This document shows, piece by piece, positions 1-64,000 of a stretch of DNA of 64,000 nt. The stretch lies in contig NZ_CABDUX010000001.1 of NCBI RefSeq assembly GCF_901411515.1, positions 930,001-994,000 of the forward strand, given 5' to 3'. The translations under genes and the position numbers were made by a program. The stretch comes from Raoultibacter phocaeensis. Lineage in GTDB: Bacteria > Actinomycetota > Coriobacteriia > Coriobacteriales > Eggerthellaceae. The notes under the pieces were generated by a model. That model did not search any database. It was not told the DNA's origin and saw nothing but the letters and a program-made list of their open reading frames with translations. Every line of letters starts with the position of its first letter. The first letter of the stretch is position 1.

Positions 1-591
1 CGGTATAAAAGCCGGTTCAACTCGGGCGGTACCTTCGACATCCAGCCCCCCGAGATCGAAACGAAACTCGGAATCGTGAAGAGCTTCGTCGAGGAATACA
101 AGGTCAACGAAGGTATTCGCGAACTCACCATGCCCGAAGACATACAACTCTACATCGCCGAAAGTTCGAGTTCGAACATCCGCGAACTCAAGAGCGCCGT
201 GACGAAGGTCATATATCAGATGACGTTCTTCAACCAACCCGACCTGAACCTCGATGACGTGCGCCACCTGCTCGAGAACCATTTCTCGGGCGGTCCCTCT
301 AAGCGCCTTACGATCGCCGACATCCAGAAGGAAGTCGAGACGTTCTATAAGATAAGTCACGCCGAGCTCATCGGCAAGAAGCGCACCCGCAACATCATTT
401 ACGCACGTCAGATTGGGATATACCTGTGTCGGCAGCTGCTCGACCTGCCTTTCAACGATATCGGAAAGCAGTTCAACCGCGACCACAGCACGGTCATGTA
501 CTCGGTTACGAACGTCGAAGAGAAGCTGAAGGAGAGCAGGGAGTTGCGCGAGGAGCTCGAAGCGCTTAAACAGCTCATCCGCGAGATATAG
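1..591 (+). CDS. dnaA: Chromosomal replication initiator DnaA (3' part)
   Basis: Only the last 196 residues are in the window; the frame is open from base 1. The protein binds DnaA boxes at the origin and starts DNA melting. Visible are the end of the AAA+ domain, with the arginine-rich RYKSRF stretch and the DIQPPEIETK segment, and the whole DNA-binding domain IV. Domain IV carries the family signature around RDHSTVMYSV and the basic helix before it (KRTRNIIYARQ). The C-terminus is normal, ending in a charged helix. The next gene on the same strand is rpmH, after 648 bp, and not dnaN, so the usual dnaA-dnaN order does not hold at this end. Identification is secure; only the N-terminal part cannot be judged. 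Confidence 0.96.
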   Translation, partial: RYKSRFNSGGTFDIQPPEIETKLGIVKSFVEEYKVNEGIRELTMPEDIQLYIAESSSSNIRELKSAVTKVIYQMTFFNQPDLNLDDVRHLLENHFSGGPSKRLTIADIQKEVETFYKISHAELIGKKRTRNIIYARQIGIYLCRQLLDLPFNDIGKQFNRDHSTVMYSVTNVEEKLKESRELREELEALKQLIREI

Positions 592-1239
592 GGCGTCGGG
601 CGTTTTAGGATTTCTCCGCAGGCTTGCCTTGGGTGCTAAAACCCGTGCAAAACCTCTTGATAGCAGGGTAGTGATAATCAAAGCGATAAAACGTGTGGGA
701 AGCGGGAGCCCGTTCTCAACATGTTCGAAAACTCACTTTCAAGCATATCATCTGCGACAATGGTAGTTTTCAACAATTCCACCGTCCTTATTATTGTTGT
801 TATCAGATTATAAATAAGATAGATATAGTAAAGAGCACGGGGGAAACAATAGGTGGTCGATCCGCTCTGCATGCTTTGGTTGCTTGGACAATCCGGGCCG
901 GGTCAATTAGCCTGGTCTGCTTTCTCTTGACTCTTCGTCGTATGTGGTCTTCTAGTCAAGTTGATCTGCTCAACCCGTTCAACCCATTCGATCAACGTGA
1001 CTCCGATGCAACCCGTTTGATCGCCCTCGACCTCAGTGACCTCTAACCAGCTCTTGTAATTGCCTTTTTCAACCCACATCTAGAGGTTCCCCGTCGGCAG
1101 GCTACTAGATGCTGGATACGCTCGTTGGATTGGTGCCAGCACGTGAAACTATGCAGAATTACCTGCGTAAATGGCTTGACTTTGCTTGCCTTCGGTATAT
1201 ACTTTGGAAGTTACTCTTGAACCATGAAGGGATTGTGAA
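592..1239. other. dnaA-rpmH intergenic region, possible origin or regulatory region
   Basis: No convincing gene lies in these 648 bp. An AT-rich tract at about 788-838 could unwind easily. TTTTCAACA at 767-775 differs by one base from a classical DnaA box, but no perfect TTATCCACA-type box is visible. The hexamer CAACCC recurs at 971, 980, 1009 and 1070. A weak inverted repeat GTTTTAG/CTAAAAC lies at about 603-641 just after dnaA. Position next to dnaA and the surrounding parS array make an origin or dnaA-linked control region plausible, but this is inference. Confidence 0.4.
1176..1203 (+). promoter_or_regulatory. Sigma-70-type promoter for rpmH-rnpA
   Basis: TTGACT at 1176-1181 and TATACT at 1198-1203 are separated by 16 bp. 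Transcription would start about 30 bp before the rpmH ATG. This is the best promoter match between dnaA and rpmH. Confidence 0.75.
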
Positions 1240-1374
1240 ATGAAGCGCACTTATCAGCCTAACACTCGTAAGCGTGCGAAGTGCCACGGTTTTCGTGCAC
1301 GTATGTCGACAAAGGGCGGCCGCGCCGTCTTGTCTGCACGCCGCGCAAAGGGACGCAAGCGCCTCTGCGTGTAA
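1240..1374 (+). CDS. rpmH: 50S ribosomal protein L34
   Basis: A 44-residue, strongly basic protein beginning [18 protein letters not shown], followed by the conserved Arg/Ser/Gly-rich core and an RAKGRKRL tail, typical of L34 in length and sequence. It is a structural protein of the large ribosomal subunit. The start ATG follows a GAAGGG ribosome-binding site. rnpA starts 12 bp after its stop, the near-universal rpmH-rnpA pairing. A cysteine pair (Cys15 and Cys43) is slightly unusual for this family. Confidence 0.97.
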
Positions 1375-1386
1375 CGATAGGATCCC

Positions 1387-1728
1387 GTGTTGGAAACCAT
1401 CAAATCCAGCACCGAAGTGTCCTATCTTTTCACGCATGGAAAGCGTTTGAGTACTCCCTTTGCAACCTTGATTGTATTGCGAAACGCAGAGCAACACGGC
1501 CAAGCAGGTCGTGTTGCTTTTGTTGCAGGTAAAAAGCTTGGTAACGCGGTTTGGAGAAATCGGGCAAAGCGCCGAATGAGGGCGATCTGCCGCGAGCTCG
1601 GCGGACCGTGGCCCGACTACGATGTGATATTTCTCGCGAAACGGCAAACAACCCAAGCGAAGTATAGTAAAGTGCTCGGTGCATGTGAAAAGGCCCTGAG
1701 CGGCGCTGGCTTCCAAACCTCTCAATAA
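1387..1728 (+). CDS. rnpA: Ribonuclease P protein component
   Basis: 113 residues, the usual size of RnpA, which helps the RNase P RNA remove tRNA 5' leaders. The diagnostic basic helix RNRAKRRMR is present at about residues 57-65, after a GKKLGNAVW segment. The start is GTG; no in-frame ATG lies nearby upstream. It sits between rpmH and yidD with very short gaps, so the genes are probably cotranscribed from the promoter before rpmH. Confidence 0.95.
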   Translation: MLETIKSSTEVSYLFTHGKRLSTPFATLIVLRNAEQHGQAGRVAFVAGKKLGNAVWRNRAKRRMRAICRELGGPWPDYDVIFLAKRQTTQAKYSKVLGACEKALSGAGFQTSQ

Positions 1729-1737
1729 GGTTGTGAG

Positions 1738-1980
1738 ATGGATAAGATAGTACGTTTTATACAGAAGGTTCCGTGCCGTGTCGCGGTCTTTCTCATTACG
1801 TTCTATCAAGCTGCAATCTCCCCGTTGTTCCCCTCATGTTGCCGATTCGAACCAACTTGTTCTCAGTACGGAATAATTGCGTTCCAACGGTACGGTTTTT
1901 TCAAAGGATTCAAACTTACCGCAAAGAGGATATTACGTTGTCGTCCGGGAGGCCCCCACGGGTATGATCCTGTGCCATAA
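1738..1980 (+). CDS. yidD: Membrane protein insertion efficiency factor YidD
   Basis: 80 residues with the YidD family core: an amphipathic N-terminus, YQAAISPLFP, the cysteine motif CRFEPTCSQY, and the C-terminal RCRPGGPHGYDPVP stretch. YidD is a small peripheral membrane protein that assists YidC-dependent insertion. It starts 9 bp after rnpA and is followed by yidC, the usual order. Confidence 0.95.
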   Translation: MDKIVRFIQKVPCRVAVFLITFYQAAISPLFPSCCRFEPTCSQYGIIAFQRYGFFKGFKLTAKRILRCRPGGPHGYDPVP

Positions 1981-2028
1981 TGGCATTTGATCAGGGGTTT
2001 CTTTGGTATATAGGAAGGATTACCGAAT

Positions 2029-2817
2029 ATGTGGGATGCATTTAAGGATCTAATCTTTTGGATCATCGAGTTCTTCTACAACCTTCTCGGAGGTGAAGCG
2101 GGCGGCGGCGACTGGGGCATGGCCATCATCATCGTTACCGTCATTTTCCGCATCCTCATCTCCCCCCTGATGCACAAGCAAACTAAATCCTCGTATCAGA
2201 TGCAGAAGGTCCAACCCCTTATGCAGGAGATACAGAAGAAATTCGCTGACGACCCTGTTCGCCAACAGGAAGAGATGCAGAAGCTCTACGCCGAAGCGAA
2301 GTTCAACCCGCTTGCCGGCTGCCTTCCGATGCTGTTGCAAATGCCTATCTTTATCGCGTTGTTCCAAGTGCTTCAGGAGATGGGAACTCGTACCCACGGT
2401 TCGTCCTATGAATTCTACAATCTGGTTCCGAGCCTCATCACCACGCCGAGCCAGGCGTTCGCCGAAGGTATCATGACCTTCATACCCTACGTCATCCTCA
2501 TGGTTATCTTCGCAGGGGCAACATTCCTCCCCATGGTGCTGCAGCAGCGCGGCAACGAAGGAGCCCAGAAGAAACAGATGCTCATCATGAGCGGCGTCAT
2601 GAGCATCTTCATGCTTTGGATCAGCTGGAATTCACCTGCAGGCGTGCTTCTGTTCTGGGGTACCTCTTCGCTGCTCGGAGTCGCTCAGCAGCAGATTTCG
2701 ATGCGCATCATGAAGAAGCGCGACGCCGAGGCCGCGGAAAACGTCGAAGTCAAGCCTATTGAGGTCGACGTTACCCGCAAGGTGAAGAAACCGCGCCCCA
2801 CCAAGAAGGGCAAGTAA
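2029..2817 (+). CDS. yidC: Membrane protein insertase YidC/Oxa1
   Basis: 262 residues, a short YidC like those of many actinobacteria, without the large periplasmic domain of enterobacterial YidC and without a lipoprotein signal. Five hydrophobic segments are visible, starting near residues 10-25, 29-48, 104-120, 150-172 and 186-225. The conserved positively charged groove residue is the Arg in VIFRILISPL. A cytoplasmic coiled-coil loop follows (about residues 60-95, Gln/Lys/Glu-rich), and the tail is Lys/Arg-rich, as expected for ribosome contact. It inserts membrane proteins alone or with SecYEG. The ribosome-binding site AGGAAGGAT precedes the ATG. Confidence 0.95.
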   Translation: MWDAFKDLIFWIIEFFYNLLGGEAGGGDWGMAIIIVTVIFRILISPLMHKQTKSSYQMQKVQPLMQEIQKKFADDPVRQQEEMQKLYAEAKFNPLAGCLPMLLQMPIFIALFQVLQEMGTRTHGSSYEFYNLVPSLITTPSQAFAEGIMTFIPYVILMVIFAGATFLPMVLQQRGNEGAQKKQMLIMSGVMSIFMLWISWNSPAGVLLFWGTSSLLGVAQQQISMRIMKKRDAEAAENVEVKPIEVDVTRKVKKPRPTKKGK

Positions 2818-2883
2818 CGCGAAGACCGCACCTGTAGCAGGTGTTGGCATATAATATGCTTTCATACAGTTAGGAGCGTTGAC

Positions 2884-3441
2884 ATGGCGGAAGAGATTCT
2901 CGAAGACGTTGATTTCGAAGAAGAAGATACCGAAGAGGGTAATCCAGTCGACGATGGTGGAATTCCCGAACTGAGCGACGAGGAACTCGATGCCGTCGCC
3001 GATACGGCAATTGCTATTCTGCAGGATATTCTCAAGTACTTCAACGTCGGCGAAGTGACCATCGACGAATATGAGGGTGACGAAGGCGAACTTATCCTCG
3101 ATATCACCGGCGACGATCTCGCCGTTCTCATTGGACGCCACGGCAAGACGCTCGATGCGCTGCAGTTTTTGGTATCGGCCGTCACTGTGCGCAAAATGGG
3201 CTTCCGCTATCCGGTCGTTGTTGATGTCGAAGGATACAAGAGCCGTCAGCGCCAAAAACTCGAGTCGATCGCCCGTTCGGCAGCTAACCGCGCTGCTGGG
3301 CAGAACCGCAGCATAAAACTGCGTCCCATGACTCCCTATGAGCGCCGTATTATCCACATCACCTTGCGCGACGATGATCGGGTGGAAACCGCGTCCGAAG
3401 GCGAAGGCAGTGCGCGCCATGTGGTAATCATCCCTCAGTAA
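2884..3441 (+). CDS. khpB: RNA-binding protein KhpB/Jag (KH and R3H domains)
   Basis: 185 residues. A very acidic N-terminus (about residues 1-40) is followed by a KH domain with the GxxG loop in LIGRHGKTLDAL near residues 80-92, and a C-terminal R3H domain (RRIIHITL, then VETASEGEG and VVIIP). The Jag_N domain found in some homologues is absent. The family binds RNA and, in Gram-positives, partners KhpA and influences cell elongation and division. It follows yidC after 66 bp. Its 3' end is followed by a perfect parS palindrome that also looks like a terminator. Confidence 0.92.
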   Translation: MAEEILEDVDFEEEDTEEGNPVDDGGIPELSDEELDAVADTAIAILQDILKYFNVGEVTIDEYEGDEGELILDITGDDLAVLIGRHGKTLDALQFLVSAVTVRKMGFRYPVVVDVEGYKSRQRQKLESIARSAANRAAGQNRSIKLRPMTPYERRIIHITLRDDDRVETASEGEGSARHVVIIPQ

Positions 3442-3464
3442 CCACAATAATCCATGATGTTGAC

Positions 3465-3494
3465 CAAAGGATGTTTCACGTGAAACATCCTTTG
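3465..3494. promoter_or_regulatory. parS site inside a 30-bp perfect palindrome (also terminator-like)
   Basis: The 16-bp parS consensus TGTTTCACGTGAAACA occupies 3472-3487. The symmetry extends to a perfect 30-bp palindrome (arms beginning CAAAGGA and ending TCCTTTG), followed directly by TTTTTG. It therefore has both the ParB-binding core and the form of an intrinsic terminator for khpB. Confidence 0.9.
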
Positions 3495-3565
3495 TTTTTG
3501 CCCTGAAACATTCGACAACCGAAACCTTGTCCTACCCGCATATAACCTGATTGAGAGCTGTCGTT

Positions 3566-4258
3566 ATGAATACACCTGCCCTTTTTTGCCAATACGGATT
3601 GGACGAACATCAATATCGTCTTATCGAATTGCATCTTCTCAAAGTTATTGAGGCGAATAAGACAACCAACTTGACGCGGATCGAAACATACGAAAGTGGA
3701 ATGCTTCTCCATGTTGAAGACTCACTATCCGGCCTTCAAGAAATAAAGAGCGCTCCAGCTGGTTTATACGGAGATTTGGGAACTGGCGGCGGCTTCCCCG
3801 GAATTCCCTTGGCAATTGCGACTGGCAGACAGACTATGCTCGTCGATTCAGTTAAGAAGAAAGTTGCAATTCTATCAACAATCATCGAGGAACTTGGTTT
3901 AGAAGGTCAGATAACCGGTTACGACGAAAGAATTGAAGACCTTTCGAAGGAAATGAAAGGTTCGTTTGCCGTATTAACTGCCCGAGCATTAAGCTCGCTT
4001 CCTTCCTTAATGGAATTAGCAAGTCCCTTGCTAATGCAAGGTGGACAATTGATCTGCTATAAAGCGCATGTGAGCGACGAGGAACTACAGCACGTGAAAT
4101 CTCTTCATACGCAACTTGGAATGAAGTTAATACATGATAGAAATTTCATGCTGAGCGATGAAATAACAAACCGACGCATTATCGTATTCGAAAAATCAGG
4201 GTATCCGAGTTTATGTTTACCACGAAAAGTTGGAATGGCTCAGAAGAAGCCGCTCTAG
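3566..4258 (+). CDS. rsmG: 16S rRNA (guanine527-N7)-methyltransferase RsmG
   Basis: 230 residues from the ATG at 3566. A TTG at 3551 would add five residues but has no better ribosome-binding site, whereas GAGAG precedes the ATG. RsmG methylates G527 of 16S rRNA using SAM. The Rossmann SAM-binding loop GDLGTGGGFPGIPLA is clear, preceded by NLTRI and LLHVEDSL, and followed by ARALSSLPSLMELA, all characteristic. Base composition is visibly more AT-rich than in yidC and khpB. The position between khpB and parA is the usual one. Two parS-like palindromes follow its stop. Confidence 0.94.
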   Translation: MNTPALFCQYGLDEHQYRLIELHLLKVIEANKTTNLTRIETYESGMLLHVEDSLSGLQEIKSAPAGLYGDLGTGGGFPGIPLAIATGRQTMLVDSVKKKVAILSTIIEELGLEGQITGYDERIEDLSKEMKGSFAVLTARALSSLPSLMELASPLLMQGGQLICYKAHVSDEELQHVKSLHTQLGMKLIHDRNFMLSDEITNRRIIVFEKSGYPSLCLPRKVGMAQKKPL

Positions 4259-4272
4259 AGGATCCATGCGAG

Positions 4273-4288
4273 TGTTTCACATGAAACA
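4273..4288. promoter_or_regulatory. parS-like site (one central mismatch)
   Basis: TGTTTCACATGAAACA differs from the parS consensus by one central base. It is embedded in a 26-bp inverted repeat (GCGAG...CTCGC arms) just after rsmG, so it may also act as an RNA hairpin ending rsmG transcription, although no T-run follows. Confidence 0.6.
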
Positions 4289-4314
4289 CTCGCAGCGTAC
4301 ACGGGTGCACTACA

Positions 4315-4330
4315 TGTTTCACGTGAAACA
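4315..4330. promoter_or_regulatory. parS site
   Basis: Perfect TGTTTCACGTGAAACA, the ParB/Spo0J centromere consensus, in the rsmG-DUF559 gap. Confidence 0.93.
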
Positions 4331-4362
4331 CTGATGTGTTTCTAAATTCCTATGTAGAGTGA

Positions 4363-4378
4363 TGTTTCACGTGAAACA
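4363..4378. promoter_or_regulatory. parS site
   Basis: Perfect TGTTTCACGTGAAACA, 48 bp from the previous one, just beyond the 3' end of the DUF559 gene. Confidence 0.93.
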
Positions 4379-4384
4379 ATGCGC

Positions 4385-4786
4385 TCAGCGTTTGTCTTTC
4401 ACCCGATCGAGCGATTGTGTAACGAGGTCGTTTCGTCGATCGGTGACTTCGTTGTGGATTGTTTCGCACACACTTTCGAAATTGAACCAGATATCATAAT
4501 TAGAGAATCTTAACTCTTTGATTTCGAGAAGTTCAAGATATCGAGTCCTGTACATATCACGGGTGCGTCCTGTTTCTTCATAATGTTGAGAACCGTCAAG
4601 CTCAATACTAAGCCGTACTTTATTACAAAAGAAATCGACGATATATACTCCGATGACTTTCTGTTGTCTAAAAGGAATAGGATATGTACTCAGAAAATCA
4701 CGCCAAAGCTTCTTTTCCTCTCTCGTTGCACTTACGCGAAGCTGATGAGCCAATACCGATAAGTTTCGTTTTCGTGGCAACCCCAT
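4385..4786 (-). CDS. DUF559 domain protein, nuclease-like
   Basis: 133 residues matching the DUF559 family, related to very-short-patch-repair and other PD-(D/E)XK-type endonucleases. Typical segments are ATREEKKLWRDFL near the N-terminus, YIVDFFC, and the core IELDGSQHYE with the candidate catalytic acidic residues, followed by RTRYLELLEIKELRFSN. Biochemical roles of this family are poorly defined, so the nuclease assignment is by fold only. A strong ribosome-binding site (GGAGGTGAGG) precedes the ATG. The gene is opposite in strand to its neighbours and interrupts the common rsmG-parA order. It lies between two parS sites on one side and one on the other, which suggests an insertion. Low GC resembles rsmG. 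Confidence 0.8.
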   Translation of the reverse strand: MGLPRKRNLSVLAHQLRVSATREEKKLWRDFLSTYPIPFRQQKVIGVYIVDFFCNKVRLSIELDGSQHYEETGRTRDMYRTRYLELLEIKELRFSNYDIWFNFESVCETIHNEVTDRRNDLVTQSLDRVKDKR

Positions 4787-4895
4787 AAAACCTCACCTCC
4801 ACCTATATCGTAGCAAACACACCTTGCATTTCGATGATGCGATAGGGATCAAAACCTTACCTGATTTACGTTCGATCACGAATTCAAACACAAAA

Positions 4896-4911
4896 TGTTT
4901 CACGTGAAACA
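4896..4911. promoter_or_regulatory. parS site
   Basis: Perfect TGTTTCACGTGAAACA, flanked by A/T so that 20 bp are palindromic, about 80 bp before parA. Confidence 0.93.
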
Positions 4912-4955
4912 TTCGTAAACATCGTACTTATCGACTACCAATAGAATGTTTACGC

Positions 4956-4961
4956 TATACT
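4956..4961 (+). promoter_or_regulatory. Probable -10 element of the parA promoter
   Basis: TATACT lies 29 bp before the parA GTG. A poor -35 (TCGACT, 19 bp upstream) is the only candidate. A parS site lies just upstream, so ParB binding could influence this promoter. Confidence 0.45.
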
Positions 4962-4990
4962 GATGCAGATTACATAGGAAAGGGGGCGTC

Positions 4991-5980
4991 GTGGGCTTAT
5001 TCGATGGTCTTAAACGGGAAAAAAAGGCAGCAGAGACTATCCCATCTGAAAATGAAGACGAATCTCAAAGCTCCATAGTCGACCAGTCGGTTCAGGAAAT
5101 CGATATTGAGGATGTCGAGGTGGTAGAGCGCGATGTTTCACGTGAAACAATCGAGCCAGCACCGCACAAGCCTATGAAGACGTACAAAGAGAAAGATCCA
5201 GTAAAACACGTGATTGGCCAGACGAAGGTTCTCGCAATAATCAATCAAAAAGGTGGCGTCGGGAAGTCGACGACTGCCATCAATCTTTCTGCAGCGCTGG
5301 GCGAGATGGGCAAACAGGTGCTTTTGATCGACTTAGACCCGCAGGGGAATTCCTCAAGCGGGTTGGGAATCGAAAAAAGCCAGGTAGAACACTGCATTTA
5401 CGATGTGCTTCTCAATCAGACTCCCGTTGAGGAAGTGATTATTCCCGACGTGTGCGAGGGTTTGGATGTAATTCCTGCAACGATAAACCTTGCCGGCGCA
5501 GAAGTCGAACTCGTGTCGGAGATGGCACGAGAGAACAGGTTGAAAGACGCCGTCGGCTCGCTGCGCGGTAAATACGACTTCATATTCATCGACTGCCCGC
5601 CTTCGCTTGGTTTGCTTACCGTCAATGCCCTAGTTGCTGCGGATAAACTCCTCATCCCCATACAATGCGAGTTCTATGCACTCGAAGGCGTGACAAAACT
5701 TCTCGATTCGATGAAACGTGTCAAAAGCCTGCTTAATCCGAGTTTGGATATCTATGGCGTCCTTCTCACCATGTACGACGGCCGCACCACGCTTTCCCGC
5801 CAGGTAGTCGACGAAGTGAGATCGTATTTTGGGAAAACGGTTTTCGATACGCTTGTCCCCCGTACTGTCAAGCTTTCAGAAGCGCCGAGTTACGGATTGC
5901 CTATCACACAGTACGACCCAACGGGCAAAGGAGCCCAATCTTATATAGAACTTGCTAAGGAAGTGATTCACCGTGGCTAA
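4991..5980 (+). CDS. parA: Chromosome-partitioning ATPase ParA/Soj
   Basis: 329 residues from a GTG with a strong AGGAAAGGGGG ribosome-binding site. A charged N-terminal extension of about 75 residues precedes the ParA fold. The deviant Walker A motif is at about residue 85 (QKGGVGKSTTA), then DLDPQGNSSSGLG and FIDCPPSLGLLTVNAL. ParA moves ParB-parS complexes along the nucleoid during segregation. The extension contains the residues DVSRETI, encoded by a perfect parS site. It overlaps parB by 8 bp, so the two are translated together. Confidence 0.95.
   Translation: MGLFDGLKREKKAAETIPSENEDESQSSIVDQSVQEIDIEDVEVVERDVSRETIEPAPHKPMKTYKEKDPVKHVIGQTKVLAIINQKGGVGKSTTAINLSAALGEMGKQVLLIDLDPQGNSSSGLGIEKSQVEHCIYDVLLNQTPVEEVIIPDVCEGLDVIPATINLAGAEVELVSEMARENRLKDAVGSLRGKYDFIFIDCPPSLGLLTVNALVAADKLLIPIQCEFYALEGVTKLLDSMKRVKSLLNPSLDIYGVLLTMYDGRTTLSRQVVDEVRSYFGKTVFDTLVPRTVKLSEAPSYGLPITQYDPTGKGAQSYIELAKEVIHRG
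5134..5149. promoter_or_regulatory. parS site inside the parA coding sequence
   Basis: Perfect TGTTTCACGTGAAACA within the N-terminal extension codons of parA. Confidence 0.92.
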
Positions 5981-7103
5981 ACAGAACAAAAGCGGTCTTG
6001 GCCGCGGACTTAATTCCCTTTTGAGCGGTAGCATGGAAGAGGCGATACCTGCGGAACCGTCTGCATCGAAACAGCGGACGATGGTAGATGCAGGAGAAGA
6101 GTTGGGAGAAAAACGTACTCAGCCGAAGGAACAGCAGCCTGTTCGGATTCCTGTTGAGAAGGATCCAGTTCCCGTTAAGACCACAGAACAGACGAAAACG
6201 GCGAGGTCGGAATCAAGTTCGGAAGAAAAACGTGTTCAACCGTATGGGGAAGAGGAAGACCACGTAACCATAAAGGGAGTTGTGGCGCGGGAAGTTAAAG
6301 AAAAACGGGTTGACGAAGTCGATCTGCTTGCGATCGAGCCAAATCCCGATCAACCTCGCACGAACTTCAAACAAGATGAGATTGAGGAACTGGCGGCTTC
6401 TATCGAAAAGGACGGATTGCTGCAACCCATCCTCGTCCGTACGATCAGCGAGGGCAAGTATCAGATCATCGCCGGCGAGCGGAGGTGGCAGGCATGCAGG
6501 TTCCTCAAGCTGAAGAAAGTTCCGATCAGGATCAAAGAGGCCGACGACGATAAAGCTCTCGAGCTCGCGTTGGTCGAGAACATCCAGCGGTCCGATCTCA
6601 ATCCGATCGAAGAGGCGTACGGATACCGCAGGCTCATGGAGCGCCAGGGGATGACGCAATCCGATGTTGCCCAAGCGGTATCGAAGGGACGCTCGACGAT
6701 AGCAAATTCGCTCCGCCTTCTCGAGCTTCCTGAAGATGCCCAGCAGCTTCTGTTCGAAGAGAAAATTTCTGCGGGCCATGCGCGCGCCATCCTGTCCATC
6801 CCGACTAAGGAAGGCCGCGAGAAACTCACCGAGAAACTGGTGCAAGAAAAGCTTTCGGTGCGCGAGGCGGAAACCCTTGCCCGCTTGTTCTCAGGCAAGC
6901 AGGATAAAGGTGAAGCTCCGGTACGAGTTCCGACGCCGAAAGTGTTCAAATCGGTTGCCCGTGCACTGCGCGAATCGTTGAACACGAACGTGCGCGTGAA
7001 AACGGTGCAGGGTAAGAACAAGATTGAGATTGAATTCAAAGATGAAGAAGAATTAGAACGTTTGTTCGCTACAATGACGTCATTCAAAGAAGAGAACGAA
7101 TAG
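5973..7103 (+). CDS. parB: Chromosome-partitioning protein ParB/Spo0J
   Basis: 376 residues starting at a GTG that overlaps the parA stop. After a variable N-terminal linker of about 110 residues come the CTP-binding/dimer-gate region (PNPDQPRTNF, then GERRWQAC near residue 168 and ENIQRSDLNPIEEA near residue 200), the parS-reading helix-turn-helix (MTQSDVAQAVSKGRSTIANS), and a C-terminal dimerisation domain. ParB loads at parS, slides as a CTP-dependent clamp and recruits SMC. The many parS copies in this window are its expected targets. The linker is unusually long and rich in Glu, Gln and Lys. Confidence 0.95.
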   Translation: MAKQNKSGLGRGLNSLLSGSMEEAIPAEPSASKQRTMVDAGEELGEKRTQPKEQQPVRIPVEKDPVPVKTTEQTKTARSESSSEEKRVQPYGEEEDHVTIKGVVAREVKEKRVDEVDLLAIEPNPDQPRTNFKQDEIEELAASIEKDGLLQPILVRTISEGKYQIIAGERRWQACRFLKLKKVPIRIKEADDDKALELALVENIQRSDLNPIEEAYGYRRLMERQGMTQSDVAQAVSKGRSTIANSLRLLELPEDAQQLLFEEKISAGHARAILSIPTKEGREKLTEKLVQEKLSVREAETLARLFSGKQDKGEAPVRVPTPKVFKSVARALRESLNTNVRVKTVQGKNKIEIEFKDEEELERLFATMTSFKEENE

Positions 7104-7126
7104 TTTTACCGATTCTCGTTCGCATG

Positions 7127-7160
7127 AAAGGCACCGTCGTGTTCGCTCGGTGCCTTTTTT
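7127..7160. terminator. Bidirectional terminator between parB and rlmN
   Basis: The stem AAAGGCACCG/CGGTGCCTTT is followed by a T-run to 7160. The pairing continues outward through GCATG/CATGC, giving an A-run/T-run hairpin that would end transcription in both directions between two convergent genes. Confidence 0.88.
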
Positions 7161-7189
7161 CATGCGCTGGTTGGTTGAACCGTAATGTA

Positions 7190-8224
7190 TCAAAGGGAAT
7201 TCTTCAGTTGTCCGCATGCTCCTGCGATGTCGGAACCGCGGGAATGACGGACGGTAGTCTCGATTCCGTTACGGGAAAGCGTTTCCACCCAATGTTTCAT
7301 GGTACGGCTCGAACTTGGATGATAAGGGCTTCCGACGATCTCGTTGATGGGCAGCAGGTTTACATGGCAGAGCATACCGCTGCAAAACGAAACGAGATGC
7401 TCGAGCGCTTGTTTTGTATCGTTGACGTCGTGGATCATGATGTATTCGAACGTGACACGCCGGTTGGTCTTCTCTCGATACGCGTTGAGCGCCTCCTTGA
7501 GTCGCTCGAGCGGCACAGAGGCCATCGAGGGCATGAGACGGTCTCTCACCTGCTGTTCTGCGGAATGGAGAGAAACTGCCAAGGTGAACTGCTCCGGCTC
7601 GTGAGAGAGGCTCTGAATGCCCTTCAAGATGCCGCACGTTGAAATCGTGATATGACGGGCACCGATATTGAGTGATTGGGGGGAGTTCGCGATATGCAAT
7701 GCGGCGATCGTGTTGTCGTAGTTGAGGAAGGGTTCTCCTTGGCCCATCGCGACAAGGCTGCTCGCGCGCATACCCAGGTCCTGCTGCGCGATGACGATCT
7801 GATCGATCATCTCGCCGATGGTAAGATTGCGGGTGAACCCCTCTTTTCCCGTCGCGCAGAACGAGCACCCCATCGCGCATCCCGCTTGGGTAGAGAAGCA
7901 TATCGAGAGCCTATCGGGGGCATCCGACGAAAACGTCGGCATTGCAACTGTCTCGACGCACGCTCCGTCGTGGAATTCGATAACGTATTTGCGCGTTTCG
8001 TCTTTCGACACCTGGCGGTTTACTACAGAGCCGGTGCGCAGGGGATATGATGAGGCGAGTTCGGACCGCAACGAGGCAGGAAGGTTCGTCATCTCGTCCC
8101 ACGATCGCACATGATGGCCGTACAGCCACTGGAACAGCTGCTTCGTGCGAAATGCAGGCTGTCCAAGCGATTGCACGAGTTCGGCGAGCTCGTCTAGATC
8201 GAGTGATTTGATGTCGCGTTCCAT
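7190..8224 (-). CDS. rlmN: Dual-specificity RNA methyltransferase RlmN
   Basis: 344 residues from the ATG at 8222-8224; a longer open frame upstream lacks family similarity. RlmN is a radical-SAM enzyme that methylates C2 of A2503 in 23S rRNA and A37 in some tRNAs. The radical-SAM cluster motif CAMGCSFC is present, preceded by ISICFSTQAG. Further family blocks are VAMGQGEPFLNYDN, HITISTCG, and SRGSDIAGACGQL at the C-terminus, which includes the catalytic cysteine. A TATAAT box lies only 6 bp before the ATG and no ribosome-binding site is visible, so the mRNA may be leaderless. Confidence 0.94.
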   Translation of the reverse strand: MERDIKSLDLDELAELVQSLGQPAFRTKQLFQWLYGHHVRSWDEMTNLPASLRSELASSYPLRTGSVVNRQVSKDETRKYVIEFHDGACVETVAMPTFSSDAPDRLSICFSTQAGCAMGCSFCATGKEGFTRNLTIGEMIDQIVIAQQDLGMRASSLVAMGQGEPFLNYDNTIAALHIANSPQSLNIGARHITISTCGILKGIQSLSHEPEQFTLAVSLHSAEQQVRDRLMPSMASVPLERLKEALNAYREKTNRRVTFEYIMIHDVNDTKQALEHLVSFCSGMLCHVNLLPINEIVGSPYHPSSSRTMKHWVETLSRNGIETTVRHSRGSDIAGACGQLKNSL

Positions 8225-8230
8225 AAGAAC

Positions 8231-8236
8231 ATTATA
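8231..8236 (-). promoter_or_regulatory. -10 element of rlmN, leaderless arrangement
   Basis: TATAAT on the minus strand ends 6 bp before the rlmN ATG, so transcription would begin at or next to the start codon. No good -35 is seen. Confidence 0.5.
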
Positions 8237-8283
8237 GACGTTCGCATGCCAGGTTCGCTCCATAGGAGGTAACGGGGCGCAAA

Positions 8284-8299
8284 TGTTTCCCGTGAAACA
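8284..8299. promoter_or_regulatory. parS-like site (one mismatch)
   Basis: TGTTTCCCGTGAAACA differs from parS by one central base, A to C. The same variant recurs at 10136-10151. Confidence 0.6.
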
Positions 8300-8488
8300 T
8301 TTTTTGGTGTGCGGGTCGTTGCGCACGAATGAGAACGCAAAAGCCGAGGTGAATGAAAAACGCAATGCTATTCAGCACAATACGAAACATGACGCGGAGC
8401 GCGGAACGGATCCGAAGGTTTGCATACTCACCAAAGTTTCGGAATGTGAACGGTGACTTTTTGGAAATGAGGACGACAGGTGAAAGTT

Positions 8489-8497
8489 TGCTATACT
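8489..8497 (+). promoter_or_regulatory. Extended -10 promoter upstream of ddl
   Basis: TGCTATACT is an extended -10 element (TGn plus TATACT) without a clear -35. It lies about 180 bp before ddl on the same strand. Confidence 0.5.
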
Positions 8498-8678
8498 GCA
8501 TCCGTTTGCTGCTGCCGTGCTGTATTTGCGAATCAGGTGAGATTTGGGGATGAGCGAAAGGCGAGCAAACAGTGCACAGCACGAGAATCGGCGATGCATC
8601 GAACATGTGCCTCAACCGACAGGGAAGCGCTCCGCATCGCATACCGATATTGCAAAGAGTACGAATGGAGTAGGGTCC

Positions 8679-9635
8679 ATGACGAAAACCTTCACACCTC
8701 ACACGTGCAAGGTCGCGTTGATCGCGGGCGGCAAAAGCGGGGAACGTGAGATATCGCTCGCATCGGGCGAGGGTGCCAAAGAAGCGCTTGAACAGGCGGG
8801 ATTCCCCGTTACGAGCATCGATCCCGCAAAGAGGGAAGACCTCGTCGCGCTGATTGAAGGCGATTTCGACGTGGCATTTCTCTGCTTACACGGGAAATAC
8901 GGCGAAGACGGCACTATGCAGGGCATGCTCGAGATCATCGGGTTGCCCTACATCGGTTCGGATGTGTGGTCGAGTGCCCTTGCCATGGATAAATCGAAGT
9001 CGAAGGTGTTCTACGAGCAGGCGGGTTTGAGGACGCCCCGTTCCGTCACGCTGTATGCCGCAGATCGTGTAGAAAACGAAATGCCGCATAAAGCAATCAC
9101 GGCGGCGGTGGGGGAGCGTGCGGTCGTTAAACCCGCGACGGAGGGAAGCGCGCTCGGCGTGTTCATCGTGACGGGTGAAGCGGAAATCGCGGCGGCTATC
9201 GAGAAGGCGTTCGAGATCGACAGCGAAGTGCTCGTCGAAACCTATATCGAGGGCGACGAATTCACCGTTGCGGTGATCGGGAACGACGAGCCCGAAGCGC
9301 TGCCGGTTATCAAGATCGTTCCGACAAACGAATTCTACGATTTCGAATCGAAATACGCGCCGGGAGGATCGCAACATCTGTGCCCTGCGCCGCTTTCGGA
9401 CGAGCAAACGGCTGAAGTGCAGCGCATGGCCGTTGACGCGCATAAGGCGCTCGGCTGCAGAGGCGTATCGCGCAGCGATTTTATTCTGGATAGCGAAGGA
9501 GCGTTCTGGCTGCTCGAAACGAATACGATACCAGGGATGACGGGAACATCGCTTCTTCCCGATGCGGGGCGAGCGGCGGGGATGAGTTTCCCCGAACTCT
9601 GCACGAAGCTCATCAAACTCGCGCTCGAGCGGTAA
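8679..9635 (+). CDS. ddl: D-alanine--D-alanine ligase
   Basis: 318 residues from the ATG at 8679, which follows GGAGTAGGG; the open frame extends upstream but only this start fits the family. It is a cytoplasmic ATP-grasp enzyme joining two D-alanines for peptidoglycan precursors. Visible are the N-terminal GGKSGEREISLASG, LHGKYGEDGTMQG, the serine loop EGSALGVF, and FYDFESKY, with a tyrosine where D-lactate-type (VanA) ligases differ. The Mg/ATP site is in WLLETNTIPGMTGTSLLP. D-Ala-D-Ala rather than D-Ala-D-Lac specificity is therefore expected. Confidence 0.93.
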   Translation: MTKTFTPHTCKVALIAGGKSGEREISLASGEGAKEALEQAGFPVTSIDPAKREDLVALIEGDFDVAFLCLHGKYGEDGTMQGMLEIIGLPYIGSDVWSSALAMDKSKSKVFYEQAGLRTPRSVTLYAADRVENEMPHKAITAAVGERAVVKPATEGSALGVFIVTGEAEIAAAIEKAFEIDSEVLVETYIEGDEFTVAVIGNDEPEALPVIKIVPTNEFYDFESKYAPGGSQHLCPAPLSDEQTAEVQRMAVDAHKALGCRGVSRSDFILDSEGAFWLLETNTIPGMTGTSLLPDAGRAAGMSFPELCTKLIKLALER

Positions 9636-9851
9636 GGAAGCGCACGGGGCGCAACCCGCAAAGCATTCAAGCGGTCGGGCTGGCCTTCTATCCCCAAGCG
9701 GTCCGCACGCCCGCGCGGAAGCGCAAGTTAGTTCCCTTGGTCACCGATCAACGGCGAGAACATCTTTTCCGCGTACGCATCCGCGCGGAAGCGCAAACCG
9801 GACCGTGCGTTGCGGAAACCAATCCGCACCACGATGATCAGCAAAGCGAGT
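9636..9851. repeat. Short direct repeat in the ddl-downstream gap
   Basis: CCGCGCGGAAGCGCAA occurs at 9711-9726 and again at 9781-9796, exactly 70 bp apart, between two convergent genes. No gene and no terminator with a clear T-run is seen in this stretch. Confidence 0.5.
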
Positions 9852-10496
9852 TTAGAAAACTCCGCACGATTTCAGGCCGAACATTGCGCCGGCGACGAGC
9901 GCGAGCAAGAACAGCCAGCTTATAAGGTAGCATCCCTTGTTGCCTTTGCGTCCCTGCTCGATCATCTTCTCCGACATGCTGCGACGTGTTTTCAGCAGAG
10001 CCGAGCCAGCCTTCTTCGAAGGAAACGGAACGGTTTTCGTCGGCTTCCACGTGCCGTTGCTTTCGATCACCTTTGCGAATCCCTGTTCGCCTAAATCGAC
10101 TTCGGGGCGGATGCCGTCCATAAGCCGCGCCGCAATGTTTCCCGTGAAACATTCGAGCGCCTCCGCAAAGTTGGGATCGTAGCAAATGATCGCCGCTTCA
10201 CCCCAATACTCGCCTGGATCAGGTGATTCGCTGTACGCGACGAATGAAAGGAGCGCTTGGAGCGTGTACCCTTTCGCCTCGTACAAACTCAATTCGCGCG
10301 AGGTTCCGGGATCGAAGAAGCCCATGAGGGCACCGAAGCGGTTCTTCATCCACGCGGTGCGCACGCCGTCTTCGGTGATGAATTCGATAGAGAAGATATC
10401 GCCGACGAGGTTGTCTGCGCCGATGAGTGCCGCCGCATCCTTCTTCGATGCCGTGCTGAACCGGGCGTAGGTTCCGAAATAGGGAATGTCAGACAT
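9852..10496 (-). CDS. Conserved hypothetical protein with C-terminal membrane anchor
   Basis: 214 residues of unknown function. The soluble part (about residues 1-180) has a mixed composition and no motif I recognise. A basic stretch (SKKAGSALLKTRRSMSEK) precedes a single hydrophobic segment near the C-terminus (YLISWLFLLALVAGAMFGL), so it is probably tail-anchored with the bulk in the cytoplasm. A parS-like site lies inside the coding sequence and encodes CFTGNI. It is convergent with ddl and divergent from the exonuclease-helicase gene. Codon use matches a real gene, but no role can be named. Confidence 0.7.
   Translation of the reverse strand: MSDIPYFGTYARFSTASKKDAAALIGADNLVGDIFSIEFITEDGVRTAWMKNRFGALMGFFDPGTSRELSLYEAKGYTLQALLSFVAYSESPDPGEYWGEAAIICYDPNFAEALECFTGNIAARLMDGIRPEVDLGEQGFAKVIESNGTWKPTKTVPFPSKKAGSALLKTRRSMSEKMIEQGRKGNKGCYLISWLFLLALVAGAMFGLKSCGVF
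10136..10151. promoter_or_regulatory. parS-like site (one mismatch) inside a coding sequence
   Basis: TGTTTCCCGTGAAACA, the same one-base variant as at 8284, lies within the gene at 9852-10496. Confidence 0.6.
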
Positions 10497-10611
10497 GGTT
10501 TCTCCTCGTGGTCGGCTCTGATCGATCCGTGCGCCGCATCGGTTATGCGATTATTCCGCGCCCCGATCTTTCGGTTTGTGCGACATCATGATAGATGATA
10601 GGCTTCATAGT

Positions 10612-13600
10612 ATGGAAAACTATACTGCTCAGCAGACAGATACTCTGCAAAATTACATCGTAGAGGGAACTCCCGAGGATATCCGCGCGCGCTATGCGGG
10701 ACTCGCCGATGCGGCTGGTACGACCGATTTCGGCGTACTCGACGAAGATGTGGTCGTGCTCGATACGGAAACGACGGGGTTTTCAGTCAACCACGACGAA
10801 CTCATGCAGATCGCAGCTGCCCGTATGAGGCACGGGAAAATCGTCGAATGGTTCGTCACCTTCGTCAATCCGGGAAAGCCCATTCCCGAAGACGTTGCAC
10901 GTCTGACCGACATTCACGATGAGGATGTTGCCGACGCTCCAACGCCCGCCCAGGCGCTCGCTGATCTTGTCGAATTCGTGGGTACATCCGACATTGTGGC
11001 CCACAACGCCGAATTCGACCGTAATTTCACGACGAAGAACATGTACGGAACCCCGCTCGCCGATAACGTTTGGATCGATTCGCTCGATCTCGCCCGCATC
11101 GCGTTGCCGCGTCTTAAATCCCATCGCCTCATCGATCTGGTGCGGGCGTTCGGCGCGCCGATCTCGACCCATCGAGCCGATGCCGATGTGGAGGCGCTCT
11201 GCGCGGTGTACCGCATTCTCCTTGCAGCCGTCGACGCTATGCCGATTGCGCTTGTGGGCGAGATCGCCGGCATGGCGACGGTGGAGGAATGGCCAACCGT
11301 GAAAGTGTTCGCGCATTTCGCCCAGCAAAGCGAACCTGTGCCCTTCTCATTGCGTTCGATGCGCTCAAGCAGGGTAAACGCGATCGAGCGTAAAGCGAAG
11401 ACCGATGCGGACGCCCTAGCTGCCGATCCGGCTCGGGAGCTCGCGTTCCCTTCCGCTGAAACCGTCGAGCAGGCGTTTTCTGCAGACGGCATCGTAGGTT
11501 CGCTCTATCCTGATTTCGAAACGCGGGTAGAGCAGGTCATGATGGCCGAAGCGGTGCGCGCTGCCTTCGCATCCTCGACGAATCTCGCCGTCGAAGCGGG
11601 TACGGGAGTGGGTAAATCGATGGCGTATCTCGTACCTGCCGCTTTGACCGCGAAGGAGAACAACATCGCGATCGGTGTGGCAACGAAGACGAACGCGCTG
11701 CTCGATCAGCTCATGTACAAGGAGCTTCCGCTGCTCGACAAAGCGCTGCGCGCCCGTGCAGCTCAAGCGTGCACGCTTGAGGGAGGAGACGGGGAAGAGG
11801 GAGCGACCGCTGCACCGCCGCAGGGCATCGATTTCGCTGCTCTCAAAGGGTTTTCGCACTATCCCTGCTTGCGCAACATCAACCGCATCGTCGTCGCTGG
11901 TCCCAAAACCCGCAACGTCGCCGGCCGCGACGTGCCGCAGGCGCCTTCGCTCGCGGGGCTGCTCTCGTTCATCGAACAGAGCGAATACGACGACATCGAC
12001 GGGCTCAAAATAGACTACCGCACGATGCCGCGCTACACCATCACCACCACAAGCACCGACTGTCTGCGCAGGAAATGCCCGTTTTTCGGTACGATGTGCT
12101 TTGTACACGGCGCACGCCGCCGTGCGGAATCGGCCGATATCGTCGTGACGAATCACAGCCTTCTGTTCTGCGACCTTGTGGCCGACGGGGGGCTTTTGCC
12201 TCCGATCCGCTACTGGGTCGTCGACGAGGCTCACGGTGCCGAGTCCGAAGCGCGCAAAGCGTTCTCCGTTAACCTCGCCGCCGACGAGATCATGCGCACT
12301 GCCGCTCGCGTTGCCGCAGACGACGTTTCGCGCAACGTGTTCATCCGCACTGAACGCCGCCTCGGCGAATCGCCCGATGGCTCGACGCTTCTGTTCGGCC
12401 TCACGGCGAAAGCCCGCGGGGCCGGCAAGAAGTTCGAGCAGGCGGCAACCGAATTCACCGCGCATATGAAGGATCTGCTGTACTTCGATCCGAGCAAAAG
12501 AAGCAAGGGCTACGAATTCGTGGAGCTGTGGATCAACGATCAGATTCGCGCAAGCGACACCTTCGCCACTCTCTGTTCATACGCACGGATATTCACCGAC
12601 AAGGCGGAAAAGCTCGTCAAGGCGTGCCAGGACCTCGTCGCATACTTGGAGGACCTCGACGAGGCGGCCGAGCTGCAGCGCGAGATCGCGTCCACGGCGA
12701 TAAGCCTGAAAGAAATGATGAACGCCGCGGAAACGATCCTCTTCACGGCTCCGCCCACCTACGCCTATGCCGCCACGCTTTCGAAGAAGAGCGAGCGGGT
12801 GGCCGAAAACCTCCAAGCGCTTCTCATCGACGTCGGCGACAAGATGAACGAAACGCTGTACGCGAACACCCACTCGGTCGTGTTCGCCTCCGCGACGATG
12901 ACGGTCGACGGCACGTTCAAGGCGTTCGAACAGGCCCTCGGTTGCAACCGTACGGAATTCTCGAACACAGCGGTGAGCGAGCTGCCTTCGAGCTACAACT
13001 TTGACGACCAGATGACGGTGTACGTGGTCGAAGATATGCCCGAACCGAGCGCACCCGGGTATCTCGACGCGCTGCAAAACCTGCTCATCGGCGTGCACCG
13101 CGCGCAACAAGGTTCGATGCTCACGTTGTTCACGAACCGCAAAGAGATGGAAAAGTGCTTCGATGCCGTGCAGCCTGTGCTCAAATCGGACGATCTGAGA
13201 CTCGTCTGTCAGAAATGGGGCGTGTCGGTGAAGGGGCTGCGCGATGATTTCCTCGTCGACGAGCATCTTTCGCTGTTCGCGCTCAAGAGCTTCTGGGAAG
13301 GGTTCGACGCCCCCGGCGCGACGCTCAAAGGGGTGGTCATTCCGAAACTGCCGTTCTCGAAGCCGACTGACCCGCTTTCCTGCGAGCGTTCCGATCGCGA
13401 TCCGCATGCGTGGAGCCACTACGTGCTGCCGGCGGCAGTGCTTGAAACCAAGCAGGCCGCAGGAAGGCTCATTCGCAAGTCGACCGATTCAGGGTCGCTC
13501 ATCTTAGCTGACAAGCGGCTGATAACCAAAGGCTACGGCCGCGCGTTCCTCAACTCGTTGCCGAGCAAGTCGATCAAGGTATGTTCGGCCGCCGAGGTTA

Positions 13601-13743
13601 TCCGCTGCATTGGGGAAGAGGCTGCGTGCGCTGCAAACGAACAGGCACGGGGTGCGGAAGATCCATCAGCTCACGGCGACGGGGCTTGCGGGGCGCACGA
13701 GACGCCGCGAAACCTGCACCAAGGCGCGGATTCTGTGACCTAA
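10612..13743 (+). CDS. DnaQ-type exonuclease fused to DinG-family helicase
   Basis: 1043 residues from the ATG at 10612; a TTG and an ATG just upstream are possible alternative starts. The N-terminal DEDDh exonuclease has VVLDTETTGF near residue 50, AHNAEFD and HRADADVEAL. A superfamily 2 XPD/DinG-like helicase follows, with Walker A GTGVGKS near residue 330 and the DEAH box near residue 537. Cysteines in DCLRRKCPFFGTMC plus one in HYPCLRN fit the iron-sulfur cluster of DinG/XPD. The C-terminal motifs include AAGRLIRKSTDSGSLILAD. The combination suggests a 3'-5' exonuclease/helicase acting in repair or on R-loops. Such fusions are known in Firmicutes DinG proteins. The last 60 residues are low-complexity. 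Confidence 0.9.
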   Translation: MENYTAQQTDTLQNYIVEGTPEDIRARYAGLADAAGTTDFGVLDEDVVVLDTETTGFSVNHDELMQIAAARMRHGKIVEWFVTFVNPGKPIPEDVARLTDIHDEDVADAPTPAQALADLVEFVGTSDIVAHNAEFDRNFTTKNMYGTPLADNVWIDSLDLARIALPRLKSHRLIDLVRAFGAPISTHRADADVEALCAVYRILLAAVDAMPIALVGEIAGMATVEEWPTVKVFAHFAQQSEPVPFSLRSMRSSRVNAIERKAKTDADALAADPARELAFPSAETVEQAFSADGIVGSLYPDFETRVEQVMMAEAVRAAFASSTNLAVEAGTGVGKSMAYLVPAALTAKENNIAIGVATKTNALLDQLMYKELPLLDKALRARAAQACTLEGGDGEEGATAAPPQGIDFAALKGFSHYPCLRNINRIVVAGPKTRNVAGRDVPQAPSLAGLLSFIEQSEYDDIDGLKIDYRTMPRYTITTTSTDCLRRKCPFFGTMCFVHGARRRAESADIVVTNHSLLFCDLVADGGLLPPIRYWVVDEAHGAESEARKAFSVNLAADEIMRTAARVAADDVSRNVFIRTERRLGESPDGSTLLFGLTAKARGAGKKFEQAATEFTAHMKDLLYFDPSKRSKGYEFVELWINDQIRASDTFATLCSYARIFTDKAEKLVKACQDLVAYLEDLDEAAELQREIASTAISLKEMMNAAETILFTAPPTYAYAATLSKKSERVAENLQALLIDVGDKMNETLYANTHSVVFASATMTVDGTFKAFEQALGCNRTEFSNTAVSELPSSYNFDDQMTVYVVEDMPEPSAPGYLDALQNLLIGVHRAQQGSMLTLFTNRKEMEKCFDAVQPVLKSDDLRLVCQKWGVSVKGLRDDFLVDEHLSLFALKSFWEGFDAPGATLKGVVIPKLPFSKPTDPLSCERSDRDPHAWSHYVLPAAVLETKQAAGRLIRKSTDSGSLILADKRLITKGYGRAFLNSLPSKSIKVCSAAEVIRCIGEEAACAANEQARGAEDPSAHGDGACGAHETPRNLHQGADSVT

Positions 13744-13767
13744 ACCGTCCTCCGCGCGCCGATACCG

Positions 13768-13773
13768 TACAAT
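13768..13773 (+). promoter_or_regulatory. Possible -10 element just before the 13783 gene
   Basis: TACAAT ends 9 bp before the ATG of the next gene, close enough for a leaderless or nearly leaderless transcript. No clear -35 is seen. Confidence 0.35.
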
Positions 13774-13782
13774 AGGCAGACC

Positions 13783-15075
13783 ATGGGTCGCAAGAACAAG
13801 CATACGAAACTGTCGCACGCCGCGCATATCAAACGGCATACCGAAGGTACGTCCAACGAGCTGTCGTTCAGCGTGCTCGACGCCGCTAAAAACGCTGCGG
13901 ATGCGGAGGAAGGGCGCGATGCCAAGGCGCATGTCCCGCGATTCGGCGGCATTCCGCTGTTCACGCTTCCGGGAAAGAAGAAGCCCCCGACTACGCCGCA
14001 GAAAGATGAGCTCATCGCCCTGTCGAGCCGCGGACCTGTCGGCATGGCGGGCCAGCCGACCCCGTCGCTTCCCGTCGCTTCCGAACCTGCCGCATCGGCT
14101 GCGCGGCCGAAGTACGAGCCGCCCGTCGACGAGATCGCACGCCGCAAAACAAGGCGGCGCGTCCGCAACGGCCTTGCCATTGCCGCAGCGGTCGTGATTG
14201 TGGGGGCGCTCGCAGCAACGGGCGCATCGTTTCTTTATAAAGAGTACACCGCCCATACCGAGAGGGTGTCGAACCTCGATCGTGCGCTTGCGGATTTGAC
14301 GAGCGCAAGCGAGATCACCGTGGAGATGGATGCGATCATCACGGCGGAAGTTGACGATCAGACAGCCGAGAAGACAGCCGCGGTTAAGGATCGTCTCGGC
14401 GAGGCGATCGCGCTGCTTGATTCCGCCGAAGCGTCACTGGTTGCTGCCGAGTCGGATTCCAATCCCCCTCAGGAGAAGGAGGCCGTCATCCGTGCGCGCG
14501 CGGCGATCGAGGCGCGGCGTGTCATGATCGAGCAGGGACCCACGCTCATGGATGCCGCGCTTGCGGCAACGCAGGCAGCGGGTACCGTCGAAGCGGCATG
14601 GGCGCAGGTAATCGGCGCCGATAAGGTTGCCCGCGAAGCGGCGGATCTCATCGCTGACACCACGATGGAAAACGTGCAGGCGTCGCGAGACAAGAGTGTC
14701 GAGGCAAACGAGCTGTTCGCTGGGGCGTTGTCCCAGCTTTGGACGGCGGCAGACCAGTACCCGAGTACCGATCTGTCGGACCAGATAGCCTACGTCGAGA
14801 AGAGGATTGCCGCCATGGAACACGCGATCGCTTCGGACGACGCTATCCTCGCGTACAACAAAGAGGAGGCGGCAACGCAAAACGATGCGTACAACGCCGT
14901 CGATGCCGAAGCGGCCGAGCTGGCAAAGACGCTGCCCGACAATCCTTCGGAATCGGTGCGCAGTGCGTATCTGCGCGAAACCGAGCAAGCAAGCAAGGTA
15001 TACGGAGAAGCACGTTTGAAGGCAGAAACCGCAGATTCGTTTATTAATGATTATTTGGGGTCAAACGGCAAATAG
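13783..15075 (+). CDS. Membrane-anchored helical (coiled-coil-like) protein, unknown function
   Basis: 430 residues. A basic, Pro-rich cytoplasmic N-terminus (about residues 1-125, starting MGRKNKHTKLSHAAHIKRH) is followed by one transmembrane segment (NGLAIAAAVVIVGALAATGASF). A long Ala/Glu-rich extracellular region to the end is predicted largely helical. No enzyme motif is visible. The design, a charged tail, one membrane pass and a helical ectodomain, resembles cell-envelope scaffold or division-associated proteins, but this is only a resemblance. It is followed by the M28-like membrane protein, whose promoter overlaps its 3' end. Confidence 0.75.
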   Translation: MGRKNKHTKLSHAAHIKRHTEGTSNELSFSVLDAAKNAADAEEGRDAKAHVPRFGGIPLFTLPGKKKPPTTPQKDELIALSSRGPVGMAGQPTPSLPVASEPAASAARPKYEPPVDEIARRKTRRRVRNGLAIAAAVVIVGALAATGASFLYKEYTAHTERVSNLDRALADLTSASEITVEMDAIITAEVDDQTAEKTAAVKDRLGEAIALLDSAEASLVAAESDSNPPQEKEAVIRARAAIEARRVMIEQGPTLMDAALAATQAAGTVEAAWAQVIGADKVAREAADLIADTTMENVQASRDKSVEANELFAGALSQLWTAADQYPSTDLSDQIAYVEKRIAAMEHAIASDDAILAYNKEEAATQNDAYNAVDAEAAELAKTLPDNPSESVRSAYLRETEQASKVYGEARLKAETADSFINDYLGSNGK

Positions 15076-15083
15076 CGTATACT
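15055..15083 (+). promoter_or_regulatory. Promoter of the M28-like gene
   Basis: TTGGGG at 15055-15060 and TATACT at 15078-15083, spaced 17 bp. The -35 lies inside the last codons of the preceding gene. Confidence 0.65.
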
Positions 15084-15139
15084 TACCTACTGTATGCCTG
15101 CATGAAACTATGACCAGATGAAGAACGAAAGGCACGCAT

Positions 15140-18100
15140 ATGCCAGAACTAATGGATCATGTTGCGTATCTATCGCAAGAAATCGGTCCTCGTCCTGCCG
15201 GAACCGAAGAGGAGCAGCAAGCTGCCCTCTACATAACCGAGCAGATGCAAAAAGACGCGGGTCTTTCAGCGGTGATAGAAGATTTTAACAGCGCTTCGAA
15301 CGATGAGACCCCGCGTGCGATCTGCTGCGCCGTTACGGTGGCGATAACCGTCGCGTCGCTGTTCTTTGCGGTCCTTGCCATTCCGGCGATGATCCTCACT
15401 GCGCTCGCGGGGATCCTGTACGCGCTCGAGGCGACGGGCCATCCGCTCATTTCGCGGTTCTTCGCCCGCGGCGTCAGCCAAAACGTTGTGGCGAAGTACG
15501 AACCCGGCTATTCTGCCGATGCGGGCGGCGCGCGCCGAAGGAAGGTCATCCTCGTCGCCCGATACGATAGCGGAAAAGTACGCCCCGAACTCAAAGCGCC
15601 CGTTTTGGGCGTTCTGCCTTTTATCCAATGGGCGACGCTCGTGTCCATGGTGCTGCTCCCGATCCTCCTCATCGTGCGCAACCTGTTCTTCTTGCACGCC
15701 GAAGGCATCACAGCGATCGTCTTTCTCGTACTGATCGTTATCTTCCTTGTGTTTTCTGCGTTGCCGCTCATTTTCGCCCTTGTCCACAAATTCTCATCGT
15801 ACAACGAAGCAGCTAACGCGAACGCTGCCGGTACCGCAGTGCTCCTCGATGTCGCGCGCCGCATCGGCCGTGGCCGCGTAAGCGCATTCGAGCTCGCTGC
15901 CCGCGCCGAAGCGGACGGAACCGTCATCCATGGCGAAGAGGAGGCACTCGCTTCGGGGTTGGTGCCCGAAGGTGCGAAGCTCGCTTACGAGGCAGCCCGC
16001 GTGCAGCCGCCCGAGCCCGCTCCCCAAACCGAAGAAGCGCGCCTTGCCGCTGCGAAGGCGGCCATCGCCGCGCTTACGGGTAAACCGGTCCCCCAGAGCG
16101 AGCCCGTGAAAGATATCGCCGACAATCTGGTGCAGGTGAAGGAAGCGCCCATCGGGCAGCCGACCGAAGAAGACCTCCGCGAGCAGCGCGATGAAACGCG
16201 CGAAGCGCTGAGCGGTGCGCCGGCAGGGGAGCAGGTCGCCCCAGCAGGTGCCCCTGCAATCGATGGTGCCCAAGCAGGTGTTGCCGCTCTGGCGGGAGAT
16301 GCTTTAGCCGCAAGTGCTTCTGCGGCCCTTGCAGCCGAAGCCGGCGCTGCTGAGGGTATCCAGCAAGCGGGCGACGTCGCAGCCCTCGCCGCACAAGGGG
16401 CGGCGACCTCTCCTTCGAATGACGACGGTTCCACGTCGGTTCCCGATTGGTTCAAGAAAGCGCAGGAGAACGCCAAGAAATCCCGCGAGCCTCAGCCGGG
16501 TGAAATCCATCGTTCGCGATACGCCGATGCGGGTGCCGCCGCCGTCGCCGAAGTGTCGGCGCGCGCCGAACAGGAAAAGCGCATGGTCGATCTCGATACC
16601 GAAGAGCGCTTGAAGCGCGTGCGCGAGGGCATCATGGCCGAAAAACCCGCGTCGAGCGCACCTGAAACCGAAACGCCGCACGCTCCCGCTGGCGACCTTG
16701 CCGCTTTCGGCGATGGTGCCGCAACCGAAGGCACACCTGCCCCGGCGGACGAGCCGGCGGCGGATCCGTGGACGTCTGGCGTCCCGGCCGTTGGTACGCT
16801 GCCTTCTCGCGAGCAGGCTCTCGACGCTGAAGCGCTGCCCCATCCGTTCGAGACTCAAACGGATGAGCACGATGTCGGATTGGGATCGGTCGCAGCCATG
16901 CCCGGCTCGACGACTTCGATGCCCCCGATCGATGTAGACGATCTGCGAGCTCAGCTCGCTGAAGATATGGGCGCCATGAACGCCGCCGCTCCCAAACCGC
17001 CCATCGTCCTTCCCGATATTGGCGCCTCGTCAACGGGCCTTCCGCCGGTTGTCGAGATGGCAAAACAGCGTGCGCCGCTCGCCGAGGCAGAGCAATCGGG
17101 CAAGACGGCGGCGAAGAGCCTGCTCACGATGCTTCCCACCATCGGGGCCGAAGAGGTGGCTGCCGAGAAAGAGGGGAAGGATCCTGCCGAGGTGCATCAT
17201 ACAGCACCCGATGCCAAGCCTGATCTGACGGCGCTACCTTCCTTGAGCGGTGCGATATCCAAACCCGCTGATGAAGTAACCGAGCAGGCCCAGGGGACGG
17301 GTGCCGTGAGCAAGGCCGGGTCCTTCGCGTCGATGGGAGCGACCGGAACGTTCGCCCCAGTTGGAAACGAGCTCATCGAGAACGTCGATCCCGACGACCT
17401 CTACGTCGACGATGCCGACGACTCCGACTACGCGGGCGGCGTCACCGAAACGGGTGCGTACGCCGGGCCGGGGTATGTGGAAATGCCGAAATCGCGGGTG
17501 CGCCGCTTCTTCGATCGCTTCGGAAAGAAGAAGAACGACGAAGAGGTGAGCGCTCAGGAATGGCTCGACATCGACGGCGAGTTCGATGCTCGCAGCGTCG
17601 GTGCCGCCCGCGGCGGTTGGGAGAGCTTCCAGGAAACGGACTACAGCGAGAGCGATGAAGCATACGACGGATACGATGAATACGACGAGGCCGATACGCT
17701 CGGTGAATACGAGGAAGACGAGTTCGGCAAAGCAAACCGTCCCTGGCAGGGCGGTGCGTTCTCGCGCAGACGCCTTGTCGACCAGCAGGCGGAAGACGAG
17801 TATAGCGATGATGCCCCCGAAGTGCAGGGAGCGCCTTTGTCACCCTCCGTTCCCTCGGCATCGGGCGAGATGCAGCAGATCTACCAGTTCCGCCATCCCG
17901 ACGTCAACGTCGAGGTGTGGTTTGTGGCCCTCGGCTCAGAACTCGCCGGCAACGCGGGTATGAAGGCGTTTCTGGCCGAACACGGTACCGAGCTGCGCGG
18001 ATCGGTTATCATCAACCTCAACGCGCTCGGTGCGGGCGACTTGAGCCTTATCGAGAAGGAGGGCAAGTTCCGCCGCGTGTCCGCTTCGTCGCGCATGAAG

Positions 18101-18340
18101 CGCTACATGAAGAAAGCGAGCCAGGCTACGGGTCTCGATTCCACGACCGCTTCTATCACTTGGTCGGAAAGCGCTTCTTCGGTTGCCCTTCGCCATGGTT
18201 TCCAGGCCATGAGCATCGTGGGCATGAACGGAGCAAAGCCCGCGTACTTCGCCCAAGGAGACGATGTGCTCGAAAACATCGATCCCGACACCCTGTACCA
18301 GAACGCCGACTTCGTTATGGAATTACTCAAGAATATATAG
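15140..18340 (+). CDS. M28-like membrane protein, probably catalytically dead, with long disordered insert
   Basis: 1066 residues. The start (IGPRPAGTEEEQQAALYI) and later blocks match M28 zinc peptidases. Two membrane hairpins lie at about residues 61-96 and 163-216. About 650 acidic, Ala/Pro-rich low-complexity residues (roughly 245-905) separate the two halves of the peptidase fold. The five zinc-ligand positions all appear replaced. ARYDS has Arg where HxD is expected. AANANAAG has Ala for the bridging Asp. GSELAG has Leu for the second Glu. INLNALG has Asn for Asp. ASSVAL stands where SDHxxF is expected. It may bind peptide or peptidoglycan without cutting. The role is unknown; alignment by eye limits certainty. 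Confidence 0.75.
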   Translation: MPELMDHVAYLSQEIGPRPAGTEEEQQAALYITEQMQKDAGLSAVIEDFNSASNDETPRAICCAVTVAITVASLFFAVLAIPAMILTALAGILYALEATGHPLISRFFARGVSQNVVAKYEPGYSADAGGARRRKVILVARYDSGKVRPELKAPVLGVLPFIQWATLVSMVLLPILLIVRNLFFLHAEGITAIVFLVLIVIFLVFSALPLIFALVHKFSSYNEAANANAAGTAVLLDVARRIGRGRVSAFELAARAEADGTVIHGEEEALASGLVPEGAKLAYEAARVQPPEPAPQTEEARLAAAKAAIAALTGKPVPQSEPVKDIADNLVQVKEAPIGQPTEEDLREQRDETREALSGAPAGEQVAPAGAPAIDGAQAGVAALAGDALAASASAALAAEAGAAEGIQQAGDVAALAAQGAATSPSNDDGSTSVPDWFKKAQENAKKSREPQPGEIHRSRYADAGAAAVAEVSARAEQEKRMVDLDTEERLKRVREGIMAEKPASSAPETETPHAPAGDLAAFGDGAATEGTPAPADEPAADPWTSGVPAVGTLPSREQALDAEALPHPFETQTDEHDVGLGSVAAMPGSTTSMPPIDVDDLRAQLAEDMGAMNAAAPKPPIVLPDIGASSTGLPPVVEMAKQRAPLAEAEQSGKTAAKSLLTMLPTIGAEEVAAEKEGKDPAEVHHTAPDAKPDLTALPSLSGAISKPADEVTEQAQGTGAVSKAGSFASMGATGTFAPVGNELIENVDPDDLYVDDADDSDYAGGVTETGAYAGPGYVEMPKSRVRRFFDRFGKKKNDEEVSAQEWLDIDGEFDARSVGAARGGWESFQETDYSESDEAYDGYDEYDEADTLGEYEEDEFGKANRPWQGGAFSRRRLVDQQAEDEYSDDAPEVQGAPLSPSVPSASGEMQQIYQFRHPDVNVEVWFVALGSELAGNAGMKAFLAEHGTELRGSVIINLNALGAGDLSLIEKEGKFRRVSASSRMKRYMKKASQATGLDSTTASITWSESASSVALRHGFQAMSIVGMNGAKPAYFAQGDDVLENIDPDTLYQNADFVMELLKNI

Positions 18341-18355
18341 CGAGGAAACGCAAAG

Positions 18356-18386
18356 TTGCAGGTATTGAAGACGCATGCAGTATAAT
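18356..18386 (+). promoter_or_regulatory. Promoter of the DUF5679 gene
   Basis: A perfect TATAAT at 18381-18386, with TTGCAG 19 bp upstream. It gives a leader of about 125 nt containing a small GGGC/GCCC hairpin near 18460. Confidence 0.6.
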
Positions 18387-18517
18387 GTCCGCAGCAATGA
18401 CCACTAGGAAACGCGCCCAGAGCGGAAACGACCTATGCAGTCATAGTAGAAAGAGGGCTATAGCCCGTAGGAACAAGGGTTTCGGCCCAAAGGAATGAAC
18501 AGAGAGGTTTATCAACC

Positions 18518-18667
18518 ATGGCAATCGAAGCATATTGCGTGAAGTGCAAGGCGAAGAAGGAAATGCAGAACCCCGTCGAGAGCACCACGAAGAACGGCAA
18601 GCCGATCACTAAGGGCACCTGCCCCGACTGCGGCACCACCATCTGCCGTATCGGCGCTGCCAAATAG
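18518..18667 (+). CDS. DUF5679 zinc-ribbon protein
   Basis: A 49-residue protein beginning MAIEAYCVKCKAKKEM and carrying a second pair CPDCG, so two CxxC knuckles that probably bind zinc. This is the DUF5679 pattern (YCVKCK, a short basic loop with NGKPITKGTCPDCG, and a small basic C-terminus). The function of the family is not established. An AGAGAGG ribosome-binding site precedes the ATG. It has its own promoter and its own strong terminator, so it is a single-gene, probably highly expressed unit. Confidence 0.85.
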   Translation: MAIEAYCVKCKAKKEMQNPVESTTKNGKPITKGTCPDCGTTICRIGAAK

Positions 18668-18724
18668 CACCGACGCGCATAGCTCTGTTCGATCCTGATA
18701 CCGAAAGAACAAAGCAATCGTACG

Positions 18725-18749
18725 CGGCGACCTTCGGGTCGCCGTTTTT
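18725..18749 (+). terminator. Rho-independent terminator after the DUF5679 gene
   Basis: The stem CGGCGACC/GGTCGCCG closes a TTCG tetraloop and is followed by TTTTT. Confidence 0.93.
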
Positions 18750-19107
18750 GCGTTTGAGCGAATGAGCGGGTTGCGAAGCCGGGTTGGTTGGCACTGCGCG
18801 CAGCAGAGCGGCGGCTCTAGCGGCAACGGGATTGTGATGGAAGCGCGGAGGCAGCGGTGGCGCAGCAGAACGGCAGAGTCGGCGGTCTGCTGCGGTCTGC
18901 GGCGGATGCGGCGCGCAGCAGAACGACGGCATGCGGCGAGGTGGCAGACACGGGGGCGGCCGGCGCAGCCACCCAGCACCCCGGCAGCTAAGACGCTTGC
19001 GGTCGCCGCGATGTTTCACGTGAAACATCCGTTCGTGTCCGCTCGCGTTGGCTCGCAAATGAGTGGCCGCCGCCGAAAGCCCCGTGCTTGAAAAACGGCC
19101 CCGCAGA
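18750..19107. other. Gene-free GC-rich stretch with a parS site
   Basis: Between the terminator and the convergent transporter gene there is no supported gene. The stretch is rich in GCGGC-type triplets and contains one perfect parS. Confidence 0.5.
19012..19027. promoter_or_regulatory. parS site
   Basis: Perfect TGTTTCACGTGAAACA, about 14 kb from parAB. Confidence 0.92.
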
Positions 19108-20637
19108 CTACAAAAGCTTCTCGAACACCGCCCGCGTTTTCTCGCGTTCGAGATAATCCTTAATCCGGATGGTGCCGCACTCGCTGTAGCCGTGCTTGAG
19201 CAAAAGCCTGCGCATCGGCTCGTTTGCCGGATAGATATCGGCGCAGATGCTCGCTTTTCCTTTTTCACGCGCCAATCGGTCGGCTTCTTCGAGGATGAAC
19301 AATCCGATTCCGCACCCGCGTGCTTCGGGCGCGACGTTGACCCAATGAAGCGCTGCGTACACAGGACTTCCATCCGATCCTTCGATCAACCACGATCCCT
19401 GTAAAGCGAGCTTGTAATGGGGATCGCCGTTGAAATCGAGCGCGAACATCCCGATAACGTCGCATTCGTTTCCCACCACGTAACAGGAACCGCCCTCGAT
19501 GCTTTTCATGACGCGCCGCGCCGAAGGGTATTTCTTCAATCCTTCGACGATGCCCAATTCCTTAAGCCGCGCATGGCCGCAGGCGAGCAGTGCTTTGATG
19601 CGCACGTAATCGTCGTGCGTTGCCTTCCTCGTTGAAAAGCGTTTTAAAACAGAAGCGCGCCCTTCGAACAGGGGAAGATCGTCGGTACTCCCGTCGTAGG
19701 GAGTCGGCTCTTCTTGGGCTTCGTCTTCGTCGCGGTTCGTTACGAGGATAACCATGACGACGATCATGGCCACGCCGACGATGTCGATAAGCGTGACTGG
19801 CGTGTGCAGCCACACCGCCGAAATGAACGTCGCGGCTACCGGCTCGACGCACCCCACCAGTCCGGCGCGAACCGGGCCCGCATCGGTGATGCCCTGAAGG
19901 TAGAGCACGTAGGCGGCTACGGTTCCAATCAGCGTCATGAGCGCCATGACGAGGATCACGGGTCCGCTCAGCGTAACCGGTATAGTCCAAGGCTGCACGA
20001 AAGCGGTTGCGACTACGCCTCCCATGAGCATCGCGAGCCCTGTGACGATGAGGCTGCCCCATTTCTTGAGCACTTTCACGGGAAGAAGCGTGTAGAATGC
20101 GAGCGCGATCGCCGAGATTCCGCCCCAGAACAGCGCTTCCGGGGGGATGGCGAGCGAGGAGAAGTTCCCTTTGGTCGCTATGAGGAAGACTCCCGCCATG
20201 GCAAGCACGAGGCCGACCAGCTCGCGCTTATGCGGAAGGCGCCGCGTGCGGATGCACACGTACACCATGATGACGAGCAGGCCGAGTCTCTCCAGCACGG
20301 TGCCGGTGCCGGCGTTCGTATACGATATCGCCGAAAGGTAGCTCATCTGCGTCAGCAACACGCCGAGCAGCGCGAACCCCGCAATCTGAATGAGCGAGGC
20401 GCGGTCGCGAAACACGGCGAGCAGGCTCTTCGCATCTTTGACGACGCAGATGACGAGGAAAATGGCGGCGGCCGACAGCAGGCGCACGCACGTGATCCAA
20501 GCTACGGGTATATCGAATCCGGTGGTGAGCAGCTGCGCGCACGTGCCTGAAAAGCCCCAGCAGATGCCGCCTGCAGCCGCGCAGATGATGCCCCGAACCA
20601 CATGGCTCGTCGTTTCGCCCGTTTTACCCCTGCTCAA
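19108..20637 (-). CDS. EamA/DMT transporter fused to a GNAT acetyltransferase domain
   Basis: 509 residues from a TTG preceded by GAGGAA. Residues about 15-300 form a ten-helix drug/metabolite transporter with two EamA halves (AGGICWGFSGT; then SGPVILVMALMTLIG and VEPVAATFISAVWL). After an acidic linker, residues about 345-509 are a GNAT domain: a long N-terminal helix and strand region, the acetyl-CoA loop VAPEARGCGIGLFI, and a C-terminal MRRLLLKHGYSECG. The transporter would export or import a small metabolite and the cytoplasmic domain could acetylate it; neither substrate is known. The domain join is continuous, with no frameshift. It is divergent from the LuxR regulator. Confidence 0.88.
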   Translation of the reverse strand: MSRGKTGETTSHVVRGIICAAAGGICWGFSGTCAQLLTTGFDIPVAWITCVRLLSAAAIFLVICVVKDAKSLLAVFRDRASLIQIAGFALLGVLLTQMSYLSAISYTNAGTGTVLERLGLLVIMVYVCIRTRRLPHKRELVGLVLAMAGVFLIATKGNFSSLAIPPEALFWGGISAIALAFYTLLPVKVLKKWGSLIVTGLAMLMGGVVATAFVQPWTIPVTLSGPVILVMALMTLIGTVAAYVLYLQGITDAGPVRAGLVGCVEPVAATFISAVWLHTPVTLIDIVGVAMIVVMVILVTNRDEDEAQEEPTPYDGSTDDLPLFEGRASVLKRFSTRKATHDDYVRIKALLACGHARLKELGIVEGLKKYPSARRVMKSIEGGSCYVVGNECDVIGMFALDFNGDPHYKLALQGSWLIEGSDGSPVYAALHWVNVAPEARGCGIGLFILEEADRLAREKGKASICADIYPANEPMRRLLLKHGYSECGTIRIKDYLEREKTRAVFEKLL

Positions 20638-20811
20638 CGCATTCCTCGCTTCCGTTTTCCGTCATCGTACAGCCTAGAACATGCGAAGCCGAAAGGGAAG
20701 CACGCGTTTCGCAAGCGAGCGATTCCGCGAAACGAGTTATACTGTTCATTCGAAGTAACCGAGGCTTCCGCATCGCGGTGCGGGGCCGACGCGCAGCGAG
20801 AGGGACGATGG

Positions 20812-22386
20812 GTGTTTAAGGATTCGCCATATCCGCGATGGTTGTTGTGGGCGGTCATCATCGGCGACGGACTGTTCGTCGTGCTCCAAGTTCCTTCGCC
20901 GAACTTCTTCGGATTCGGACTCACACCGTTTTACCTGCTTGCTGCCGAGACGCTTGCGTATCTGCTCGGCGGATACGTGGTGTATCGCCTGCGAGCCTAT
21001 ACGAACCGCCGCTTGTACGCCGTCTGCTTCGTCATTGTGGTCGTTGCGTGCGTGCTGCTGTACGCCGTCGAATTGCCCTTCGAAGCGATTATCGCCTTGC
21101 AGGTTGTCGTGTATATCGCGCTTGCTTTGCTCAACCTGTGCTGGGGCGTGTGCTTCGCCTCGTTCAAACCCTCCGTTTCGATGGTGCTCGTGATCGGCTC
21201 GTACATCATATGGAGCGCGTGTTCGCTTCTCTTCTCGATCACGACGGATAATTCACCCGCGATGACGGGGCTGCGGCTGCTGTTTCCGCTCGCCTCGCTC
21301 GTCATCCTGGGATTCTGCTTGGCGCGCCTCGATTTCGGTTCGAAGCAGAAACGCTATACGCCCGAAGAGAGCCCGGCATCCTTCGGCTCGCTCTTGTTCG
21401 GCGTGAAGGAGCCGGTGATCGCCACGGTGGCGTTCTCGTTCATTTTCGGCAGCATCATGCAGATGGACATCGTGCAGGGAGCTTCGGGCTACATCGTCTC
21501 GCCCGAAGCGCAGGCTGCGACGATCGCCGTTTCGGTGGCGCTTCTCCTCTACGTGCTGCGCGACGGCATGCGCATGCAGTTCAGAGTGCTCGTGGTGGTT
21601 CCGCTCGCGCTTGCGACGGTGCTCATGGCACGCGCCGTGCTCGAGGGGCAGTCGTTTTTCGCGAACGGGTTACCGCTCGCCCTGTTCAACTTCTTCGGCC
21701 AGCTCGTTTGGATCGTGTTCGCCTGGAAGGGGTATGAAAGCAAGGCGAACTCGCTTGTTTTGTTCGCGTTCGGACTTGGCTCGATGCGGCTTGGTTTGCT
21801 GCTTGGCCGCGGGTCGGTCGAAGTGCTTTCGGGTACCATCGGCATTTCGGATGCGACGGCGAACCTCGTTTCCATCGTGGGGCTGTGGGCGCTGTTCATC
21901 GGCGTGCTCGTAACCGTGGCGATCATTCTGAGGCGGCAAAACGCCGAAACGACTCCCTTCGAGGCGGATGAGGAAGCGCGTGCGCAGGGGATCGGCGACG
22001 TACCGGTTATGTACGGAGGCGCTCCTTCCGCATTCTCCGTTTCGGGAAGCGCTGCACCGACGACCAAGGGAGCTGCCCCCGCTCAAGCGGCGAATGCCTC
22101 GGGGAGAGAAGAGCCCGACTTGCCAGCGGATACCGCTTCAGCCGATGCGAACCTCTACGAACGCAAATTCGCCGAGGCGACCGAGGGCGCAGGTCTCACC
22201 GAGCGCGAGAGTGAGATCCTCATGATGTATGCGAGCGGGCGCAGCGCCGTGTACATAGCCGAAGAGTTGTACCTTTCCAACTACACGGTCAAGACGCATC
22301 TGCGCCGCTGCTACGCGAAACTCGGCATTCATTCGCGCCAAGAGCTGCTCGATATGGTGTGGAAGGGGCAGCTGCCTCCCGCTTAA
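20812..22386 (+). CDS. LuxR-family regulator with multi-pass membrane domain
   Basis: 524 residues from a GTG that follows AGAGGGACGAT; the longer upstream frame has no membrane or family features. About 12 hydrophobic helices fill the first 380 residues. A low-complexity linker follows, then a C-terminal LuxR-type helix-turn-helix (LTERESEILMMYASGRSAVYIAEEL and VKTHLRRCYAKLGIHSRQEL, described by position: about residues 455-510). In Eggerthellaceae such membrane LuxR proteins typically sit next to reductase genes and control them. Here a Tat reductase follows on the same strand 521 bp downstream. The signal sensed is unknown. Confidence 0.9.
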   Translation: MFKDSPYPRWLLWAVIIGDGLFVVLQVPSPNFFGFGLTPFYLLAAETLAYLLGGYVVYRLRAYTNRRLYAVCFVIVVVACVLLYAVELPFEAIIALQVVVYIALALLNLCWGVCFASFKPSVSMVLVIGSYIIWSACSLLFSITTDNSPAMTGLRLLFPLASLVILGFCLARLDFGSKQKRYTPEESPASFGSLLFGVKEPVIATVAFSFIFGSIMQMDIVQGASGYIVSPEAQAATIAVSVALLLYVLRDGMRMQFRVLVVVPLALATVLMARAVLEGQSFFANGLPLALFNFFGQLVWIVFAWKGYESKANSLVLFAFGLGSMRLGLLLGRGSVEVLSGTIGISDATANLVSIVGLWALFIGVLVTVAIILRRQNAETTPFEADEEARAQGIGDVPVMYGGAPSAFSVSGSAAPTTKGAAPAQAANASGREEPDLPADTASADANLYERKFAEATEGAGLTERESEILMMYASGRSAVYIAEELYLSNYTVKTHLRRCYAKLGIHSRQELLDMVWKGQLPPA

Positions 22387-22907
22387 AGCAATTGCTTGCA
22401 ACGCGGACGGGGCCCGTCGCTCTATCCGCACTGTGCCTGCTACACGTCCTATGTCGTGCCTGCCTCGCAACCTCCGTCGCGCTTGCCGCATTCGCAGCAC
22501 CTGCGCTGCGCTACCCTCGTCGCACCTACCGCACCTGGTTTGTCGTGCAATCCGCGTCGCGCGACCCTAGCCGCACTTGCCGCACCTGATTTGTCGCGCA
22601 GCCCTTTACCGCACCTACGCTGCGCACCCGCCGTATACGACGATGTTTCACGTGAAACATTTGTTCGCTATCTTCAAAAACCTGAGCGCAAACCCTGTCG
22701 TAGCAAGTTTCTAACCTGGGGAAACGACAATATACCTCTTTTTGTTCTACCCGTGAAAACACCCAAATAGTCCCTTTGGAGGTACACGCCGTTTCAAGAC
22801 GCGGCCTATGATGCGAAGCGTCCTCGGACAGAACGCACAAACCGTGCAAAGCGTGCGGGAATCGCACGATACGAAACCAGGGGACGGGATTCGAAGGGAG
22901 AAGGATC
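22387..22907. other. Regulator-reductase gap with imperfect repeats and a parS site
   Basis: 521 bp with no supported gene. At 22519-22553 and 22570-22604 a segment of about 35 bp is imperfectly repeated (shared core CCGCACCTG plus TTTGTCG), with related CGCACCT motifs around it. A parS follows at 22644. An AT-rich part at about 22700-22770 probably holds the reductase promoter, but no convincing -35/-10 pair was found. Confidence 0.45.
22644..22659. promoter_or_regulatory. parS site
   Basis: Perfect TGTTTCACGTGAAACA upstream of the reductase gene. Confidence 0.92.
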
Positions 22908-24485
22908 ATGGAGAAGACATCGCTGGACAGAAGGGGCTTCCTCAAAACATTTGCACTCGGATCGGCTGCCGCCGTCGTGGCAGGGGCGGGCCTTGCGGGG
23001 TGCGCACCGCAGCAGAAAGGGTCAGCAAACGCCGCAACCGTCTCGGGTGCCGGTCTTCCCGAGAAGTGGGACGAAGAGTGCGACGTACTCGTTATCGGTT
23101 CGGGCTATGCGGGACTTGCCGCCGCGTACGAAGCTTCCAAAGCGGGTGCCGATACGATGATCGTGGAGAAAATGCCCACGACGGGCGGCAACTCCGCCAT
23201 CGCTGACGGCGACTTCGCCGTGTGCATGTCTTCCGCCCAAAAGGCGAAGGGGATCGAAGATTCAGTTGACAAGTACGTCGCCGACATGATGACTGCGGGA
23301 CTCGGACTCAACGACGAGGAGAAGTGCCGCGTACTCGCCGAGAAGTCGAACGAGACGTGGGAGTGGACGCAGAGTGAGCTCGGCGTTGAGTGGGATACCG
23401 ACGAAGAGGGCAACATCAACGTGATTCCCTACGGCGGCCATAACACCGTACGCACGATTCACCCAGCGCTTGGCCACGGTTCCGCCATCACGACGCCTTT
23501 GACCGAGAAGCTCGGCGAAATGGGCGTTCCGATCAAGACGGGCCGCATGGTTGTTGCATTCTTCCGTGATGAGACGGGCCGCGTAGTTGGCGTGCAGGTG
23601 AACGAGAAGGCGAAGAACAACGACCCGACGAGCGGACAGCCCCTCTACATCAAAGCAAACAAGGGCGTCGTGCTTGCAAGCGGCGGGTTCGGCAAAGACG
23701 TTGCCTGGCGGTCGCAGCACGATCCGCGGCTCGGCGATACCGTCGACTGCACCAACCAGGACGGCGCGACGGCCGAAGGCCTTGCGGCGGCCATGAAAGC
23801 GGGAGCGCTCACCGTGCACCTCGACTGGATCCAGCTCGGACCGTGGTGCAGTCCCGACGAGACCGGCTACGGCAAAGGCCCGAGCTACATCGACGCAAAC
23901 GTTGCCTACGGCATGAGCATCGACCCGCAAACCGGAAAGCGCATCGTTAGCGAGCTCGCCGACCGCCGCGTGTACTCGGATGCGATCGTTGCCAACGGCG
24001 TGCCGTTGATCCAGGTGGTCGATGAGCAGAACATTCCCAAGTGGAACTACGATGCGAATCTGCAACCCGCGATCGATGCCGGCATCACGAAGAAATTCGA
24101 CACGATCGAAGAGGTCATTGCTGAATACGATCTTCCCGACGAGTTCCGTGCCCAGATGGATCGCTACAACGGCTACGTCGAGGCGCGCAACGACGAGGAG
24201 TTCGGCAAGATGATCCCCGAAGATGCCAAACCGCTCGGCGAAGGCCCCTACTACATCACCCGCATCTGGCCGAAAGTGCACCATACCATGGGCGGCGTAA
24301 AGACCAACATGGATGCGCAAGTGCTCGACGTCAACCTGAACCCCATCCCCGGCTTCTATGCTGCAGGCGAAGCGACCGGCGGCGTGCACGGAGCTTGCCG
24401 CCTCGGCTCGTGCGCAACGGCTGACTGCTTGGTGAACGGCCGTCTTGCCGGCCAGATGGCAGCGGGCAACGAGGCAAGCGCGTAA
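22908..24485 (+). CDS. Tat-exported FAD-dependent reductase (fumarate reductase/urocanate reductase family)
   Basis: 525 residues. A Tat signal with RRGFLK at residues 8-13 ends in a lipobox-like LAGC (Cys32), so the mature protein is probably an outward-facing lipoprotein. The FAD-binding loop VIGSGYAGLAAA follows, then the flavoprotein core of the fumarate reductase flavoprotein family. The active-site region has TGKRIVSELADRR (counterpart of the catalytic Arg loop), HHTMGG and ATGGVHGACRLGS. The usual substrate-binding HPT motif is replaced by HLDWIQLGP, so the substrate is probably not fumarate. No flavin-transfer or haem domain is present, so electrons must come from a partner. The LuxR gene upstream is its likely regulator. 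Confidence 0.9.
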   Translation: MEKTSLDRRGFLKTFALGSAAAVVAGAGLAGCAPQQKGSANAATVSGAGLPEKWDEECDVLVIGSGYAGLAAAYEASKAGADTMIVEKMPTTGGNSAIADGDFAVCMSSAQKAKGIEDSVDKYVADMMTAGLGLNDEEKCRVLAEKSNETWEWTQSELGVEWDTDEEGNINVIPYGGHNTVRTIHPALGHGSAITTPLTEKLGEMGVPIKTGRMVVAFFRDETGRVVGVQVNEKAKNNDPTSGQPLYIKANKGVVLASGGFGKDVAWRSQHDPRLGDTVDCTNQDGATAEGLAAAMKAGALTVHLDWIQLGPWCSPDETGYGKGPSYIDANVAYGMSIDPQTGKRIVSELADRRVYSDAIVANGVPLIQVVDEQNIPKWNYDANLQPAIDAGITKKFDTIEEVIAEYDLPDEFRAQMDRYNGYVEARNDEEFGKMIPEDAKPLGEGPYYITRIWPKVHHTMGGVKTNMDAQVLDVNLNPIPGFYAAGEATGGVHGACRLGSCATADCLVNGRLAGQMAAGNEASA

Positions 24486-24838
24486 GCGACAGCATACGCA
24501 GACGCGACTTTTTGCCGGACAGATCCACCCACGACGGGCGCCGAGGCACAGCCGGGCGCCCGTTGCCTGTTCGAAGCGAATTCCGCAGCGCTTCCCGAAA
24601 GCATCCACGATGGGTCTTTGAAGGTTCGTTCTCGTGCGCGCTTCGAGTAGAACTGCATGTGAAACCGTGTAGCATTCGGTTCTCTCGCGTGCGCAATCCG
24701 CGTGAACTTCGCGCCCTTCTCGGTTCGTCGAGGTGCAAGACGCACCCGTTACAATGCATGGCAGGAAGCCGAGGCGGCATAGGGTGCACACCCCCTCACA
24801 GACCATTTCTGATGTATAACAGAAAGGGGGTGGCTCCT
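24486..24838. other. Gap between the reductase and the small toxin-like gene
   Basis: 353 bp. A 9-bp stem (ACGGGCGCC/GGCGCCCGT, 24534-24563) without a T-run may end the reductase transcript. TACAAT at 24750-24755 is a possible -10 for the small gene. The last 50 bp form the structured leader described at 24789-24832. Confidence 0.5.
24789..24832 (+). promoter_or_regulatory. 5' leader hairpin hiding the ribosome-binding site
   Basis: CACCCCCT at 24789-24796 is exactly complementary to AGGGGGTG at 24825-24832, which contains the ribosome-binding site of the small gene at 24839. The pairing would block initiation until the RNA is processed or refolded, a pattern known for type I toxin mRNAs. 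Confidence 0.65.
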
Positions 24839-24967
24839 ATGACGGTTGAGTTTTGGATGCTTGTGATTGCTCTTGCCGAGTTGGTCATACGGGTCGTTGA
24901 TTTCATCATCGACAAATTCGACCGGCTCCCGTCCAACGAAGCGTTGGACAAGGAGCCCAAAACCTAA
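24839..24967 (+). CDS. Small single-pass membrane peptide, candidate type I toxin
   Basis: 42 residues: MTVEFWMLVIALAELVIRVV begins one hydrophobic helix to about residue 25, followed by a charged tail ending KEPKT. Size and layout resemble holin-like and Fst/TxpA-type toxins, but I recognise no exact family. The ribosome-binding site AAAGGGGGTGG is very strong yet sequestered by an upstream complement. A good promoter on the opposite strand (25032-25060) would produce an RNA antisense to the 3' part of this transcript. A GTCCAACG/CGTTGGAC hairpin lies within the 3' part of the coding sequence. Together this points to a type I toxin-antitoxin unit. Function is inferred from architecture only. 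Confidence 0.6.
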   Translation: MTVEFWMLVIALAELVIRVVDFIIDKFDRLPSNEALDKEPKT

Positions 24968-25031
24968 ACCCGAACCGCCGAAGCGATCCGAGAGCCGTGC
25001 GGAGTAACCAGCTCCGTGCGGCTCGACCGTT

Positions 25032-25060
25032 ATTATAAGGGAATCCAGCAGCGTTTCCAA
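25032..25060 (-). promoter_or_regulatory. Antisense promoter opposing the small toxin-like gene
   Basis: On the minus strand TTGGAA (25055-25060) and TATAAT (25032-25037) are spaced 17 bp. Transcription would start near 25025 and run leftward across the 3' end of the gene at 24839-24967. No coding sequence on that strand is supported, so the product is probably a regulatory RNA. Confidence 0.65.
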
Positions 25061-25133
25061 GGAGTGGTTTGTATGCGAATTGAGTTACCGCGCGGCGGTC
25101 CTGCATCGCCCCTGTATTTGTAAAGAGTTGAGC

Positions 25134-25176
25134 TTGTCTATCTCCATATTTCGTTATACAATTTCGTTATACGAAA
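25134..25176 (+). promoter_or_regulatory. Promoter and operator-like repeats of the first toxin-antitoxin pair
   Basis: TTGTCT at 25134-25139 and TACAAT at 25157-25162 are spaced 17 bp. ATTTCGTTATAC occurs twice, at 25148-25159 and 25161-25172, and the second copy forms the inverted repeat TTTCGT/ACGAAA. This is a likely binding site for the ribbon-helix-helix antitoxin encoded downstream. Confidence 0.6.
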
Positions 25177-25189
25177 AGAGTGATTGCGT

Positions 25190-25447
25190 ATGAAGAACGT
25201 GTATGTCCACCCTCATGCGCTGAAGCACGGGTTAACCGAAAACGATATCCGCTTTGCATGGGAGCATTTCGTACGGAAGCAACATCGGAAATCTCCCGAG
25301 GAAGATAAAATTCTCACGGTAGGATACGACATGCTAGGCCGTCTTATTCAAATGGTTGGACGAGATGCCGATCAGGGAATTCTCGTGTATCATGCGATGA
25401 CTCCGCCTACCAAGAACGTGCTCAAAGAGCTTAGATTGACGAGGTGA
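25190..25447 (+). CDS. Toxin-like protein of a type II toxin-antitoxin pair
   Basis: 85 residues from the ATG at 25190. It begins MKNVYVHPHALKHGLTENDI and continues with an AWEHFVRKQHR segment, a GRLIQMVG strand and YHAMTPPTKNVLKEL. A close paralogue at 57590-57853 shares these blocks (VYVHEHALKYGL, AW.NFVRSQ, SIQMIG, IHAMNP). The small basic protein encoded 4 bp before a ribbon-helix-helix protein fits a toxin-first module. The fold could be RelE- or BrnT-like, but I cannot assign it, and toxicity is inferred. The promoter has direct repeats suitable for autoregulation. Confidence 0.65.
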   Translation: MKNVYVHPHALKHGLTENDIRFAWEHFVRKQHRKSPEEDKILTVGYDMLGRLIQMVGRDADQGILVYHAMTPPTKNVLKELRLTR

Positions 25448-25451
25448 TGAG

Positions 25452-25739
25452 ATGATGAAATCGGCAGAAGAGCTAGAAAGACTGTTTGGGGTACGTGCCG
25501 AAGACATCGAAAAACTTGCTGCTCCGTGGGAAAATGGTGGCACATCGGGCAAGCCGACGGGGGAAATAACGGTAGGTCGTCCTTTGAAATTCGGCAGCCA
25601 GCTCCGTCTTGTCGGGTTCAAGGAAACAGAAAGCAAAATTGATGCTATTGACCGCCGCGCTCAAAACCTCGGCATGAAACGATCCGACTATCTCCGATGG
25701 GTTGTGGACCGGGATCTTGCACAAGCTTCGCATCAATGA
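25452..25739 (+). CDS. Antitoxin-like protein with C-terminal ribbon-helix-helix motif
   Basis: 95 residues (ATG at 25452, or 25455 as in the paralogue). The N-terminus (MKSAEELERLFGV after the first Met) and the C-terminal segment AQNLGMKRSDYLRWVVDRDL are shared with the protein at 57298-57585. The C-terminal segment has the pattern of a ribbon-helix-helix DNA-binding domain. The middle is Gly/Pro-rich and probably flexible, where it could wrap the partner. The gap of 4 bp after the toxin-like gene implies translational coupling. Confidence 0.65.
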   Translation: MMKSAEELERLFGVRAEDIEKLAAPWENGGTSGKPTGEITVGRPLKFGSQLRLVGFKETESKIDAIDRRAQNLGMKRSDYLRWVVDRDLAQASHQ

Positions 25740-25789
25740 AGGCTGCGTGCTGCAAACAGCGGGTTCGATGCACGTTGTTTGCACTCGGG

Positions 25790-25795
25790 TATAAT
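25790..25795 (+). promoter_or_regulatory. -10 element before the first GT2 gene
   Basis: TATAAT 55 bp before the ATG at 25851; no good -35 lies at the right distance. Confidence 0.4.
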
Positions 25796-25850
25796 GAGGA
25801 AACAGTATTCGCAGCAAACCCCGGTTCAGCAATCCAGAGCGGAGGCATCC

Positions 25851-26840
25851 ATGTCGAGCAATCAAAACGAGCGACCCGCCGTTTCGATACTCGTGCCCAC
25901 GTATAACGTCGAACGCTATCTTTCGCAGTGCCTCGATTCGCTCTGCGCGCAGACGCTCGAGAACATCGAGATTATCTGCATCAACGACGGTGCCACCGAC
26001 GGATCGCCCGCTATCCTTCGCGATTTCGCCGCCCGCGATCCGCGCGTTGCGATTATCGACAAGGAGAACTCGGGCTACGGCGCCTCGCTCAACATCGGCA
26101 TTGAGCAGGCTCGCGGCGAGTACCTGGCCATTGCGGAGCCTGACGACTTCGCCGAACGCACCATGTACGAAACCCTGTACGCGCTTGCTAAACAGCATGA
26201 CTGCGACCTTGTGAAATCGAACTTCTACGAGTATGCCGAAGGCCGCAACCGCAAGAACCGGAACCTTCAGGGCTATCCCGTGAAAAAGCCGTTCGATCCC
26301 GCCGATGAACCTCGGATCATCTGCACGATCCCCTCGATTTGGACCGGGCTGTACCGTACCTCGATGCTCGTAAACGAGGGAATAGCGTTTCGCGAGACAC
26401 CCGGGGCGGCGTTTCAAGATACGTCGTTCGTGCTCAAAACGTGGTTTGCGGCCAGGCGGTGCGTACTTTCACGCAAGGCGCTGCTCCATTATCGTATGGA
26501 TAACCCGTCTTCGTCGGTGAAGACATCGAACCGCATCTTCGTGGTGTGCGACGAGCTCGCCGAAAGCGAACGCTTCCTGCACGAGCGACCGAAGAGGTGC
26601 GAGCGGTTCATACCGTGGTTTCATGTGGACAAGTGGGGCAAGTACCGCTGGAACTACGAGCGCATCGATCAGGCGTGCCACGAAGAATTCGCCGAGCGGA
26701 TGGCGGCGGAGTACCGAAGCGCGCGCGATGCGGGCGAGCTCGCAAAGGAGCATTTCAGCGAGCGTGATTGGAGCGCGGTGACCGAATTACTTGAGCGTGG
26801 AGCCGCCGCATTCGCTCAAGCCCACCCGGAAACGTTTTAG
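25851..26840 (+). CDS. Family 2 glycosyltransferase
   Basis: 329 residues from the ATG at 25851, which follows GGAGG; the upstream frame is not supported. The GT-A fold is recognised from VSILVPTYNVERYLSQCLDS, CINDGATDGS and the nucleotide-binding region GASLNIGIEQARGEYLAIAE. The metal site reads EPDD instead of the common DSDD. A charged C-terminal half follows, with no membrane segment, so it acts on the cytoplasmic face. Donor and acceptor are unknown. Its position before another GT2, the WecA-like initiator and the LCP gene suggests a role in the same wall polymer. Confidence 0.87.
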   Translation: MSSNQNERPAVSILVPTYNVERYLSQCLDSLCAQTLENIEIICINDGATDGSPAILRDFAARDPRVAIIDKENSGYGASLNIGIEQARGEYLAIAEPDDFAERTMYETLYALAKQHDCDLVKSNFYEYAEGRNRKNRNLQGYPVKKPFDPADEPRIICTIPSIWTGLYRTSMLVNEGIAFRETPGAAFQDTSFVLKTWFAARRCVLSRKALLHYRMDNPSSSVKTSNRIFVVCDELAESERFLHERPKRCERFIPWFHVDKWGKYRWNYERIDQACHEEFAERMAAEYRSARDAGELAKEHFSERDWSAVTELLERGAAAFAQAHPETF

Positions 26841-26876
26841 GCTGAACCGTGGCAAAGCGCATGAAACACGAACAAA

Positions 26877-26892
26877 TGTTTCACGTGAAACA
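26877..26892. promoter_or_regulatory. parS site
   Basis: Perfect TGTTTCACGTGAAACA between the two GT2 genes; the copy farthest from parAB in this window. Confidence 0.92.
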
Positions 26893-26932
26893 TTGCTCGT
26901 ATGGTGCATGCGTGTCTGCATAGGGCGGCGGA

Positions 26933-28006
26933 ATGGAGCACATCATGGAAGACGTTCGCGTATCAGTCATCGTGCCTTTGTACAACTGCGCCCCGTACAT
27001 CGAGGAATGCCTCGGATCGCTTAAGGCCCAGACGTTTGGGGATTTCGAGGTACTGTGCGTAGACGATTGCTCGACGGATGATTCCCTCGCTGGTGCGAAG
27101 GCCGCAGCGGCCGATGATCCGCGCTTCCGGTTTTTCAAACTCGAACAGAATCGCGGCCAGAGCGCGGCGCGCAACGTGGCGCTCGATCATGCGCACGGCA
27201 CCTACATCGTGCTGCTCGATGCCGACGACTACTTCGTACCCGATGCGCTCGAAAAGCTCGTCGCCCGCGCTGATAGGCAAAACCTCGACGATCTCTATTT
27301 TTCGGCGCAGGCATTCTACGAATCGAAAGAGCTTTTCGGCCTCGTGCGCGAGGAGTACGGCAACCGCCCTGCGTTCGAAGAGGTTGCAACGGGCAAAGAG
27401 CTGTTCGCCTACTTCGAAGAACACCGCGAGTTTTTGCCGCATGCCGCGCTTCGCATGGTGAAGCGCTCGCTCGTAGAGCAGCACCGTATTCGGTTTTTCG
27501 AGGGCATCATCCACGAGGACGTGCTGTTCACCTTCCAAACGCTCGTGCATTCGCAGCGATCCTCATACTTAAACGAGCCCCTATACATGCGCCGGATTCG
27601 CGCAAATTCGACGATGACCGCGAAACGAACCATCGCAAACGTGCGCGGCCATTGGGTATGTGTCCGTGAAATGCGGAAGTGGGTGAGCGCTCACGCGGAA
27701 GAGCTCGAGGACAGGTTTCTACGTGCGGCGAGCCGCCGGATGGTCGATTACGCGCTCGTGGCAGCGCACATCTGGTTCGAAGAGGTGGACGAGGCCGATA
27801 AAGCTGCGTATCTCGATGAGCTCGATCCCGCCGAGAAGCTGGATTTCTATACGGAGGTCGTGTATCCGGGTGCAGCGCTTCGCGATCTCGAGGACGACAT
27901 CCGCACGTCGCGAACGTACCAGGTGGGAAACGCGCTCCTCGGCGTGCCGAGGCGCGTTCGCGATCACATGCGGGGAGAGAAAGCGTACCGGGAAGAGCGC
28001 GGGTGA
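26933..28006 (+). CDS. Family 2 glycosyltransferase
   Basis: 357 residues; the ATG at 26945 with GGAG before it is an equally good start. The GT2 signature is clear: VSVIVPLYNCAPYIEECLGS, CVDDCSTDDSL, NRGQSAARNVALDHAHG, and the metal-binding YIVLLDADDYF. The acceptor half (IIHEDVLFTFQTL, YMRRIRANSTM) matches capsular and teichoic polymer transferases. The sugar is unknown. The C-terminal 100 residues are helical and charged. It probably acts after the WecA-like enzyme downstream has started the lipid-linked unit. Confidence 0.88.
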   Translation: MEHIMEDVRVSVIVPLYNCAPYIEECLGSLKAQTFGDFEVLCVDDCSTDDSLAGAKAAAADDPRFRFFKLEQNRGQSAARNVALDHAHGTYIVLLDADDYFVPDALEKLVARADRQNLDDLYFSAQAFYESKELFGLVREEYGNRPAFEEVATGKELFAYFEEHREFLPHAALRMVKRSLVEQHRIRFFEGIIHEDVLFTFQTLVHSQRSSYLNEPLYMRRIRANSTMTAKRTIANVRGHWVCVREMRKWVSAHAEELEDRFLRAASRRMVDYALVAAHIWFEEVDEADKAAYLDELDPAEKLDFYTEVVYPGAALRDLEDDIRTSRTYQVGNALLGVPRRVRDHMRGEKAYREERG

Positions 28007-28159
28007 AATCGGCGATTGGGCGCCTGTGTGCGTGAGTCTCCGTCCCCCGCCCTGGTTTTCGCCGCCGACCAAGAAATACGTAAACTCCTTCGTGTATTAA
28101 TTATGATGTGATATCTGATACTATGATGATCCACGCACATTTATTCATGGGGATGCGAG

Positions 28160-29287
28160 TTGTTAGCGATACATCAGGCATTGACGGTGTTTTTCGTGGC
28201 GTTTATCGTCACGTACCTCATGGTGCCCGTTTCCAAGAAAATCGCCGTTGCCATCGGGGCGATCGACTATCCGAGCAACCGCCGCCTCAATACCGATCCC
28301 GTTCCCCGTTGCGGCGGGATCGCTTTGTACGTGGGGCTTGTTGCGGGATGCCTTACCGTTATCATTGCAGAAAGGTTTTTCGGGTGGGAACTCGTCGATC
28401 TGTACGTGCTCCAGGATATCAACTTCATCCTCCTGTTCATCGGCATCACGCTTATGTTTGCTGTGGGGCTTGTCGATGACATCATCCAGATGTCGGCACT
28501 CCCGAAGCTCATCGGCCAGATAGTGGCTGCTACTGTCGTTGCGCTTGCGGGCATCACCATCGGAACGGTTCGCTCGATGGTCGATGGGGATTACGTCGAT
28601 CTCGCGTGGATCGATTTTCCGCTTACGGTACTCTATCTCGTCGTGTTCGTGAACATTACGAACCTGATCGACGGGCTCGATGGACTTGCTACGGGCATTA
28701 TCACCATCGTTGCGATCAGCTTGCTGTACCTCGTACTTAAACGGGGCAGTGCGACGCTTGCGCTGGCCTGCATAGCGCTCATTGCCGTGTGCCTTGCGTT
28801 TTTGCGCTTCAACTTCTTTCCCGCATCCGTTTTTATGGGGGATTCGGGATCGCTCTTGCTCGGTCTTATGGTGGGCATTATCTCGATCACGGGCGTCGTG
28901 CGTACCCAGAGCTTCGTGGTAATGCTCGTGCCTTTGGTAATCGCCGGCATCCCTTTGCTCGATACGGTATCGGCGATCATCCGGCGAAGCCGTGGGCACA
29001 AACCGGTCGGGCAGGCCGACATGGGTCACATCCACCACCGCCTGCTTCGCGCAGGGCTCGGCCAGCGAAGGGCAGTGGCAGTTCTGTGGATCTGTTCGGC
29101 GGCGCTCGCGCTCGTGGGGTGCATGTTGGGCAGCTTCTCCGGTCCCGTCCGCTGGGCGATCTTCTTTGGGTTGGCTGTGGTAATCTTCTTCATCATCTGG
29201 AAATTCGGCCTGTTCAAGCCCGTTCTTCGCCATTATTACGACAACAAGGGCAAACACGGCCCCCGCACACCGCGACATAAGCAGTAA
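28160..29287 (+). CDS. Undecaprenyl-phosphate GlcNAc-1-phosphate transferase (WecA/TagO type)
   Basis: 375 residues from a TTG with GGGGAT upstream. About eleven membrane helices and the family motifs are present: MPVSKK-like cytoplasmic loop, DYPSNRRLNTDPVPRCGG, VDDI, the Mg-binding NLIDGLDGLATG, MGDSGSLLLG, and HIHHRLLRAGL. It transfers GlcNAc-1-phosphate (or a related sugar phosphate) to undecaprenyl phosphate and so begins wall teichoic acid or similar polymer synthesis. MraY is excluded by the motif set. The lysine-rich tail is cytoplasmic. An LCP ligase gene follows after 58 bp. Confidence 0.9.
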   Translation: MLAIHQALTVFFVAFIVTYLMVPVSKKIAVAIGAIDYPSNRRLNTDPVPRCGGIALYVGLVAGCLTVIIAERFFGWELVDLYVLQDINFILLFIGITLMFAVGLVDDIIQMSALPKLIGQIVAATVVALAGITIGTVRSMVDGDYVDLAWIDFPLTVLYLVVFVNITNLIDGLDGLATGIITIVAISLLYLVLKRGSATLALACIALIAVCLAFLRFNFFPASVFMGDSGSLLLGLMVGIISITGVVRTQSFVVMLVPLVIAGIPLLDTVSAIIRRSRGHKPVGQADMGHIHHRLLRAGLGQRRAVAVLWICSAALALVGCMLGSFSGPVRWAIFFGLAVVIFFIIWKFGLFKPVLRHYYDNKGKHGPRTPRHKQ

Positions 29288-29330
29288 CGAGCACGCTTTT
29301 CTCTAACCGCACAGCTCTGGTTTCCCCGAA

Positions 29331-29339
29331 TGGTATACT
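29331..29339 (+). promoter_or_regulatory. Extended -10 promoter of the first LCP gene, leaderless arrangement
   Basis: TGGTATACT (TGn plus TATACT) ends 6 bp before the ATG at 29346, and no ribosome-binding site is present, so the transcript is probably leaderless. Confidence 0.55.
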
Positions 29340-29345
29340 ACTAAG

Positions 29346-30332
29346 ATGAGCAATTCGCCTGACATCGTAGCGCGTTCGCGCAAGATGGCCGCTTTGGCCG
29401 TGCTGTGCGTAGCCGTGTTTGCAGCAGCCTTCATCGGCATCGCTTGCTTGCTGTCCAGCGACAACGCCCAAAGCGGGCATGAAGCCGCCAACGCCCAGCT
29501 CGAAATCGTTTCCGATCCGCTTTACGTGCTGCTCATCGGCTCGGATTCGCGCAAGGGCACAGCGCTCTACACCGGCAAGGCGAACGAGCACGCTCAGCTT
29601 GATCAGCATTCCGACATCATGACCCTCATGCGGATCGATCCGGAAACCTACACCGTTACGCTCGTTACCGTCCCGCGCGACACGCAGCTTGCGGGAACAA
29701 GCGGCAAGATCAACGATTCCCTAGCGGGCGGAGATCCCAACGAGGTGGTCAAAGCGGTTGAAACCCTGACAGGCACGTCGATCGACTATTACATGATGAC
29801 CACGTTCACCTCGTTTGAATCGCTCGTGGACGATTTGGGCGGAACCGTGGTGGACGTGCCACTGAAGATTACGACCGACGATCCTTCGACAGGTAGAGAC
29901 GTTACGGTGAAACCCGGCGAATCGCAGCTGCTCAACGGCTCGCAAACGCTTGTGCTTGCCCGCGCCCGCAAAGAATACGTGGACGATCAGGATGCTCTTC
30001 GCCAGGTGAACGTACGCAACATTGAAGTGGCTATCATCGAGAAGGTTATGTCCGACCCGAATGGTGCCGACGAGGCGCTTGCGTACCTTGAAGAGCATAC
30101 GTCGACCAATATGGATTTCGGGCTGGCCGCCTCACTCGTTGCCGAGTTCATCCTGCATAAGAGCGAGGTCACCATCTACACGGGTACCGGCCCCCATAAA
30201 GGCTCGGTTAACGATGACGGCTTATGGGTTGTACCCGAGGATAAGGAAGCGTGGGCGCTGATCATGGAAACAGTCGATGCGGGGGAGGACCCTTCGGGAA
30301 TCGTTCCTTTGCCGTCTTTTCCTGTGTCGTAG
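29346..30332 (+). CDS. LytR-CpsA-Psr (LCP) family glycopolymer ligase
   Basis: 328 residues. A short cytoplasmic tail and one membrane helix (about residues 14-37) precede an extracellular LCP domain with LYVLLIGSDSRKG, DIMTLMRIDP, VTVPRDTQL, the lipid-pocket region and LVLARARKEYVDDQDALRQ. LCP enzymes move wall teichoic acids or related polymers from undecaprenyl carriers to peptidoglycan. It lies between the polymer-initiating enzyme and the ABC exporter, which fits that job. It is one of three LCP genes in the window. Confidence 0.92.
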   Translation: MSNSPDIVARSRKMAALAVLCVAVFAAAFIGIACLLSSDNAQSGHEAANAQLEIVSDPLYVLLIGSDSRKGTALYTGKANEHAQLDQHSDIMTLMRIDPETYTVTLVTVPRDTQLAGTSGKINDSLAGGDPNEVVKAVETLTGTSIDYYMMTTFTSFESLVDDLGGTVVDVPLKITTDDPSTGRDVTVKPGESQLLNGSQTLVLARARKEYVDDQDALRQVNVRNIEVAIIEKVMSDPNGADEALAYLEEHTSTNMDFGLAASLVAEFILHKSEVTIYTGTGPHKGSVNDDGLWVVPEDKEAWALIMETVDAGEDPSGIVPLPSFPVS

Positions 30333-30374
30333 GCCCGTAAATGGCTACATACATTATGAGGGAAATCAGGATTG

Positions 30375-30383
30375 TGCTATATT
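30375..30383 (+). promoter_or_regulatory. Extended -10 promoter of the exporter-tarIJ operon
   Basis: TGCTATATT (TGn plus TATATT) lies 40 bp before the TTG start at 30424. AT content rises sharply downstream from here. Confidence 0.5.
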
Positions 30384-30423
30384 GAGCGCTTGGAATTGTG
30401 TCTAATACAGAGGACGGCGGACG

Positions 30424-31242
30424 TTGTTCAGTACTCTCGCAACTATTTTGAAGGACAACTGGCAATGGCGCAAGCAGATCGGCCATCTTGCCATCTTCGA
30501 GCTGATGAAGCAAGCCCGCGGCGCAGTGCTCGGATGGGCATGGCTCGCGGTAAAGCCCATCGTGTTCATCGTGGTGTTTTGGTTTGCGCTGGAATTCGGT
30601 CTACGTGCAGGTGCGGCGGATACAACGTATCCATATTTTGTTTGGCTTGTTTCCGGGCTCATACCTTGGTTCTACATGTCGGACATGTTTGGAACAGGAT
30701 CCGACGTTTTGCACCGCTATGCCTATCTGGTCAATAAGGTGAAGTTCCCGCTTAGCGGTATTTCTACCTTGTATTCCCTTTCAACCCTTATCGTAAACAT
30801 TGCATTGTTCATCATCCTGTTTATTATTTATGCTGCATACGGCATGCCATGGGATATTTACCTCATCCAAGTTCCCATTCTCATGCTGCTCATGTTTGTG
30901 TTTTGGGATATGGTTTCTATACTGACGTCTCAACTATCGGGTATCAGTAAAGACTTCGGTCAGCTCATGAAGGCCCTCAATCAGCCGATTTTTTGGTTGT
31001 CTGGTATTTTATTTAATATGAATATGCTGGTCGAATCGGGTTTTGGCTGGGCTGCAAACGTCATGTTGTTTAATCCGGTTACCTTTTTTGTTACGGCGTT
31101 TCGCGACGCGCTATGCGATAAGGTTTGGTTTTGGGAAGATCCGGTGTTTTTCGGTTGCTTCGTCGTTACCTTTGCAGCAACGCTTGTTGCGATGACGCTC
31201 GTGTACCGGCACTTCCATGAGGAGGTCGCTGATGTCCTTTAA
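30424..31242 (+). CDS. Polysaccharide/teichoic acid ABC exporter, membrane subunit (TagG type)
   Basis: 272 residues from a TTG preceded by GGCGGA. An amphipathic N-terminus (WQWRKQIGHLAIFELMKQ) and six membrane helices match ABC-2 permeases for O-antigen and teichoic acid (Wzm/TagG); the region GWAWLAVKPIVFIVVFWFAL is typical. With the ATPase encoded by the overlapping gene it would flip the lipid-linked polymer across the membrane. The 3' end overlaps the ATPase start by 11 bp. Confidence 0.9.
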   Translation: MFSTLATILKDNWQWRKQIGHLAIFELMKQARGAVLGWAWLAVKPIVFIVVFWFALEFGLRAGAADTTYPYFVWLVSGLIPWFYMSDMFGTGSDVLHRYAYLVNKVKFPLSGISTLYSLSTLIVNIALFIILFIIYAAYGMPWDIYLIQVPILMLLMFVFWDMVSILTSQLSGISKDFGQLMKALNQPIFWLSGILFNMNMLVESGFGWAANVMLFNPVTFFVTAFRDALCDKVWFWEDPVFFGCFVVTFAATLVAMTLVYRHFHEEVADVL

Positions 31243-32038
31243 TCCTACCGAGTCCAATTTGTTGGAATCATTGGGACCACGTTCAGCTGTGAGCGATGTG
31301 CCTGCGGTAAAATTCGATCATGTGACGAAAACCTATAAGTTGTACAAAAACGATCGGAGTAGGTTTCTTGGTCTTTTCAGTAGAAACAACAAAGAACTCG
31401 TAGGTATCGTTCATGCGAACAATGACTTATCGTTTGAAGTAAAAAAAGGAGAAGCGGTCGCACTGATCGGACGCAATGGGGCAGGAAAGTCGACAGCTCT
31501 TAAAATGATTACAGGTGTCAGCTACCCGACAGAAGGAACGGTAACCGTAAATGGGCGCGTAAGCGCACTGCTGGAGCTTAATGCTGGGTTTGACGGACAA
31601 CTAACAGGACGAGAGAACTTGAACCTCCGGAGTCAAGTGTTAGGTATGAGCAAAAAGGAATACAAGGAGATCGAAGAAAAAGCGATCGATTTTGCCGAAC
31701 TAGGGCTCTATATTGATCAGCCGATGAAATCGTACTCAAGTGGCATGAAGGCTCGTCTTGGATTTGCTTTCGCAGCGTCAATTGATCCTGATATCCTTGT
31801 AGTCGATGAGGCCCTTTCGGTAGGAGATAGAGAGTTCAGAAAGAAATGCATCGAGCGTATGCGGGAAATCATGTCGAACGAAAACGTGACCGTTCTTTTC
31901 GTTACCCACGAATCGGACGCAGCCCAGGAGTTCTGTACAAGAGGCATTGTGCTCAGCGAGGGGATTAAGATGTTCGATGGGCCAATCGATGCGGCTGTTG
32001 CTTATTACGAAGAACCTGTCGAGCAACAGAAACAATAG
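31232..32038 (+). CDS. Polysaccharide/teichoic acid ABC exporter, ATPase (TagH type)
   Basis: 268 residues from the ATG at 31232, behind GAGGAGG inside the permease gene. Walker A IGRNGAGKSTALKMI, signature YSSGMKARLGFA, Walker B DILVVDEALSVGD and the switch His in FVTHESDA are all present. The N-terminal 20 residues and the Y-loop (VKFDHVTKTYKLY) are typical of Wzt/TagH. No extra C-terminal substrate-binding domain is present, so the short type. It powers export of the polymer. Confidence 0.93.
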   Translation: MSFNPTESNLLESLGPRSAVSDVPAVKFDHVTKTYKLYKNDRSRFLGLFSRNNKELVGIVHANNDLSFEVKKGEAVALIGRNGAGKSTALKMITGVSYPTEGTVTVNGRVSALLELNAGFDGQLTGRENLNLRSQVLGMSKKEYKEIEEKAIDFAELGLYIDQPMKSYSSGMKARLGFAFAASIDPDILVVDEALSVGDREFRKKCIERMREIMSNENVTVLFVTHESDAAQEFCTRGIVLSEGIKMFDGPIDAAVAYYEEPVEQQKQ

Positions 32039-32072
32039 TTCAACCTGGGTAAAAAGATCGAAAGGGGCCGAA

Positions 32073-32786
32073 GTGATAGTTGCGGCTATATTAGCTGGTG
32101 GATCCGGGGTTCGTATGGGCAATCCAGATAAGCCGAAGCAATACTACCAGCTTGGGAGTAAACCCGTGCTCATCCATACGATCGAGAAGTTCTGCGCCTC
32201 AGGGCGGTTCGATGTGGTGTTAGTCTTATGCCCAGAAACGTGGCTGCAGCAAACGAAAGACTTGATTGCGCGGTTTTGCTCCGAACACTCTAACGAGGTT
32301 CAGGTTGCCACAGGCGGGCTGACCAGAACAGACACCGTACTCAATGCTATTGCGTGGATTGATGCGCATTATTGCATCGACGAGGAATCTATAATCGTCA
32401 CGCACGATGCGGTGCGTCCGTTCGTTTCGCTGCGAATTATTGAAGAGAATGTTGAAGCGGCTAAGCGGTTCGACGCCTGCGATACCGTCGTACCTGCTAC
32501 TGATACTATCGTTATGAGCGAGGATGCGACAACGATTTCGGAAATACCTGATCGACGGAACCTCTATCTTGGGCAAACCCCACAGAGCTTTAAGATAGTC
32601 AAGCTCAAGGAAACTCTTTCTTCACTCAGTGAAGACGAGAAAGCGGTTCTTACCGACGCATGCAAGGCTTTTGTTTTGCGCGGGCAGAAAGTGGAGTTAG
32701 TCAAAGGGGATACTGCTAACTTCAAAATAACCTACCCCCATGACATGCGCGTTGCTCACGCGATGCTTGGAGTCGACGAATGCTAA
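32073..32786 (+). CDS. tarI: Ribitol-5-phosphate cytidylyltransferase (TarI/IspD family)
   Basis: 237 residues from the GTG at 32073, preceded by AAAGGGG. The nucleotide-binding LAGGSGVRMGNPDKPKQYY, then LTRTDTVLNAI, HDAVRPFVS and YLGQTPQSF match the IspD/TarI family. The next gene overlaps it by 7 bp and encodes a TarJ-type alcohol dehydrogenase, which favours TarI (CDP-ribitol synthesis) over the isoprenoid enzyme IspD. The product CDP-ribitol would supply the phosphotransferases encoded downstream. Confidence 0.85.
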   Translation: MIVAAILAGGSGVRMGNPDKPKQYYQLGSKPVLIHTIEKFCASGRFDVVLVLCPETWLQQTKDLIARFCSEHSNEVQVATGGLTRTDTVLNAIAWIDAHYCIDEESIIVTHDAVRPFVSLRIIEENVEAAKRFDACDTVVPATDTIVMSEDATTISEIPDRRNLYLGQTPQSFKIVKLKETLSSLSEDEKAVLTDACKAFVLRGQKVELVKGDTANFKITYPHDMRVAHAMLGVDEC

Positions 32787-33805
32787 ACTGCGTGTATAGA
32801 CTGGTCGCTCCTCGAGCGTTCGAGCCGATCCAGATCGAGCTGGGGTCGCTGAGGAATAGCGTGTTGGTGCGCCCCACTCACTTGTCGATCTGCAACGCCG
32901 ACCAGCGATACTATCAAGGAACGCGCAGCGAAAAGGTGCTCGCTTCGAAACTTCCTATGGCTTTGATTCACGAAGGAATCGGCACCGTTTTGCGTGACGA
33001 TTCCGGTACGTACAAACGGGGTGATTGCGTTGTCATGCTTCCGAATAATCCGCACGAAACAGACCCGCTTATAGCTGAGAACTACCTTAGAAGCAGTGAG
33101 TTCTGCGGGAGCGGATATGACGGGTTTATGCAGGAGTGCGTAGGGCTTGCGCCTGATCGCGTTGTTCCATTGCCTGAATCCCTTAGCAAAAACGTCGCCG
33201 CTTTTACCGAGTTGGTAAGTGTAGCGGTTCACTCTATAACTCGGTTCGGTTTGTTTTCCCATGCCCGCCGCGACGCCATTGGAGTGTGGGGAGATGGAAA
33301 TATGGGGTTTATTGTTTCGCTGATCTTAAGCGTTATGTACCCCAACGCGCGCATAATTGTTTTTGGGCGGAACGGATTCAAACTCGAAGACTTTACCTTT
33401 GTGGACGAAACCTATCTTGTACATGACATACCTTCCGATACTCACGTCGATCACGCGTTTGAATGTTGCGGTGGAGAAGGTTCATCCCAAGCTATCGACC
33501 AAATCATTGACAGGATTAATCCAGAAGGCACTGTTTCGTTGCTTGGCGTTTCCGAAGGGCCCATTCCCGTTAATACGCGAATGGTTCTTGAAAAGGGTTT
33601 GAAGATGTTTGGAAGCAGTAGAAGCGGCAGGAAGGATTTCCTCGAGACGGTTAAGCTGTACCAAGCGCATCCCACGATGATGAACTATCTCGAAGCTCTT
33701 GTCGGACAGGTGAAACCGGTTAGTGCCATTTCGGATATAGCTACGGCATTTGAGGCGGACATTCGGAAAACGATGGGCAAAACTATTATGCTATGGAACC
33801 TCTAG
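32780..33805 (+). CDS. tarJ: Ribulose-5-phosphate reductase (TarJ-like alcohol dehydrogenase)
   Basis: 341 residues, a zinc-type medium-chain dehydrogenase shorter in the catalytic domain than classical ones. The N-terminus LVRPTHLSICNADQRYYQG carries a conserved Cys, and HEGIGTV, GFMQECV and the Rossmann loop GVWGDGNMGFI follow. TarJ reduces ribulose 5-phosphate to ribitol 5-phosphate with NADPH. The overlap with tarI (ATG inside its last codons) is the usual operon arrangement for these paired enzymes. Confidence 0.85.
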   Translation: MLNCVYRLVAPRAFEPIQIELGSLRNSVLVRPTHLSICNADQRYYQGTRSEKVLASKLPMALIHEGIGTVLRDDSGTYKRGDCVVMLPNNPHETDPLIAENYLRSSEFCGSGYDGFMQECVGLAPDRVVPLPESLSKNVAAFTELVSVAVHSITRFGLFSHARRDAIGVWGDGNMGFIVSLILSVMYPNARIIVFGRNGFKLEDFTFVDETYLVHDIPSDTHVDHAFECCGGEGSSQAIDQIIDRINPEGTVSLLGVSEGPIPVNTRMVLEKGLKMFGSSRSGRKDFLETVKLYQAHPTMMNYLEALVGQVKPVSAISDIATAFEADIRKTMGKTIMLWNL

Positions 33806-33830
33806 CTTAAAAGTGGCAGGGTGAAGCGAT

Positions 33831-35024
33831 GTGGCCGACACGATAAAACAAACAGTAAAAGATTTGATAAAGGATATATTGCTCGGATGGCTGTATCCCT
33901 TTGTGTATACCCGTGCGAGCAAGCGCCGGCAGCTTCAGAAAAACAAAGTAGTGTTTGTACAAAGAAGGGGATCGGCGCTTTCGGATAACTTCAAGCTTAT
34001 TTACGCTCGTCTCGAAAACGAAGGAGCTTGGCACCTTGAGACGACAATGTTGTACGAGTACCAAGTAGCCTACCCGCGTTACTGCGTCAACTGCATTCGC
34101 CTTGCGAGGGAGGTTGCAACTGCGGGCTATGTGTTTCTCGACGATGCCTCCGAGGTGATAAGCTGTCTGCCTTTGAAAAGCGATACGTGTGTCGTGCAGC
34201 TGTGGCATGCCTGCGGCGCTTTCAAAAAGTTCGGTATGAGTACGGCGGATCTTCAGTTCGGTGGTTCGAGGGAACAGAAGATTAAGCATCCATTTTACGA
34301 GAATCTGTCGTTGGTAACGGTAAGCAGCCCCGATGTAGTTTGGGCGTATGTTGAGGCCATGGTTCTCGACGATACACCGGATATTGTAAAGCCTCTCGGC
34401 GTAAGTCGAACGGACGTGTTTTTTGATCAATCTTTTTTGTCAGAGGCGCGAAAAAAAGTCGATAAGCTTGTGCCGTTCGCAGCAGGCAAAAAAATAATTC
34501 TTTATGCACCAACATTCCGCGGGCGCGTTATCGGCGCAAAAGGACCAAACGAGTTGGATATACGAGGGCTTAAACGCATCCTCGGAGATCGTTATGTACT
34601 CGTAATCAAACATCATCCTTACGTCGTTGATACGCCGCGCATTCCAGACGGTTGCGAGGACTTTGCGGTTGACGTCAGCTTCTCGGGGCTTTCGATCGAA
34701 ATACTTTTGGCCGCATCCGACATATGCATTTCTGATTACTCGTCTCTCGTGTTCGAGTACTCTTTGTTTACCCGTCCCATAGTTTTTTTCGCTTATGATA
34801 TCGAGGATTATAAAGACTGGCGAGGGTTCTACTACGACTATGAGGAACTAACTCCAGGGCCTATCGTAACCACCAACGAAGAGCTCATCGACTACCTCGG
34901 TAATGTCGAGCGTTTATTTGATGCGCAACGTGTAGTTGAGTTCAAAAAGAGGTTTATGAGCGCTTGCGACGGGCGTGCCACCGACCGAATCATGCAGGCT
35001 GTGTTCGAAAACGAGACTCATTAA
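33831..35024 (+). CDS. CDP-glycerol/CDP-ribitol phosphotransferase (TagF/TarL-like)
   Basis: 397 residues from a GTG preceded by AGGGTGA. The glycerol/ribitol-phosphotransferase fold is visible from VVQLWHACGAFKKFG, ILYAPTFRGRV, VIKHHPYV, and ISDYSSLVFEYSLFTRP, including the conserved His of the HHP and the DYSS nucleotide-binding segment. It transfers polyol-phosphate units from CDP-polyol to a growing lipid-linked chain on the inner membrane face. Which polyol is not decided by sequence; the tarIJ genes just upstream suggest ribitol. It overlaps the following gene by one base (TAATG). Confidence 0.88.
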   Translation: MADTIKQTVKDLIKDILLGWLYPFVYTRASKRRQLQKNKVVFVQRRGSALSDNFKLIYARLENEGAWHLETTMLYEYQVAYPRYCVNCIRLAREVATAGYVFLDDASEVISCLPLKSDTCVVQLWHACGAFKKFGMSTADLQFGGSREQKIKHPFYENLSLVTVSSPDVVWAYVEAMVLDDTPDIVKPLGVSRTDVFFDQSFLSEARKKVDKLVPFAAGKKIILYAPTFRGRVIGAKGPNELDIRGLKRILGDRYVLVIKHHPYVVDTPRIPDGCEDFAVDVSFSGLSIEILLAASDICISDYSSLVFEYSLFTRPIVFFAYDIEDYKDWRGFYYDYEELTPGPIVTTNEELIDYLGNVERLFDAQRVVEFKKRFMSACDGRATDRIMQAVFENETH

Positions 35025-36175
35025 TGAAAGCAAAAAGAGTTTTTGTTTCCCTATCAAAAGTGATATTCAATATTCTCTACGCGCTGTTCGATCGCTTTTC
35101 GCGGAAAAACGAGGTGCTCTTCGTATCGCGGCAAGCCGACGAGCCGAACGATGATTTCGTGGCCATCGGAGAAGAGTTTCTAGCTTGTGGTTGGATCCCC
35201 GTGTATCACACAAAAAAATTATCGAGAAAAACAGTAATATCGTACGCTATACATGTGGCTGTAGAGATATATCATCTTGCGCGCTGCAAGGTGTGCATAC
35301 TCGATCGATACGATCCCGTCGTCAGCTTACTCGATTTCTCATGCGAGCGGGTCGAGCGGGTCGAACCGATGCATCATTACGAATACCCGAAAGCTCCTGT
35401 TGTAATACAGATATGGCATGCGTTTGGATCATACAAATGCTTCGGATACCAATCCCTCGATACGCTAGAAGGGCATTCGTCGAAGACGGCCAAACTTTTT
35501 GACATCCATCGCAATTACAGCTGGATTCTTTGCACGGGCGAACGTGACCGCGCAGTGTATGCAGAAGCGTTTGCTTATCCCGTCGAAAGAGTGATTCCTC
35601 TCTGCCGCCCAGAATACGACGCACTGATAGAAAAGGCGAAAAGCTTTCGACGCGACAAAAGAAAAAGCACGCCCACGGTACTTTTTGCACCAACGCTGAG
35701 AAAGAGCAGCGCTTCCGAGCATCCGTTTTATGACTTGCATGATTCGCCGAAGCTTTTTCGATTGCCCGGACGGCTTGTTTGGTCGTTCCATCCTCTTGAA
35801 CAGGGAAAGTGTGCTCCTGGATCGGTTCCGGAGGTTCTCGGTGAAGCCGATATCGTGGTGACAGATTATTCGAGTATCGTGTACGAGGCATATGTGCTCG
35901 GCAAAAAAGTTGTTTTCTATGTTCCCGATATTGACGTATATCGTGAATCGCCGGGCCTCAATAGGGATCCTCTCGTAGAATCGCCACGAATCACGTGTAC
36001 TTCCGAAGAGGAGCTTATTGGGTTTTTAACGGATTTGATAAGTGGGTCGTTAGAATACTCTTACGATGCCTTTAGTTCGTTCATTGGCGATACGTTTGCC
36101 CAGTGTCGTCCTGGTGCCGCGAAACGAATCGCGGCTTTCGCTATTGATAAATACGAGAAAACGACTTTAGACTAA
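35024..36175 (+). CDS. CDP-glycerol/CDP-ribitol phosphotransferase (TagB/TarF-like)
   Basis: 383 residues from the ATG at 35024 that overlaps the preceding stop; a longer frame upstream is inside that gene. It has VIQIWHAFGSYKCFG, VLFAPTLRK, and VTDYSSIVYEAYVLGKKVVFY, the same fold as its neighbour but divergent in sequence, so the two probably add different or successive units. The downstream gene on the opposite strand overlaps its end by 4 bp. Confidence 0.87.
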   Translation: MKAKRVFVSLSKVIFNILYALFDRFSRKNEVLFVSRQADEPNDDFVAIGEEFLACGWIPVYHTKKLSRKTVISYAIHVAVEIYHLARCKVCILDRYDPVVSLLDFSCERVERVEPMHHYEYPKAPVVIQIWHAFGSYKCFGYQSLDTLEGHSSKTAKLFDIHRNYSWILCTGERDRAVYAEAFAYPVERVIPLCRPEYDALIEKAKSFRRDKRKSTPTVLFAPTLRKSSASEHPFYDLHDSPKLFRLPGRLVWSFHPLEQGKCAPGSVPEVLGEADIVVTDYSSIVYEAYVLGKKVVFYVPDIDVYRESPGLNRDPLVESPRITCTSEEELIGFLTDLISGSLEYSYDAFSSFIGDTFAQCRPGAAKRIAAFAIDKYEKTTLD

Positions 36176-38823
36176 AGTTTGAGAAAAGAATCATTCAACT
36201 CTTCATACAGTCGATCGCATTGCTTATTGTCGTAGTGGAGGAAGAACCCTTCCATACGGCGTGCGTAAAGAGTCTCAGGTGCGCCCTTGTTTTCCATTAT
36301 GCTTACGAGGTTATTCACAAGATCCTCGCCTTTTGTTGCCAAAGGCCCAAAGCCTTGCTCGAAAGGCAGGTCGAGCTTTCTGTATCCGTTCAACCCTGCA
36401 TCAAATTCGGCTTTGTCAGGCAAGAAGTATGCTATGGCGCGCTTGAGATACACAAAATCAAACACCCACGAAGAATAGTCGGTCACAAAAATCTGGTAAT
36501 CGCTGCCAGCGACATCGTTGACAAGCTTTATTCGCTTACTTGGACTAACAAAATACGGAGCGTATTCTTTGAATATGGGATGAAGCTTGATGTCGAGAGA
36601 GTAGTCATAGTGCTCCAAAGCCTCTAAAAGCGGCCTGCTCGTGAGGAGCTTGTTGGTTTCAATCCAGAAAGTCGACTCTTCGAACGCTCGGCGCTTCGGT
36701 TTAAACACAAGAGGCGATACTTCATCGATCAGGTATTTTCTCCACGAGGGGGCAAACAGTATTTTTTTCTTAGGAGACGTTTCGGTGTCGATGTGGTCGA
36801 AGCGCGGCATTCCGCTTCGTATGAGTTTTTCATCGGAAAAGCCGTACGTAGTTTTGAGGTTCTCGATTTCAAAGTGCGTCGATACCACTTCTTTATCCAT
36901 GAGCAACCTATCAGCTGAGTATTTCCAGGGCATGTGCGCATGAAGTACGCCATGCTGTAAGTATACGAGCTCATAGTTTACGAGGTCGGCTACAGCATTA
37001 AGGGCCTTCTGATAAAATGGCCTCCAATTTTCGGGCTCGATGTACGACGCAAGAATTTTCTCGGCCTTCAAATGAAGTAGCCGATGCTTGTTCGAAGAAA
37101 ACGCAAGGACATGTTTCATCTGTTGCAAAGAAAACAACCGTTTGTTTGTCTGCTCATCGTTATTGGTAACGTAGAATCTTGCAACCCCGTCCTGTTTTTC
37201 GAGATCGTGAATGAACTGATAATAAGAATTATCTTTACCCACCCCGGCTCTATCGTAATAAAGCCAGATCCTTCTTTTGCTGGGGAGGAGTCGGACAAGA
37301 CGGCGCAGTACAAAACCCTTCTTATTTTTCTTCAGAACCGATGCGTCGTTTTTTTCCAACACTATAGTTTTTTGGCGCCTGGTTGCCTCTGCACAAATCG
37401 TAAATGAAGCAGTGCTCGGATGTGCGGTGATGACCGACTCTCCATAAAAGCACGCGAGAATGCCCGCCTCACTGTTGAGCGACGCCCGGTTCGTAAAGTG
37501 TGTTGTGATTGGCACAGGGGTATCGCCGAGCTTGATTCGAAGCGTTACTCGGGCGTCTCTCTCAAGTGGAAGATCGAGCGAAAACCCCCAAAAAGTATTG
37601 GTCTGTATGTGGCACAAGTGTCTACTTCTCGACGAATCGGTAAGGCGAATTGGAACCGAAATCGTCTCGCCGGAAACAGGCTCGATCTCAGCGGTAAACT
37701 CGGGTTCGCCGATTAGGCCGAATGCAATCGATTTCAGGTAGCCTTCGACGTGCCAGTGGGAGTTTTTCCCGTATGTACGAAGTACCTCTGCCGTTATGTG
37801 ATTCCGGCAAAGAATCGGGACATCATGGGCTGAGAGAATAAAACCCTGTTCCGAAACCTTGCATGAGAGGGCTCGGCCATGCTTCAACGAAAGAAAAAAC
37901 TCCTGCAAATACTCGTCTGAGCGCGGGGCTGTCACAATCAGATCGTCATCGACGAGCTTCAAGAGTGCCCGTATCCGCTTGCAGGCGGTGTCGAAATCGG
38001 TCTTTCGGTAATGATAGGGGAAGACATAGTCTTTTTTTAACTTCCAAAGCAGCTCGTTAAGATACGATGCCTGCAGATAAAGCGGCGGTTTTTCGGGATA
38101 TCTGCTGAATAGTTCCTCCCAAAATTCTATATTCTCTTCAAATTGATAGTACGGATGCATTTTCGTGTAGATTGCACTGCCGCCCTCTTGCCGGTAGCGA
38201 TAACATCCTTTTTTGGAAAATCCCACGGTTAGCTTTCCGAGCAAAACGTTCATGAAGAAAAGTTCGTCTTCGTGGACTAGGAGATCCTCTTGGAAACGAG
38301 GGAGATCAGCGGTGTTTTTTACCATAACGTTTACGTTGGTGACAAGAGCAAAGGCGTGTTGAATTTTCGATAAATCGTATATACCAGACTCCGTAAGAAT
38401 CTTTTCGCGTACATGAGACCACTCGCGGACATCGTTAAACAATCGCATAGGATATACTACAGCATCTGTTTCGGCATAATGCTGGTCAAAGAAAAGAGCA
38501 GCCGATTCGAGCGTCGAGGGATCAAGGGTGTCATCGCTGTCCAAGAAGGCAATGTATTCTCCCTTTGCGAGCTCGAGTCCGCGGTTGCGTGATTTGCTGA
38601 CGCCGCTGTTCTTTTGATGGATAACAATATAATTAGAAAATCTCCGAGCATATTCATCGCATATTGAGACCGTATCGTCGTTGGATCCATCGTCGATGAC
38701 GAGGACTTCAAGTTGGCTACTTGATAGTGTTTGCTTTGCTAAGCTTTCTAGTGCCTTTCCGATATAGCCCTCGTTGTTATAAACGGGAACAATTACGCTA
38801 ACTTTCGGACGATTAGAACCCAT
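36172..38823 (-). CDS. Bifunctional GT2 glycosyltransferase-polyol phosphotransferase
   Basis: 883 residues. The N-terminal GT2 domain (about 8-230) has VSVIVPVYNNEGYIGKALES, VIDDGSNDDT, and the metal-binding AFLDSDDTL. The C-terminal CDP-polyol phosphotransferase domain (about 515-875) has LVYLQHGVLHAHMPW, ILFAPSWRKYL, IKLHP and VTDYSSWVFDFVYLKRA. The middle 280 residues are beta-rich and may be a spacer or acceptor-binding domain. A single protein could therefore add a sugar and a polyol phosphate, as in some teichoic acid polymerases. It is the only one of the three fused enzymes encoded on the minus strand. Confidence 0.87.
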   Translation of the reverse strand: MGSNRPKVSVIVPVYNNEGYIGKALESLAKQTLSSSQLEVLVIDDGSNDDTVSICDEYARRFSNYIVIHQKNSGVSKSRNRGLELAKGEYIAFLDSDDTLDPSTLESAALFFDQHYAETDAVVYPMRLFNDVREWSHVREKILTESGIYDLSKIQHAFALVTNVNVMVKNTADLPRFQEDLLVHEDELFFMNVLLGKLTVGFSKKGCYRYRQEGGSAIYTKMHPYYQFEENIEFWEELFSRYPEKPPLYLQASYLNELLWKLKKDYVFPYHYRKTDFDTACKRIRALLKLVDDDLIVTAPRSDEYLQEFFLSLKHGRALSCKVSEQGFILSAHDVPILCRNHITAEVLRTYGKNSHWHVEGYLKSIAFGLIGEPEFTAEIEPVSGETISVPIRLTDSSRSRHLCHIQTNTFWGFSLDLPLERDARVTLRIKLGDTPVPITTHFTNRASLNSEAGILACFYGESVITAHPSTASFTICAEATRRQKTIVLEKNDASVLKKNKKGFVLRRLVRLLPSKRRIWLYYDRAGVGKDNSYYQFIHDLEKQDGVARFYVTNNDEQTNKRLFSLQQMKHVLAFSSNKHRLLHLKAEKILASYIEPENWRPFYQKALNAVADLVNYELVYLQHGVLHAHMPWKYSADRLLMDKEVVSTHFEIENLKTTYGFSDEKLIRSGMPRFDHIDTETSPKKKILFAPSWRKYLIDEVSPLVFKPKRRAFEESTFWIETNKLLTSRPLLEALEHYDYSLDIKLHPIFKEYAPYFVSPSKRIKLVNDVAGSDYQIFVTDYSSWVFDFVYLKRAIAYFLPDKAEFDAGLNGYRKLDLPFEQGFGPLATKGEDLVNNLVSIMENKGAPETLYARRMEGFFLHYDNKQCDRLYEELNDSFLKL

Positions 38824-39135
38824 GAATTACCTCTTGAAGCTATCGAAAACAAATAGGTAGTTCCACGCAGACATTACTACAATTATATTGTACTTTGTAA
38901 AAAAAGAGCCTTTATATAAGCAAACACGGTAATTTTGTTCGATATATCGAAGCAGGAATAGCTGCTAGCAGTCGATGTGCGTATTAAATATGGGGTATCA
39001 TTAAATAAAATAGTTTAGTTCTAGAAGAGCGGTAAGAGTTTTGCCTTTTACTCGGCGTTAGCTTAGAAAATGGTGGTGTTTTCAGCAAGGGCGAGCTCCA
39101 AAGGTTTTACGTTTACATAGAAGAGGTATGAAACC
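38824..39135. other. AT-rich divergent promoter region between two giant transferases
   Basis: 312 bp, strongly AT-rich (for example ATTATATTGTACTTTG near 38880), separating two genes transcribed away from each other. Promoters for both must lie here, but several AT-rich hexamers compete and none stands out. No gene or repeat was seen. Confidence 0.5.
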
Positions 39136-42100
39136 GTGCAGCATCAAGTCAGCCCAGTTATTTCAATTATTGTGACAATTGACAACGAAGGGGAAGCGTT
39201 AGGAGAGTGCCTGCAATCGATTTATGATCAAAATTACCGCAATTTCGAATTGCTGATCGTCGATCGAGGCTCGAGTGCGCCTATCCGAAACTTCATCGAA
39301 GAGATAGAGAAACGATCGAATCAACGCATCATCAGCGTGGATGCGTTGGCAAGTATGCGGAGTGAGGCTTTGAATAAGGCTATCAGCCTGGCACGCGGTT
39401 CATATCTGATGTTTCTAAATGCTGAGGATACGCTGCGATCGGATGCTTTGGATGTGCTTTTGGAATCCGCTGTTCAGCATGAAGGAGATTTAGTATATAG
39501 CTCTTCTATGGATTATCATTTTTATGAAGGAAAGAGACGCTCCCGTATCTTTTCAGCGAAAAAGACCTTGAAAGCAACAAATGTGGAAGAGGAGCCATGG
39601 CTTCTCCGTAACGCAGGGTTTAGTGAAACCGGTAAGCTTTATTCGAAATCATTTCTCGACGAGAACGATATTCGGTTTGATAGTAGCTACGAAGCTTTCT
39701 GTGGGTTTGTGTTTTTGAAGCAATGTCAAGCTTGTTCCAAGGCAACGGTTGCTGACGAGCACCTTTTATACAACAGACTTCTAAATGCAGAAGAGAATGA
39801 GTATGATTTCATGATAGGCAGCAAGGCTCTCGGCCTACCACAAGCTGTCGATTCTGTGTGCGACCTATATAGAGCGAAGGGTTTGTATGAATCAGTAAAA
39901 AAGGAGCTTTTTGGAAGCGTCAAGCTTCTTTTCACCCGGTTTGCCTTTTCCTGCTTAAACCCCAGGCTCTCTGATTGTCGAGAGCAAGTGTTTGACATGT
40001 ACTACGACTATATCCGCAACCATGATCCTTCTTGGCGAAGCGGTCTGTGCGTGGCGCGAGCCTTCCCCGGACTTCGTGGAAAATGCCAGCGAAGAGTTTT
40101 GTCGAGAAAAGAGACGCTCCGCTCCTTTATGTTTGGCGACCCAAATCGCTTGCACGCCGCACTTGTGCGCAGAACGGGAAGGGTGAGGGCGAAACGAGAG
40201 GATAAAGACGAATCGCGTGAAAAGCTCGCTGATTTTAAGCGGCGGGTGCTTGCCGAGACCGGCGCGGACTACCTTTTCACCGTCGTGGTGCCCATATACA
40301 ACGTCGAGCCATACCTCGAGGAGACGCTCGAGAGCATCGTCTGCCAGACCGTCGGGTTCCGCGAGAACATACAGCTCGTGCTCGTCAACGACGGCAGCCC
40401 GGACGGGTGCGGGAGGATATGCGAGAGGTACCTGAGGCGGTACCCCGAGAACGTGGTGTACGTCGAACAGGAGAACGCGGGCGTGAGCGCTGCGTGCAAC
40501 GTCGGCTTATCGCATGCGCGCGGCGCGTTCGTCAACTTCATGGGCGCCGACGACAAATGGAGCGAGGGAACGTTTGAGGAGGCCGCGGAGTTTTTTAACG
40601 AGCATCCAGACGTAACCTTGGTTTCCTACCGCATGGTTTTTTTTGAAGCAGCCGGCGGTGACCACATCCTCAACTTTAAGTATGCAAACGGTACCCAGCT
40701 TATCGACATAAGAAAACGTTTTGACTGCCCCCAGATGGAGGGCGGGCCGACGATCATGCTGCGTAGTGCGATTCCCGAAGATGCTTTCCGTGGCGAGTTG
40801 GCTTTCCAGGAAGACACGAAACTTGTTTCCAGCATCATATTGACATCTGGCTGCTATGGGGCTTTGTCCAAGTCGACGTATTATTATCGAAAGCGCTTGG
40901 CGGCAACGGCGGCTACGGATAGTAGCACGCGAGGGTACGAGTGGCATTTCAACTCGTTGCACGGATGCTTTAACGAACTGATCGAGCTGTCGGAAAAACT
41001 CTACGGCGAAGTAATACCATACGTCCAATTTCTTATCATGTACGATCTTCAGTGGCGGTTGGGCTACGATTCGTTTGTATCGAACCTTAGCGACGGTCTC
41101 AAAAAGGAGTACACGCAGCTGATGGTCAATCTCTTAAGGTTGACATCCGACCAAGTGATCAATACCCAAAGAAACATTTCTCTTTGCGATAAGCTCTATG
41201 CTATGGCATTGCGCCATGGGTTGACATTTGAACAGGCTCAATCCTGCATTGAGGTGATAGGCAAGAATGTTTATTTTCTTCCGCCTATAGCAACCCCTGT
41301 CGGGGAGCCTTCGCCGATGACGGCGCTTACAAGCTTAAAAGAGTCAACGAAATCCATCATTCATACAACGGAATTACGCGACAACACCTTGCGTGTCATG
41401 GGCACCATAAACTGCCTGCTCCCCATAGACAAGCTTAAGTTAAGAATGGGGGTCGATGAAAAATACGTCGAGATTCCTCTTGTTCAATGGGAGCATACCG
41501 GAGGAATAAGCTCGTTTATGGAAAATAACTACTTTTGCTTTCCAAGCTTTGATGTGCGTGTTCCGATCAATGATCATCAGGTCGTTTCATTTGAGCTGAA
41601 TGTAGCTGGAAAGTGGGTTGATTCCACCCCAGTGTTTTGCAGATTCACCTTCCTATCGACAATTAAATCCTATCATTACGAGCGCCCCTACTTGGTAAGG
41701 CGTACGCAAGACGGATTGGGGATTAAGATAGAAAAACGTGAGCTCAGCTATCAGGAGCAGCTTACGCTTGACGAACGCTACACTAGCGGCATCCCCGAGC
41801 ACATTATGAGCAAGAAGCTTAAAAGGATGAGAAAAGATGCAATCAAGCGGCGGCACAAAGGATCCTCGCGTGAGACGTGGATCATAATGGATCATCTTTT
41901 TGATGCGAGAGATAATGGCAGAATTCTTTTTGAATACATTGAAAGGCATCCCGTTGATGGCGTTGACGCATACTTTGCTCTATCGAAAAGATCTCCACAC
42001 TTTAAGCAGCTGGAGCACAAGAAAAATGTAGTCGATAGAGACTCTTTGCGCTACAAAGAGTTGTTTCTTGATGCCGATAAGGTTATTGTGTCGCACAATG

Positions 42101-42984
42101 ATGAATTCGTGTATCGTCCCTTCTCTCATGCTAACAACTATATGAACGATATCGAGAATTATAAACTCGTGTTTTTGCAGCACGGGGTGCTTTTGCACGA
42201 TCTCTCGAAATACCTGAGAAAGACGGTTAGCGGCATCGATGCGTTCTTTGCCTCGTCAGAAGTTGAAAGAGAGAACCTTGTAAAAGGGAACTATCTTTAC
42301 GATGAGCACGATGTAAGGCTTGCTGGACAGCCGCGTTTTGATTTGATCGTTTCGAAAGAAAAACAAGAGAAGCTAATTCTTGTCATGCCGACATGGAGGA
42401 GCGAACTCGTACTGCCGTTCGAAGACGATGGGGAAGAACGCATGGGGCGAAGAAAGAACCCGCAATTCTCCAAATCGGATTTCTGTCGATTTTACAATGA
42501 CTTTTTCAATGACACGAAGATCAATGCCACTCTGTGCCGTAACGGCTACCGAATGGTTTTATGCTTGCACCCCGCTTTGACTCAGCAGAGGGAAGACTTT
42601 GAAGCGGGCGGTCCGGTTTCTGTCCTCTCAGAGTTTGACTATGCGGATATGTTTAACAAAGCCTGTCTGCTGATTACCGACTACTCAAGTGTTGCTTGTG
42701 ATTTCGCGTTACGAGGAAAGCCCGTTGTCTATAACCATTTTGACTATGCGGAATACTTCGAATCGCCCGATCGAAACAACGAATCATATGATTATCAAAA
42801 GCAAGGGTTCGGCCCAATATGTGAAGACAAAAATGTGCTTGTTGAAACGGTTTGCGCATATATAGAGAATAATTGCGTCAGGGAGGAGAAATACGATAAA
42901 CGAGTGGAATCGTTCGGATTCGTATCTCCAGGTACATGCTGTGCCAACGTCGTAAAAGCCATTCAGTCGTTGACACAGCTTTGA
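39136..42984 (+). CDS. Giant transferase: two GT2 domains and a polyol phosphotransferase
   Basis: 1282 residues from a GTG with GAGGT upstream. The first GT2-like domain (about 8-230) has altered motifs: IVDRGSS instead of NDGS and LNAEDT instead of a DxD, so it may be inactive. The second GT2 domain starts at about residue 368 and has VVVPIYNVEPYLEETLES, VLVNDGSPDG and FMGADDKW. The C-terminal phosphotransferase domain (about 915-1275) has LVFLQHGVLLHDL, LVMPTWRSE, LHPAL and ITDYSSVACDFALRGK. The segment encoding the core of the second GT2 (40237-40567) is identical in DNA to part of the next gene and is much richer in GC than its surroundings. Confidence 0.87.
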   Translation: MQHQVSPVISIIVTIDNEGEALGECLQSIYDQNYRNFELLIVDRGSSAPIRNFIEEIEKRSNQRIISVDALASMRSEALNKAISLARGSYLMFLNAEDTLRSDALDVLLESAVQHEGDLVYSSSMDYHFYEGKRRSRIFSAKKTLKATNVEEEPWLLRNAGFSETGKLYSKSFLDENDIRFDSSYEAFCGFVFLKQCQACSKATVADEHLLYNRLLNAEENEYDFMIGSKALGLPQAVDSVCDLYRAKGLYESVKKELFGSVKLLFTRFAFSCLNPRLSDCREQVFDMYYDYIRNHDPSWRSGLCVARAFPGLRGKCQRRVLSRKETLRSFMFGDPNRLHAALVRRTGRVRAKREDKDESREKLADFKRRVLAETGADYLFTVVVPIYNVEPYLEETLESIVCQTVGFRENIQLVLVNDGSPDGCGRICERYLRRYPENVVYVEQENAGVSAACNVGLSHARGAFVNFMGADDKWSEGTFEEAAEFFNEHPDVTLVSYRMVFFEAAGGDHILNFKYANGTQLIDIRKRFDCPQMEGGPTIMLRSAIPEDAFRGELAFQEDTKLVSSIILTSGCYGALSKSTYYYRKRLAATAATDSSTRGYEWHFNSLHGCFNELIELSEKLYGEVIPYVQFLIMYDLQWRLGYDSFVSNLSDGLKKEYTQLMVNLLRLTSDQVINTQRNISLCDKLYAMALRHGLTFEQAQSCIEVIGKNVYFLPPIATPVGEPSPMTALTSLKESTKSIIHTTELRDNTLRVMGTINCLLPIDKLKLRMGVDEKYVEIPLVQWEHTGGISSFMENNYFCFPSFDVRVPINDHQVVSFELNVAGKWVDSTPVFCRFTFLSTIKSYHYERPYLVRRTQDGLGIKIEKRELSYQEQLTLDERYTSGIPEHIMSKKLKRMRKDAIKRRHKGSSRETWIIMDHLFDARDNGRILFEYIERHPVDGVDAYFALSKRSPHFKQLEHKKNVVDRDSLRYKELFLDADKVIVSHNDEFVYRPFSHANNYMNDIENYKLVFLQHGVLLHDLSKYLRKTVSGIDAFFASSEVERENLVKGNYLYDEHDVRLAGQPRFDLIVSKEKQEKLILVMPTWRSELVLPFEDDGEERMGRRKNPQFSKSDFCRFYNDFFNDTKINATLCRNGYRMVLCLHPALTQQREDFEAGGPVSVLSEFDYADMFNKACLLITDYSSVACDFALRGKPVVYNHFDYAEYFESPDRNNESYDYQKQGFGPICEDKNVLVETVCAYIENNCVREEKYDKRVESFGFVSPGTCCANVVKAIQSLTQL
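40237..40567 (+). repeat. 331-bp perfect direct repeat, copy 1
   Basis: Identical over 331 bp to 43094-43424, offset 2857 bp, in the same reading frame. It encodes KRRVLAETGADYLF through GADDKWSE of a GT2 domain. The flanking sequence differs immediately outside both ends. Confidence 0.93.
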
Positions 42985-43003
42985 TCGGAAGACGATGGGC
43001 TGA

Positions 43004-45886
43004 ATGAAAATGCTTAGGCGAATTGATAGAATCGGGAAACGGGTGATAAAGCAAAAGCTTGCACCGAGCTTGCACCGCTTAGCTCTGCGCGGCAAGCGGC
43101 GGGTGCTTGCCGAGACCGGCGCGGACTACCTTTTCACCGTCGTGGTGCCCATATACAACGTCGAGCCATACCTCGAGGAGACGCTCGAGAGCATCGTCTG
43201 CCAGACCGTCGGGTTCCGCGAGAACATACAGCTCGTGCTCGTCAACGACGGCAGCCCGGACGGGTGCGGGAGGATATGCGAGAGGTACCTGAGGCGGTAC
43301 CCCGAGAACGTGGTGTACGTCGAACAGGAGAACGCGGGCGTGAGCGCTGCGTGCAACGTCGGCTTATCGCATGCGCGCGGCGCGTTCGTCAACTTCATGG
43401 GCGCCGACGACAAATGGAGCGAGGATGCTTTTGAGGAAGCTTATGTATTTCTTTTTACCCACAAAAACGTACCACTCGTTGCGTTCCGAATGATTTTTTT
43501 CGAAGCAAAAGAAGGAAACCATGTTTTAAATTTCAAGTTTTCTAAAACTACCACCATATGGGTTCATGATCAATACGATTGCCCTCAGCTTTCAATAGGG
43601 GGGGCGATAGTGCGTTTACAGGCTGTTCCCGCAGGAGGCTTTGACGAAAGACTGACCATATCCGAGGATTTTAAACTCCTAACGCAAACTATACTCGAAC
43701 ACGGTTGCTACGGTGTTAGTTCCCATGGCAAGTATTATTACAGAAAACGCCTCTCTGCCGACTCGGCGCTCAATTCCGGACTTTGTAGTACTTCATGGTA
43801 TTTCACAACCCCGGAGCTGTGCTATAGAGAGCTAATCGAAGCCTCGTTTAGAAAATATGGAAAAGTAACTCGCTACGTTCAGTTTTGCATCATGTATGAT
43901 CTCCAATGGCGAATAGTACGGAACACCAATCCTGGGTTTCTTGATGAAGGTCGCGAAGCCGCATACCGATTATTGCTTCGAAGCTTTCTTCCGGACATAT
44001 CTGATGAGATTATTGCTGAGCAGCGCGATTTGAACGAAATACAAAAACTATACGTATACTGCGAAAAGTACGATATCGAGTTTCCTGATGCTCAAAATCG
44101 ATTATCGGCCCAAGCCGAGAATCTCGTTTTTCTGCCTTTTTCTGGTCTTAAACCTGTTCGCATTGGAACAATGGCCTCACAGAAACGTGTGCTTGTACGG
44201 TTTGTTTCGATTTCATCCGATGGAGAGTTGGTTATTGAAGGAGATATCGACAACCTTTTTCCGCGCGAAAGAGTTCGCTTGGAAGTACAGGTGAACGACG
44301 AGGTGTACGAGACTCCTTTGTTCTCGAGGGCTTACGCGCGAGGGGGGAGGTCGTTTTTTGAAAAAGGCTTTCTTGATCGGCACTGCTTTTTCTTTTCTCA
44401 TCAACTAAATACCGACTCTGCAAAAGTGCATATGAAAGTGGTGGTAGACGGCAAACCGTACGAATGGACAGCGCGATTTTGCCATTTTTCAGGTCTATCC
44501 ATTGAAAGCTCGTACAGGATTGAAGACGAGTATGTTCTAAGCGTTACCAAGGACGGTGGTTTTCTTGAAATAAAACGAGACGCACCGAGTTATCAGGAGT
44601 GTCAATCTTTGGAGCGGCGTTTTATGGAAAGCGTACCGCAAGGGGCTTTGAGCGAGTATCAGATTACGCTAAGAAAACGCGTGATAGAACACCGTTACAA
44701 AAACTGCGGGCAACGCATCTGGCTTATTAGTGACTCGGTTTTGCGAGCGGATGATAACGGTCGAGCGTTATTTACCTATCTTATGATGAACCCCGTAGCA
44801 GGCGTAGATCCCTATTTTGTCCTTTCACGTTCTTCCTCTGACTTCAATGCTCTTGAAGCAATCGGGCCCGTGGTGGATCGCGCCTCGCAAGAATACGACT
44901 ATCTTTTTTTACTGGCAGATAAAGTAATTTCATCAGCAGCCGAAGATTCGGTAATCCATCATTTTGATAAGGCGGAGCCGTTTATGAGAGATATGTATCG
45001 GTTCGGTTTTGTCTTCCTTCAGCACGGTGTTACCACAAATGATTTGTCAGAGTGGCTGAATCGGTTCAATAAAAATATTGCATGCATAGTAAGCGCGGCA
45101 CAAAAAGAAAAGGAAGCGTTTTTAAAAGCCCCTTATGGATACAAAGAGGATAATATCGCGCTCACGGGGTTTCCACGCCATGACTACCTCGATACGGGGC
45201 GCCCTGCTGATAAGATCGTATTGCTGATGCCGACGTGGCGCTCCGATACGGTTGATTCCTACGATCAGGAACTGGGGGTACGCCAGTGGAGCGACGGTTT
45301 TGTGCGCTCAGAGTATTTCAAATTCTATAATTCTTTGATAAATGACGAGGAACTCCTTGGAGGTCTCAAGAAGGCAGGGTATAAGATGGAGTTCATCCTT
45401 CACCCTGCGATGCGGCAGCAGAAGGACGACTTTCAAGAAAACGAGACAGTGCGTGTTGTTTCCGACGCATCCTATCCCGACGCATTCCAACGTGGTGCCC
45501 TTTTGGTTACCGATTACTCAAGCGTAGCGTTTGACTTCGCTCTCTTCAAAAAACCGATAATCTATGTTCAGTTCGATAAAGAAACGTTTTATGATGGACA
45601 GGCGTATTCTGCTGGGTATTATGATTATTACACTGATGGTTTTGGCCCGGTTGTTTATGGACTACGTGAAGCGGTACATGCAATAATCAGTCAGGTTGAG
45701 TGTGGATGTATTATGGAAGACAAGTATGTAAAACGAGTGGGGTCTTTCATGTTCATCCCCAATAAACCGCGGTGTGCTTTGCTGGTCGACCACTTGCTTA
45801 ATGGAAAGACGGCCGACAATGATTGTTGCACAGACATAGGTAGCGAGAAAGCCGATACGGAGGAGCCATGCAGTTCATTGATTTGA
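43004..45886 (+). CDS. Bifunctional GT2 glycosyltransferase-polyol phosphotransferase
   Basis: 960 residues; the ATG at 43004 lies 19 bp after the previous stop. A basic stub of about 30 residues precedes the GT2 domain (about 31-260: VVVPIYNVEPYLEE, VNDGSPDG, FMGADDKW). The middle is divergent, and the C-terminal phosphotransferase (about 560-950) has FVFLQHGVTTNDLSEW, LLMPTWRSD, LHPAM and VTDYSSVAFDFALFKKP. Outside the identical cassette the two neighbouring giants share only moderate similarity, so the cassette was exchanged recently. A 7-G run (43588-43594) lies in its coding sequence but does not break the frame. Confidence 0.87.
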   Translation: MKMLRRIDRIGKRVIKQKLAPSLHRLALRGKRRVLAETGADYLFTVVVPIYNVEPYLEETLESIVCQTVGFRENIQLVLVNDGSPDGCGRICERYLRRYPENVVYVEQENAGVSAACNVGLSHARGAFVNFMGADDKWSEDAFEEAYVFLFTHKNVPLVAFRMIFFEAKEGNHVLNFKFSKTTTIWVHDQYDCPQLSIGGAIVRLQAVPAGGFDERLTISEDFKLLTQTILEHGCYGVSSHGKYYYRKRLSADSALNSGLCSTSWYFTTPELCYRELIEASFRKYGKVTRYVQFCIMYDLQWRIVRNTNPGFLDEGREAAYRLLLRSFLPDISDEIIAEQRDLNEIQKLYVYCEKYDIEFPDAQNRLSAQAENLVFLPFSGLKPVRIGTMASQKRVLVRFVSISSDGELVIEGDIDNLFPRERVRLEVQVNDEVYETPLFSRAYARGGRSFFEKGFLDRHCFFFSHQLNTDSAKVHMKVVVDGKPYEWTARFCHFSGLSIESSYRIEDEYVLSVTKDGGFLEIKRDAPSYQECQSLERRFMESVPQGALSEYQITLRKRVIEHRYKNCGQRIWLISDSVLRADDNGRALFTYLMMNPVAGVDPYFVLSRSSSDFNALEAIGPVVDRASQEYDYLFLLADKVISSAAEDSVIHHFDKAEPFMRDMYRFGFVFLQHGVTTNDLSEWLNRFNKNIACIVSAAQKEKEAFLKAPYGYKEDNIALTGFPRHDYLDTGRPADKIVLLMPTWRSDTVDSYDQELGVRQWSDGFVRSEYFKFYNSLINDEELLGGLKKAGYKMEFILHPAMRQQKDDFQENETVRVVSDASYPDAFQRGALLVTDYSSVAFDFALFKKPIIYVQFDKETFYDGQAYSAGYYDYYTDGFGPVVYGLREAVHAIISQVECGCIMEDKYVKRVGSFMFIPNKPRCALLVDHLLNGKTADNDCCTDIGSEKADTEEPCSSLI
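43094..43424 (+). repeat. 331-bp perfect direct repeat, copy 2
   Basis: Second copy of the GC-rich segment at 40237-40567, in the 5' part of the second giant transferase gene. Confidence 0.93.
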
Positions 45887-46989
45887 AAACTCAATTCGAG
45901 CGCATAGAGGAGGACGTTATAACCCGTGTGAACGCCGTTCTACGTAGCCAGCGCTACATTATGGGCCCAGAGGTTCAGAAGCTCGAAGAGCAGCTTGCTG
46001 ATTTTGCCGGTACGAAACACGCTTTCACGTGCGCGAGCGGAACGGACGCCCTCGTCATTCCTTTGATGGCGTACGAGCTTGCCGAATCTGATGCCGTTTT
46101 CGTTCCCTCGTTTACGTTTTTCGCTTCGGCAGAAAGCATCACCCTTGCGGGGGGAACTCCTATTTTTGTCGACATCGATGAAAGCACATTCAACATCGAT
46201 CCGGTGCACTTAGAAAACGAGATAGAGCGGGTTCTTGGCGAGGGGAAGTTAAAGCCTCGGGGAGTAATGCCTGTAGATCTTTTCGGACGATTGGCGGATT
46301 ACGATGCGATATGGCGCATTGCGGACAAGTACGATCTATTTGTGATCGAGGATGCATGTCAGGGGTTCGGGGCATCTTTGAGCGGAAAACGTGCTTGTTC
46401 GTTTGGAAACGTAGGGGCAACGTCGTTCTTTCCTGCAAAACCTTTAGGCTGTTATGGTGATGGTGGCGCAATATTTACCGATGATGATGAGCTGGCTTCT
46501 CTTATCATGTCGATTCGGGTGCATGGACAAGGTGTGGATAAGTACGACAACGTTCGCATCGGCGTGAACGGTCGTTTCGACGCCATTCAGGCTGCCATTG
46601 TGTTGGCAAAGCTTCAAGTTTTTGAAGACGAGTTGATCAGGCGCGCTCAAGTTGCGCAGTACTATACGGAACATCTCTCTGATATCCTACGTACTCCTAC
46701 GGTACCCGAACAATCTGTTTCGGCGTGGGCGCAGTATACCTTGGTTGCAGAAGATGCAGAACAGCGAACCAAGATTCTTTCCGGAATGAAGGAGAAGGGC
46801 GTTCCCTCGGCAGTATATTATCCTGTACCCATACATCGTTCAACGGCGTATCGAAATTTGGGTTACGAAGACGTTAGTTTGCCCGTGAGTGAGGCTCTCG
46901 CATCAAAAGTGTTCAGTATTCCCATGCATCCATACCTTAACGAGAAAGACATGGACAAGGTAGTTGACGCAATAAAAGGGAGCCTGTAA
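45868..46989 (+). CDS. DegT/DnrJ/EryC1 sugar aminotransferase
   Basis: 373 residues; the ATG overlaps the previous gene by 19 bp and follows GGAGG. PLP-dependent enzymes of this family aminate keto-sugar nucleotides. Landmarks are FIDLKTQF, RYIMGPEVQKLEEQLADF, CASGTDAL, VIEDACQGFGA, and SFFPAKPLGCYGDGGA with the PLP-binding Lys, then RVHGQG. The start of the protein resembles the WbpE subgroup, which installs a 3-amino group on UDP-sugars; the partner oxidoreductase encoded next fits this. The exact sugar is not known. Confidence 0.9.
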   Translation: MQFIDLKTQFERIEEDVITRVNAVLRSQRYIMGPEVQKLEEQLADFAGTKHAFTCASGTDALVIPLMAYELAESDAVFVPSFTFFASAESITLAGGTPIFVDIDESTFNIDPVHLENEIERVLGEGKLKPRGVMPVDLFGRLADYDAIWRIADKYDLFVIEDACQGFGASLSGKRACSFGNVGATSFFPAKPLGCYGDGGAIFTDDDELASLIMSIRVHGQGVDKYDNVRIGVNGRFDAIQAAIVLAKLQVFEDELIRRAQVAQYYTEHLSDILRTPTVPEQSVSAWAQYTLVAEDAEQRTKILSGMKEKGVPSAVYYPVPIHRSTAYRNLGYEDVSLPVSEALASKVFSIPMHPYLNEKDMDKVVDAIKGSL

Positions 46990-47951
46990 TGGAAATGCTC
47001 AAGGTAGGGGTACTCGGCACCGGGAATATGGGGCGGAATCATTTAAGGGTTCTCTCCTCCATGCACGAGTACGAGCTCGTTGGTTGTTTCGACGTTAACT
47101 TTGAGTCTGCGAAACAGCAAGCAGAGCTTTATGGGATACAAGCGTTTCGCTCGCAAGAAGAATTATTCGATGCAGTTGATGAGGTGCATATCGTTACCCC
47201 ATCGTTCCTGCACGAAGAGTGTGCTGTAGCAGCCGCCAAGGCGGGCTGTCATGTACTCGTCGAAAAACCCATCGCCTTAACTCTTGAGGCTGCCCAAAAC
47301 ATAATCGATGCTTGCGAGAGTGCTGGCGTCAGACTCTGCGTTGGGCATGTGGAGAGATTTAATCCTGCCATAACGACATTGCTTGAGATCCTAAAACAAG
47401 AGGAAGTTTTGTCTGTTGATTTTCGCCGCATGAGTCCTTTTGATCGACGTGTGTCCGATGCAAGCGTTGTACAGGATCTCATGATTCACGATATCGATGT
47501 CCTCAATGCGATTGCGGATTCTCCTGTGAAACGTGTTGTCGGTCAAGGTGCGAATGTGTATACCGATAAGCTCGATTATGCCCAGGCTTTGGTCGAGTTT
47601 GAAAACGGCCTTCTTGCCAGCTTAACGGCGAGCCGAATCACCGAGACGAAAATACGGTGTGCAGAAATCAACGCTCGCAACGCCTTCATAGCTGTTGATT
47701 ATCTTAACCGGTCGGTTAGAATATCTCGCAAAACGAACTTTACACTTGATGTTGGTTACAGCTTACAGTACAAGCAAGAAAACATTATCGAGCAAGTGTT
47801 TGTTCCGTCTAACGAGCCCTTACGAGCGGAGTTTCAGCATTTCGCCAACTGCATTCAGACAGGCGAACCAGTAGCAACCAGCGGGGAGATGGGTAAAAAG
47901 GCACTTGCGCTTTGCCTTGAGATAACCGAAAAGGCCCAGTTGGGCAATTAA
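46989..47951 (+). CDS. Gfo/Idh/MocA-family sugar oxidoreductase
   Basis: 320 residues from an ATG overlapping the previous stop by one base. The NAD-binding loop VGVLGTGNMGRNHLRVL, then VEKPIALTLEAA, the catalytic region CVGHVERFNPA and QDLMIHDIDVLNAI are typical. In WbpB-like enzymes this family oxidises the 3-hydroxyl of a UDP-sugar, giving the ketone that the DegT aminotransferase converts to an amine. The pairing with the gene before it supports that role by inference. Confidence 0.88.
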   Translation: MEMLKVGVLGTGNMGRNHLRVLSSMHEYELVGCFDVNFESAKQQAELYGIQAFRSQEELFDAVDEVHIVTPSFLHEECAVAAAKAGCHVLVEKPIALTLEAAQNIIDACESAGVRLCVGHVERFNPAITTLLEILKQEEVLSVDFRRMSPFDRRVSDASVVQDLMIHDIDVLNAIADSPVKRVVGQGANVYTDKLDYAQALVEFENGLLASLTASRITETKIRCAEINARNAFIAVDYLNRSVRISRKTNFTLDVGYSLQYKQENIIEQVFVPSNEPLRAEFQHFANCIQTGEPVATSGEMGKKALALCLEITEKAQLGN

Positions 47952-47966
47952 CATAAGGAGGCCATC

Positions 47967-48206
47967 GTGAGCAATTCTGAAACATACGACCAGATTTTCC
48001 TTGAAACACTTGAGTTGGAGGAAGAGCAGTTGGGGGATGGTTTGGAATACCAATCTGTTTCCAACTGGGATTCCGTGGGCCATATGCAGCTTACCTCGGC
48101 GCTGGAAGATGCCTTCGATATTATGCTAGATACCGACGATATAATCGATTTCACTTCGTATTCTGTAGGAAAAGACATCTTGAGAAAGTATGGCGTTGAA
48201 TTCTAG
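47967..48206 (+). CDS. Acyl carrier protein
   Basis: 79 residues, acidic, from a GTG preceded by TAAGGAGG. The segment NWDSVGHMQLTSALEDAF contains the Ser that would carry phosphopantetheine (DSxxxMxL type), followed by a helical acidic C-terminus (DTDDIIDFTSY). It is not the usual fatty-acid synthase AcpP sequence but a pathway-specific carrier. The next gene overlaps its end by 17 bp and encodes the enzyme likely to charge it. Confidence 0.88.
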   Translation: MSNSETYDQIFLETLELEEEQLGDGLEYQSVSNWDSVGHMQLTSALEDAFDIMLDTDDIIDFTSYSVGKDILRKYGVEF

Positions 48207-49608
48207 AGAATACGGACAGGACAAGGTTTGGGGAAATCGAGTAGCTCTTGTCGACGAAGAGAAGACCATAACGTTCTCTCAGCTTTGCTCGGCAGCGGAT
48301 TCTGTAACCGAAGGGCTGAAATCGCGTACGGTCGTATTGTTTATAGCTTCTAACACCGTCGCATGCGTTGTCGGCTATGTCGCGTTTATGAGGAAAGGTA
48401 TTGTACCTTTGATGGTGTCTTCCTCTATTGGTGAAGACGAGCTTAACGCCTTGCTTGAAATGTACGAACCCGAATATGTGTGGCACAAAGACATTGATGG
48501 ATTTCCGGGCAGAACTGCGGCTGTGTATGGGGATTATCGGCTTACCGAGACAGCGTACGAAAGCGCATCAGAGATTAATTCCGACCTAGCGCTGCTTTTA
48601 ACAACTTCGGGGTCTACTGGAACCCAGAAATACGTAAGGTTGACATACGAGAATGTCAAGAGCAACGCTTCGGCCATAGCCGAGTACCTTAGCATTACGG
48701 AAGATGACAGAGCGATAACCACGCTGCCGCTCTCCTACTCGTATGGGCTATCGATTATCAACAGCCATTTGATCTCGGGAGCTTCAATAATTCTCACAGA
48801 GCGGACACTATTCGATCGCGGGCTGTGGAATCTATTAAAGGAAAAGGAAGCAACCTCGTTTGGCGGTGTGCCGTATACCTATGAAATGCTGAAACGTCTG
48901 CATTTTGAACGCATGGACATACCGTCTCTCAGATACATAACGCAAGCAGGCGGTCGGTTGAGCGAAGAATTGCAGCACGAATTTGCTGAGATCTGCATGA
49001 GCAAGGGCATCGAATTTTTTGTGATGTATGGACAGACTGAAGCCACGGCGCGATTAACTTATTTGCCAGCGGAGTATGCTTCAGAAAAAATCGGAAGCAT
49101 AGGAGTACCAATTCCTGGTGGAGAGATTATGCTAGCCGACGAAGAAGGGAATGCGATATCGGAAGCCAATAAGGCGGGGGAACTTGTCTATAAGGGTTCT
49201 AATGTATCGTTGGGCTATGCAACTTGTCGTGCCGATCTCGGCCTCGGCGACGAGCGCCATGGGTGGCTTAAGACCGGCGATGTTGCTATGCGAGACGAAG
49301 ATGGGTTTTATCGGATCGTCGGAAGAAAGAAACGGTTTCTTAAACTGTACGGCAACCGCGTGAACCTCGACGATGTCGAAGCAATTTTGTCTAAAGAGGG
49401 GTACGTGGCAGCTTGTGCGGGTAGAGACGATAGTATGAGCGTTTACGTTGAGGGAGATCAGGAAAACGCTAAAGCTGCGCAAGTCTTCTTAGCGAATAAA
49501 CTGGGACTGTATAAAGGTGCGTTCAAGGTAAGGCCCATCACTGCCCTTCCTCGCAATGAAGCAGGCAAGCTCCTATACGCAGAGCTGGAGGCAACGAAAA
49601 ATGCTTGA
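48190..49608 (+). CDS. AMP-dependent acyl-activating enzyme (acyl-ACP synthetase-like)
   Basis: 472 residues, a member of the ANL superfamily. Visible are the P-loop TTSGSTGTQKYVRLTYENV, MYGQTEATARLTYLP, TGDVAMRDEDGFYRIVGR, and the catalytic Lys in PRNEAGKLLY. It would adenylate a carboxylic acid and load it as a thioester, here most likely on the acyl carrier protein encoded just before. The start overlaps the ACP gene. The acyl substrate is not predictable from the sequence by eye. Confidence 0.88.
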   Translation: MALNSREYGQDKVWGNRVALVDEEKTITFSQLCSAADSVTEGLKSRTVVLFIASNTVACVVGYVAFMRKGIVPLMVSSSIGEDELNALLEMYEPEYVWHKDIDGFPGRTAAVYGDYRLTETAYESASEINSDLALLLTTSGSTGTQKYVRLTYENVKSNASAIAEYLSITEDDRAITTLPLSYSYGLSIINSHLISGASIILTERTLFDRGLWNLLKEKEATSFGGVPYTYEMLKRLHFERMDIPSLRYITQAGGRLSEELQHEFAEICMSKGIEFFVMYGQTEATARLTYLPAEYASEKIGSIGVPIPGGEIMLADEEGNAISEANKAGELVYKGSNVSLGYATCRADLGLGDERHGWLKTGDVAMRDEDGFYRIVGRKKRFLKLYGNRVNLDDVEAILSKEGYVAACAGRDDSMSVYVEGDQENAKAAQVFLANKLGLYKGAFKVRPITALPRNEAGKLLYAELEATKNA

Positions 49609-50641
49609 TTACGAAGCGCTTTTCGAGTTGGAGCCGTTTGGGCTTGAGCAAAAAGAAAAAGAGAACCTGTACAATCATTGGCTGGCAGAGCTTTCTCGTC
49701 ACCATTGCCTTTCGTGTGAAAGCTACCAAAGGATCGTGAACGTGCTCGGAGATAATCCTGCTCTGCCCGTACGTCTTTTCAAAGATTTTGACCTGATGAG
49801 CATTGATGCATCTGATATCGTAAAAACAATGACATCTTCTGGCACAACAGGCCAAAGAGTATCGAAGATATACCTTGATCGATCCACTTCGGCTCGGCAA
49901 ACAAAAGCCCTAGCAAAAATCGTTTCAAGCTTTACTGGCTCTAAGAGAATGCCGATGCTTATTGTTGATTCGAGTGCGGTGGTAAAAAACAGAGCAATGT
50001 TTTCGGCACGTGGCGCAGGAATATTGGGATTTTCGGTTTTTGGCAGAGATGTGACATACGCCCTCGATGAAAACATGAACTTAGATATTGAAGCTATTAA
50101 ATCTTTTCAGGAAAGACATCGCGACGAGAGTGTTTTGCTTTTCGGCTTTACTTTCATGATATGGCAGTATTTTTGTCAAGCGTTGCTCGAAAAAGGCATA
50201 ATGCTCGACATGAGAGGAATCATGATCCACGGAGGCGGCTGGAAGAAGCTTGTCACGGAGAGCGTCACCAACGAGGAGTTCAAAAGAATTGTTGCCGAGA
50301 CATCGGGGATACAGCAGATCCACAACTACTATGGGATGGTTGAGCAGACCGGGTCGGTTTTTATGGAATGCGAGGAAGGACATCTCCACGCGTCGGTTTT
50401 TTCTGATGTGTTTACTTTAGATCCGCTGACCTTGCAGCAGACGGAAGGGCGAGGTGTGGTAGGTTGCGTTTCGCTGCTGCCTACAAGTTACCCTGGCCAC
50501 ATCCTTCTTACCGAAGACGAAGGAGAAGTACTCGGGGTCGACGACTGCCCATGCGGAAGAAAAGGAAGGTATTTCTCTATCTACGGAAGAATGCGTGGTG
50601 CAGAAATAAGGGGGTGCAGCGATACACATGAAAAGCGATAG
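49601..50641 (+). CDS. LuxE-like acyl-protein synthetase
   Basis: 346 residues from the ATG at 49601, overlapping the preceding stop by 8 bp. The LuxE family is recognised by MTSSGTTGQRVSKIYLD, an HGGGWKKL segment, NYYGMVEQTGSVF, and a C-terminal cysteine-rich DDCPCGRKGRYF, all typical of the LuxE/acyl-protein synthetase superfamily. In light-emitting bacteria LuxE activates fatty acids and passes the acyl group to LuxC. No luxA, luxB or other lux genes occur here, so the reaction must serve another pathway. Confidence 0.88.
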   Translation: MLDYEALFELEPFGLEQKEKENLYNHWLAELSRHHCLSCESYQRIVNVLGDNPALPVRLFKDFDLMSIDASDIVKTMTSSGTTGQRVSKIYLDRSTSARQTKALAKIVSSFTGSKRMPMLIVDSSAVVKNRAMFSARGAGILGFSVFGRDVTYALDENMNLDIEAIKSFQERHRDESVLLFGFTFMIWQYFCQALLEKGIMLDMRGIMIHGGGWKKLVTESVTNEEFKRIVAETSGIQQIHNYYGMVEQTGSVFMECEEGHLHASVFSDVFTLDPLTLQQTEGRGVVGCVSLLPTSYPGHILLTEDEGEVLGVDDCPCGRKGRYFSIYGRMRGAEIRGCSDTHEKR

Positions 50642-51839
50642 AGAAATCGTCATTGACAACGGTATGCTAGTCGATTTTCTTTTAGGAAATGCCAACGTGG
50701 AACAGCGTCCCCTTCCCGTTTACTCCGATGAGGCAGTTGCATTTCTTTCGGATCTTTCAAAAGCTCTTATGAACGATCCCGAAACGAGATCGTATCCAGA
50801 TGTGGTTTCGTTCGGATATTGGTGTCGCAAAGCGAATGTAATGAAAAGAAAACAGCAGTTAAACGGAATTGGCGAAGCATGCTTTCGCGTCGGACGGGGG
50901 TTGGCCTTTCACGTAGCCCCGTCTAACGTACCTGTAAACTTCGCGTTCTCTTTTGTTTTTTCGCTTCTCGCAGGCAATGCAAACATAGTGCGTGTGCCAT
51001 CAAAGCCTTTTAAGCAAGTCGAGTTTATTCTTCGCTCAATACGCGGACTGCTAAAAAAACATCCAGAAATCGGCAAAAGAACCGCGTTTGTTTCATATCC
51101 ATCGAGCAGCGAAGCGACCAAAGCATTTAGCGCTTGCGCCGATGTTCGAATAATATGGGGTGGTGATCAGACTGTTGCGGAGGTGCGTTTGTGTCCGTCA
51201 AAGCCCCGTTGCAAGGATATTGTTTTCTCCGACAGATACTCATTTGCTTTTATAAACGGCAAGGAACTCGAATCGGTTCCAGGTGACGTTATGAGGCGGA
51301 TAGCCCGTGATTTCTATAATGATACGTATCTGATGGATCAAAACGCCTGTTCATCTCCTCATATGATTATTTGGAAAGGTGCCGATGATGCGATAAAAGC
51401 AAGCTTTTGGAAAGCCGTGGAGAACGTCGCCGAGTTCGAGTACGATTTGCAGCCGGCAGTGGTGATGGATAAATATGTACAGCTATGCGAAGACGCGATA
51501 CGCGGAAACGTAATAGAAGGTATTGAATTTAACGGGTTGCTAGTGGCCGTAAACCTCGAATCACTTCCCGAGAATGTCGAGCAATTGCGCGGAAAGGGGG
51601 GGTATTTTTATCAAATCGACGATGTGGAGCTACATGATTTCGCTCTGCTTGTGTCGGAAAAGACCCAAACCTTAACCTACTATGGTTTTACGGCGCATGA
51701 GCTTGGCGAACTAATTCAATCTCTCGGGTCTTTCGGCATAGATAGAATCGTACCCATTGGGGCAGCGATGGATATCGACATCATATGGGATGGATACGAT
51801 CTAGTTGGAGAAATGTCTCGGATAATCGATATAAGATAG
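50628..51839 (+). CDS. LuxC-like acyl-CoA/acyl-protein reductase
   Basis: 403 residues from an ATG overlapping the LuxE-like gene by 14 bp. The family shows FHVAPSNVPVNFAFSFVFS, AGNANIVRVPSKP and the active-site Cys in DQNACSSPH, as in LuxC fatty-acyl reductases, which reduce an acyl thioester to an aldehyde with NADPH. The product here is unknown. Placement directly after LuxE, the overlap, and the SDR gene 9 bp downstream argue that an acyl group is reduced stepwise in this operon. A 7-G run at 51596-51602 lies in frame. Confidence 0.88.
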   Translation: MKSDREIVIDNGMLVDFLLGNANVEQRPLPVYSDEAVAFLSDLSKALMNDPETRSYPDVVSFGYWCRKANVMKRKQQLNGIGEACFRVGRGLAFHVAPSNVPVNFAFSFVFSLLAGNANIVRVPSKPFKQVEFILRSIRGLLKKHPEIGKRTAFVSYPSSSEATKAFSACADVRIIWGGDQTVAEVRLCPSKPRCKDIVFSDRYSFAFINGKELESVPGDVMRRIARDFYNDTYLMDQNACSSPHMIIWKGADDAIKASFWKAVENVAEFEYDLQPAVVMDKYVQLCEDAIRGNVIEGIEFNGLLVAVNLESLPENVEQLRGKGGYFYQIDDVELHDFALLVSEKTQTLTYYGFTAHELGELIQSLGSFGIDRIVPIGAAMDIDIIWDGYDLVGEMSRIIDIR

Positions 51840-51847
51840 GAAAACAT

Positions 51848-52591
51848 ATGAGACTGAACAGTAAAATATGCCTCATAACTGGGGCCAGCAAAGGAATAGG
51901 GCGTGCAACCGTGGAGCGTTTCTGCAAAGAAGGCGCAACGGTGTATGCGAATGGTCGTAATGAGGGCTCTTTGGACGAGTGGGCGGATTCGCTTACGAAC
52001 GAAGGGCCTGGGAAGGTTGTCCCGGCCTACTTCGACGTCACGGATGAGATTTCGGTAAAGAGCTGTATCCAGAGAATAAGAAAAGAGCAAGGGCGGCTCG
52101 ATGTTCTTGTAAACAATGCGGGCATACTGAAGGATGCTCCTATTGGAATGATTTCCCATGCAATGACCGAAGAAGTTTTTACAACTAATGTCTTCGCAGT
52201 TATCAATCTGATTCAGTATGCGTGTAAGCTTATGGTACGGCAAAAATCAGGCAGTATTATTAACATGGCCTCCATAATGGGCGTTGTTGGCAACAAGAAT
52301 CAAGTTGTATATGCGGGTTCAAAAGGAGCGATTGTCGCGGTGACAAAATCGGCTGCGAAGGAGCTCGCCCCCTTCAATATCAGAGTGAACGCTATAGCGC
52401 CAGGAATAATTGATACCGATATGTTTCATCAAATTGGTGACGAGTTCGCAAAAGAGCTCGTTGATAGAGTCGGAATGCATCGCGTTGGATCAGCTGATGA
52501 CGTTTCAAAGTTGTGTCTCTTCCTCGCATCTGATGATTCTTTATACATCTCGGGTCAAATCATCGGCGTCGATGGAGCCATGGTTGTGTAG
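51848..52591 (+). CDS. Short-chain dehydrogenase/reductase (FabG-like)
   Basis: 247 residues from the ATG at 51848. The cofactor loop TGASKGIGRATVE, NNAG, the active-site SIMGVVGNKNQVVYAGSKG with the YxxxK pair, and RVNAIAPGIIDTDM are typical of 3-oxoacyl-ACP reductases. Here it may reduce a keto group on the acyl chain or on the sugar. It lies 9 bp after the LuxC-like gene in the same operon. Many SDRs share this pattern, so substrate assignment is uncertain. Confidence 0.88.
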   Translation: MRLNSKICLITGASKGIGRATVERFCKEGATVYANGRNEGSLDEWADSLTNEGPGKVVPAYFDVTDEISVKSCIQRIRKEQGRLDVLVNNAGILKDAPIGMISHAMTEEVFTTNVFAVINLIQYACKLMVRQKSGSIINMASIMGVVGNKNQVVYAGSKGAIVAVTKSAAKELAPFNIRVNAIAPGIIDTDMFHQIGDEFAKELVDRVGMHRVGSADDVSKLCLFLASDDSLYISGQIIGVDGAMVV

Positions 52592-52620
52592 TACGATATG
52601 CGAACAAAGCGAGGACAGAG

Positions 52621-53484
52621 ATGACAGCAAGCCCAGAGGTGAGGAGTAACGTGGTTACCAAGGCGTCTTTCATTGGAGAGCCAGTAAGCAACACTGTTTT
52701 ATACGTCGGTATTAAACTCGAGAACAAGCTGCAAAACCTTGAAGCAGTTGAAGGTTGTTTGGTATTCGTAGAAAGCGGTATGACTCCTTCCGAGTCTTTA
52801 CGAGCAAAGCATGAGTTTAGATTTTCGGACAACCCTGTACTTGAATACGCACGGTATGCGCAAGAGATTGCCACGAGGGAGTTCAATAGCGGTAGGGAAA
52901 GAAAGATCGTGATGACCGACGAAGGTTATTACCGGGGTGAAGGGGTTGTTCTCGGCCGCAATGTCTATATTGAGCCAGGGGCGTTTATCGGTCACGACGT
53001 TCGTATTGGCGATGACACAATAGTTTTGACGCATGCCGTGATCAAGCATGCAACCATCGGCTCCCAGTGCCTGATTAAAGAGCATGCCCAAATCGGCGCT
53101 CAAGGCTTTACCATGGTTCAAGACGAAGAAGGCAACGAAATGCGCATTCCGTGTCTCGGAGCCGTATGCATTCACGATCACGTTGAAGTGGGTAGTTTTA
53201 CCACGGTTTGCCGCGGACAAAATACCGATACTACCCTGTCTCATCATGTCAAGATTGACGATCACGTGCACGTCGGGCACGACGTGCACCTTGGAAGCAA
53301 TACCATCATTGCTGCAGCTGCAACACTTGGGGGATATGACAAAACGGGAGCGAATGCATATGTCGGCCTTAATGCTACCATCAAACAGCTGGTTACTCTC
53401 ACAGACGACGCACAAATCAGTATGGGCTCTCGAATTGCCAAGGACGTAACCTCTGCTTCAGGTATGTACGGTATGCCACGGTAA
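52621..53484 (+). CDS. LpxD-like left-handed beta-helix acyltransferase
   Basis: 287 residues. The N-terminal domain of about 100 residues is followed by hexapeptide repeats (GVVLGRNVYIEPGAFIGHDV, then IGSQCLIKEHAQIGAQGF). The LpxD/LpxA-type catalytic region is IDDHVHVGHDVHLG with paired His, then ATLGG. LpxD uses acyl-ACP to N-acylate a UDP-amino sugar. In this Gram-positive-like setting, and after an ACP and a sugar aminotransferase, an N-acylation of the new amino sugar is the natural guess. It is the last gene of the operon. Confidence 0.85.
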   Translation: MTASPEVRSNVVTKASFIGEPVSNTVLYVGIKLENKLQNLEAVEGCLVFVESGMTPSESLRAKHEFRFSDNPVLEYARYAQEIATREFNSGRERKIVMTDEGYYRGEGVVLGRNVYIEPGAFIGHDVRIGDDTIVLTHAVIKHATIGSQCLIKEHAQIGAQGFTMVQDEEGNEMRIPCLGAVCIHDHVEVGSFTTVCRGQNTDTTLSHHVKIDDHVHVGHDVHLGSNTIIAAAATLGGYDKTGANAYVGLNATIKQLVTLTDDAQISMGSRIAKDVTSASGMYGMPR

Positions 53485-53765
53485 AACACGGGGCTTTGCC
53501 CTTAGGGGAATAGCGCATTATCGAAGAGATAGGCATGGGCAGAAACGGGATGAGCCGAATAGTAATTCTGGGCGATTGCCATATACCGATAATTTGAAAT
53601 TTGCTTTTTATCGTTCTCGCCGTAATCGGTCATGCCATTGCAACAATGACAGATACGAGCATGGGCCTCCTACGTAAAAGCACTTTACGACTTCATTAAA
53701 CGAAAGGCTATTTTTGTGGATGCTTGGTGATTATCGCCCGCAAATTGCCCAAATATAATGCTCGG
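53485..53765. other. Gap between the acyl-sugar operon and the GC-rich GT2 gene
   Basis: 281 bp between convergent genes. No gene, repeat or clear terminator was found; a short frame near 53535 is not supported. Base composition changes sharply at about 53770. Confidence 0.45.
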
Positions 53766-54716
53766 CTAACTTCTCCGCATCTCCCCGTAGACCCTCGTCA
53801 CCTCGAGCTCGTAGGCCTTGCGGCTGCCCTTGACCACGGTGTCGAGGACGAGACCGCACGAGAAGCTCAGAAGCCCCGCGAACACGAGGGCGACGGCGAG
53901 GAGCGCCGAGGGGAGCTTGGGCACGAGGCCCGTCTGCGCGAACTCCACGATCACGGGCACGCCCGCGATGAGGCCGAGCAGGCACAGGAGGAGCGCCACC
54001 CACGAGAACAGCGCGAGCGGCCGGTAGTCCTTGAACAGCGAGCCGATGGTCAAAAGCACCTTCGCGCCGTCGGAGAAGGTGTCGAGCTTGCTCTCCGAGC
54101 CCTCGGGCCGGTCGCGGTAGGCCACCGGCACCTCCGCCACGCGCCAGCGCTTGTCGACGGCGTGGATCGAGAGCTCGGTCTCGATCTCGAAGGAGGGGCT
54201 GAGCACGGGCATGGTCTTGGCGAACACGCGGTTGAACGCGCGGTAGCCGGTCATGACGTCGGAGTACTCGAAGCCGTAGATCCACTTGATGAGCGCGCGC
54301 ACGAGGTCGTTGCCGAAGCCGTGGAAGGCCCGGTCGTTCTCCTGGCCGTAGGTGCCGTTGGAGAGCCGGTCGCCCACGACCATGTCGGCCTCGTCGGCGA
54401 GCACCGGCGCGGCGAGGGCGCGCGCGGCCTCGGCGGGGTAGGTGTCGTCGCCGTCGACCATGACGTAGCAGTCGGCGTCGACGTCGCGCAGCATCTGGCG
54501 CACGACGTTGCCCTTGCCCTGCCTGGGCTCCATCCTCATGGTCGCGCCGTGCGCCCGCGCGATGTCGGCGGTGCCGTCGGAGGAGTTGTTGTCGTAGACG
54601 TAGACCTCGGCGCCCGGCAGCTCGCGTTTGAAGTCGTCGACCACCTTGCCGATCGTCACGGCCTCGTTGTAGCACGGTATGAGCACGGCGACGACTTTAT
54701 TGGAACTCGGATCCAC
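53766..54716 (-). CDS. Membrane-anchored GT2 glycosyltransferase (DPM/GtrB-like)
   Basis: 316 residues. GT2 motifs are VAVLIPCYNEAVTIGKVV, YVYDNNSSDGT, and VMVDGDDTYP, followed by MTGYRAFNR and ETELSIHAV, typical of dolichyl-phosphate mannosyltransferase-like or GtrB enzymes that make lipid-linked sugars. Two membrane helices follow (about 225-250 and 265-290). The gene is extremely GC-rich from its stop to about base 54690, then returns to local composition in the first eight codons, as if most of it had been replaced by recombination. It overlaps the upstream membrane gene by 20 bp, so their translation is coupled. Confidence 0.88.
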   Translation of the reverse strand: MDPSSNKVVAVLIPCYNEAVTIGKVVDDFKRELPGAEVYVYDNNSSDGTADIARAHGATMRMEPRQGKGNVVRQMLRDVDADCYVMVDGDDTYPAEAARALAAPVLADEADMVVGDRLSNGTYGQENDRAFHGFGNDLVRALIKWIYGFEYSDVMTGYRAFNRVFAKTMPVLSPSFEIETELSIHAVDKRWRVAEVPVAYRDRPEGSESKLDTFSDGAKVLLTIGSLFKDYRPLALFSWVALLLCLLGLIAGVPVIVEFAQTGLVPKLPSALLAVALVFAGLLSFSCGLVLDTVVKGSRKAYELEVTRVYGEMRRS

Positions 54717-56813
54717 GACGATTACCGCCCTTTTCTTCCAGAATTGTTTTTGTGCGTTTTAGTAGGTTATTAAATCGGTTGGTAGAGCCAAGCTTTCTTC
54801 GGTGGCGAGCGGCAACTTTTCTATCAGAAGCATGATTTGCATTTCGATTGGATTCGTGGTCATCAATGGGCTCTGACAAAGTACGTGATTTGTGAAGAGT
54901 ACATGCCATGATGATAACGGGCAGGGTGGCCATGACGGGAAGAAAATAGCGGATGCAGGCATTAACCGGAGAGGCTAGGCAGATCAGCAGAGTGATTAAG
55001 CTGGGTATGCAGAGGTAGAGTGCGACTTTCTTTTTCCGCGATACAGCATACCCGAATACAATGATAAACGCCCATACATATGTCGCGCATGACACAACAA
55101 TTCCGAGTAAAGGAATGCGTTCGAGTAGATAAGAGGCATCTGAAACGACGTTTCGAACGTGTTCGCCTGAATCGAATACATATTCGAAGTCGAAGAATCC
55201 TGTGTTAATAACGGGGCTTGTATTGGTGGCAAAGAAATACGTGTCAACATGGTCGTCAAAGACCCCGCTTGGGTAAAAATAACCGTAGGTATTATTGAGT
55301 GTCGCTTGTAAATATGAATCTGGATGCTTTAAAAGCATCTCAAACCATACGGTCCCGTAAGATGCGAATTCATCGATCGACGCGTCTTGCTTAAGCGTTC
55401 CTTTTACTGGATCGGAGAGCTCGGGGTTGTACAGCGAAGCAAGATCGTTACCGGAGAATAGAGCATCGATGACAGCCATCTGCTTGTCGGTAACATCTTC
55501 TGGGTACTCAAGGAGGTACCGAGCAGTTTGTTGAAAAGGTATGCTCAATGCCTCTGCGCTGCTTCCCTTCGGTATCCCCATTGCAGGAAGAGCAACAAAC
55601 ATCAACACGCATGCAAGCAACGTGCTCGACCCCATACTGATCAGAAGGCTAACTCGTACAGTCCTGAGCGCGATGCAAGCAACAATTAAGGTGGGCAATA
55701 CCGCCCAAAGCCCGTTATTTCTGAACAAGCAAACCATCAGCGTTGATATAGCAAGAAGAATCCATGTACGTCGGTCTATACGTTCAGGCGCTTTTCTATT
55801 GAGAGCTACGTCGAAAAGAGAAAGGGTAAATAAACAGAAAAATGCAGCGAAGAGCGCATCTTTTCCTACCGCTTGGGCATAAGATGCCCAAATAGGGCAT
55901 AAAGCAAAAAAAGCGGTTGTTCCAACGGCAATCGATCGTGGCATGCCAAGTTTGATTTCGTGGGCAACTACCGAGGCATACACAGAGAGGCACAGAGTAA
56001 TTTGAATAAAAACAACGAGGAACACTCCTCCGGTATCGGATCCAACCAATCTTCCAATTTGCATCACGAATCCGATTATGCATGTGGCAAAATACGGCTG
56101 ATGGTTTGACGGTTCAAAATAAATGGGGGAGCCTGACTCTGGCATGGGTACTTGGAAATACTGGTTGAGCTGCCAGAGGCCATCCCAAGTAACTGAGCCA
56201 GGAAAAAAGATGAGGAAGACAACGCTCCATGTACTGCCTATGCATAGAACTGGAGCTAAAAAGGGATGCCTAAAAAACCAATCTATTACTTTATTGCATA
56301 AACCCGATAACGTCGAAACGTTGTGCGCTTCTTTTTTATGGTCTGCGTCAAGCGCTCTATAAAGATGTTTGAGGCAGGCGTAGAGAAGAACCCAATAGCC
56401 ACATGCCGCAACAATGAAGCACGCGATCTGGAACTTGTTGTGAAAGAGAAATTTCCACGAATCGTAAACATAATAGCTGGCACCTAATAACAAACAAAGC
56501 GATAAAAACAAACCGAGCACTGCTGCCGTTTTATCAAATGTCCAGGATTTCTGAAAAAATGTTTTTCGGTAGAAAAAGAGAAGCGCGATAAAAGCTACAA
56601 GCCAGAGTGCGCCGCTGGGGGGGGGTTCAATGCGATGGTGAAGATGTCACGCAGCCTGTAAAGAACAGATGAAACCGCATCCAGTCCATAAACAGGCTGA
56701 AGGTCTATTCCCAGCGGTTTTGCAACTTTTGTCTGCATAGCGCAAGCAAACACTGTAAGCAATGCGCTGAATGCTGAAAAAAGAGATCTATATGTTGTTG
56801 ACTTGGTAAACAT
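54697..56813 (-). CDS. DUF6020-like polytopic membrane protein, frameshifted at a poly-G tract
   Basis: Read as one gene the product is about 705 residues with a dozen or more membrane helices. It resembles the DUF6020 family and other membrane enzymes of glycopolymer synthesis; the exact role is unknown. The start at 56813 gives 62 residues up to IFTIALN. There a run of nine G (56617-56625) shifts the frame, and that frame stops at 56595. The frame that continues from the tract (SGALWLVAFIALLFFY, then RKTFFQKSWTFDK) runs unbroken to 54697. A tract of ten G would join the two. Either the gene is switched off by slipped-strand mispairing or the tract is miscounted. A GTG at 56520 could give a shorter protein. 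Confidence 0.75.
56617..56625. repeat. Poly-G tract (9 G), candidate phase-variation site
   Basis: Nine consecutive G on the plus strand (C on the coding strand), inside the 5' part of the membrane gene at 54697-56813. Adding one base, or losing two, restores the reading frame. Confidence 0.9.
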
Positions 56814-57297
56814 GCAAACATGATATCACAGCATATCGTTTCACGTTGAAGAGGCGGGGATGCATTTCGGGGTTCTATTAAGAGGTTGAGCGGTATCGAA
56901 AAAATCTGCTTCATCGGACGCTTTTTGACAGTCTTGATTATCTGATTTTGACACACGGTGTTGATTCGCTTTGATGCGGTGTTGATCAAATAGTTTTCAG
57001 GAGTCGATAGCTTTCTGGAGGATGCGAAGCATTTAGGCAAAAGAATACCATCCGTCCAATAGCGAGAACCAACGTTTCGACGGCAAGTTGAAATCGCGCT
57101 ATATCGAATTGATTGACTGCAGCAATGGGTTGTCGGCGATCAATGTACCAGCTTTATGAAGGCAATCCCGCTACCGGATGTATTGCATAATCCTTTATTA
57201 TCAGTGCTTGTTCGAGCGACTGATCTTGTTGGTATTGCTGAGTTGGACAGGCAGTGTGTCAAAAGTTCCATAACCCCTTCGAGTCTTTGGAAAGCAA
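56814..57297. other. Gene-free stretch, possible insertion-sequence remnant
   Basis: 484 bp without a supported gene. TTTTGACACAC at 56946-56956 and its complement GTGTGTCAAAA at 57254-57264 enclose 319 bp. A short open segment around 57050-57160 encodes RFDGKLKSRYIELID but no recognised domain. Confidence 0.4.
56946..57264. mobile_element. Possible IS or MITE remnant with 11-bp terminal inverted repeats
   Basis: Bounded by TTTTGACACAC and its exact complement. The terminal sequence has the look of insertion-sequence ends, but no transposase is left inside and no target duplication was identified. Confidence 0.35.
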
Positions 57298-57585
57298 TCA
57301 AGCCATGCCCGCGCACTCGAGGTCGTTCTCTACGAGCTGGCGAAGATAGTCTGACCTGGCCAGTCCCAGCTGCGCCGCTCGGGCGTCTATGGCGCGAACC
57401 CTACCGCGCGGCTCCTTGAAGGCGACTTGCTGCATCGGCTCGTCGAACAGAGGGGGACGGCCCGGGCCCGTTACGGTTTTAACGACGGAGCCCTGAAGGA
57501 TGCCCTTGCTCGCATCCTCGTCTATTTTCTCAATCCTGTCGGAAGCAATTCCGAACATCTCTTCCAGTTCTTTCGCGGTCTTCAT
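57298..57585 (-). CDS. Antitoxin-like protein with C-terminal ribbon-helix-helix motif
   Basis: 95 residues, paralogue of the protein at 25452-25739: the N-terminus MKTAKELEEMFGI and the C-terminal AAQLGLARSDYLRQLVENDL align with it without gaps. The middle is again Gly/Pro-rich. It follows its partner gene after 4 bp, as at the other locus. DNA binding to the repeats upstream of the partner gene is likely but inferred. Confidence 0.65.
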   Translation of the reverse strand: MKTAKELEEMFGIASDRIEKIDEDASKGILQGSVVKTVTGPGRPPLFDEPMQQVAFKEPRGRVRAIDARAAQLGLARSDYLRQLVENDLECAGMA

Positions 57586-57589
57586 GGTG

Positions 57590-57853
57590 TCACCTCCGTG
57601 GCAATCCGAGCTCTCTTCTTATCGAGTCCTGCACAGGGTTCATGGCGTGGATTATGAGCGTGCCGTAAGACGCTGCGACCCCTATCATCTGAATCGAGCG
57701 GGCGGTTTTCTTCCCGTAGCCGGTTCTTACGATCTGGTCTTCCCGAGGAGTCCGTCTCTGCTGGCTTCTGACGAAGTTAGTCCAAGCGTAGATGATCTCG
57801 TCTTCGTCGAGCCCGTATTTGAGGGCGTGCTCGTGCACGTAAACGTCGTCCAT
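57590..57853 (-). CDS. Toxin-like protein, paralogue of the 25190 gene
   Basis: 87 residues. Shared blocks with the 25190 protein are VYVHEHALKYGLDEDEI, AWTNFVRSQQRR, the PREDQI region, SIQMIG and IHAMNP, so the two loci derive from one family. GGAAGG precedes the ATG. The preserved order, spacing and promoter design support a working operon. Biochemical activity is unknown. Confidence 0.65.
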   Translation of the reverse strand: MDDVYVHEHALKYGLDEDEIIYAWTNFVRSQQRRTPREDQIVRTGYGKKTARSIQMIGVAASYGTLIIHAMNPVQDSIRRELGLPRR

Positions 57854-57882
57854 TCCGAGCCTTCCATAATTATGCTAACCGA

Positions 57883-57911
57883 ATTGTAACACGAAATTAA
57901 TATAGCTTCAA
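57883..57911 (-). promoter_or_regulatory. Promoter and operator-like repeats of the second toxin-antitoxin pair
   Basis: On the minus strand TTGAAG (57906-57911) and TACAAT (57883-57888) are spaced 17 bp. An ATTTCGTGTTAC element overlaps the -10, followed by the degenerate copy ATTCGGTTAGC, matching the direct-repeat layout of the promoter at 25134-25176. Confidence 0.65.
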
Positions 57912-58012
57912 AACCTCCCACTGTTGGTGAGGGTGGCTTCGGCTATTGTATTGTCAACGAGCGACTCACCGCGTGAATTCCCCTTGGAAAATCCAAGTGC
58001 GGTACGCTGCTG

Positions 58013-58021
58013 TGCTATTAT
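58013..58021 (+). promoter_or_regulatory. Extended -10 promoter of the second LCP gene
   Basis: TGCTATTAT, an extended -10 element, lies 32 bp before the GTG at 58054. A CTTGGAAAATCCAAG hairpin lies just upstream (57983-57997). Confidence 0.5.
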
Positions 58022-58053
58022 TCCTTGGATACTGCTCATTCAGGAAGGTACTC

Positions 58054-59436
58054 GTGGCTGCAAAGCATGTACGGTCAGGCGATGGTCCCCGGCAGGGCGC
58101 GCACTCGAAACGGCAACCGGGTCGCACTCAGCCCGATGCCGCGTACCGAAACCCGCCGCAAGACCAGGCTCGCGGTAGGGTGTCATCCAGCCGCGAAGCC
58201 TCCCAGGGCAGTCGCAGAGCCGCATCAGCCCCCCAGCGCACCACCCCCCAAGCTCGCCACAGCACATCCCGCCACCAAGGCAGTCCCCGCAGCGCTTCGG
58301 CTGCAACAACGCGATCGGCGACCAACGTGCGAGCGCGGCAGGCTTCTTCGCAACAGGCTGCCTTCAACCAGCAGCTCGCCCAGTACAGCCGCACCGGCAA
58401 CCCGAATTACAAGAGCCGCAAGCGGAAAACGCCCCCATGGAAGAAGGCGCTCGTCGTCGCGGGGGCTCTCATCCTGTGCGCTGTCTTCGCTGTCGGGGCT
58501 TATGCGCTTTGGTTCTCAGGGGCGCTCAACGAGAGGCTTTCCATGGGCGATCAGACCGATGCCGCGGTAAACGATGCCCTCACGTCTCCTATCGCGGGCG
58601 AGCCGTTCTACATGCTTTTACTCGGCTCCGATTCTCGAGAAGGATCAGGCACATCGGGCAATGCAGCCGAATCGGGCGATAACCAACGATCCGACGTTAT
58701 GATCCTCGTTCGCGTCGATGCGAAGAACAAGCAGGTTACCATGGTGTCTATTCCGCGTGATACACCGCTTTCGCTCGAAGACGGTACTATCGTGAAAATC
58801 AACGAAGCGTACAACATCGGGGGTGCCGCATACTCGATCAAGGCTGTCTCAGAGCTCACCGGGGTACCTATTGCCCACTACGCCGAGGTGCATTTTTCGG
58901 AGTTTCAAGAGCTTGTTGATAAGCTCGGCGGTGTTGAGGTGGACGTGCCTGTCGAGCTTTCGTACAAGGATGCGCTCACGGGTGAATGGATCACGCTTGA
59001 GCCAGGCGTACAAACCATCGATGGGCAGCAAGCGCAGATATTCGCCCGCGCCCGCCATGAGTACGAGACCGATCAAGATGCTCATCGTCAAAACAACATT
59101 AGAACGTTGCTCGAGGCTATCATCACGAAGGTTCTCGAGAAGCCCTTCTACGAATTGCCCGATACCGTGCTGAGCCTTGCAGAGAGCGTGGGAACCGATC
59201 TCAACGCGTCTGACCTAGTGTCCTTGGCAATGGAGTATGCCGGAGGCTCGGGAAGTATGACCATGTACAGCGGTACAGGGCCAACTGATGGCGATATAAA
59301 TGAAGCGGCGGGCGGTATTTGGCTGTGCTATGAAAACCCGGAAGGCTGGGCAAATCTCATGGCGGTCGTCGAATCGGGCGATGATCCGAGTGGACTTGAT
59401 GTGAATAGTACTGCCATTATTCCTTCTGCGGCTTAG
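58054..59436 (+). CDS. LCP family glycopolymer ligase with long basic N-terminus
   Basis: 460 residues from the GTG at 58054 behind AGGAAGG. About 125 residues of Arg, Ser, Gln and Ala low complexity face the cytoplasm, followed by one membrane helix (ALVVAGALILCAVFAVGAYAL) and the LCP domain: MLLLGSDSREG, VSIPRDTPLSLEDG, INEAYNIGGAAYSI, LGGVEVDVPV, and IFARARHEYETDQDAHRQNN. It would attach undecaprenyl-linked polymer to peptidoglycan. The cytoplasmic tail, much longer than in the other two LCPs here, might bind nucleic acid or be a regulatory site. It is near, but not in, the polymer operon. Confidence 0.92.
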   Translation: MAAKHVRSGDGPRQGAHSKRQPGRTQPDAAYRNPPQDQARGRVSSSREASQGSRRAASAPQRTTPQARHSTSRHQGSPRSASAATTRSATNVRARQASSQQAAFNQQLAQYSRTGNPNYKSRKRKTPPWKKALVVAGALILCAVFAVGAYALWFSGALNERLSMGDQTDAAVNDALTSPIAGEPFYMLLLGSDSREGSGTSGNAAESGDNQRSDVMILVRVDAKNKQVTMVSIPRDTPLSLEDGTIVKINEAYNIGGAAYSIKAVSELTGVPIAHYAEVHFSEFQELVDKLGGVEVDVPVELSYKDALTGEWITLEPGVQTIDGQQAQIFARARHEYETDQDAHRQNNIRTLLEAIITKVLEKPFYELPDTVLSLAESVGTDLNASDLVSLAMEYAGGSGSMTMYSGTGPTDGDINEAAGGIWLCYENPEGWANLMAVVESGDDPSGLDVNSTAIIPSAA

Positions 59437-59510
59437 AATATCCAAACGAAATAAGCTGAGTGCACACAGATGCATTTCTTTTCATGTGCGAACAAGGGAG
59501 ACGTAAAACT

Positions 59511-60503
59511 ATGGGAAAGGCAAAGGACATGAAACGCTGGTTCAAGGTAGCGCTGGTTGCTCTCTGCGCTGTATGTGCATTCGCATTGGCCGGTTGCCAG
59601 CAAGAAAAACCGGAAGAGCCAAGCGATACCGAAGCGATGAAGGAGACTACGGCTGACAAGACGGTCGGTGCCGAAACAGAGCCGTTCTACGTGCTTGTTG
59701 TCGGCAACGATTCCCGTACAGGTACGGTTGAGATTGACAAGGGCGAATACTCGGATGGCACCGGGCGCGCGGATACCATCATGCTCGCACGCATCGATCC
59801 GACTACCTACCAAGTTGCGCTCGTCACGGTGCCCCGCGATACGGCGGTTGATCTGGATGGATCGACGAACAAGCTTAATGAGGTGTACCGTGTCAAGGGT
59901 ATCGAAGGGCTTGAGAAAGAGGTCGAAAGCCTGACTGGCGTGAAGATCAAGTATTACTTCGATACAGGCTTTGTCGAGTTCGAGAACTTTGTGAACGCTT
60001 TAGGTGGCATCACGGCTAACGTACCGATCGACATGCACCTGCAGGATATCGTGAGCGGCGAGAACATCGAGCTTGCTGCGGGGTCGCAGGATCTGAACGG
60101 CGCTGAATCGCTCGTGCTTGCCCGCGTACGCAAACTGTACGCATACGACCTGGATGCGTGCCGCCAGATCCAGGATCGCCAGATTGTCGAAGTGGCTATT
60201 AACAAGGTTGCCTCCGATCCCGCCAATGCGGCAGCGGCGCTTGCGGCGCTTTCCAGCCACTCGAAAACCAACTGGCCCGCCGATGGCTTGACGGCAACGG
60301 TTATGAATTTCATCGACCATGCAAGCGAAATCACGTTCGTATCGGGCACCGGTCCCTACTCGGGCGATTTCGATGACAACGCCGGCGGCCTTTGGCTGAT
60401 TCCTCGCGACGAGGCAACGTGGAGCGAGGTCATGAGGGTCGTCGAAGAAGGCGGCGACCCCACCACGGTAGTGCCTCTGCCGACCATCGTGCCAGTGGGG
60501 TAA
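59511..60503 (+). CDS. LCP family protein with lipoprotein signal
   Basis: 330 residues from the ATG at 59511 (GGGAGA upstream). The N-terminus WFKVALVALCAVCAFALAGC ends in a lipobox with Cys29, so this LCP is predicted to be lipid-anchored; classical LCP proteins are held by a membrane helix. The LCP domain has YVLVVGNDSRTG, IMLARIDPTTYQ, VTVPRDTAVDLDG, LNEVYRVKG, LGGITANVPI and LVLARVRKLYAYDLDACRQ. The conserved Arg positions are kept, so activity is plausible. It forms a tandem with the LCP gene before it. Confidence 0.9.
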   Translation: MGKAKDMKRWFKVALVALCAVCAFALAGCQQEKPEEPSDTEAMKETTADKTVGAETEPFYVLVVGNDSRTGTVEIDKGEYSDGTGRADTIMLARIDPTTYQVALVTVPRDTAVDLDGSTNKLNEVYRVKGIEGLEKEVESLTGVKIKYYFDTGFVEFENFVNALGGITANVPIDMHLQDIVSGENIELAAGSQDLNGAESLVLARVRKLYAYDLDACRQIQDRQIVEVAINKVASDPANAAAALAALSSHSKTNWPADGLTATVMNFIDHASEITFVSGTGPYSGDFDDNAGGLWLIPRDEATWSEVMRVVEEGGDPTTVVPLPTIVPVG

Positions 60504-60540
60504 ACCGAAGCAGAGTATCTTCGCTCAATGCGTACCATAC

Positions 60541-60573
60541 GAGTGCTTGGGATAAACCCCAAGCACTCTTTTT
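60541..60573 (+). terminator. Terminator after the LCP pair
   Basis: The 11-bp stem GAGTGCTTGGG/CCCAAGCACTC is followed by TTTTT. Confidence 0.93.
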
Positions 60574-60576
60574 GTT

Positions 60577-60622
60577 GGGGACACAAGAGGAGCACAAGAG
60601 AACCGTCCCCCTGTGTTCCTCC
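60577..60622. repeat. GGGGAC...GTCCCC inverted-repeat element
   Basis: GGGGAC (60577-60582) and GTCCCC (60605-60610), with interleaved GAGGAGCACA/TGTGTTCCTC pairing, form a REP-like structure. Single copy in this window; whether it is a dispersed repeat needs the whole genome. Confidence 0.4.
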
Positions 60623-60647
60623 GTTTAGCGCCAATCCCCGCATCGCT

Positions 60648-62129
60648 TTACATCCCATCCACCAGATCCATCAGCTCCTGCTTCGAGTGGACACCGGTTT
60701 TCCGGTAGATGTTCTTCACGTGGGTCTTCGTCGTGTTCTCGGACACGTAGAGGCGCTCGCTGATCTTCGCAAAACTTCGGCCCTTCGCAAGCATCGAGAG
60801 TATCTCGCCTTCGCGCTCGGTCAGCAGGTATCTCTGCACGATGGTATCCACCTTGTGCGCAAGCTCGTCATCGGCCGCCGCCCCCGCAACACCGTCGTCT
60901 TCGGCAAACAGCGAGCCGCTTCGGGCCGATCCCGTCGCAAGCAGGACCACCGCAGTCAACAACGCGAGCATGAGGATGATGGGTTCGGTCACGCTTCCCA
61001 ATTGAAGCGGTTGGGCGAGCGAGGCGACGAACCCGTTCGCAATGGGGCTCAAGAACTGCCCCGCGAATAAGAAAAACAGCCCGAAACCGTACAGGATGCT
61101 CGAAGGCACGTGGCGATTCCAGGCAATATGGGACAGAAGCGTCCATACATGCAGCTCGAACAAGAGGTACACGACTACGCATACGAACTGGTAGACGAAG
61201 CCGAACGAGGTATCCATGAAGAACAGAAGCCCCACCGCCACGCCGACTACAAACAGGGTGGCAAACGAATAGGTGCCTTCGGCAGAGGATCGCGCCTGCA
61301 TGATTACGTAGACGAAGAAAAACAGGGTAACGAAACCGGTTGCGATGAGGAAAAGCCCCACCAATGAACCGGGTAGCGATTGCCCCGCGTCGATCGTGCT
61401 CAGTGCGAGCTCCCTCAAAATGCTGTCCACAAATCCAAAGATCAGCATGACAAGGGCAAACCGCACGAAAGACGGCTTGGCGTATGTACGAAGCCTTTCT
61501 TTGCGGCGTGCGAACGGGTGCAGCGCCGCTTCTTCCTGCAGCGGCTTTTGTGCGATGCGGCACAAAAGCCCTTCGCCGACGATGGCAAGCACGGTGCATA
61601 CGATAAGCATCAGGGAGTTTCCAAGCGCAAGGAGTGCCAAATAGACCACGATGGCAAGCAACAAGCCTAACGCGGTATTCAAAGCGACTGAGCCGCTATC
61701 AAGGTTTCGATACGCAATTCCCCAGCAAACGAGCAGATATCCGGTGGCAATTCCTCCCAGCATACCTCCCGCCATGCCGACCGCGTACAGGGCATCGTAG
61801 GTATCGAGTGCGAGGGAAACGAAGCGAACGGCGGTTGCTGCAACGCCGAGTGCGGTTGCGATGGCGATCGCGCGCTTTCTGCGATCAAGCGATTCGAAGC
61901 CCGTTCCGAACAACCCAGCGGCAAGAAAGGTGATGCAGATACTGCAGAACACACCAAAGGCAAACCCGGCAAGCGGTGAGAACTCAAGGCCCTCGACCGC
62001 TGGGCTGAGCACTCTTCCCGTTGCAAACATGATGCAGTAAACCCATACCCAATGGAGCCCAAAGCCGATGCTCAAACTCGGGCTGATCGACATCTTGGCT
62101 GCGGGTATTTCAATCGAGACTGTTTTCAT
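60648..62129 (-). CDS. LuxR-family regulator with multi-pass membrane domain
   Basis: 493 residues from the ATG at 62127-62129, preceded by GAGGGG; nine further upstream residues in the open frame are not needed. About twelve membrane helices cover residues 20-410. An acidic linker and a LuxR helix-turn-helix (LTEREGEILSMLAKGRSFAK, then ENTTKTHVKNIYRKTGVHSKQEL) complete it. It has the same architecture as the protein at 20812-22386 but is not closely similar. The divergent gene encodes a Tat reductase, its likely target. Confidence 0.9.
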   Translation of the reverse strand: MKTVSIEIPAAKMSISPSLSIGFGLHWVWVYCIMFATGRVLSPAVEGLEFSPLAGFAFGVFCSICITFLAAGLFGTGFESLDRRKRAIAIATALGVAATAVRFVSLALDTYDALYAVGMAGGMLGGIATGYLLVCWGIAYRNLDSGSVALNTALGLLLAIVVYLALLALGNSLMLIVCTVLAIVGEGLLCRIAQKPLQEEAALHPFARRKERLRTYAKPSFVRFALVMLIFGFVDSILRELALSTIDAGQSLPGSLVGLFLIATGFVTLFFFVYVIMQARSSAEGTYSFATLFVVGVAVGLLFFMDTSFGFVYQFVCVVVYLLFELHVWTLLSHIAWNRHVPSSILYGFGLFFLFAGQFLSPIANGFVASLAQPLQLGSVTEPIILMLALLTAVVLLATGSARSGSLFAEDDGVAGAAADDELAHKVDTIVQRYLLTEREGEILSMLAKGRSFAKISERLYVSENTTKTHVKNIYRKTGVHSKQELMDLVDGM

Positions 62130-62160
62130 GGAACCCCTCGCACTGCGCACATCCACCCAT

Positions 62161-62184
62161 ACTACCGTACCATAGCACTACCGT
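62161..62184. promoter_or_regulatory. Direct repeat ACTACCGT in the regulator-reductase gap
   Basis: ACTACCGT occurs at 62161-62168 and 62177-62184, in the 212-bp divergent region. Binding by the LuxR regulator is possible but only suggested by position. Confidence 0.35.
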
Positions 62185-62341
62185 GCCGATTCATCTAAAA
62201 CAGGTGAAGCTAACGCCCAATATCACCTCCCTTACGGTATCTGAGTTTTCTCGCTCGTGACAGGATCGTTTTGGTCGTGCTTCGAAACGGATATCCGTGG
62301 GAAACACGACGGGGAAAAGGGATACGAAACGGAGGATTACC

Positions 62342-63991
62342 ATGCACAATTTGGATCGAAGGAACTTCCTCAAGGGTGCGCTCGCCACCGGTGTTCTCGG
62401 AGCAGCTGGCGTTTTAGGCGGATGTGCCGCTGGGGGGCAGGACAAGCCGGCCGCTGCTAACGAAGACGCAAACGTACCTGCCGATGGTGCGAGTGCGCCG
62501 TCATACGAGATAGCGGAAACCAAAGACGTCGACGTTGTAGTCGTGGGCTCGGGCAACGCAGGCATGGCGGCTGCAGTCGAGGCGGCAAGCCTAGGCGCGA
62601 AGACGCTCTTGCTTGAGAAGGAGGCCATTCTCGGCGGCAACGGCAACCACACGTACGGACCGAGCGGCTTTGACACCAAATACAGCAAAGCAGCGGGCGT
62701 TGAATACGACTACCGCGAAGCAGTGGTGGAAGATCAGCGCATGTTCAACTACATTCCCAACATCCGCTACTACATCGACATGGCCGAAGCTTCATCGGAC
62801 AACATCGACTGGGTAGCCGAGCACGGCGTTCCCATCTCAAGTGTGGTCGACAACTACAAAGGCGGCAACCCAACCATGCACTACTGGGGCGAGGATGGCG
62901 GTACGATCGACCCCGTTCGCGGCCGCGTCGGCTCGGGTACCGTGTACATTGCCGGCATGCAGGCGACGGCCGAATCGCTCGGTGTGGAAATCCTCACGAG
63001 CACGCCGGCAGTCGATATCGTCATGGATGGTGCCGACGTGGTGGGCGTCGTCGCGCAGGATTCCAAGGGCAACTACATCCAGGTGAACGCAAAGGCGGTC
63101 ATGCTCGGAACGGGAGGTATCTGCGCGAGCGAGGAACTCATGACCAAGGTGGGGCGCGCCGACAGCGTGGTTTCCCCCTACACCTTCTCGCCGGGAACCA
63201 CGGGCGACGGCTATACGCTTTCCATGAAAGCCGGTGCGTTCGACATGCTCGGCTCGGTCGGGTTCATCGAGCAGCCGGCGTTCGCCGAAATGGGGCTCGC
63301 TGAGCAGAAGGCACGCGAGCAGAAGCTCGATTCGTCGTACTCGCCCAATAGAAACGACGAGCATCCGGTGTGGAACATTCTCAAGATGGGCAAGTGCATC
63401 TGGGTGAACGAAGAGGGCGAGCGGTTCGCTGACGAATCGGCTGCCAAGCCTGAGGGCGGCATTGCCGGCTGGGCTACGGGCGCAATCATGTCACAGCGGA
63501 AGAGCTTTGCCATCATCGACAAGGCGATCCAGGATATGCTCGGCCAGGACTGCATGGATCTCATGCTGAGCGCCAACGAGTTCAACACCAAGTTCCAGGC
63601 CGACACCCTCGAAGACCTTGCGAAGGCCATGGATATCGACTACACGACGCTCAAAGCGACGATCGATCGGTACAACGAAGTGTGCGCTGCGGGCGAGGAC
63701 GTCGACTTCGGGAAGTACGCCGACGGACTCGTGCCCATTGGCGAGGGTCCCTATTTCGCCACGCAGCTCGGCGTGAGCCCGCTCTGCTCCATCGGCGGGG
63801 TGCGCGTCAACCGTCAGATGCAGGCTGCCGACGTCAACTGGAATCCCATCAAGGGGCTCTACGTCATCGGCGTGGACAGCTTCCCGTTCTACACGCAGAT
63901 GTACTACTTCCAGCTTCCCGGAAGCGCCGTCGCCTACGAGCTCCATTCCGGACTTGTGGCTGCGCGCCATGCTGCAGAAAACCTGCTGTAA
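62342..63991 (+). CDS. Tat-exported FAD-dependent reductase
   Basis: 549 residues from the ATG at 62342 with GAGG before it. A Tat signal (RRNFLK at residues 6-11) ends in a lipobox-like LGGC (Cys28). The FAD loop VVGSGNAGMAA and a flavoprotein core of the fumarate reductase family follow. It is divergent from the reductase at 22908: the catalytic-loop counterpart is ERFADESAAKPEG, and the C-terminus ends PLCSIGGV, then SFPFYTQMYYF and PGSAVAYEL. The substrate is unknown and probably differs from that of the other reductase. No haem or flavin carrier gene lies in the window. Confidence 0.88.
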   Translation: MHNLDRRNFLKGALATGVLGAAGVLGGCAAGGQDKPAAANEDANVPADGASAPSYEIAETKDVDVVVVGSGNAGMAAAVEAASLGAKTLLLEKEAILGGNGNHTYGPSGFDTKYSKAAGVEYDYREAVVEDQRMFNYIPNIRYYIDMAEASSDNIDWVAEHGVPISSVVDNYKGGNPTMHYWGEDGGTIDPVRGRVGSGTVYIAGMQATAESLGVEILTSTPAVDIVMDGADVVGVVAQDSKGNYIQVNAKAVMLGTGGICASEELMTKVGRADSVVSPYTFSPGTTGDGYTLSMKAGAFDMLGSVGFIEQPAFAEMGLAEQKAREQKLDSSYSPNRNDEHPVWNILKMGKCIWVNEEGERFADESAAKPEGGIAGWATGAIMSQRKSFAIIDKAIQDMLGQDCMDLMLSANEFNTKFQADTLEDLAKAMDIDYTTLKATIDRYNEVCAAGEDVDFGKYADGLVPIGEGPYFATQLGVSPLCSIGGVRVNRQMQAADVNWNPIKGLYVIGVDSFPFYTQMYYFQLPGSAVAYELHSGLVAARHAAENLL

Positions 63992-64000
63992 ATTTTATCG

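Follow-up and report, generated by a model that had tools for sequence, protein, structure and literature searches.

Organization of the operon and its genomic setting

The window analyzed here is a 64,000-nucleotide stretch of the genome of Raoultibacter phocaeensis, an actinobacterium of the gut. Positions 45868–53484 of its forward strand hold eight genes in the same orientation (Table 1), with neighbors overlapping or at most 29 bp apart by ORF coordinates. The identities and positions proposed in the initial annotation (DegT aminotransferase, Gfo/Idh oxidoreductase, ACP, acyl-activating ligase, LuxE, LuxC, SDR, and LpxD-like protein) were confirmed by the open reading frames and by Pfam and NCBIfam, while the starts of LuxE and the SDR were moved from 49556 and 51785, respectively.

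Table 1. Features of the operon and of the neighboring polymer genes, in window coordinates
Feature	Position	Strand	Evidence
Poly(ribitol-phosphate)-type wall-polymer backbone genes	26933–36175	+	GT2, WecA/MraY-type phosphotransferase, LCP, ABC exporter, ribitol-5-P cytidylyltransferase, alcohol dehydrogenase, TarL/TarF-like enzymes
GT2 + CDP-polyol phosphotransferase (Glyphos_transf) two-domain protein	43004–45886	+	Pfam, ORF coordinates
DegT/WbpE-GnnB-type C3 aminotransferase	45868–46989	+	Pfam DegT 352 bits; PLP lysine K191 present
Gfo/Idh dehydrogenase, GnnA-like, predicted UDP-GlcNAc 3-dehydrogenase	46989–47951	+	NF040723 239 bits; 7bvj
Dedicated acyl carrier protein, phosphopantetheine Ser36	47967–48206	+	GTG start after AAGGAGG ribosome site; NCBIfam
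Acyl-adenylating ligase, predicted acyl-ACP ligase, A10 lysine K460	48190–49608	+	PF00501 (AMP-binding) 178 bits
LuxE-type acyl-protein synthetase	49601–50641	+	PF04443 161 bits, above cut-off, whole-protein match
LuxC-type acyl-thioester reductase	50628–51839	+	PF05893 100 bits (cut-off 21)
FabG-like SDR, predicted aldehyde or 3-oxoacyl reductase	51848–52591	+	SDR/FabG 204 bits; Ser/Tyr/Lys present
LpxD-like left-handed beta-helix N-acyltransferase (predicted)	52621–53484	+	Hexapeptide family; His220 = catalytic His239 of E. coli LpxD

The surroundings had been described as a teichoic-type cluster, and their gene content bears this out. The D-ribitol-5-P cytidylyltransferase scores 317 bits, well above its cut-off of 166, and it is accompanied by TarL/TarF-type CDP-polyol phosphotransferases, a TagH-like ABC ATPase, LCP ligases, and a WecA/MraY-type phosphotransferase. 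The start of degT overlaps the end of the GT2/Glyphos_transf gene by 19 bp; therefore, the acyl-sugar genes are probably transcribed by read-through from the upstream polymer genes. Promoter and terminator scans gave signals no higher than those of shuffled sequence and are uninformative here. The GC3 of the operon is similar to that of its surroundings. We regard it as highly improbable that the operon lies in the cluster by chance and that its product is a small-molecule metabolite or a lipid with no link to the wall polymer: ACPs, ligases, SDRs, and thioesterases (the latter found in relatives) do occur in secondary-metabolite clusters as well, but the overlap with the polymer gene and the similar GC3 argue against this, and relatives from several phyla adjoin glycosyltransferase, nucleotide-sugar, and Pse genes.

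The aminotransferase and dehydrogenase point to a probable 3-amino sugar

The closest solved structures to DegT are 4qgr (391 bits) and WbpE (3nyu, 343 bits). Its PLP lysine is kept in all 31 neighbors compared, i.e., the position holds the lysine and not the histidine of a dehydratase. For the Gfo/Idh protein, the best NCBIfam match is UDP-GlcNAc 3-dehydrogenase, below the cut-off of 450 bits, and among solved structures 7bvj (145 bits) stands ahead of a runner-up at 69 bits.

The pair had been likened to WbpB/WbpE of uronic acid synthesis, an analogy that we revise, since it is more similar to GnnA/GnnB, which act on UDP-GlcNAc. The DegT score with WbpE and two relatives (L030 and L032), in which a nucleotide-sugar 6-dehydrogenase and WbpB-like genes adjoin the cassette, are consistent with UDP-GlcNAc(3N)A as the sugar. 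However, the window cassette contains no nucleotide-sugar 6-dehydrogenase, the single clear one in the genome is of the UDP-glucose type (TuaD 470 bits versus 95 bits for the UDP-GlcNAc enzyme TviB), a search of the genome for the UDP-GlcNAc type found none, and the best Gfo/Idh matches are those given above. A uronic acid is thus unlikely, and GlcNAc3N is the sugar that the sequences favor, with reasonable though incomplete confidence.

In the lipid A pathway to UDP-GlcNAc3N, whose gene roles are given in PMC7663294, a Gfo/Idh and DegT pair likewise yields a 3-amino sugar, and N-acylation follows. In contrast, the window belongs to a genome without LpxC, so lipid A biosynthesis was rejected as the role of the operon, and the acyl group would be supplied by a dedicated ACP cassette. 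The acyltransferase scores 157 bits with the LpxD subfamily model, below the cut-off of 207. An AlphaFold2 model of this protein built on a four-sequence alignment reached a pLDDT of 67 and gave no meaningful fold match; it was discarded, and the LpxD-like assignment therefore derives from sequence.

The acyl cassette and its catalytic residues

The ACP is weakly matched in the library (NCBIfam 22.9 bits) and has the D-S-V phosphopantetheine serine, which is conserved in 81 of 81 ACPs compared; two further ACPs are encoded elsewhere in the genome. The A10 lysine of the ligase is conserved in 87 of 87 sequences. The C-terminal Cys of LuxE aligns with C364 of a solved LuxE (7xc6_E) and is kept in 89 of 89 loci, where the best-scoring LuxE per locus was used for the residue checks. 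Similarly, Cys241 of LuxC aligns with the catalytic Cys of a solved LuxC (7xc6_A), which is present in 82 of 83 sequences, the remaining one being lost in an alignment gap. Catalytic residues were present in the alignments across the operon enzymes, including LuxE and the LpxD-like protein.

LuxE and LuxC are separate polypeptides in the window, and they share with the LuxC-LuxE reductase of bioluminescence (7xc6) the conserved acyl-transfer Cys of the former and the catalytic Cys of the latter. That system uses long-chain substrates and luxAB, whereas the absence of luxAB noted initially extends to the entire genome, in which the luciferase family PF00296 has zero matches (10 of 14 controls were positive). 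Bioluminescence was rejected as the role of the operon on this basis.

Since the substrates of LuxE and LuxC in luminous bacteria are long-chain acids, and a liposugar component has been proposed for flagellin glycosylation islands (PMC4875605, PMC7874193), the cassette might handle long-chain fatty acids to yield a lipo-sugar or a fatty aldehyde or alcohol. We consider this improbable. The window LuxE is far below the luminous-bacteria model NF052244 (65.5 bits versus a cut-off of 550), the cassette is found in hydrophilic surface-glycan loci, and the Aeromonas island discussed below has a glycan for which a 102-Da part, but no fatty acid, is reported.

Conservation and exchange of modules among relatives

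The comparison covered 89 loci picked by LuxE alone. The iterated LuxE profile also caught LuxC owing to fused proteins, and assignment was made by best score. Around LuxE, these loci contain the ligase (87), LuxC (83, plus three fused to LuxE), an ACP (80), and an SDR (73); LuxE and LuxC are adjacent in 81, and the ligase and LuxE in 64. In a second Coriobacteriales genome (L041), all eight genes occur in identical order at 47–68% identity. Hence the genes keep together in relatives: the core is clustered in the LuxE-selected loci, and the order is kept in L041. Because the 3.86-Mb genome has only one copy of LuxC, the eight-gene order is repeated in L041, and the core recurs at these loci, the operon is not a chance grouping.

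In a genome scan, the core of ACP, ligase, LuxE, and LuxC was encountered in several hundred genomes and at least 12 phyla; the best 80 of these genomes are mostly gut Bacillota and Bacteroidota. Within the window's family (Eggerthellaceae), full-length LuxE occurs in 7 of 138 genomes; weak PF04443 matches in most of the 138 cover the last third of the model only and were rejected as other adenylating enzymes. Fusions of LuxE and LuxC were seen in three loci of distant relatives, with the LuxE Cys kept in L094 and L102 and the LuxC Cys in L102. A long frame in L035 (Nonomuraea) was rejected as a fusion, being GC-rich read-through with ligase and LuxE in separate frames.

The acyltransferase type and the side modules were exchanged repeatedly among the loci. 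On the LuxE tree, the acyltransferase switches between beta-helix and GNAT at least 13 times, as expected if the maker of the acyl-ACP is constant and the acceptor variable. A hexapeptide or GNAT acyltransferase was recognized in the same gene run in 49 of the 89 loci and none was recognized in 40, and a DegT aminotransferase lies in the run in 29. These counts support a dedicated acyl-ACP pathway with transfer to an amino sugar, as initially suggested; the transfer itself is, on the sequence evidence, very likely.

The side modules are diverse. A split transketolase pair is located beside the cassette in 45 of the 89 loci, mostly in the order SDR-TKn-TKc, while elsewhere the cassette is accompanied by a ThDP enzyme and a NeuB-like synthase, or by KAS III and a dehydratase. 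Moreover, a relative of lactate/malate dehydrogenases lies immediately 3′ of LuxC in 10 loci; NCBIfam labels it L-lactate dehydrogenase, and its specificity position is the malate-type Arg in 11 of the 11 found. The Arg favors the pathway proposed below; against it count the NCBIfam label and the absence of the malate-type enzyme from the window and its close relatives. About half of the relatives carry the transketolase pair and may therefore put the aldehyde to another use. In the window as well, the LuxC aldehyde might escape reduction and enter C-C bond formation or reductive amination to form a more elaborate, extended acyl group, a reading to which the transketolase and ThDP/NeuB-like modules lend weight. 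However, such modules are absent from the window operon and L041, where the SDR is the only extra reductase, and this fate of the aldehyde appears improbable, slightly more so than either a fatty acid or a uronic acid product.

Proposed pathway

We propose, with a probability of about 0.65 and from sequence comparison, that the operon makes an amino sugar with a short hydroxylated N-acyl group and supplies it to the adjoining wall-polymer glycosyltransferases. By GnnA/GnnB logic, Gfo/Idh would oxidize UDP-GlcNAc at C3, and DegT would transaminate the product to UDP-GlcNAc3N. A small carboxylic acid would be adenylated by LuxE and held on its C-terminal Cys; LuxC would accept the acyl group on its own Cys and reduce it to the aldehyde, which the SDR would reduce to the alcohol. 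The hydroxy acid would then be loaded on the dedicated ACP by the ligase via the other carboxylate, and the LpxD-like enzyme would transfer the acyl group to the 3-amino group. A starting acid with a carboxylate at either end would make sense of two activating enzymes that share one carrier. That an acid end is reduced to a hydroxyl is probable, a little more so than the identity of the sugar. The leading candidate for the starting acid is malate, which would give 2,4-dihydroxybutanoyl (3-deoxytetronyl), the group proposed in V. cholerae O1, although the assignment of dihydroxybutanoyl specifically is tentative.

Comparison with known systems

The role of the LuxC-LuxE reduction had been left unexplained, but a precedent exists in V. 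cholerae O1. In this organism, RfbN also contains a LuxC part, LuxE and LuxC thus being joined in one protein, and RfbM is an alcohol dehydrogenase. The tetronate pathway (rfbK-L-M-N, wbe) was put forward on sequence grounds in 1995 (Morona et al., as cited in PMC12208996 and PMC4772473), and RfbN, according to the account in PMC4772473 that cites this work, has a LuxE domain and serves 3-deoxy-L-glycero-tetronate synthesis. RfbL activates 2,4-dihydroxybutanoate, putatively onto RfbK, and the carrier step was still termed putative in 2025 (PMC12208996). The O1 antigen is altered in wbeL mutants (PMC3441752).

Compared by papers and family names, both systems have a dedicated ACP, a ligase, and LuxE, and the acyl group goes (in the window, by prediction) onto a surface-polysaccharide amino sugar; the window encodes the ACP, adenylating ligase, LuxE, and LuxC together, as is typical of the tetronate type. 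In contrast, V. cholerae O1 builds a Gram-negative O antigen of perosamine without an LpxD-like enzyme or a GnnA/GnnB pair, whereas the window has split LuxE and LuxC genes, an SDR in place of RfbM, a predicted 3-amino sugar, and a Gram-positive wall polymer. RfbN-like LuxE-LuxC fusions were found in none of 369 Gammaproteobacteria searched.

The Aeromonas Group II flagellin glycosylation island contains a cassette of ACP, 3-oxoacyl-ACP reductase, AMP synthetase, luxE, and luxC (PMC7874193), and enterobacterial flagellin islands have cassettes of like composition (PMC4875605). By papers and family names, the five enzyme families are shared with the window and form one block; these islands differ in adjoining pseudaminic acid genes, in the SDR following the ACP, and in having no GnnA/GnnB-like pair. 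In our set, two gammaproteobacterial loci (L138 and L139) pair Pse-type genes with the cassette, and their LuxE is 44–46% identical to that of the window. An Aeromonas island of this layout has a glycan with an unassigned part of 102 Da, together with a Pse derivative of 376.14 Da. C4H6O3 corresponds to 102.032, and replacing one acetyl with it gives 376.148, a match computed after the fact and for which isomers exist, e.g., O-methylglyceroyl.

The R-group genes wfpC-G of the Flavobacterium psychrophilum O-polysaccharide (PMC6519341) are also similar, with a polysaccharide-specific ACP, a PglD-like acyltransferase, and a dihydroxyacyl group predicted on an amino sugar. There, however, the chain is predicted to come from 3-ketoacyl-ACP synthases, and LuxE is unmentioned in the text of PMC6519341.

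Significance

The initial suggestion of a new pathway was too strong, as the core is widespread and like cassettes have been published for flagellin islands (PMC7874193, PMC4875605). Judged from sequence, the pathway is real and conserved, and the operon represents a new Gram-positive form of a known system rather than a new type of system. It presents the tetronate logic in compact form in a Gram-positive bacterium, with eight enzymes that are testable together.

More broadly, LuxE, LuxC, the ligase, and the ACP may form a general modular core by which small dicarboxylic acids are converted to decorated acyl groups of surface glycans across many gut-bacterial phyla, a generalization that we hold at somewhat less than even odds. 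Swappable side modules (SDR; SDR with split transketolase; malate-type dehydrogenase; ThDP enzyme with NeuB-like synthase; KAS III with dehydratase), together with the acyltransferases, would then give rise to a large, chemically unexplored N-acyl sugar family, with the LuxC aldehyde going into C-C bonds in the case of some modules. If the pathway proposed for the operon is right, it would account for the role of 'lux' genes in non-luminous bacteria, provide a concrete candidate for the 102-Da part of the Aeromonas flagellin glycan, and predict that walls and capsules carry a class of acylated sugars where microbe and host meet.

Operon and wall-polymer setting

The operon comprises eight genes that overlap or lie at most 29 bp apart, bearing out the tight coupling described in the initial annotation. 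The DegT gene shares 19 bp with a GT2/CDP-polyol-phosphotransferase gene belonging to the wall-polymer cluster, and third-position GC in the eight genes (0.46-0.53) is similar to that of the neighboring polymer genes. This cluster encodes a D-ribitol-5-phosphate cytidylyltransferase scoring over the curated cut-off, TarL/TarF-like enzymes, a WecA/MraY-type phosphotransferase, LCP ligases, and an ABC exporter whose ATPase is TagH-like. From this gene content we infer that the acceptor of the acyl sugar is likely a poly(ribitol-phosphate)-type wall polymer. Three proteins of the window with GT2 and CDP-polyol phosphotransferase domains represent unusual multidomain polymer synthases. Beyond the operon, the opposite strand encodes a DUF6020 protein.

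Alignments revealed catalytic residues in both the LuxE and LpxD-like proteins of the window. The C-terminal Cys of LuxE, whose counterpart in the alignment with solved LuxE (7xc6_E) is C364, is kept in 89/89 proteins compared, and the catalytic His of the LpxD-like protein is H220, corresponding to H239 in E. coli. The LuxC Cys lines up with that of solved LuxC and is present in 82 of 83 proteins, the remaining one being lost to an alignment gap. Additionally, the ACP serine (81/81), the ligase A10 lysine (87/87), and the SDR Tyr and Lys (72/73) are kept in the proteins compared, and the PLP lysine is found in the DegT of the window; the roles of all these residues are established for their families.

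Features of the window and of loci in other genomes holding LuxE relatives (L-numbers)
Feature	Location	Coordinates	Strand
Operon: DegT aminotransferase, Gfo/Idh dehydrogenase, ACP, adenylating ligase, LuxE, LuxC, SDR, LpxD-like hexapeptide acyltransferase	window	45868-53484	+
ACP (GTG start codon)	window		
LuxE	window	start 49601	+
SDR	window	start 51848	+
GT2/CDP-polyol phosphotransferase	window	36172-38823	-
GT2/CDP-polyol phosphotransferase, 1282 aa	window	39136-42984	
GT2/CDP-polyol phosphotransferase	window	43004-45886	
DUF6020 protein	window	54697-56520	-
All eight genes, window's order	L041 (JAITRZ010000041.1), Coriobacteriales		
Gfo/Idh gene in two overlapping frames	L030 (Gordonibacter)	16522-17858	
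LuxE-LuxC fusions (Bacteroidales and Thermoguttaceae)	L094; L102; L104	3999-6332; 8956-11253; 8953-11250	
Lactate/malate-dehydrogenase relative	L044, L059, L068, L074, L081, L082, L097, L103, L106, L107, L110		
Split transketolase (examples)	L030, L042, L046, L050, L057-L062, L077, L105 and others		
ThDP enzyme + NeuB-like synthase	L044, L045, L065, L074, L094, L100, L106		
Thioesterase-like protein	L051, L068, L074, L081, L082, L095, L097, L099, L106, L108, L109, L110		

The sugar substrate

The best solved relative of the Gfo/Idh protein is 7bvj, which we take to be GnnA (145 bits vs. 69 bits for the next), and its top family model is UDP-GlcNAc 3-dehydrogenase (239 bits, under the cut-off of 450). 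Compared with solved relatives, the DegT resembles WbpE. A genome search found no LpxC, and the sole clear nucleotide-sugar 6-dehydrogenase of the genome is of the UDP-glucose type. Collectively, these observations make UDP-GlcNAc3N, the GnnA/GnnB product, the more likely sugar over the uronic acid version made by WbpB/WbpE. The relatives L030 and L032 carry uronic-acid genes; thus, the acceptor would differ between relatives. A frameshift or a misassembly would account for the split Gfo/Idh gene of L030.

The acyl group

Three LuxE-LuxC fusions of 766-778 aa, an architecture presumably shared by Vibrio cholerae RfbN, show that LuxE and LuxC work jointly. The chemistry proposed by Morona in 1995 for V. 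cholerae O1 was reportedly the reduction of one carboxylate of malate. A lactate/malate-dehydrogenase relative accompanies the cassette (ACP, ligase, LuxE, and LuxC) in 11 loci, directly adjoining LuxC in 10; none occurs in the window. All 11 carry Arg at the specificity position, where Arg marks malate and Gln lactate dehydrogenases, lending independent support to a malate-like substrate. One of them, run against NCBIfam family models, scores as an L-lactate dehydrogenase. PMC4772473 assigns to V. cholerae O1 RfbN a LuxE domain and a part in making 3-deoxy-L-glycero-tetronate, the O-antigen acyl group; according to PMC12208996, RfbL activates 2,4-dihydroxybutanoate, with the carrier RfbK as putative recipient. 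Loss of the ligase gene alters the V. cholerae O antigen and phage receptor (PMC3441752).

In gammaproteobacterial L138 and L139, pseudaminic-acid-type genes (PseC over cut-off in L138) precede ACP-SDR-ligase-LuxE-LuxC, a gene arrangement that PMC7874193 reports for Aeromonas Group II islands; the LuxE proteins of L138 and L139 are 44-46% identical to that of the window. The A. piscicola AH-3 glycan contains an uncharacterised 102-Da part and a 376.14 Da pseudaminic acid derivative. By calculation, C4H6O3 (a dihydroxybutanoate residue) has a mass of 102.032, and Pse5Ac7Ac with this residue in place of one acetyl 376.148. The 102-Da part would thus match dihydroxybutanoyl, a match found after the fact and with isomers possible.

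Distribution and modularity

Full-length LuxE occurs in 7/138 genomes of the window's family, a scatter typical for surface-polymer genes. The operon itself, rather than being dispersed in relatives, recurs complete and in identical order in L041 (56, 67, 68, 49, 61, 47, 57, and 50% identity, in gene order).

Scanning a genome collection with the LuxE alignment confirmed at least 571 relatives. Around LuxE in 89 loci, several on contigs that end early, we found the ligase in 87, LuxC in 83 (plus the three fusions), ACP in 80, SDR in 73, DegT in 31, a beta-helix acyltransferase in 27, and GNAT in 21. Since these loci were picked on LuxE alone, the co-occurrence of core genes is not circular. 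By record title, the loci cover 12 phyla, with Deinococcota in addition. In 45 of them the core is flanked by a transketolase split into N and C halves, usually with an SDR ahead; this enzyme may lengthen the LuxC aldehyde by two carbons. A further module that recurs beside LuxE/LuxC pairs a ThDP enzyme of the acetolactate-synthase family with a NeuB-like synthase immediately downstream, often together with a FabZ-like dehydratase; we know of no pathway with this set. A type II thioesterase-like protein adjoins the cassette in 12 loci, mostly between ligase and LuxE, similar to carrier-protein assembly lines with editing. On a quick LuxE tree with many weak branches we counted, irrespective of direction, at least 13 switches of acyltransferase type and at least 28 of transketolase state. 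The pattern suggested is one in which the acyl-making core stays fixed while its ends are exchanged.

The cassette is also carried on plasmids, namely L036 (CP140837.1) and other Rhizobium plasmids, L034 (Deinococcus), and L033 (Ponticoccus), some of them conjugative; therefore, it can pass between strains.

The genes with their order, conservation, residues, genome context, distribution and fusions are direct sequence observations; each reaction, the acyl group, the acceptor and the polymer are predicted from them. Pathways of this kind are known from V. cholerae, Aeromonas, Enterobacteriaceae, and Flavobacterium, the last through acyl R-group genes (PMC6519341), so the window operon is a variant and not a new kind of system. 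Compared with the tetronate-type core, it would be a Gram-positive wall-polymer version to which an LpxD-like transferase and a GnnA/GnnB-like pair have been joined. More interesting is how widespread and modular the core is, of which we found no description in the literature searched.
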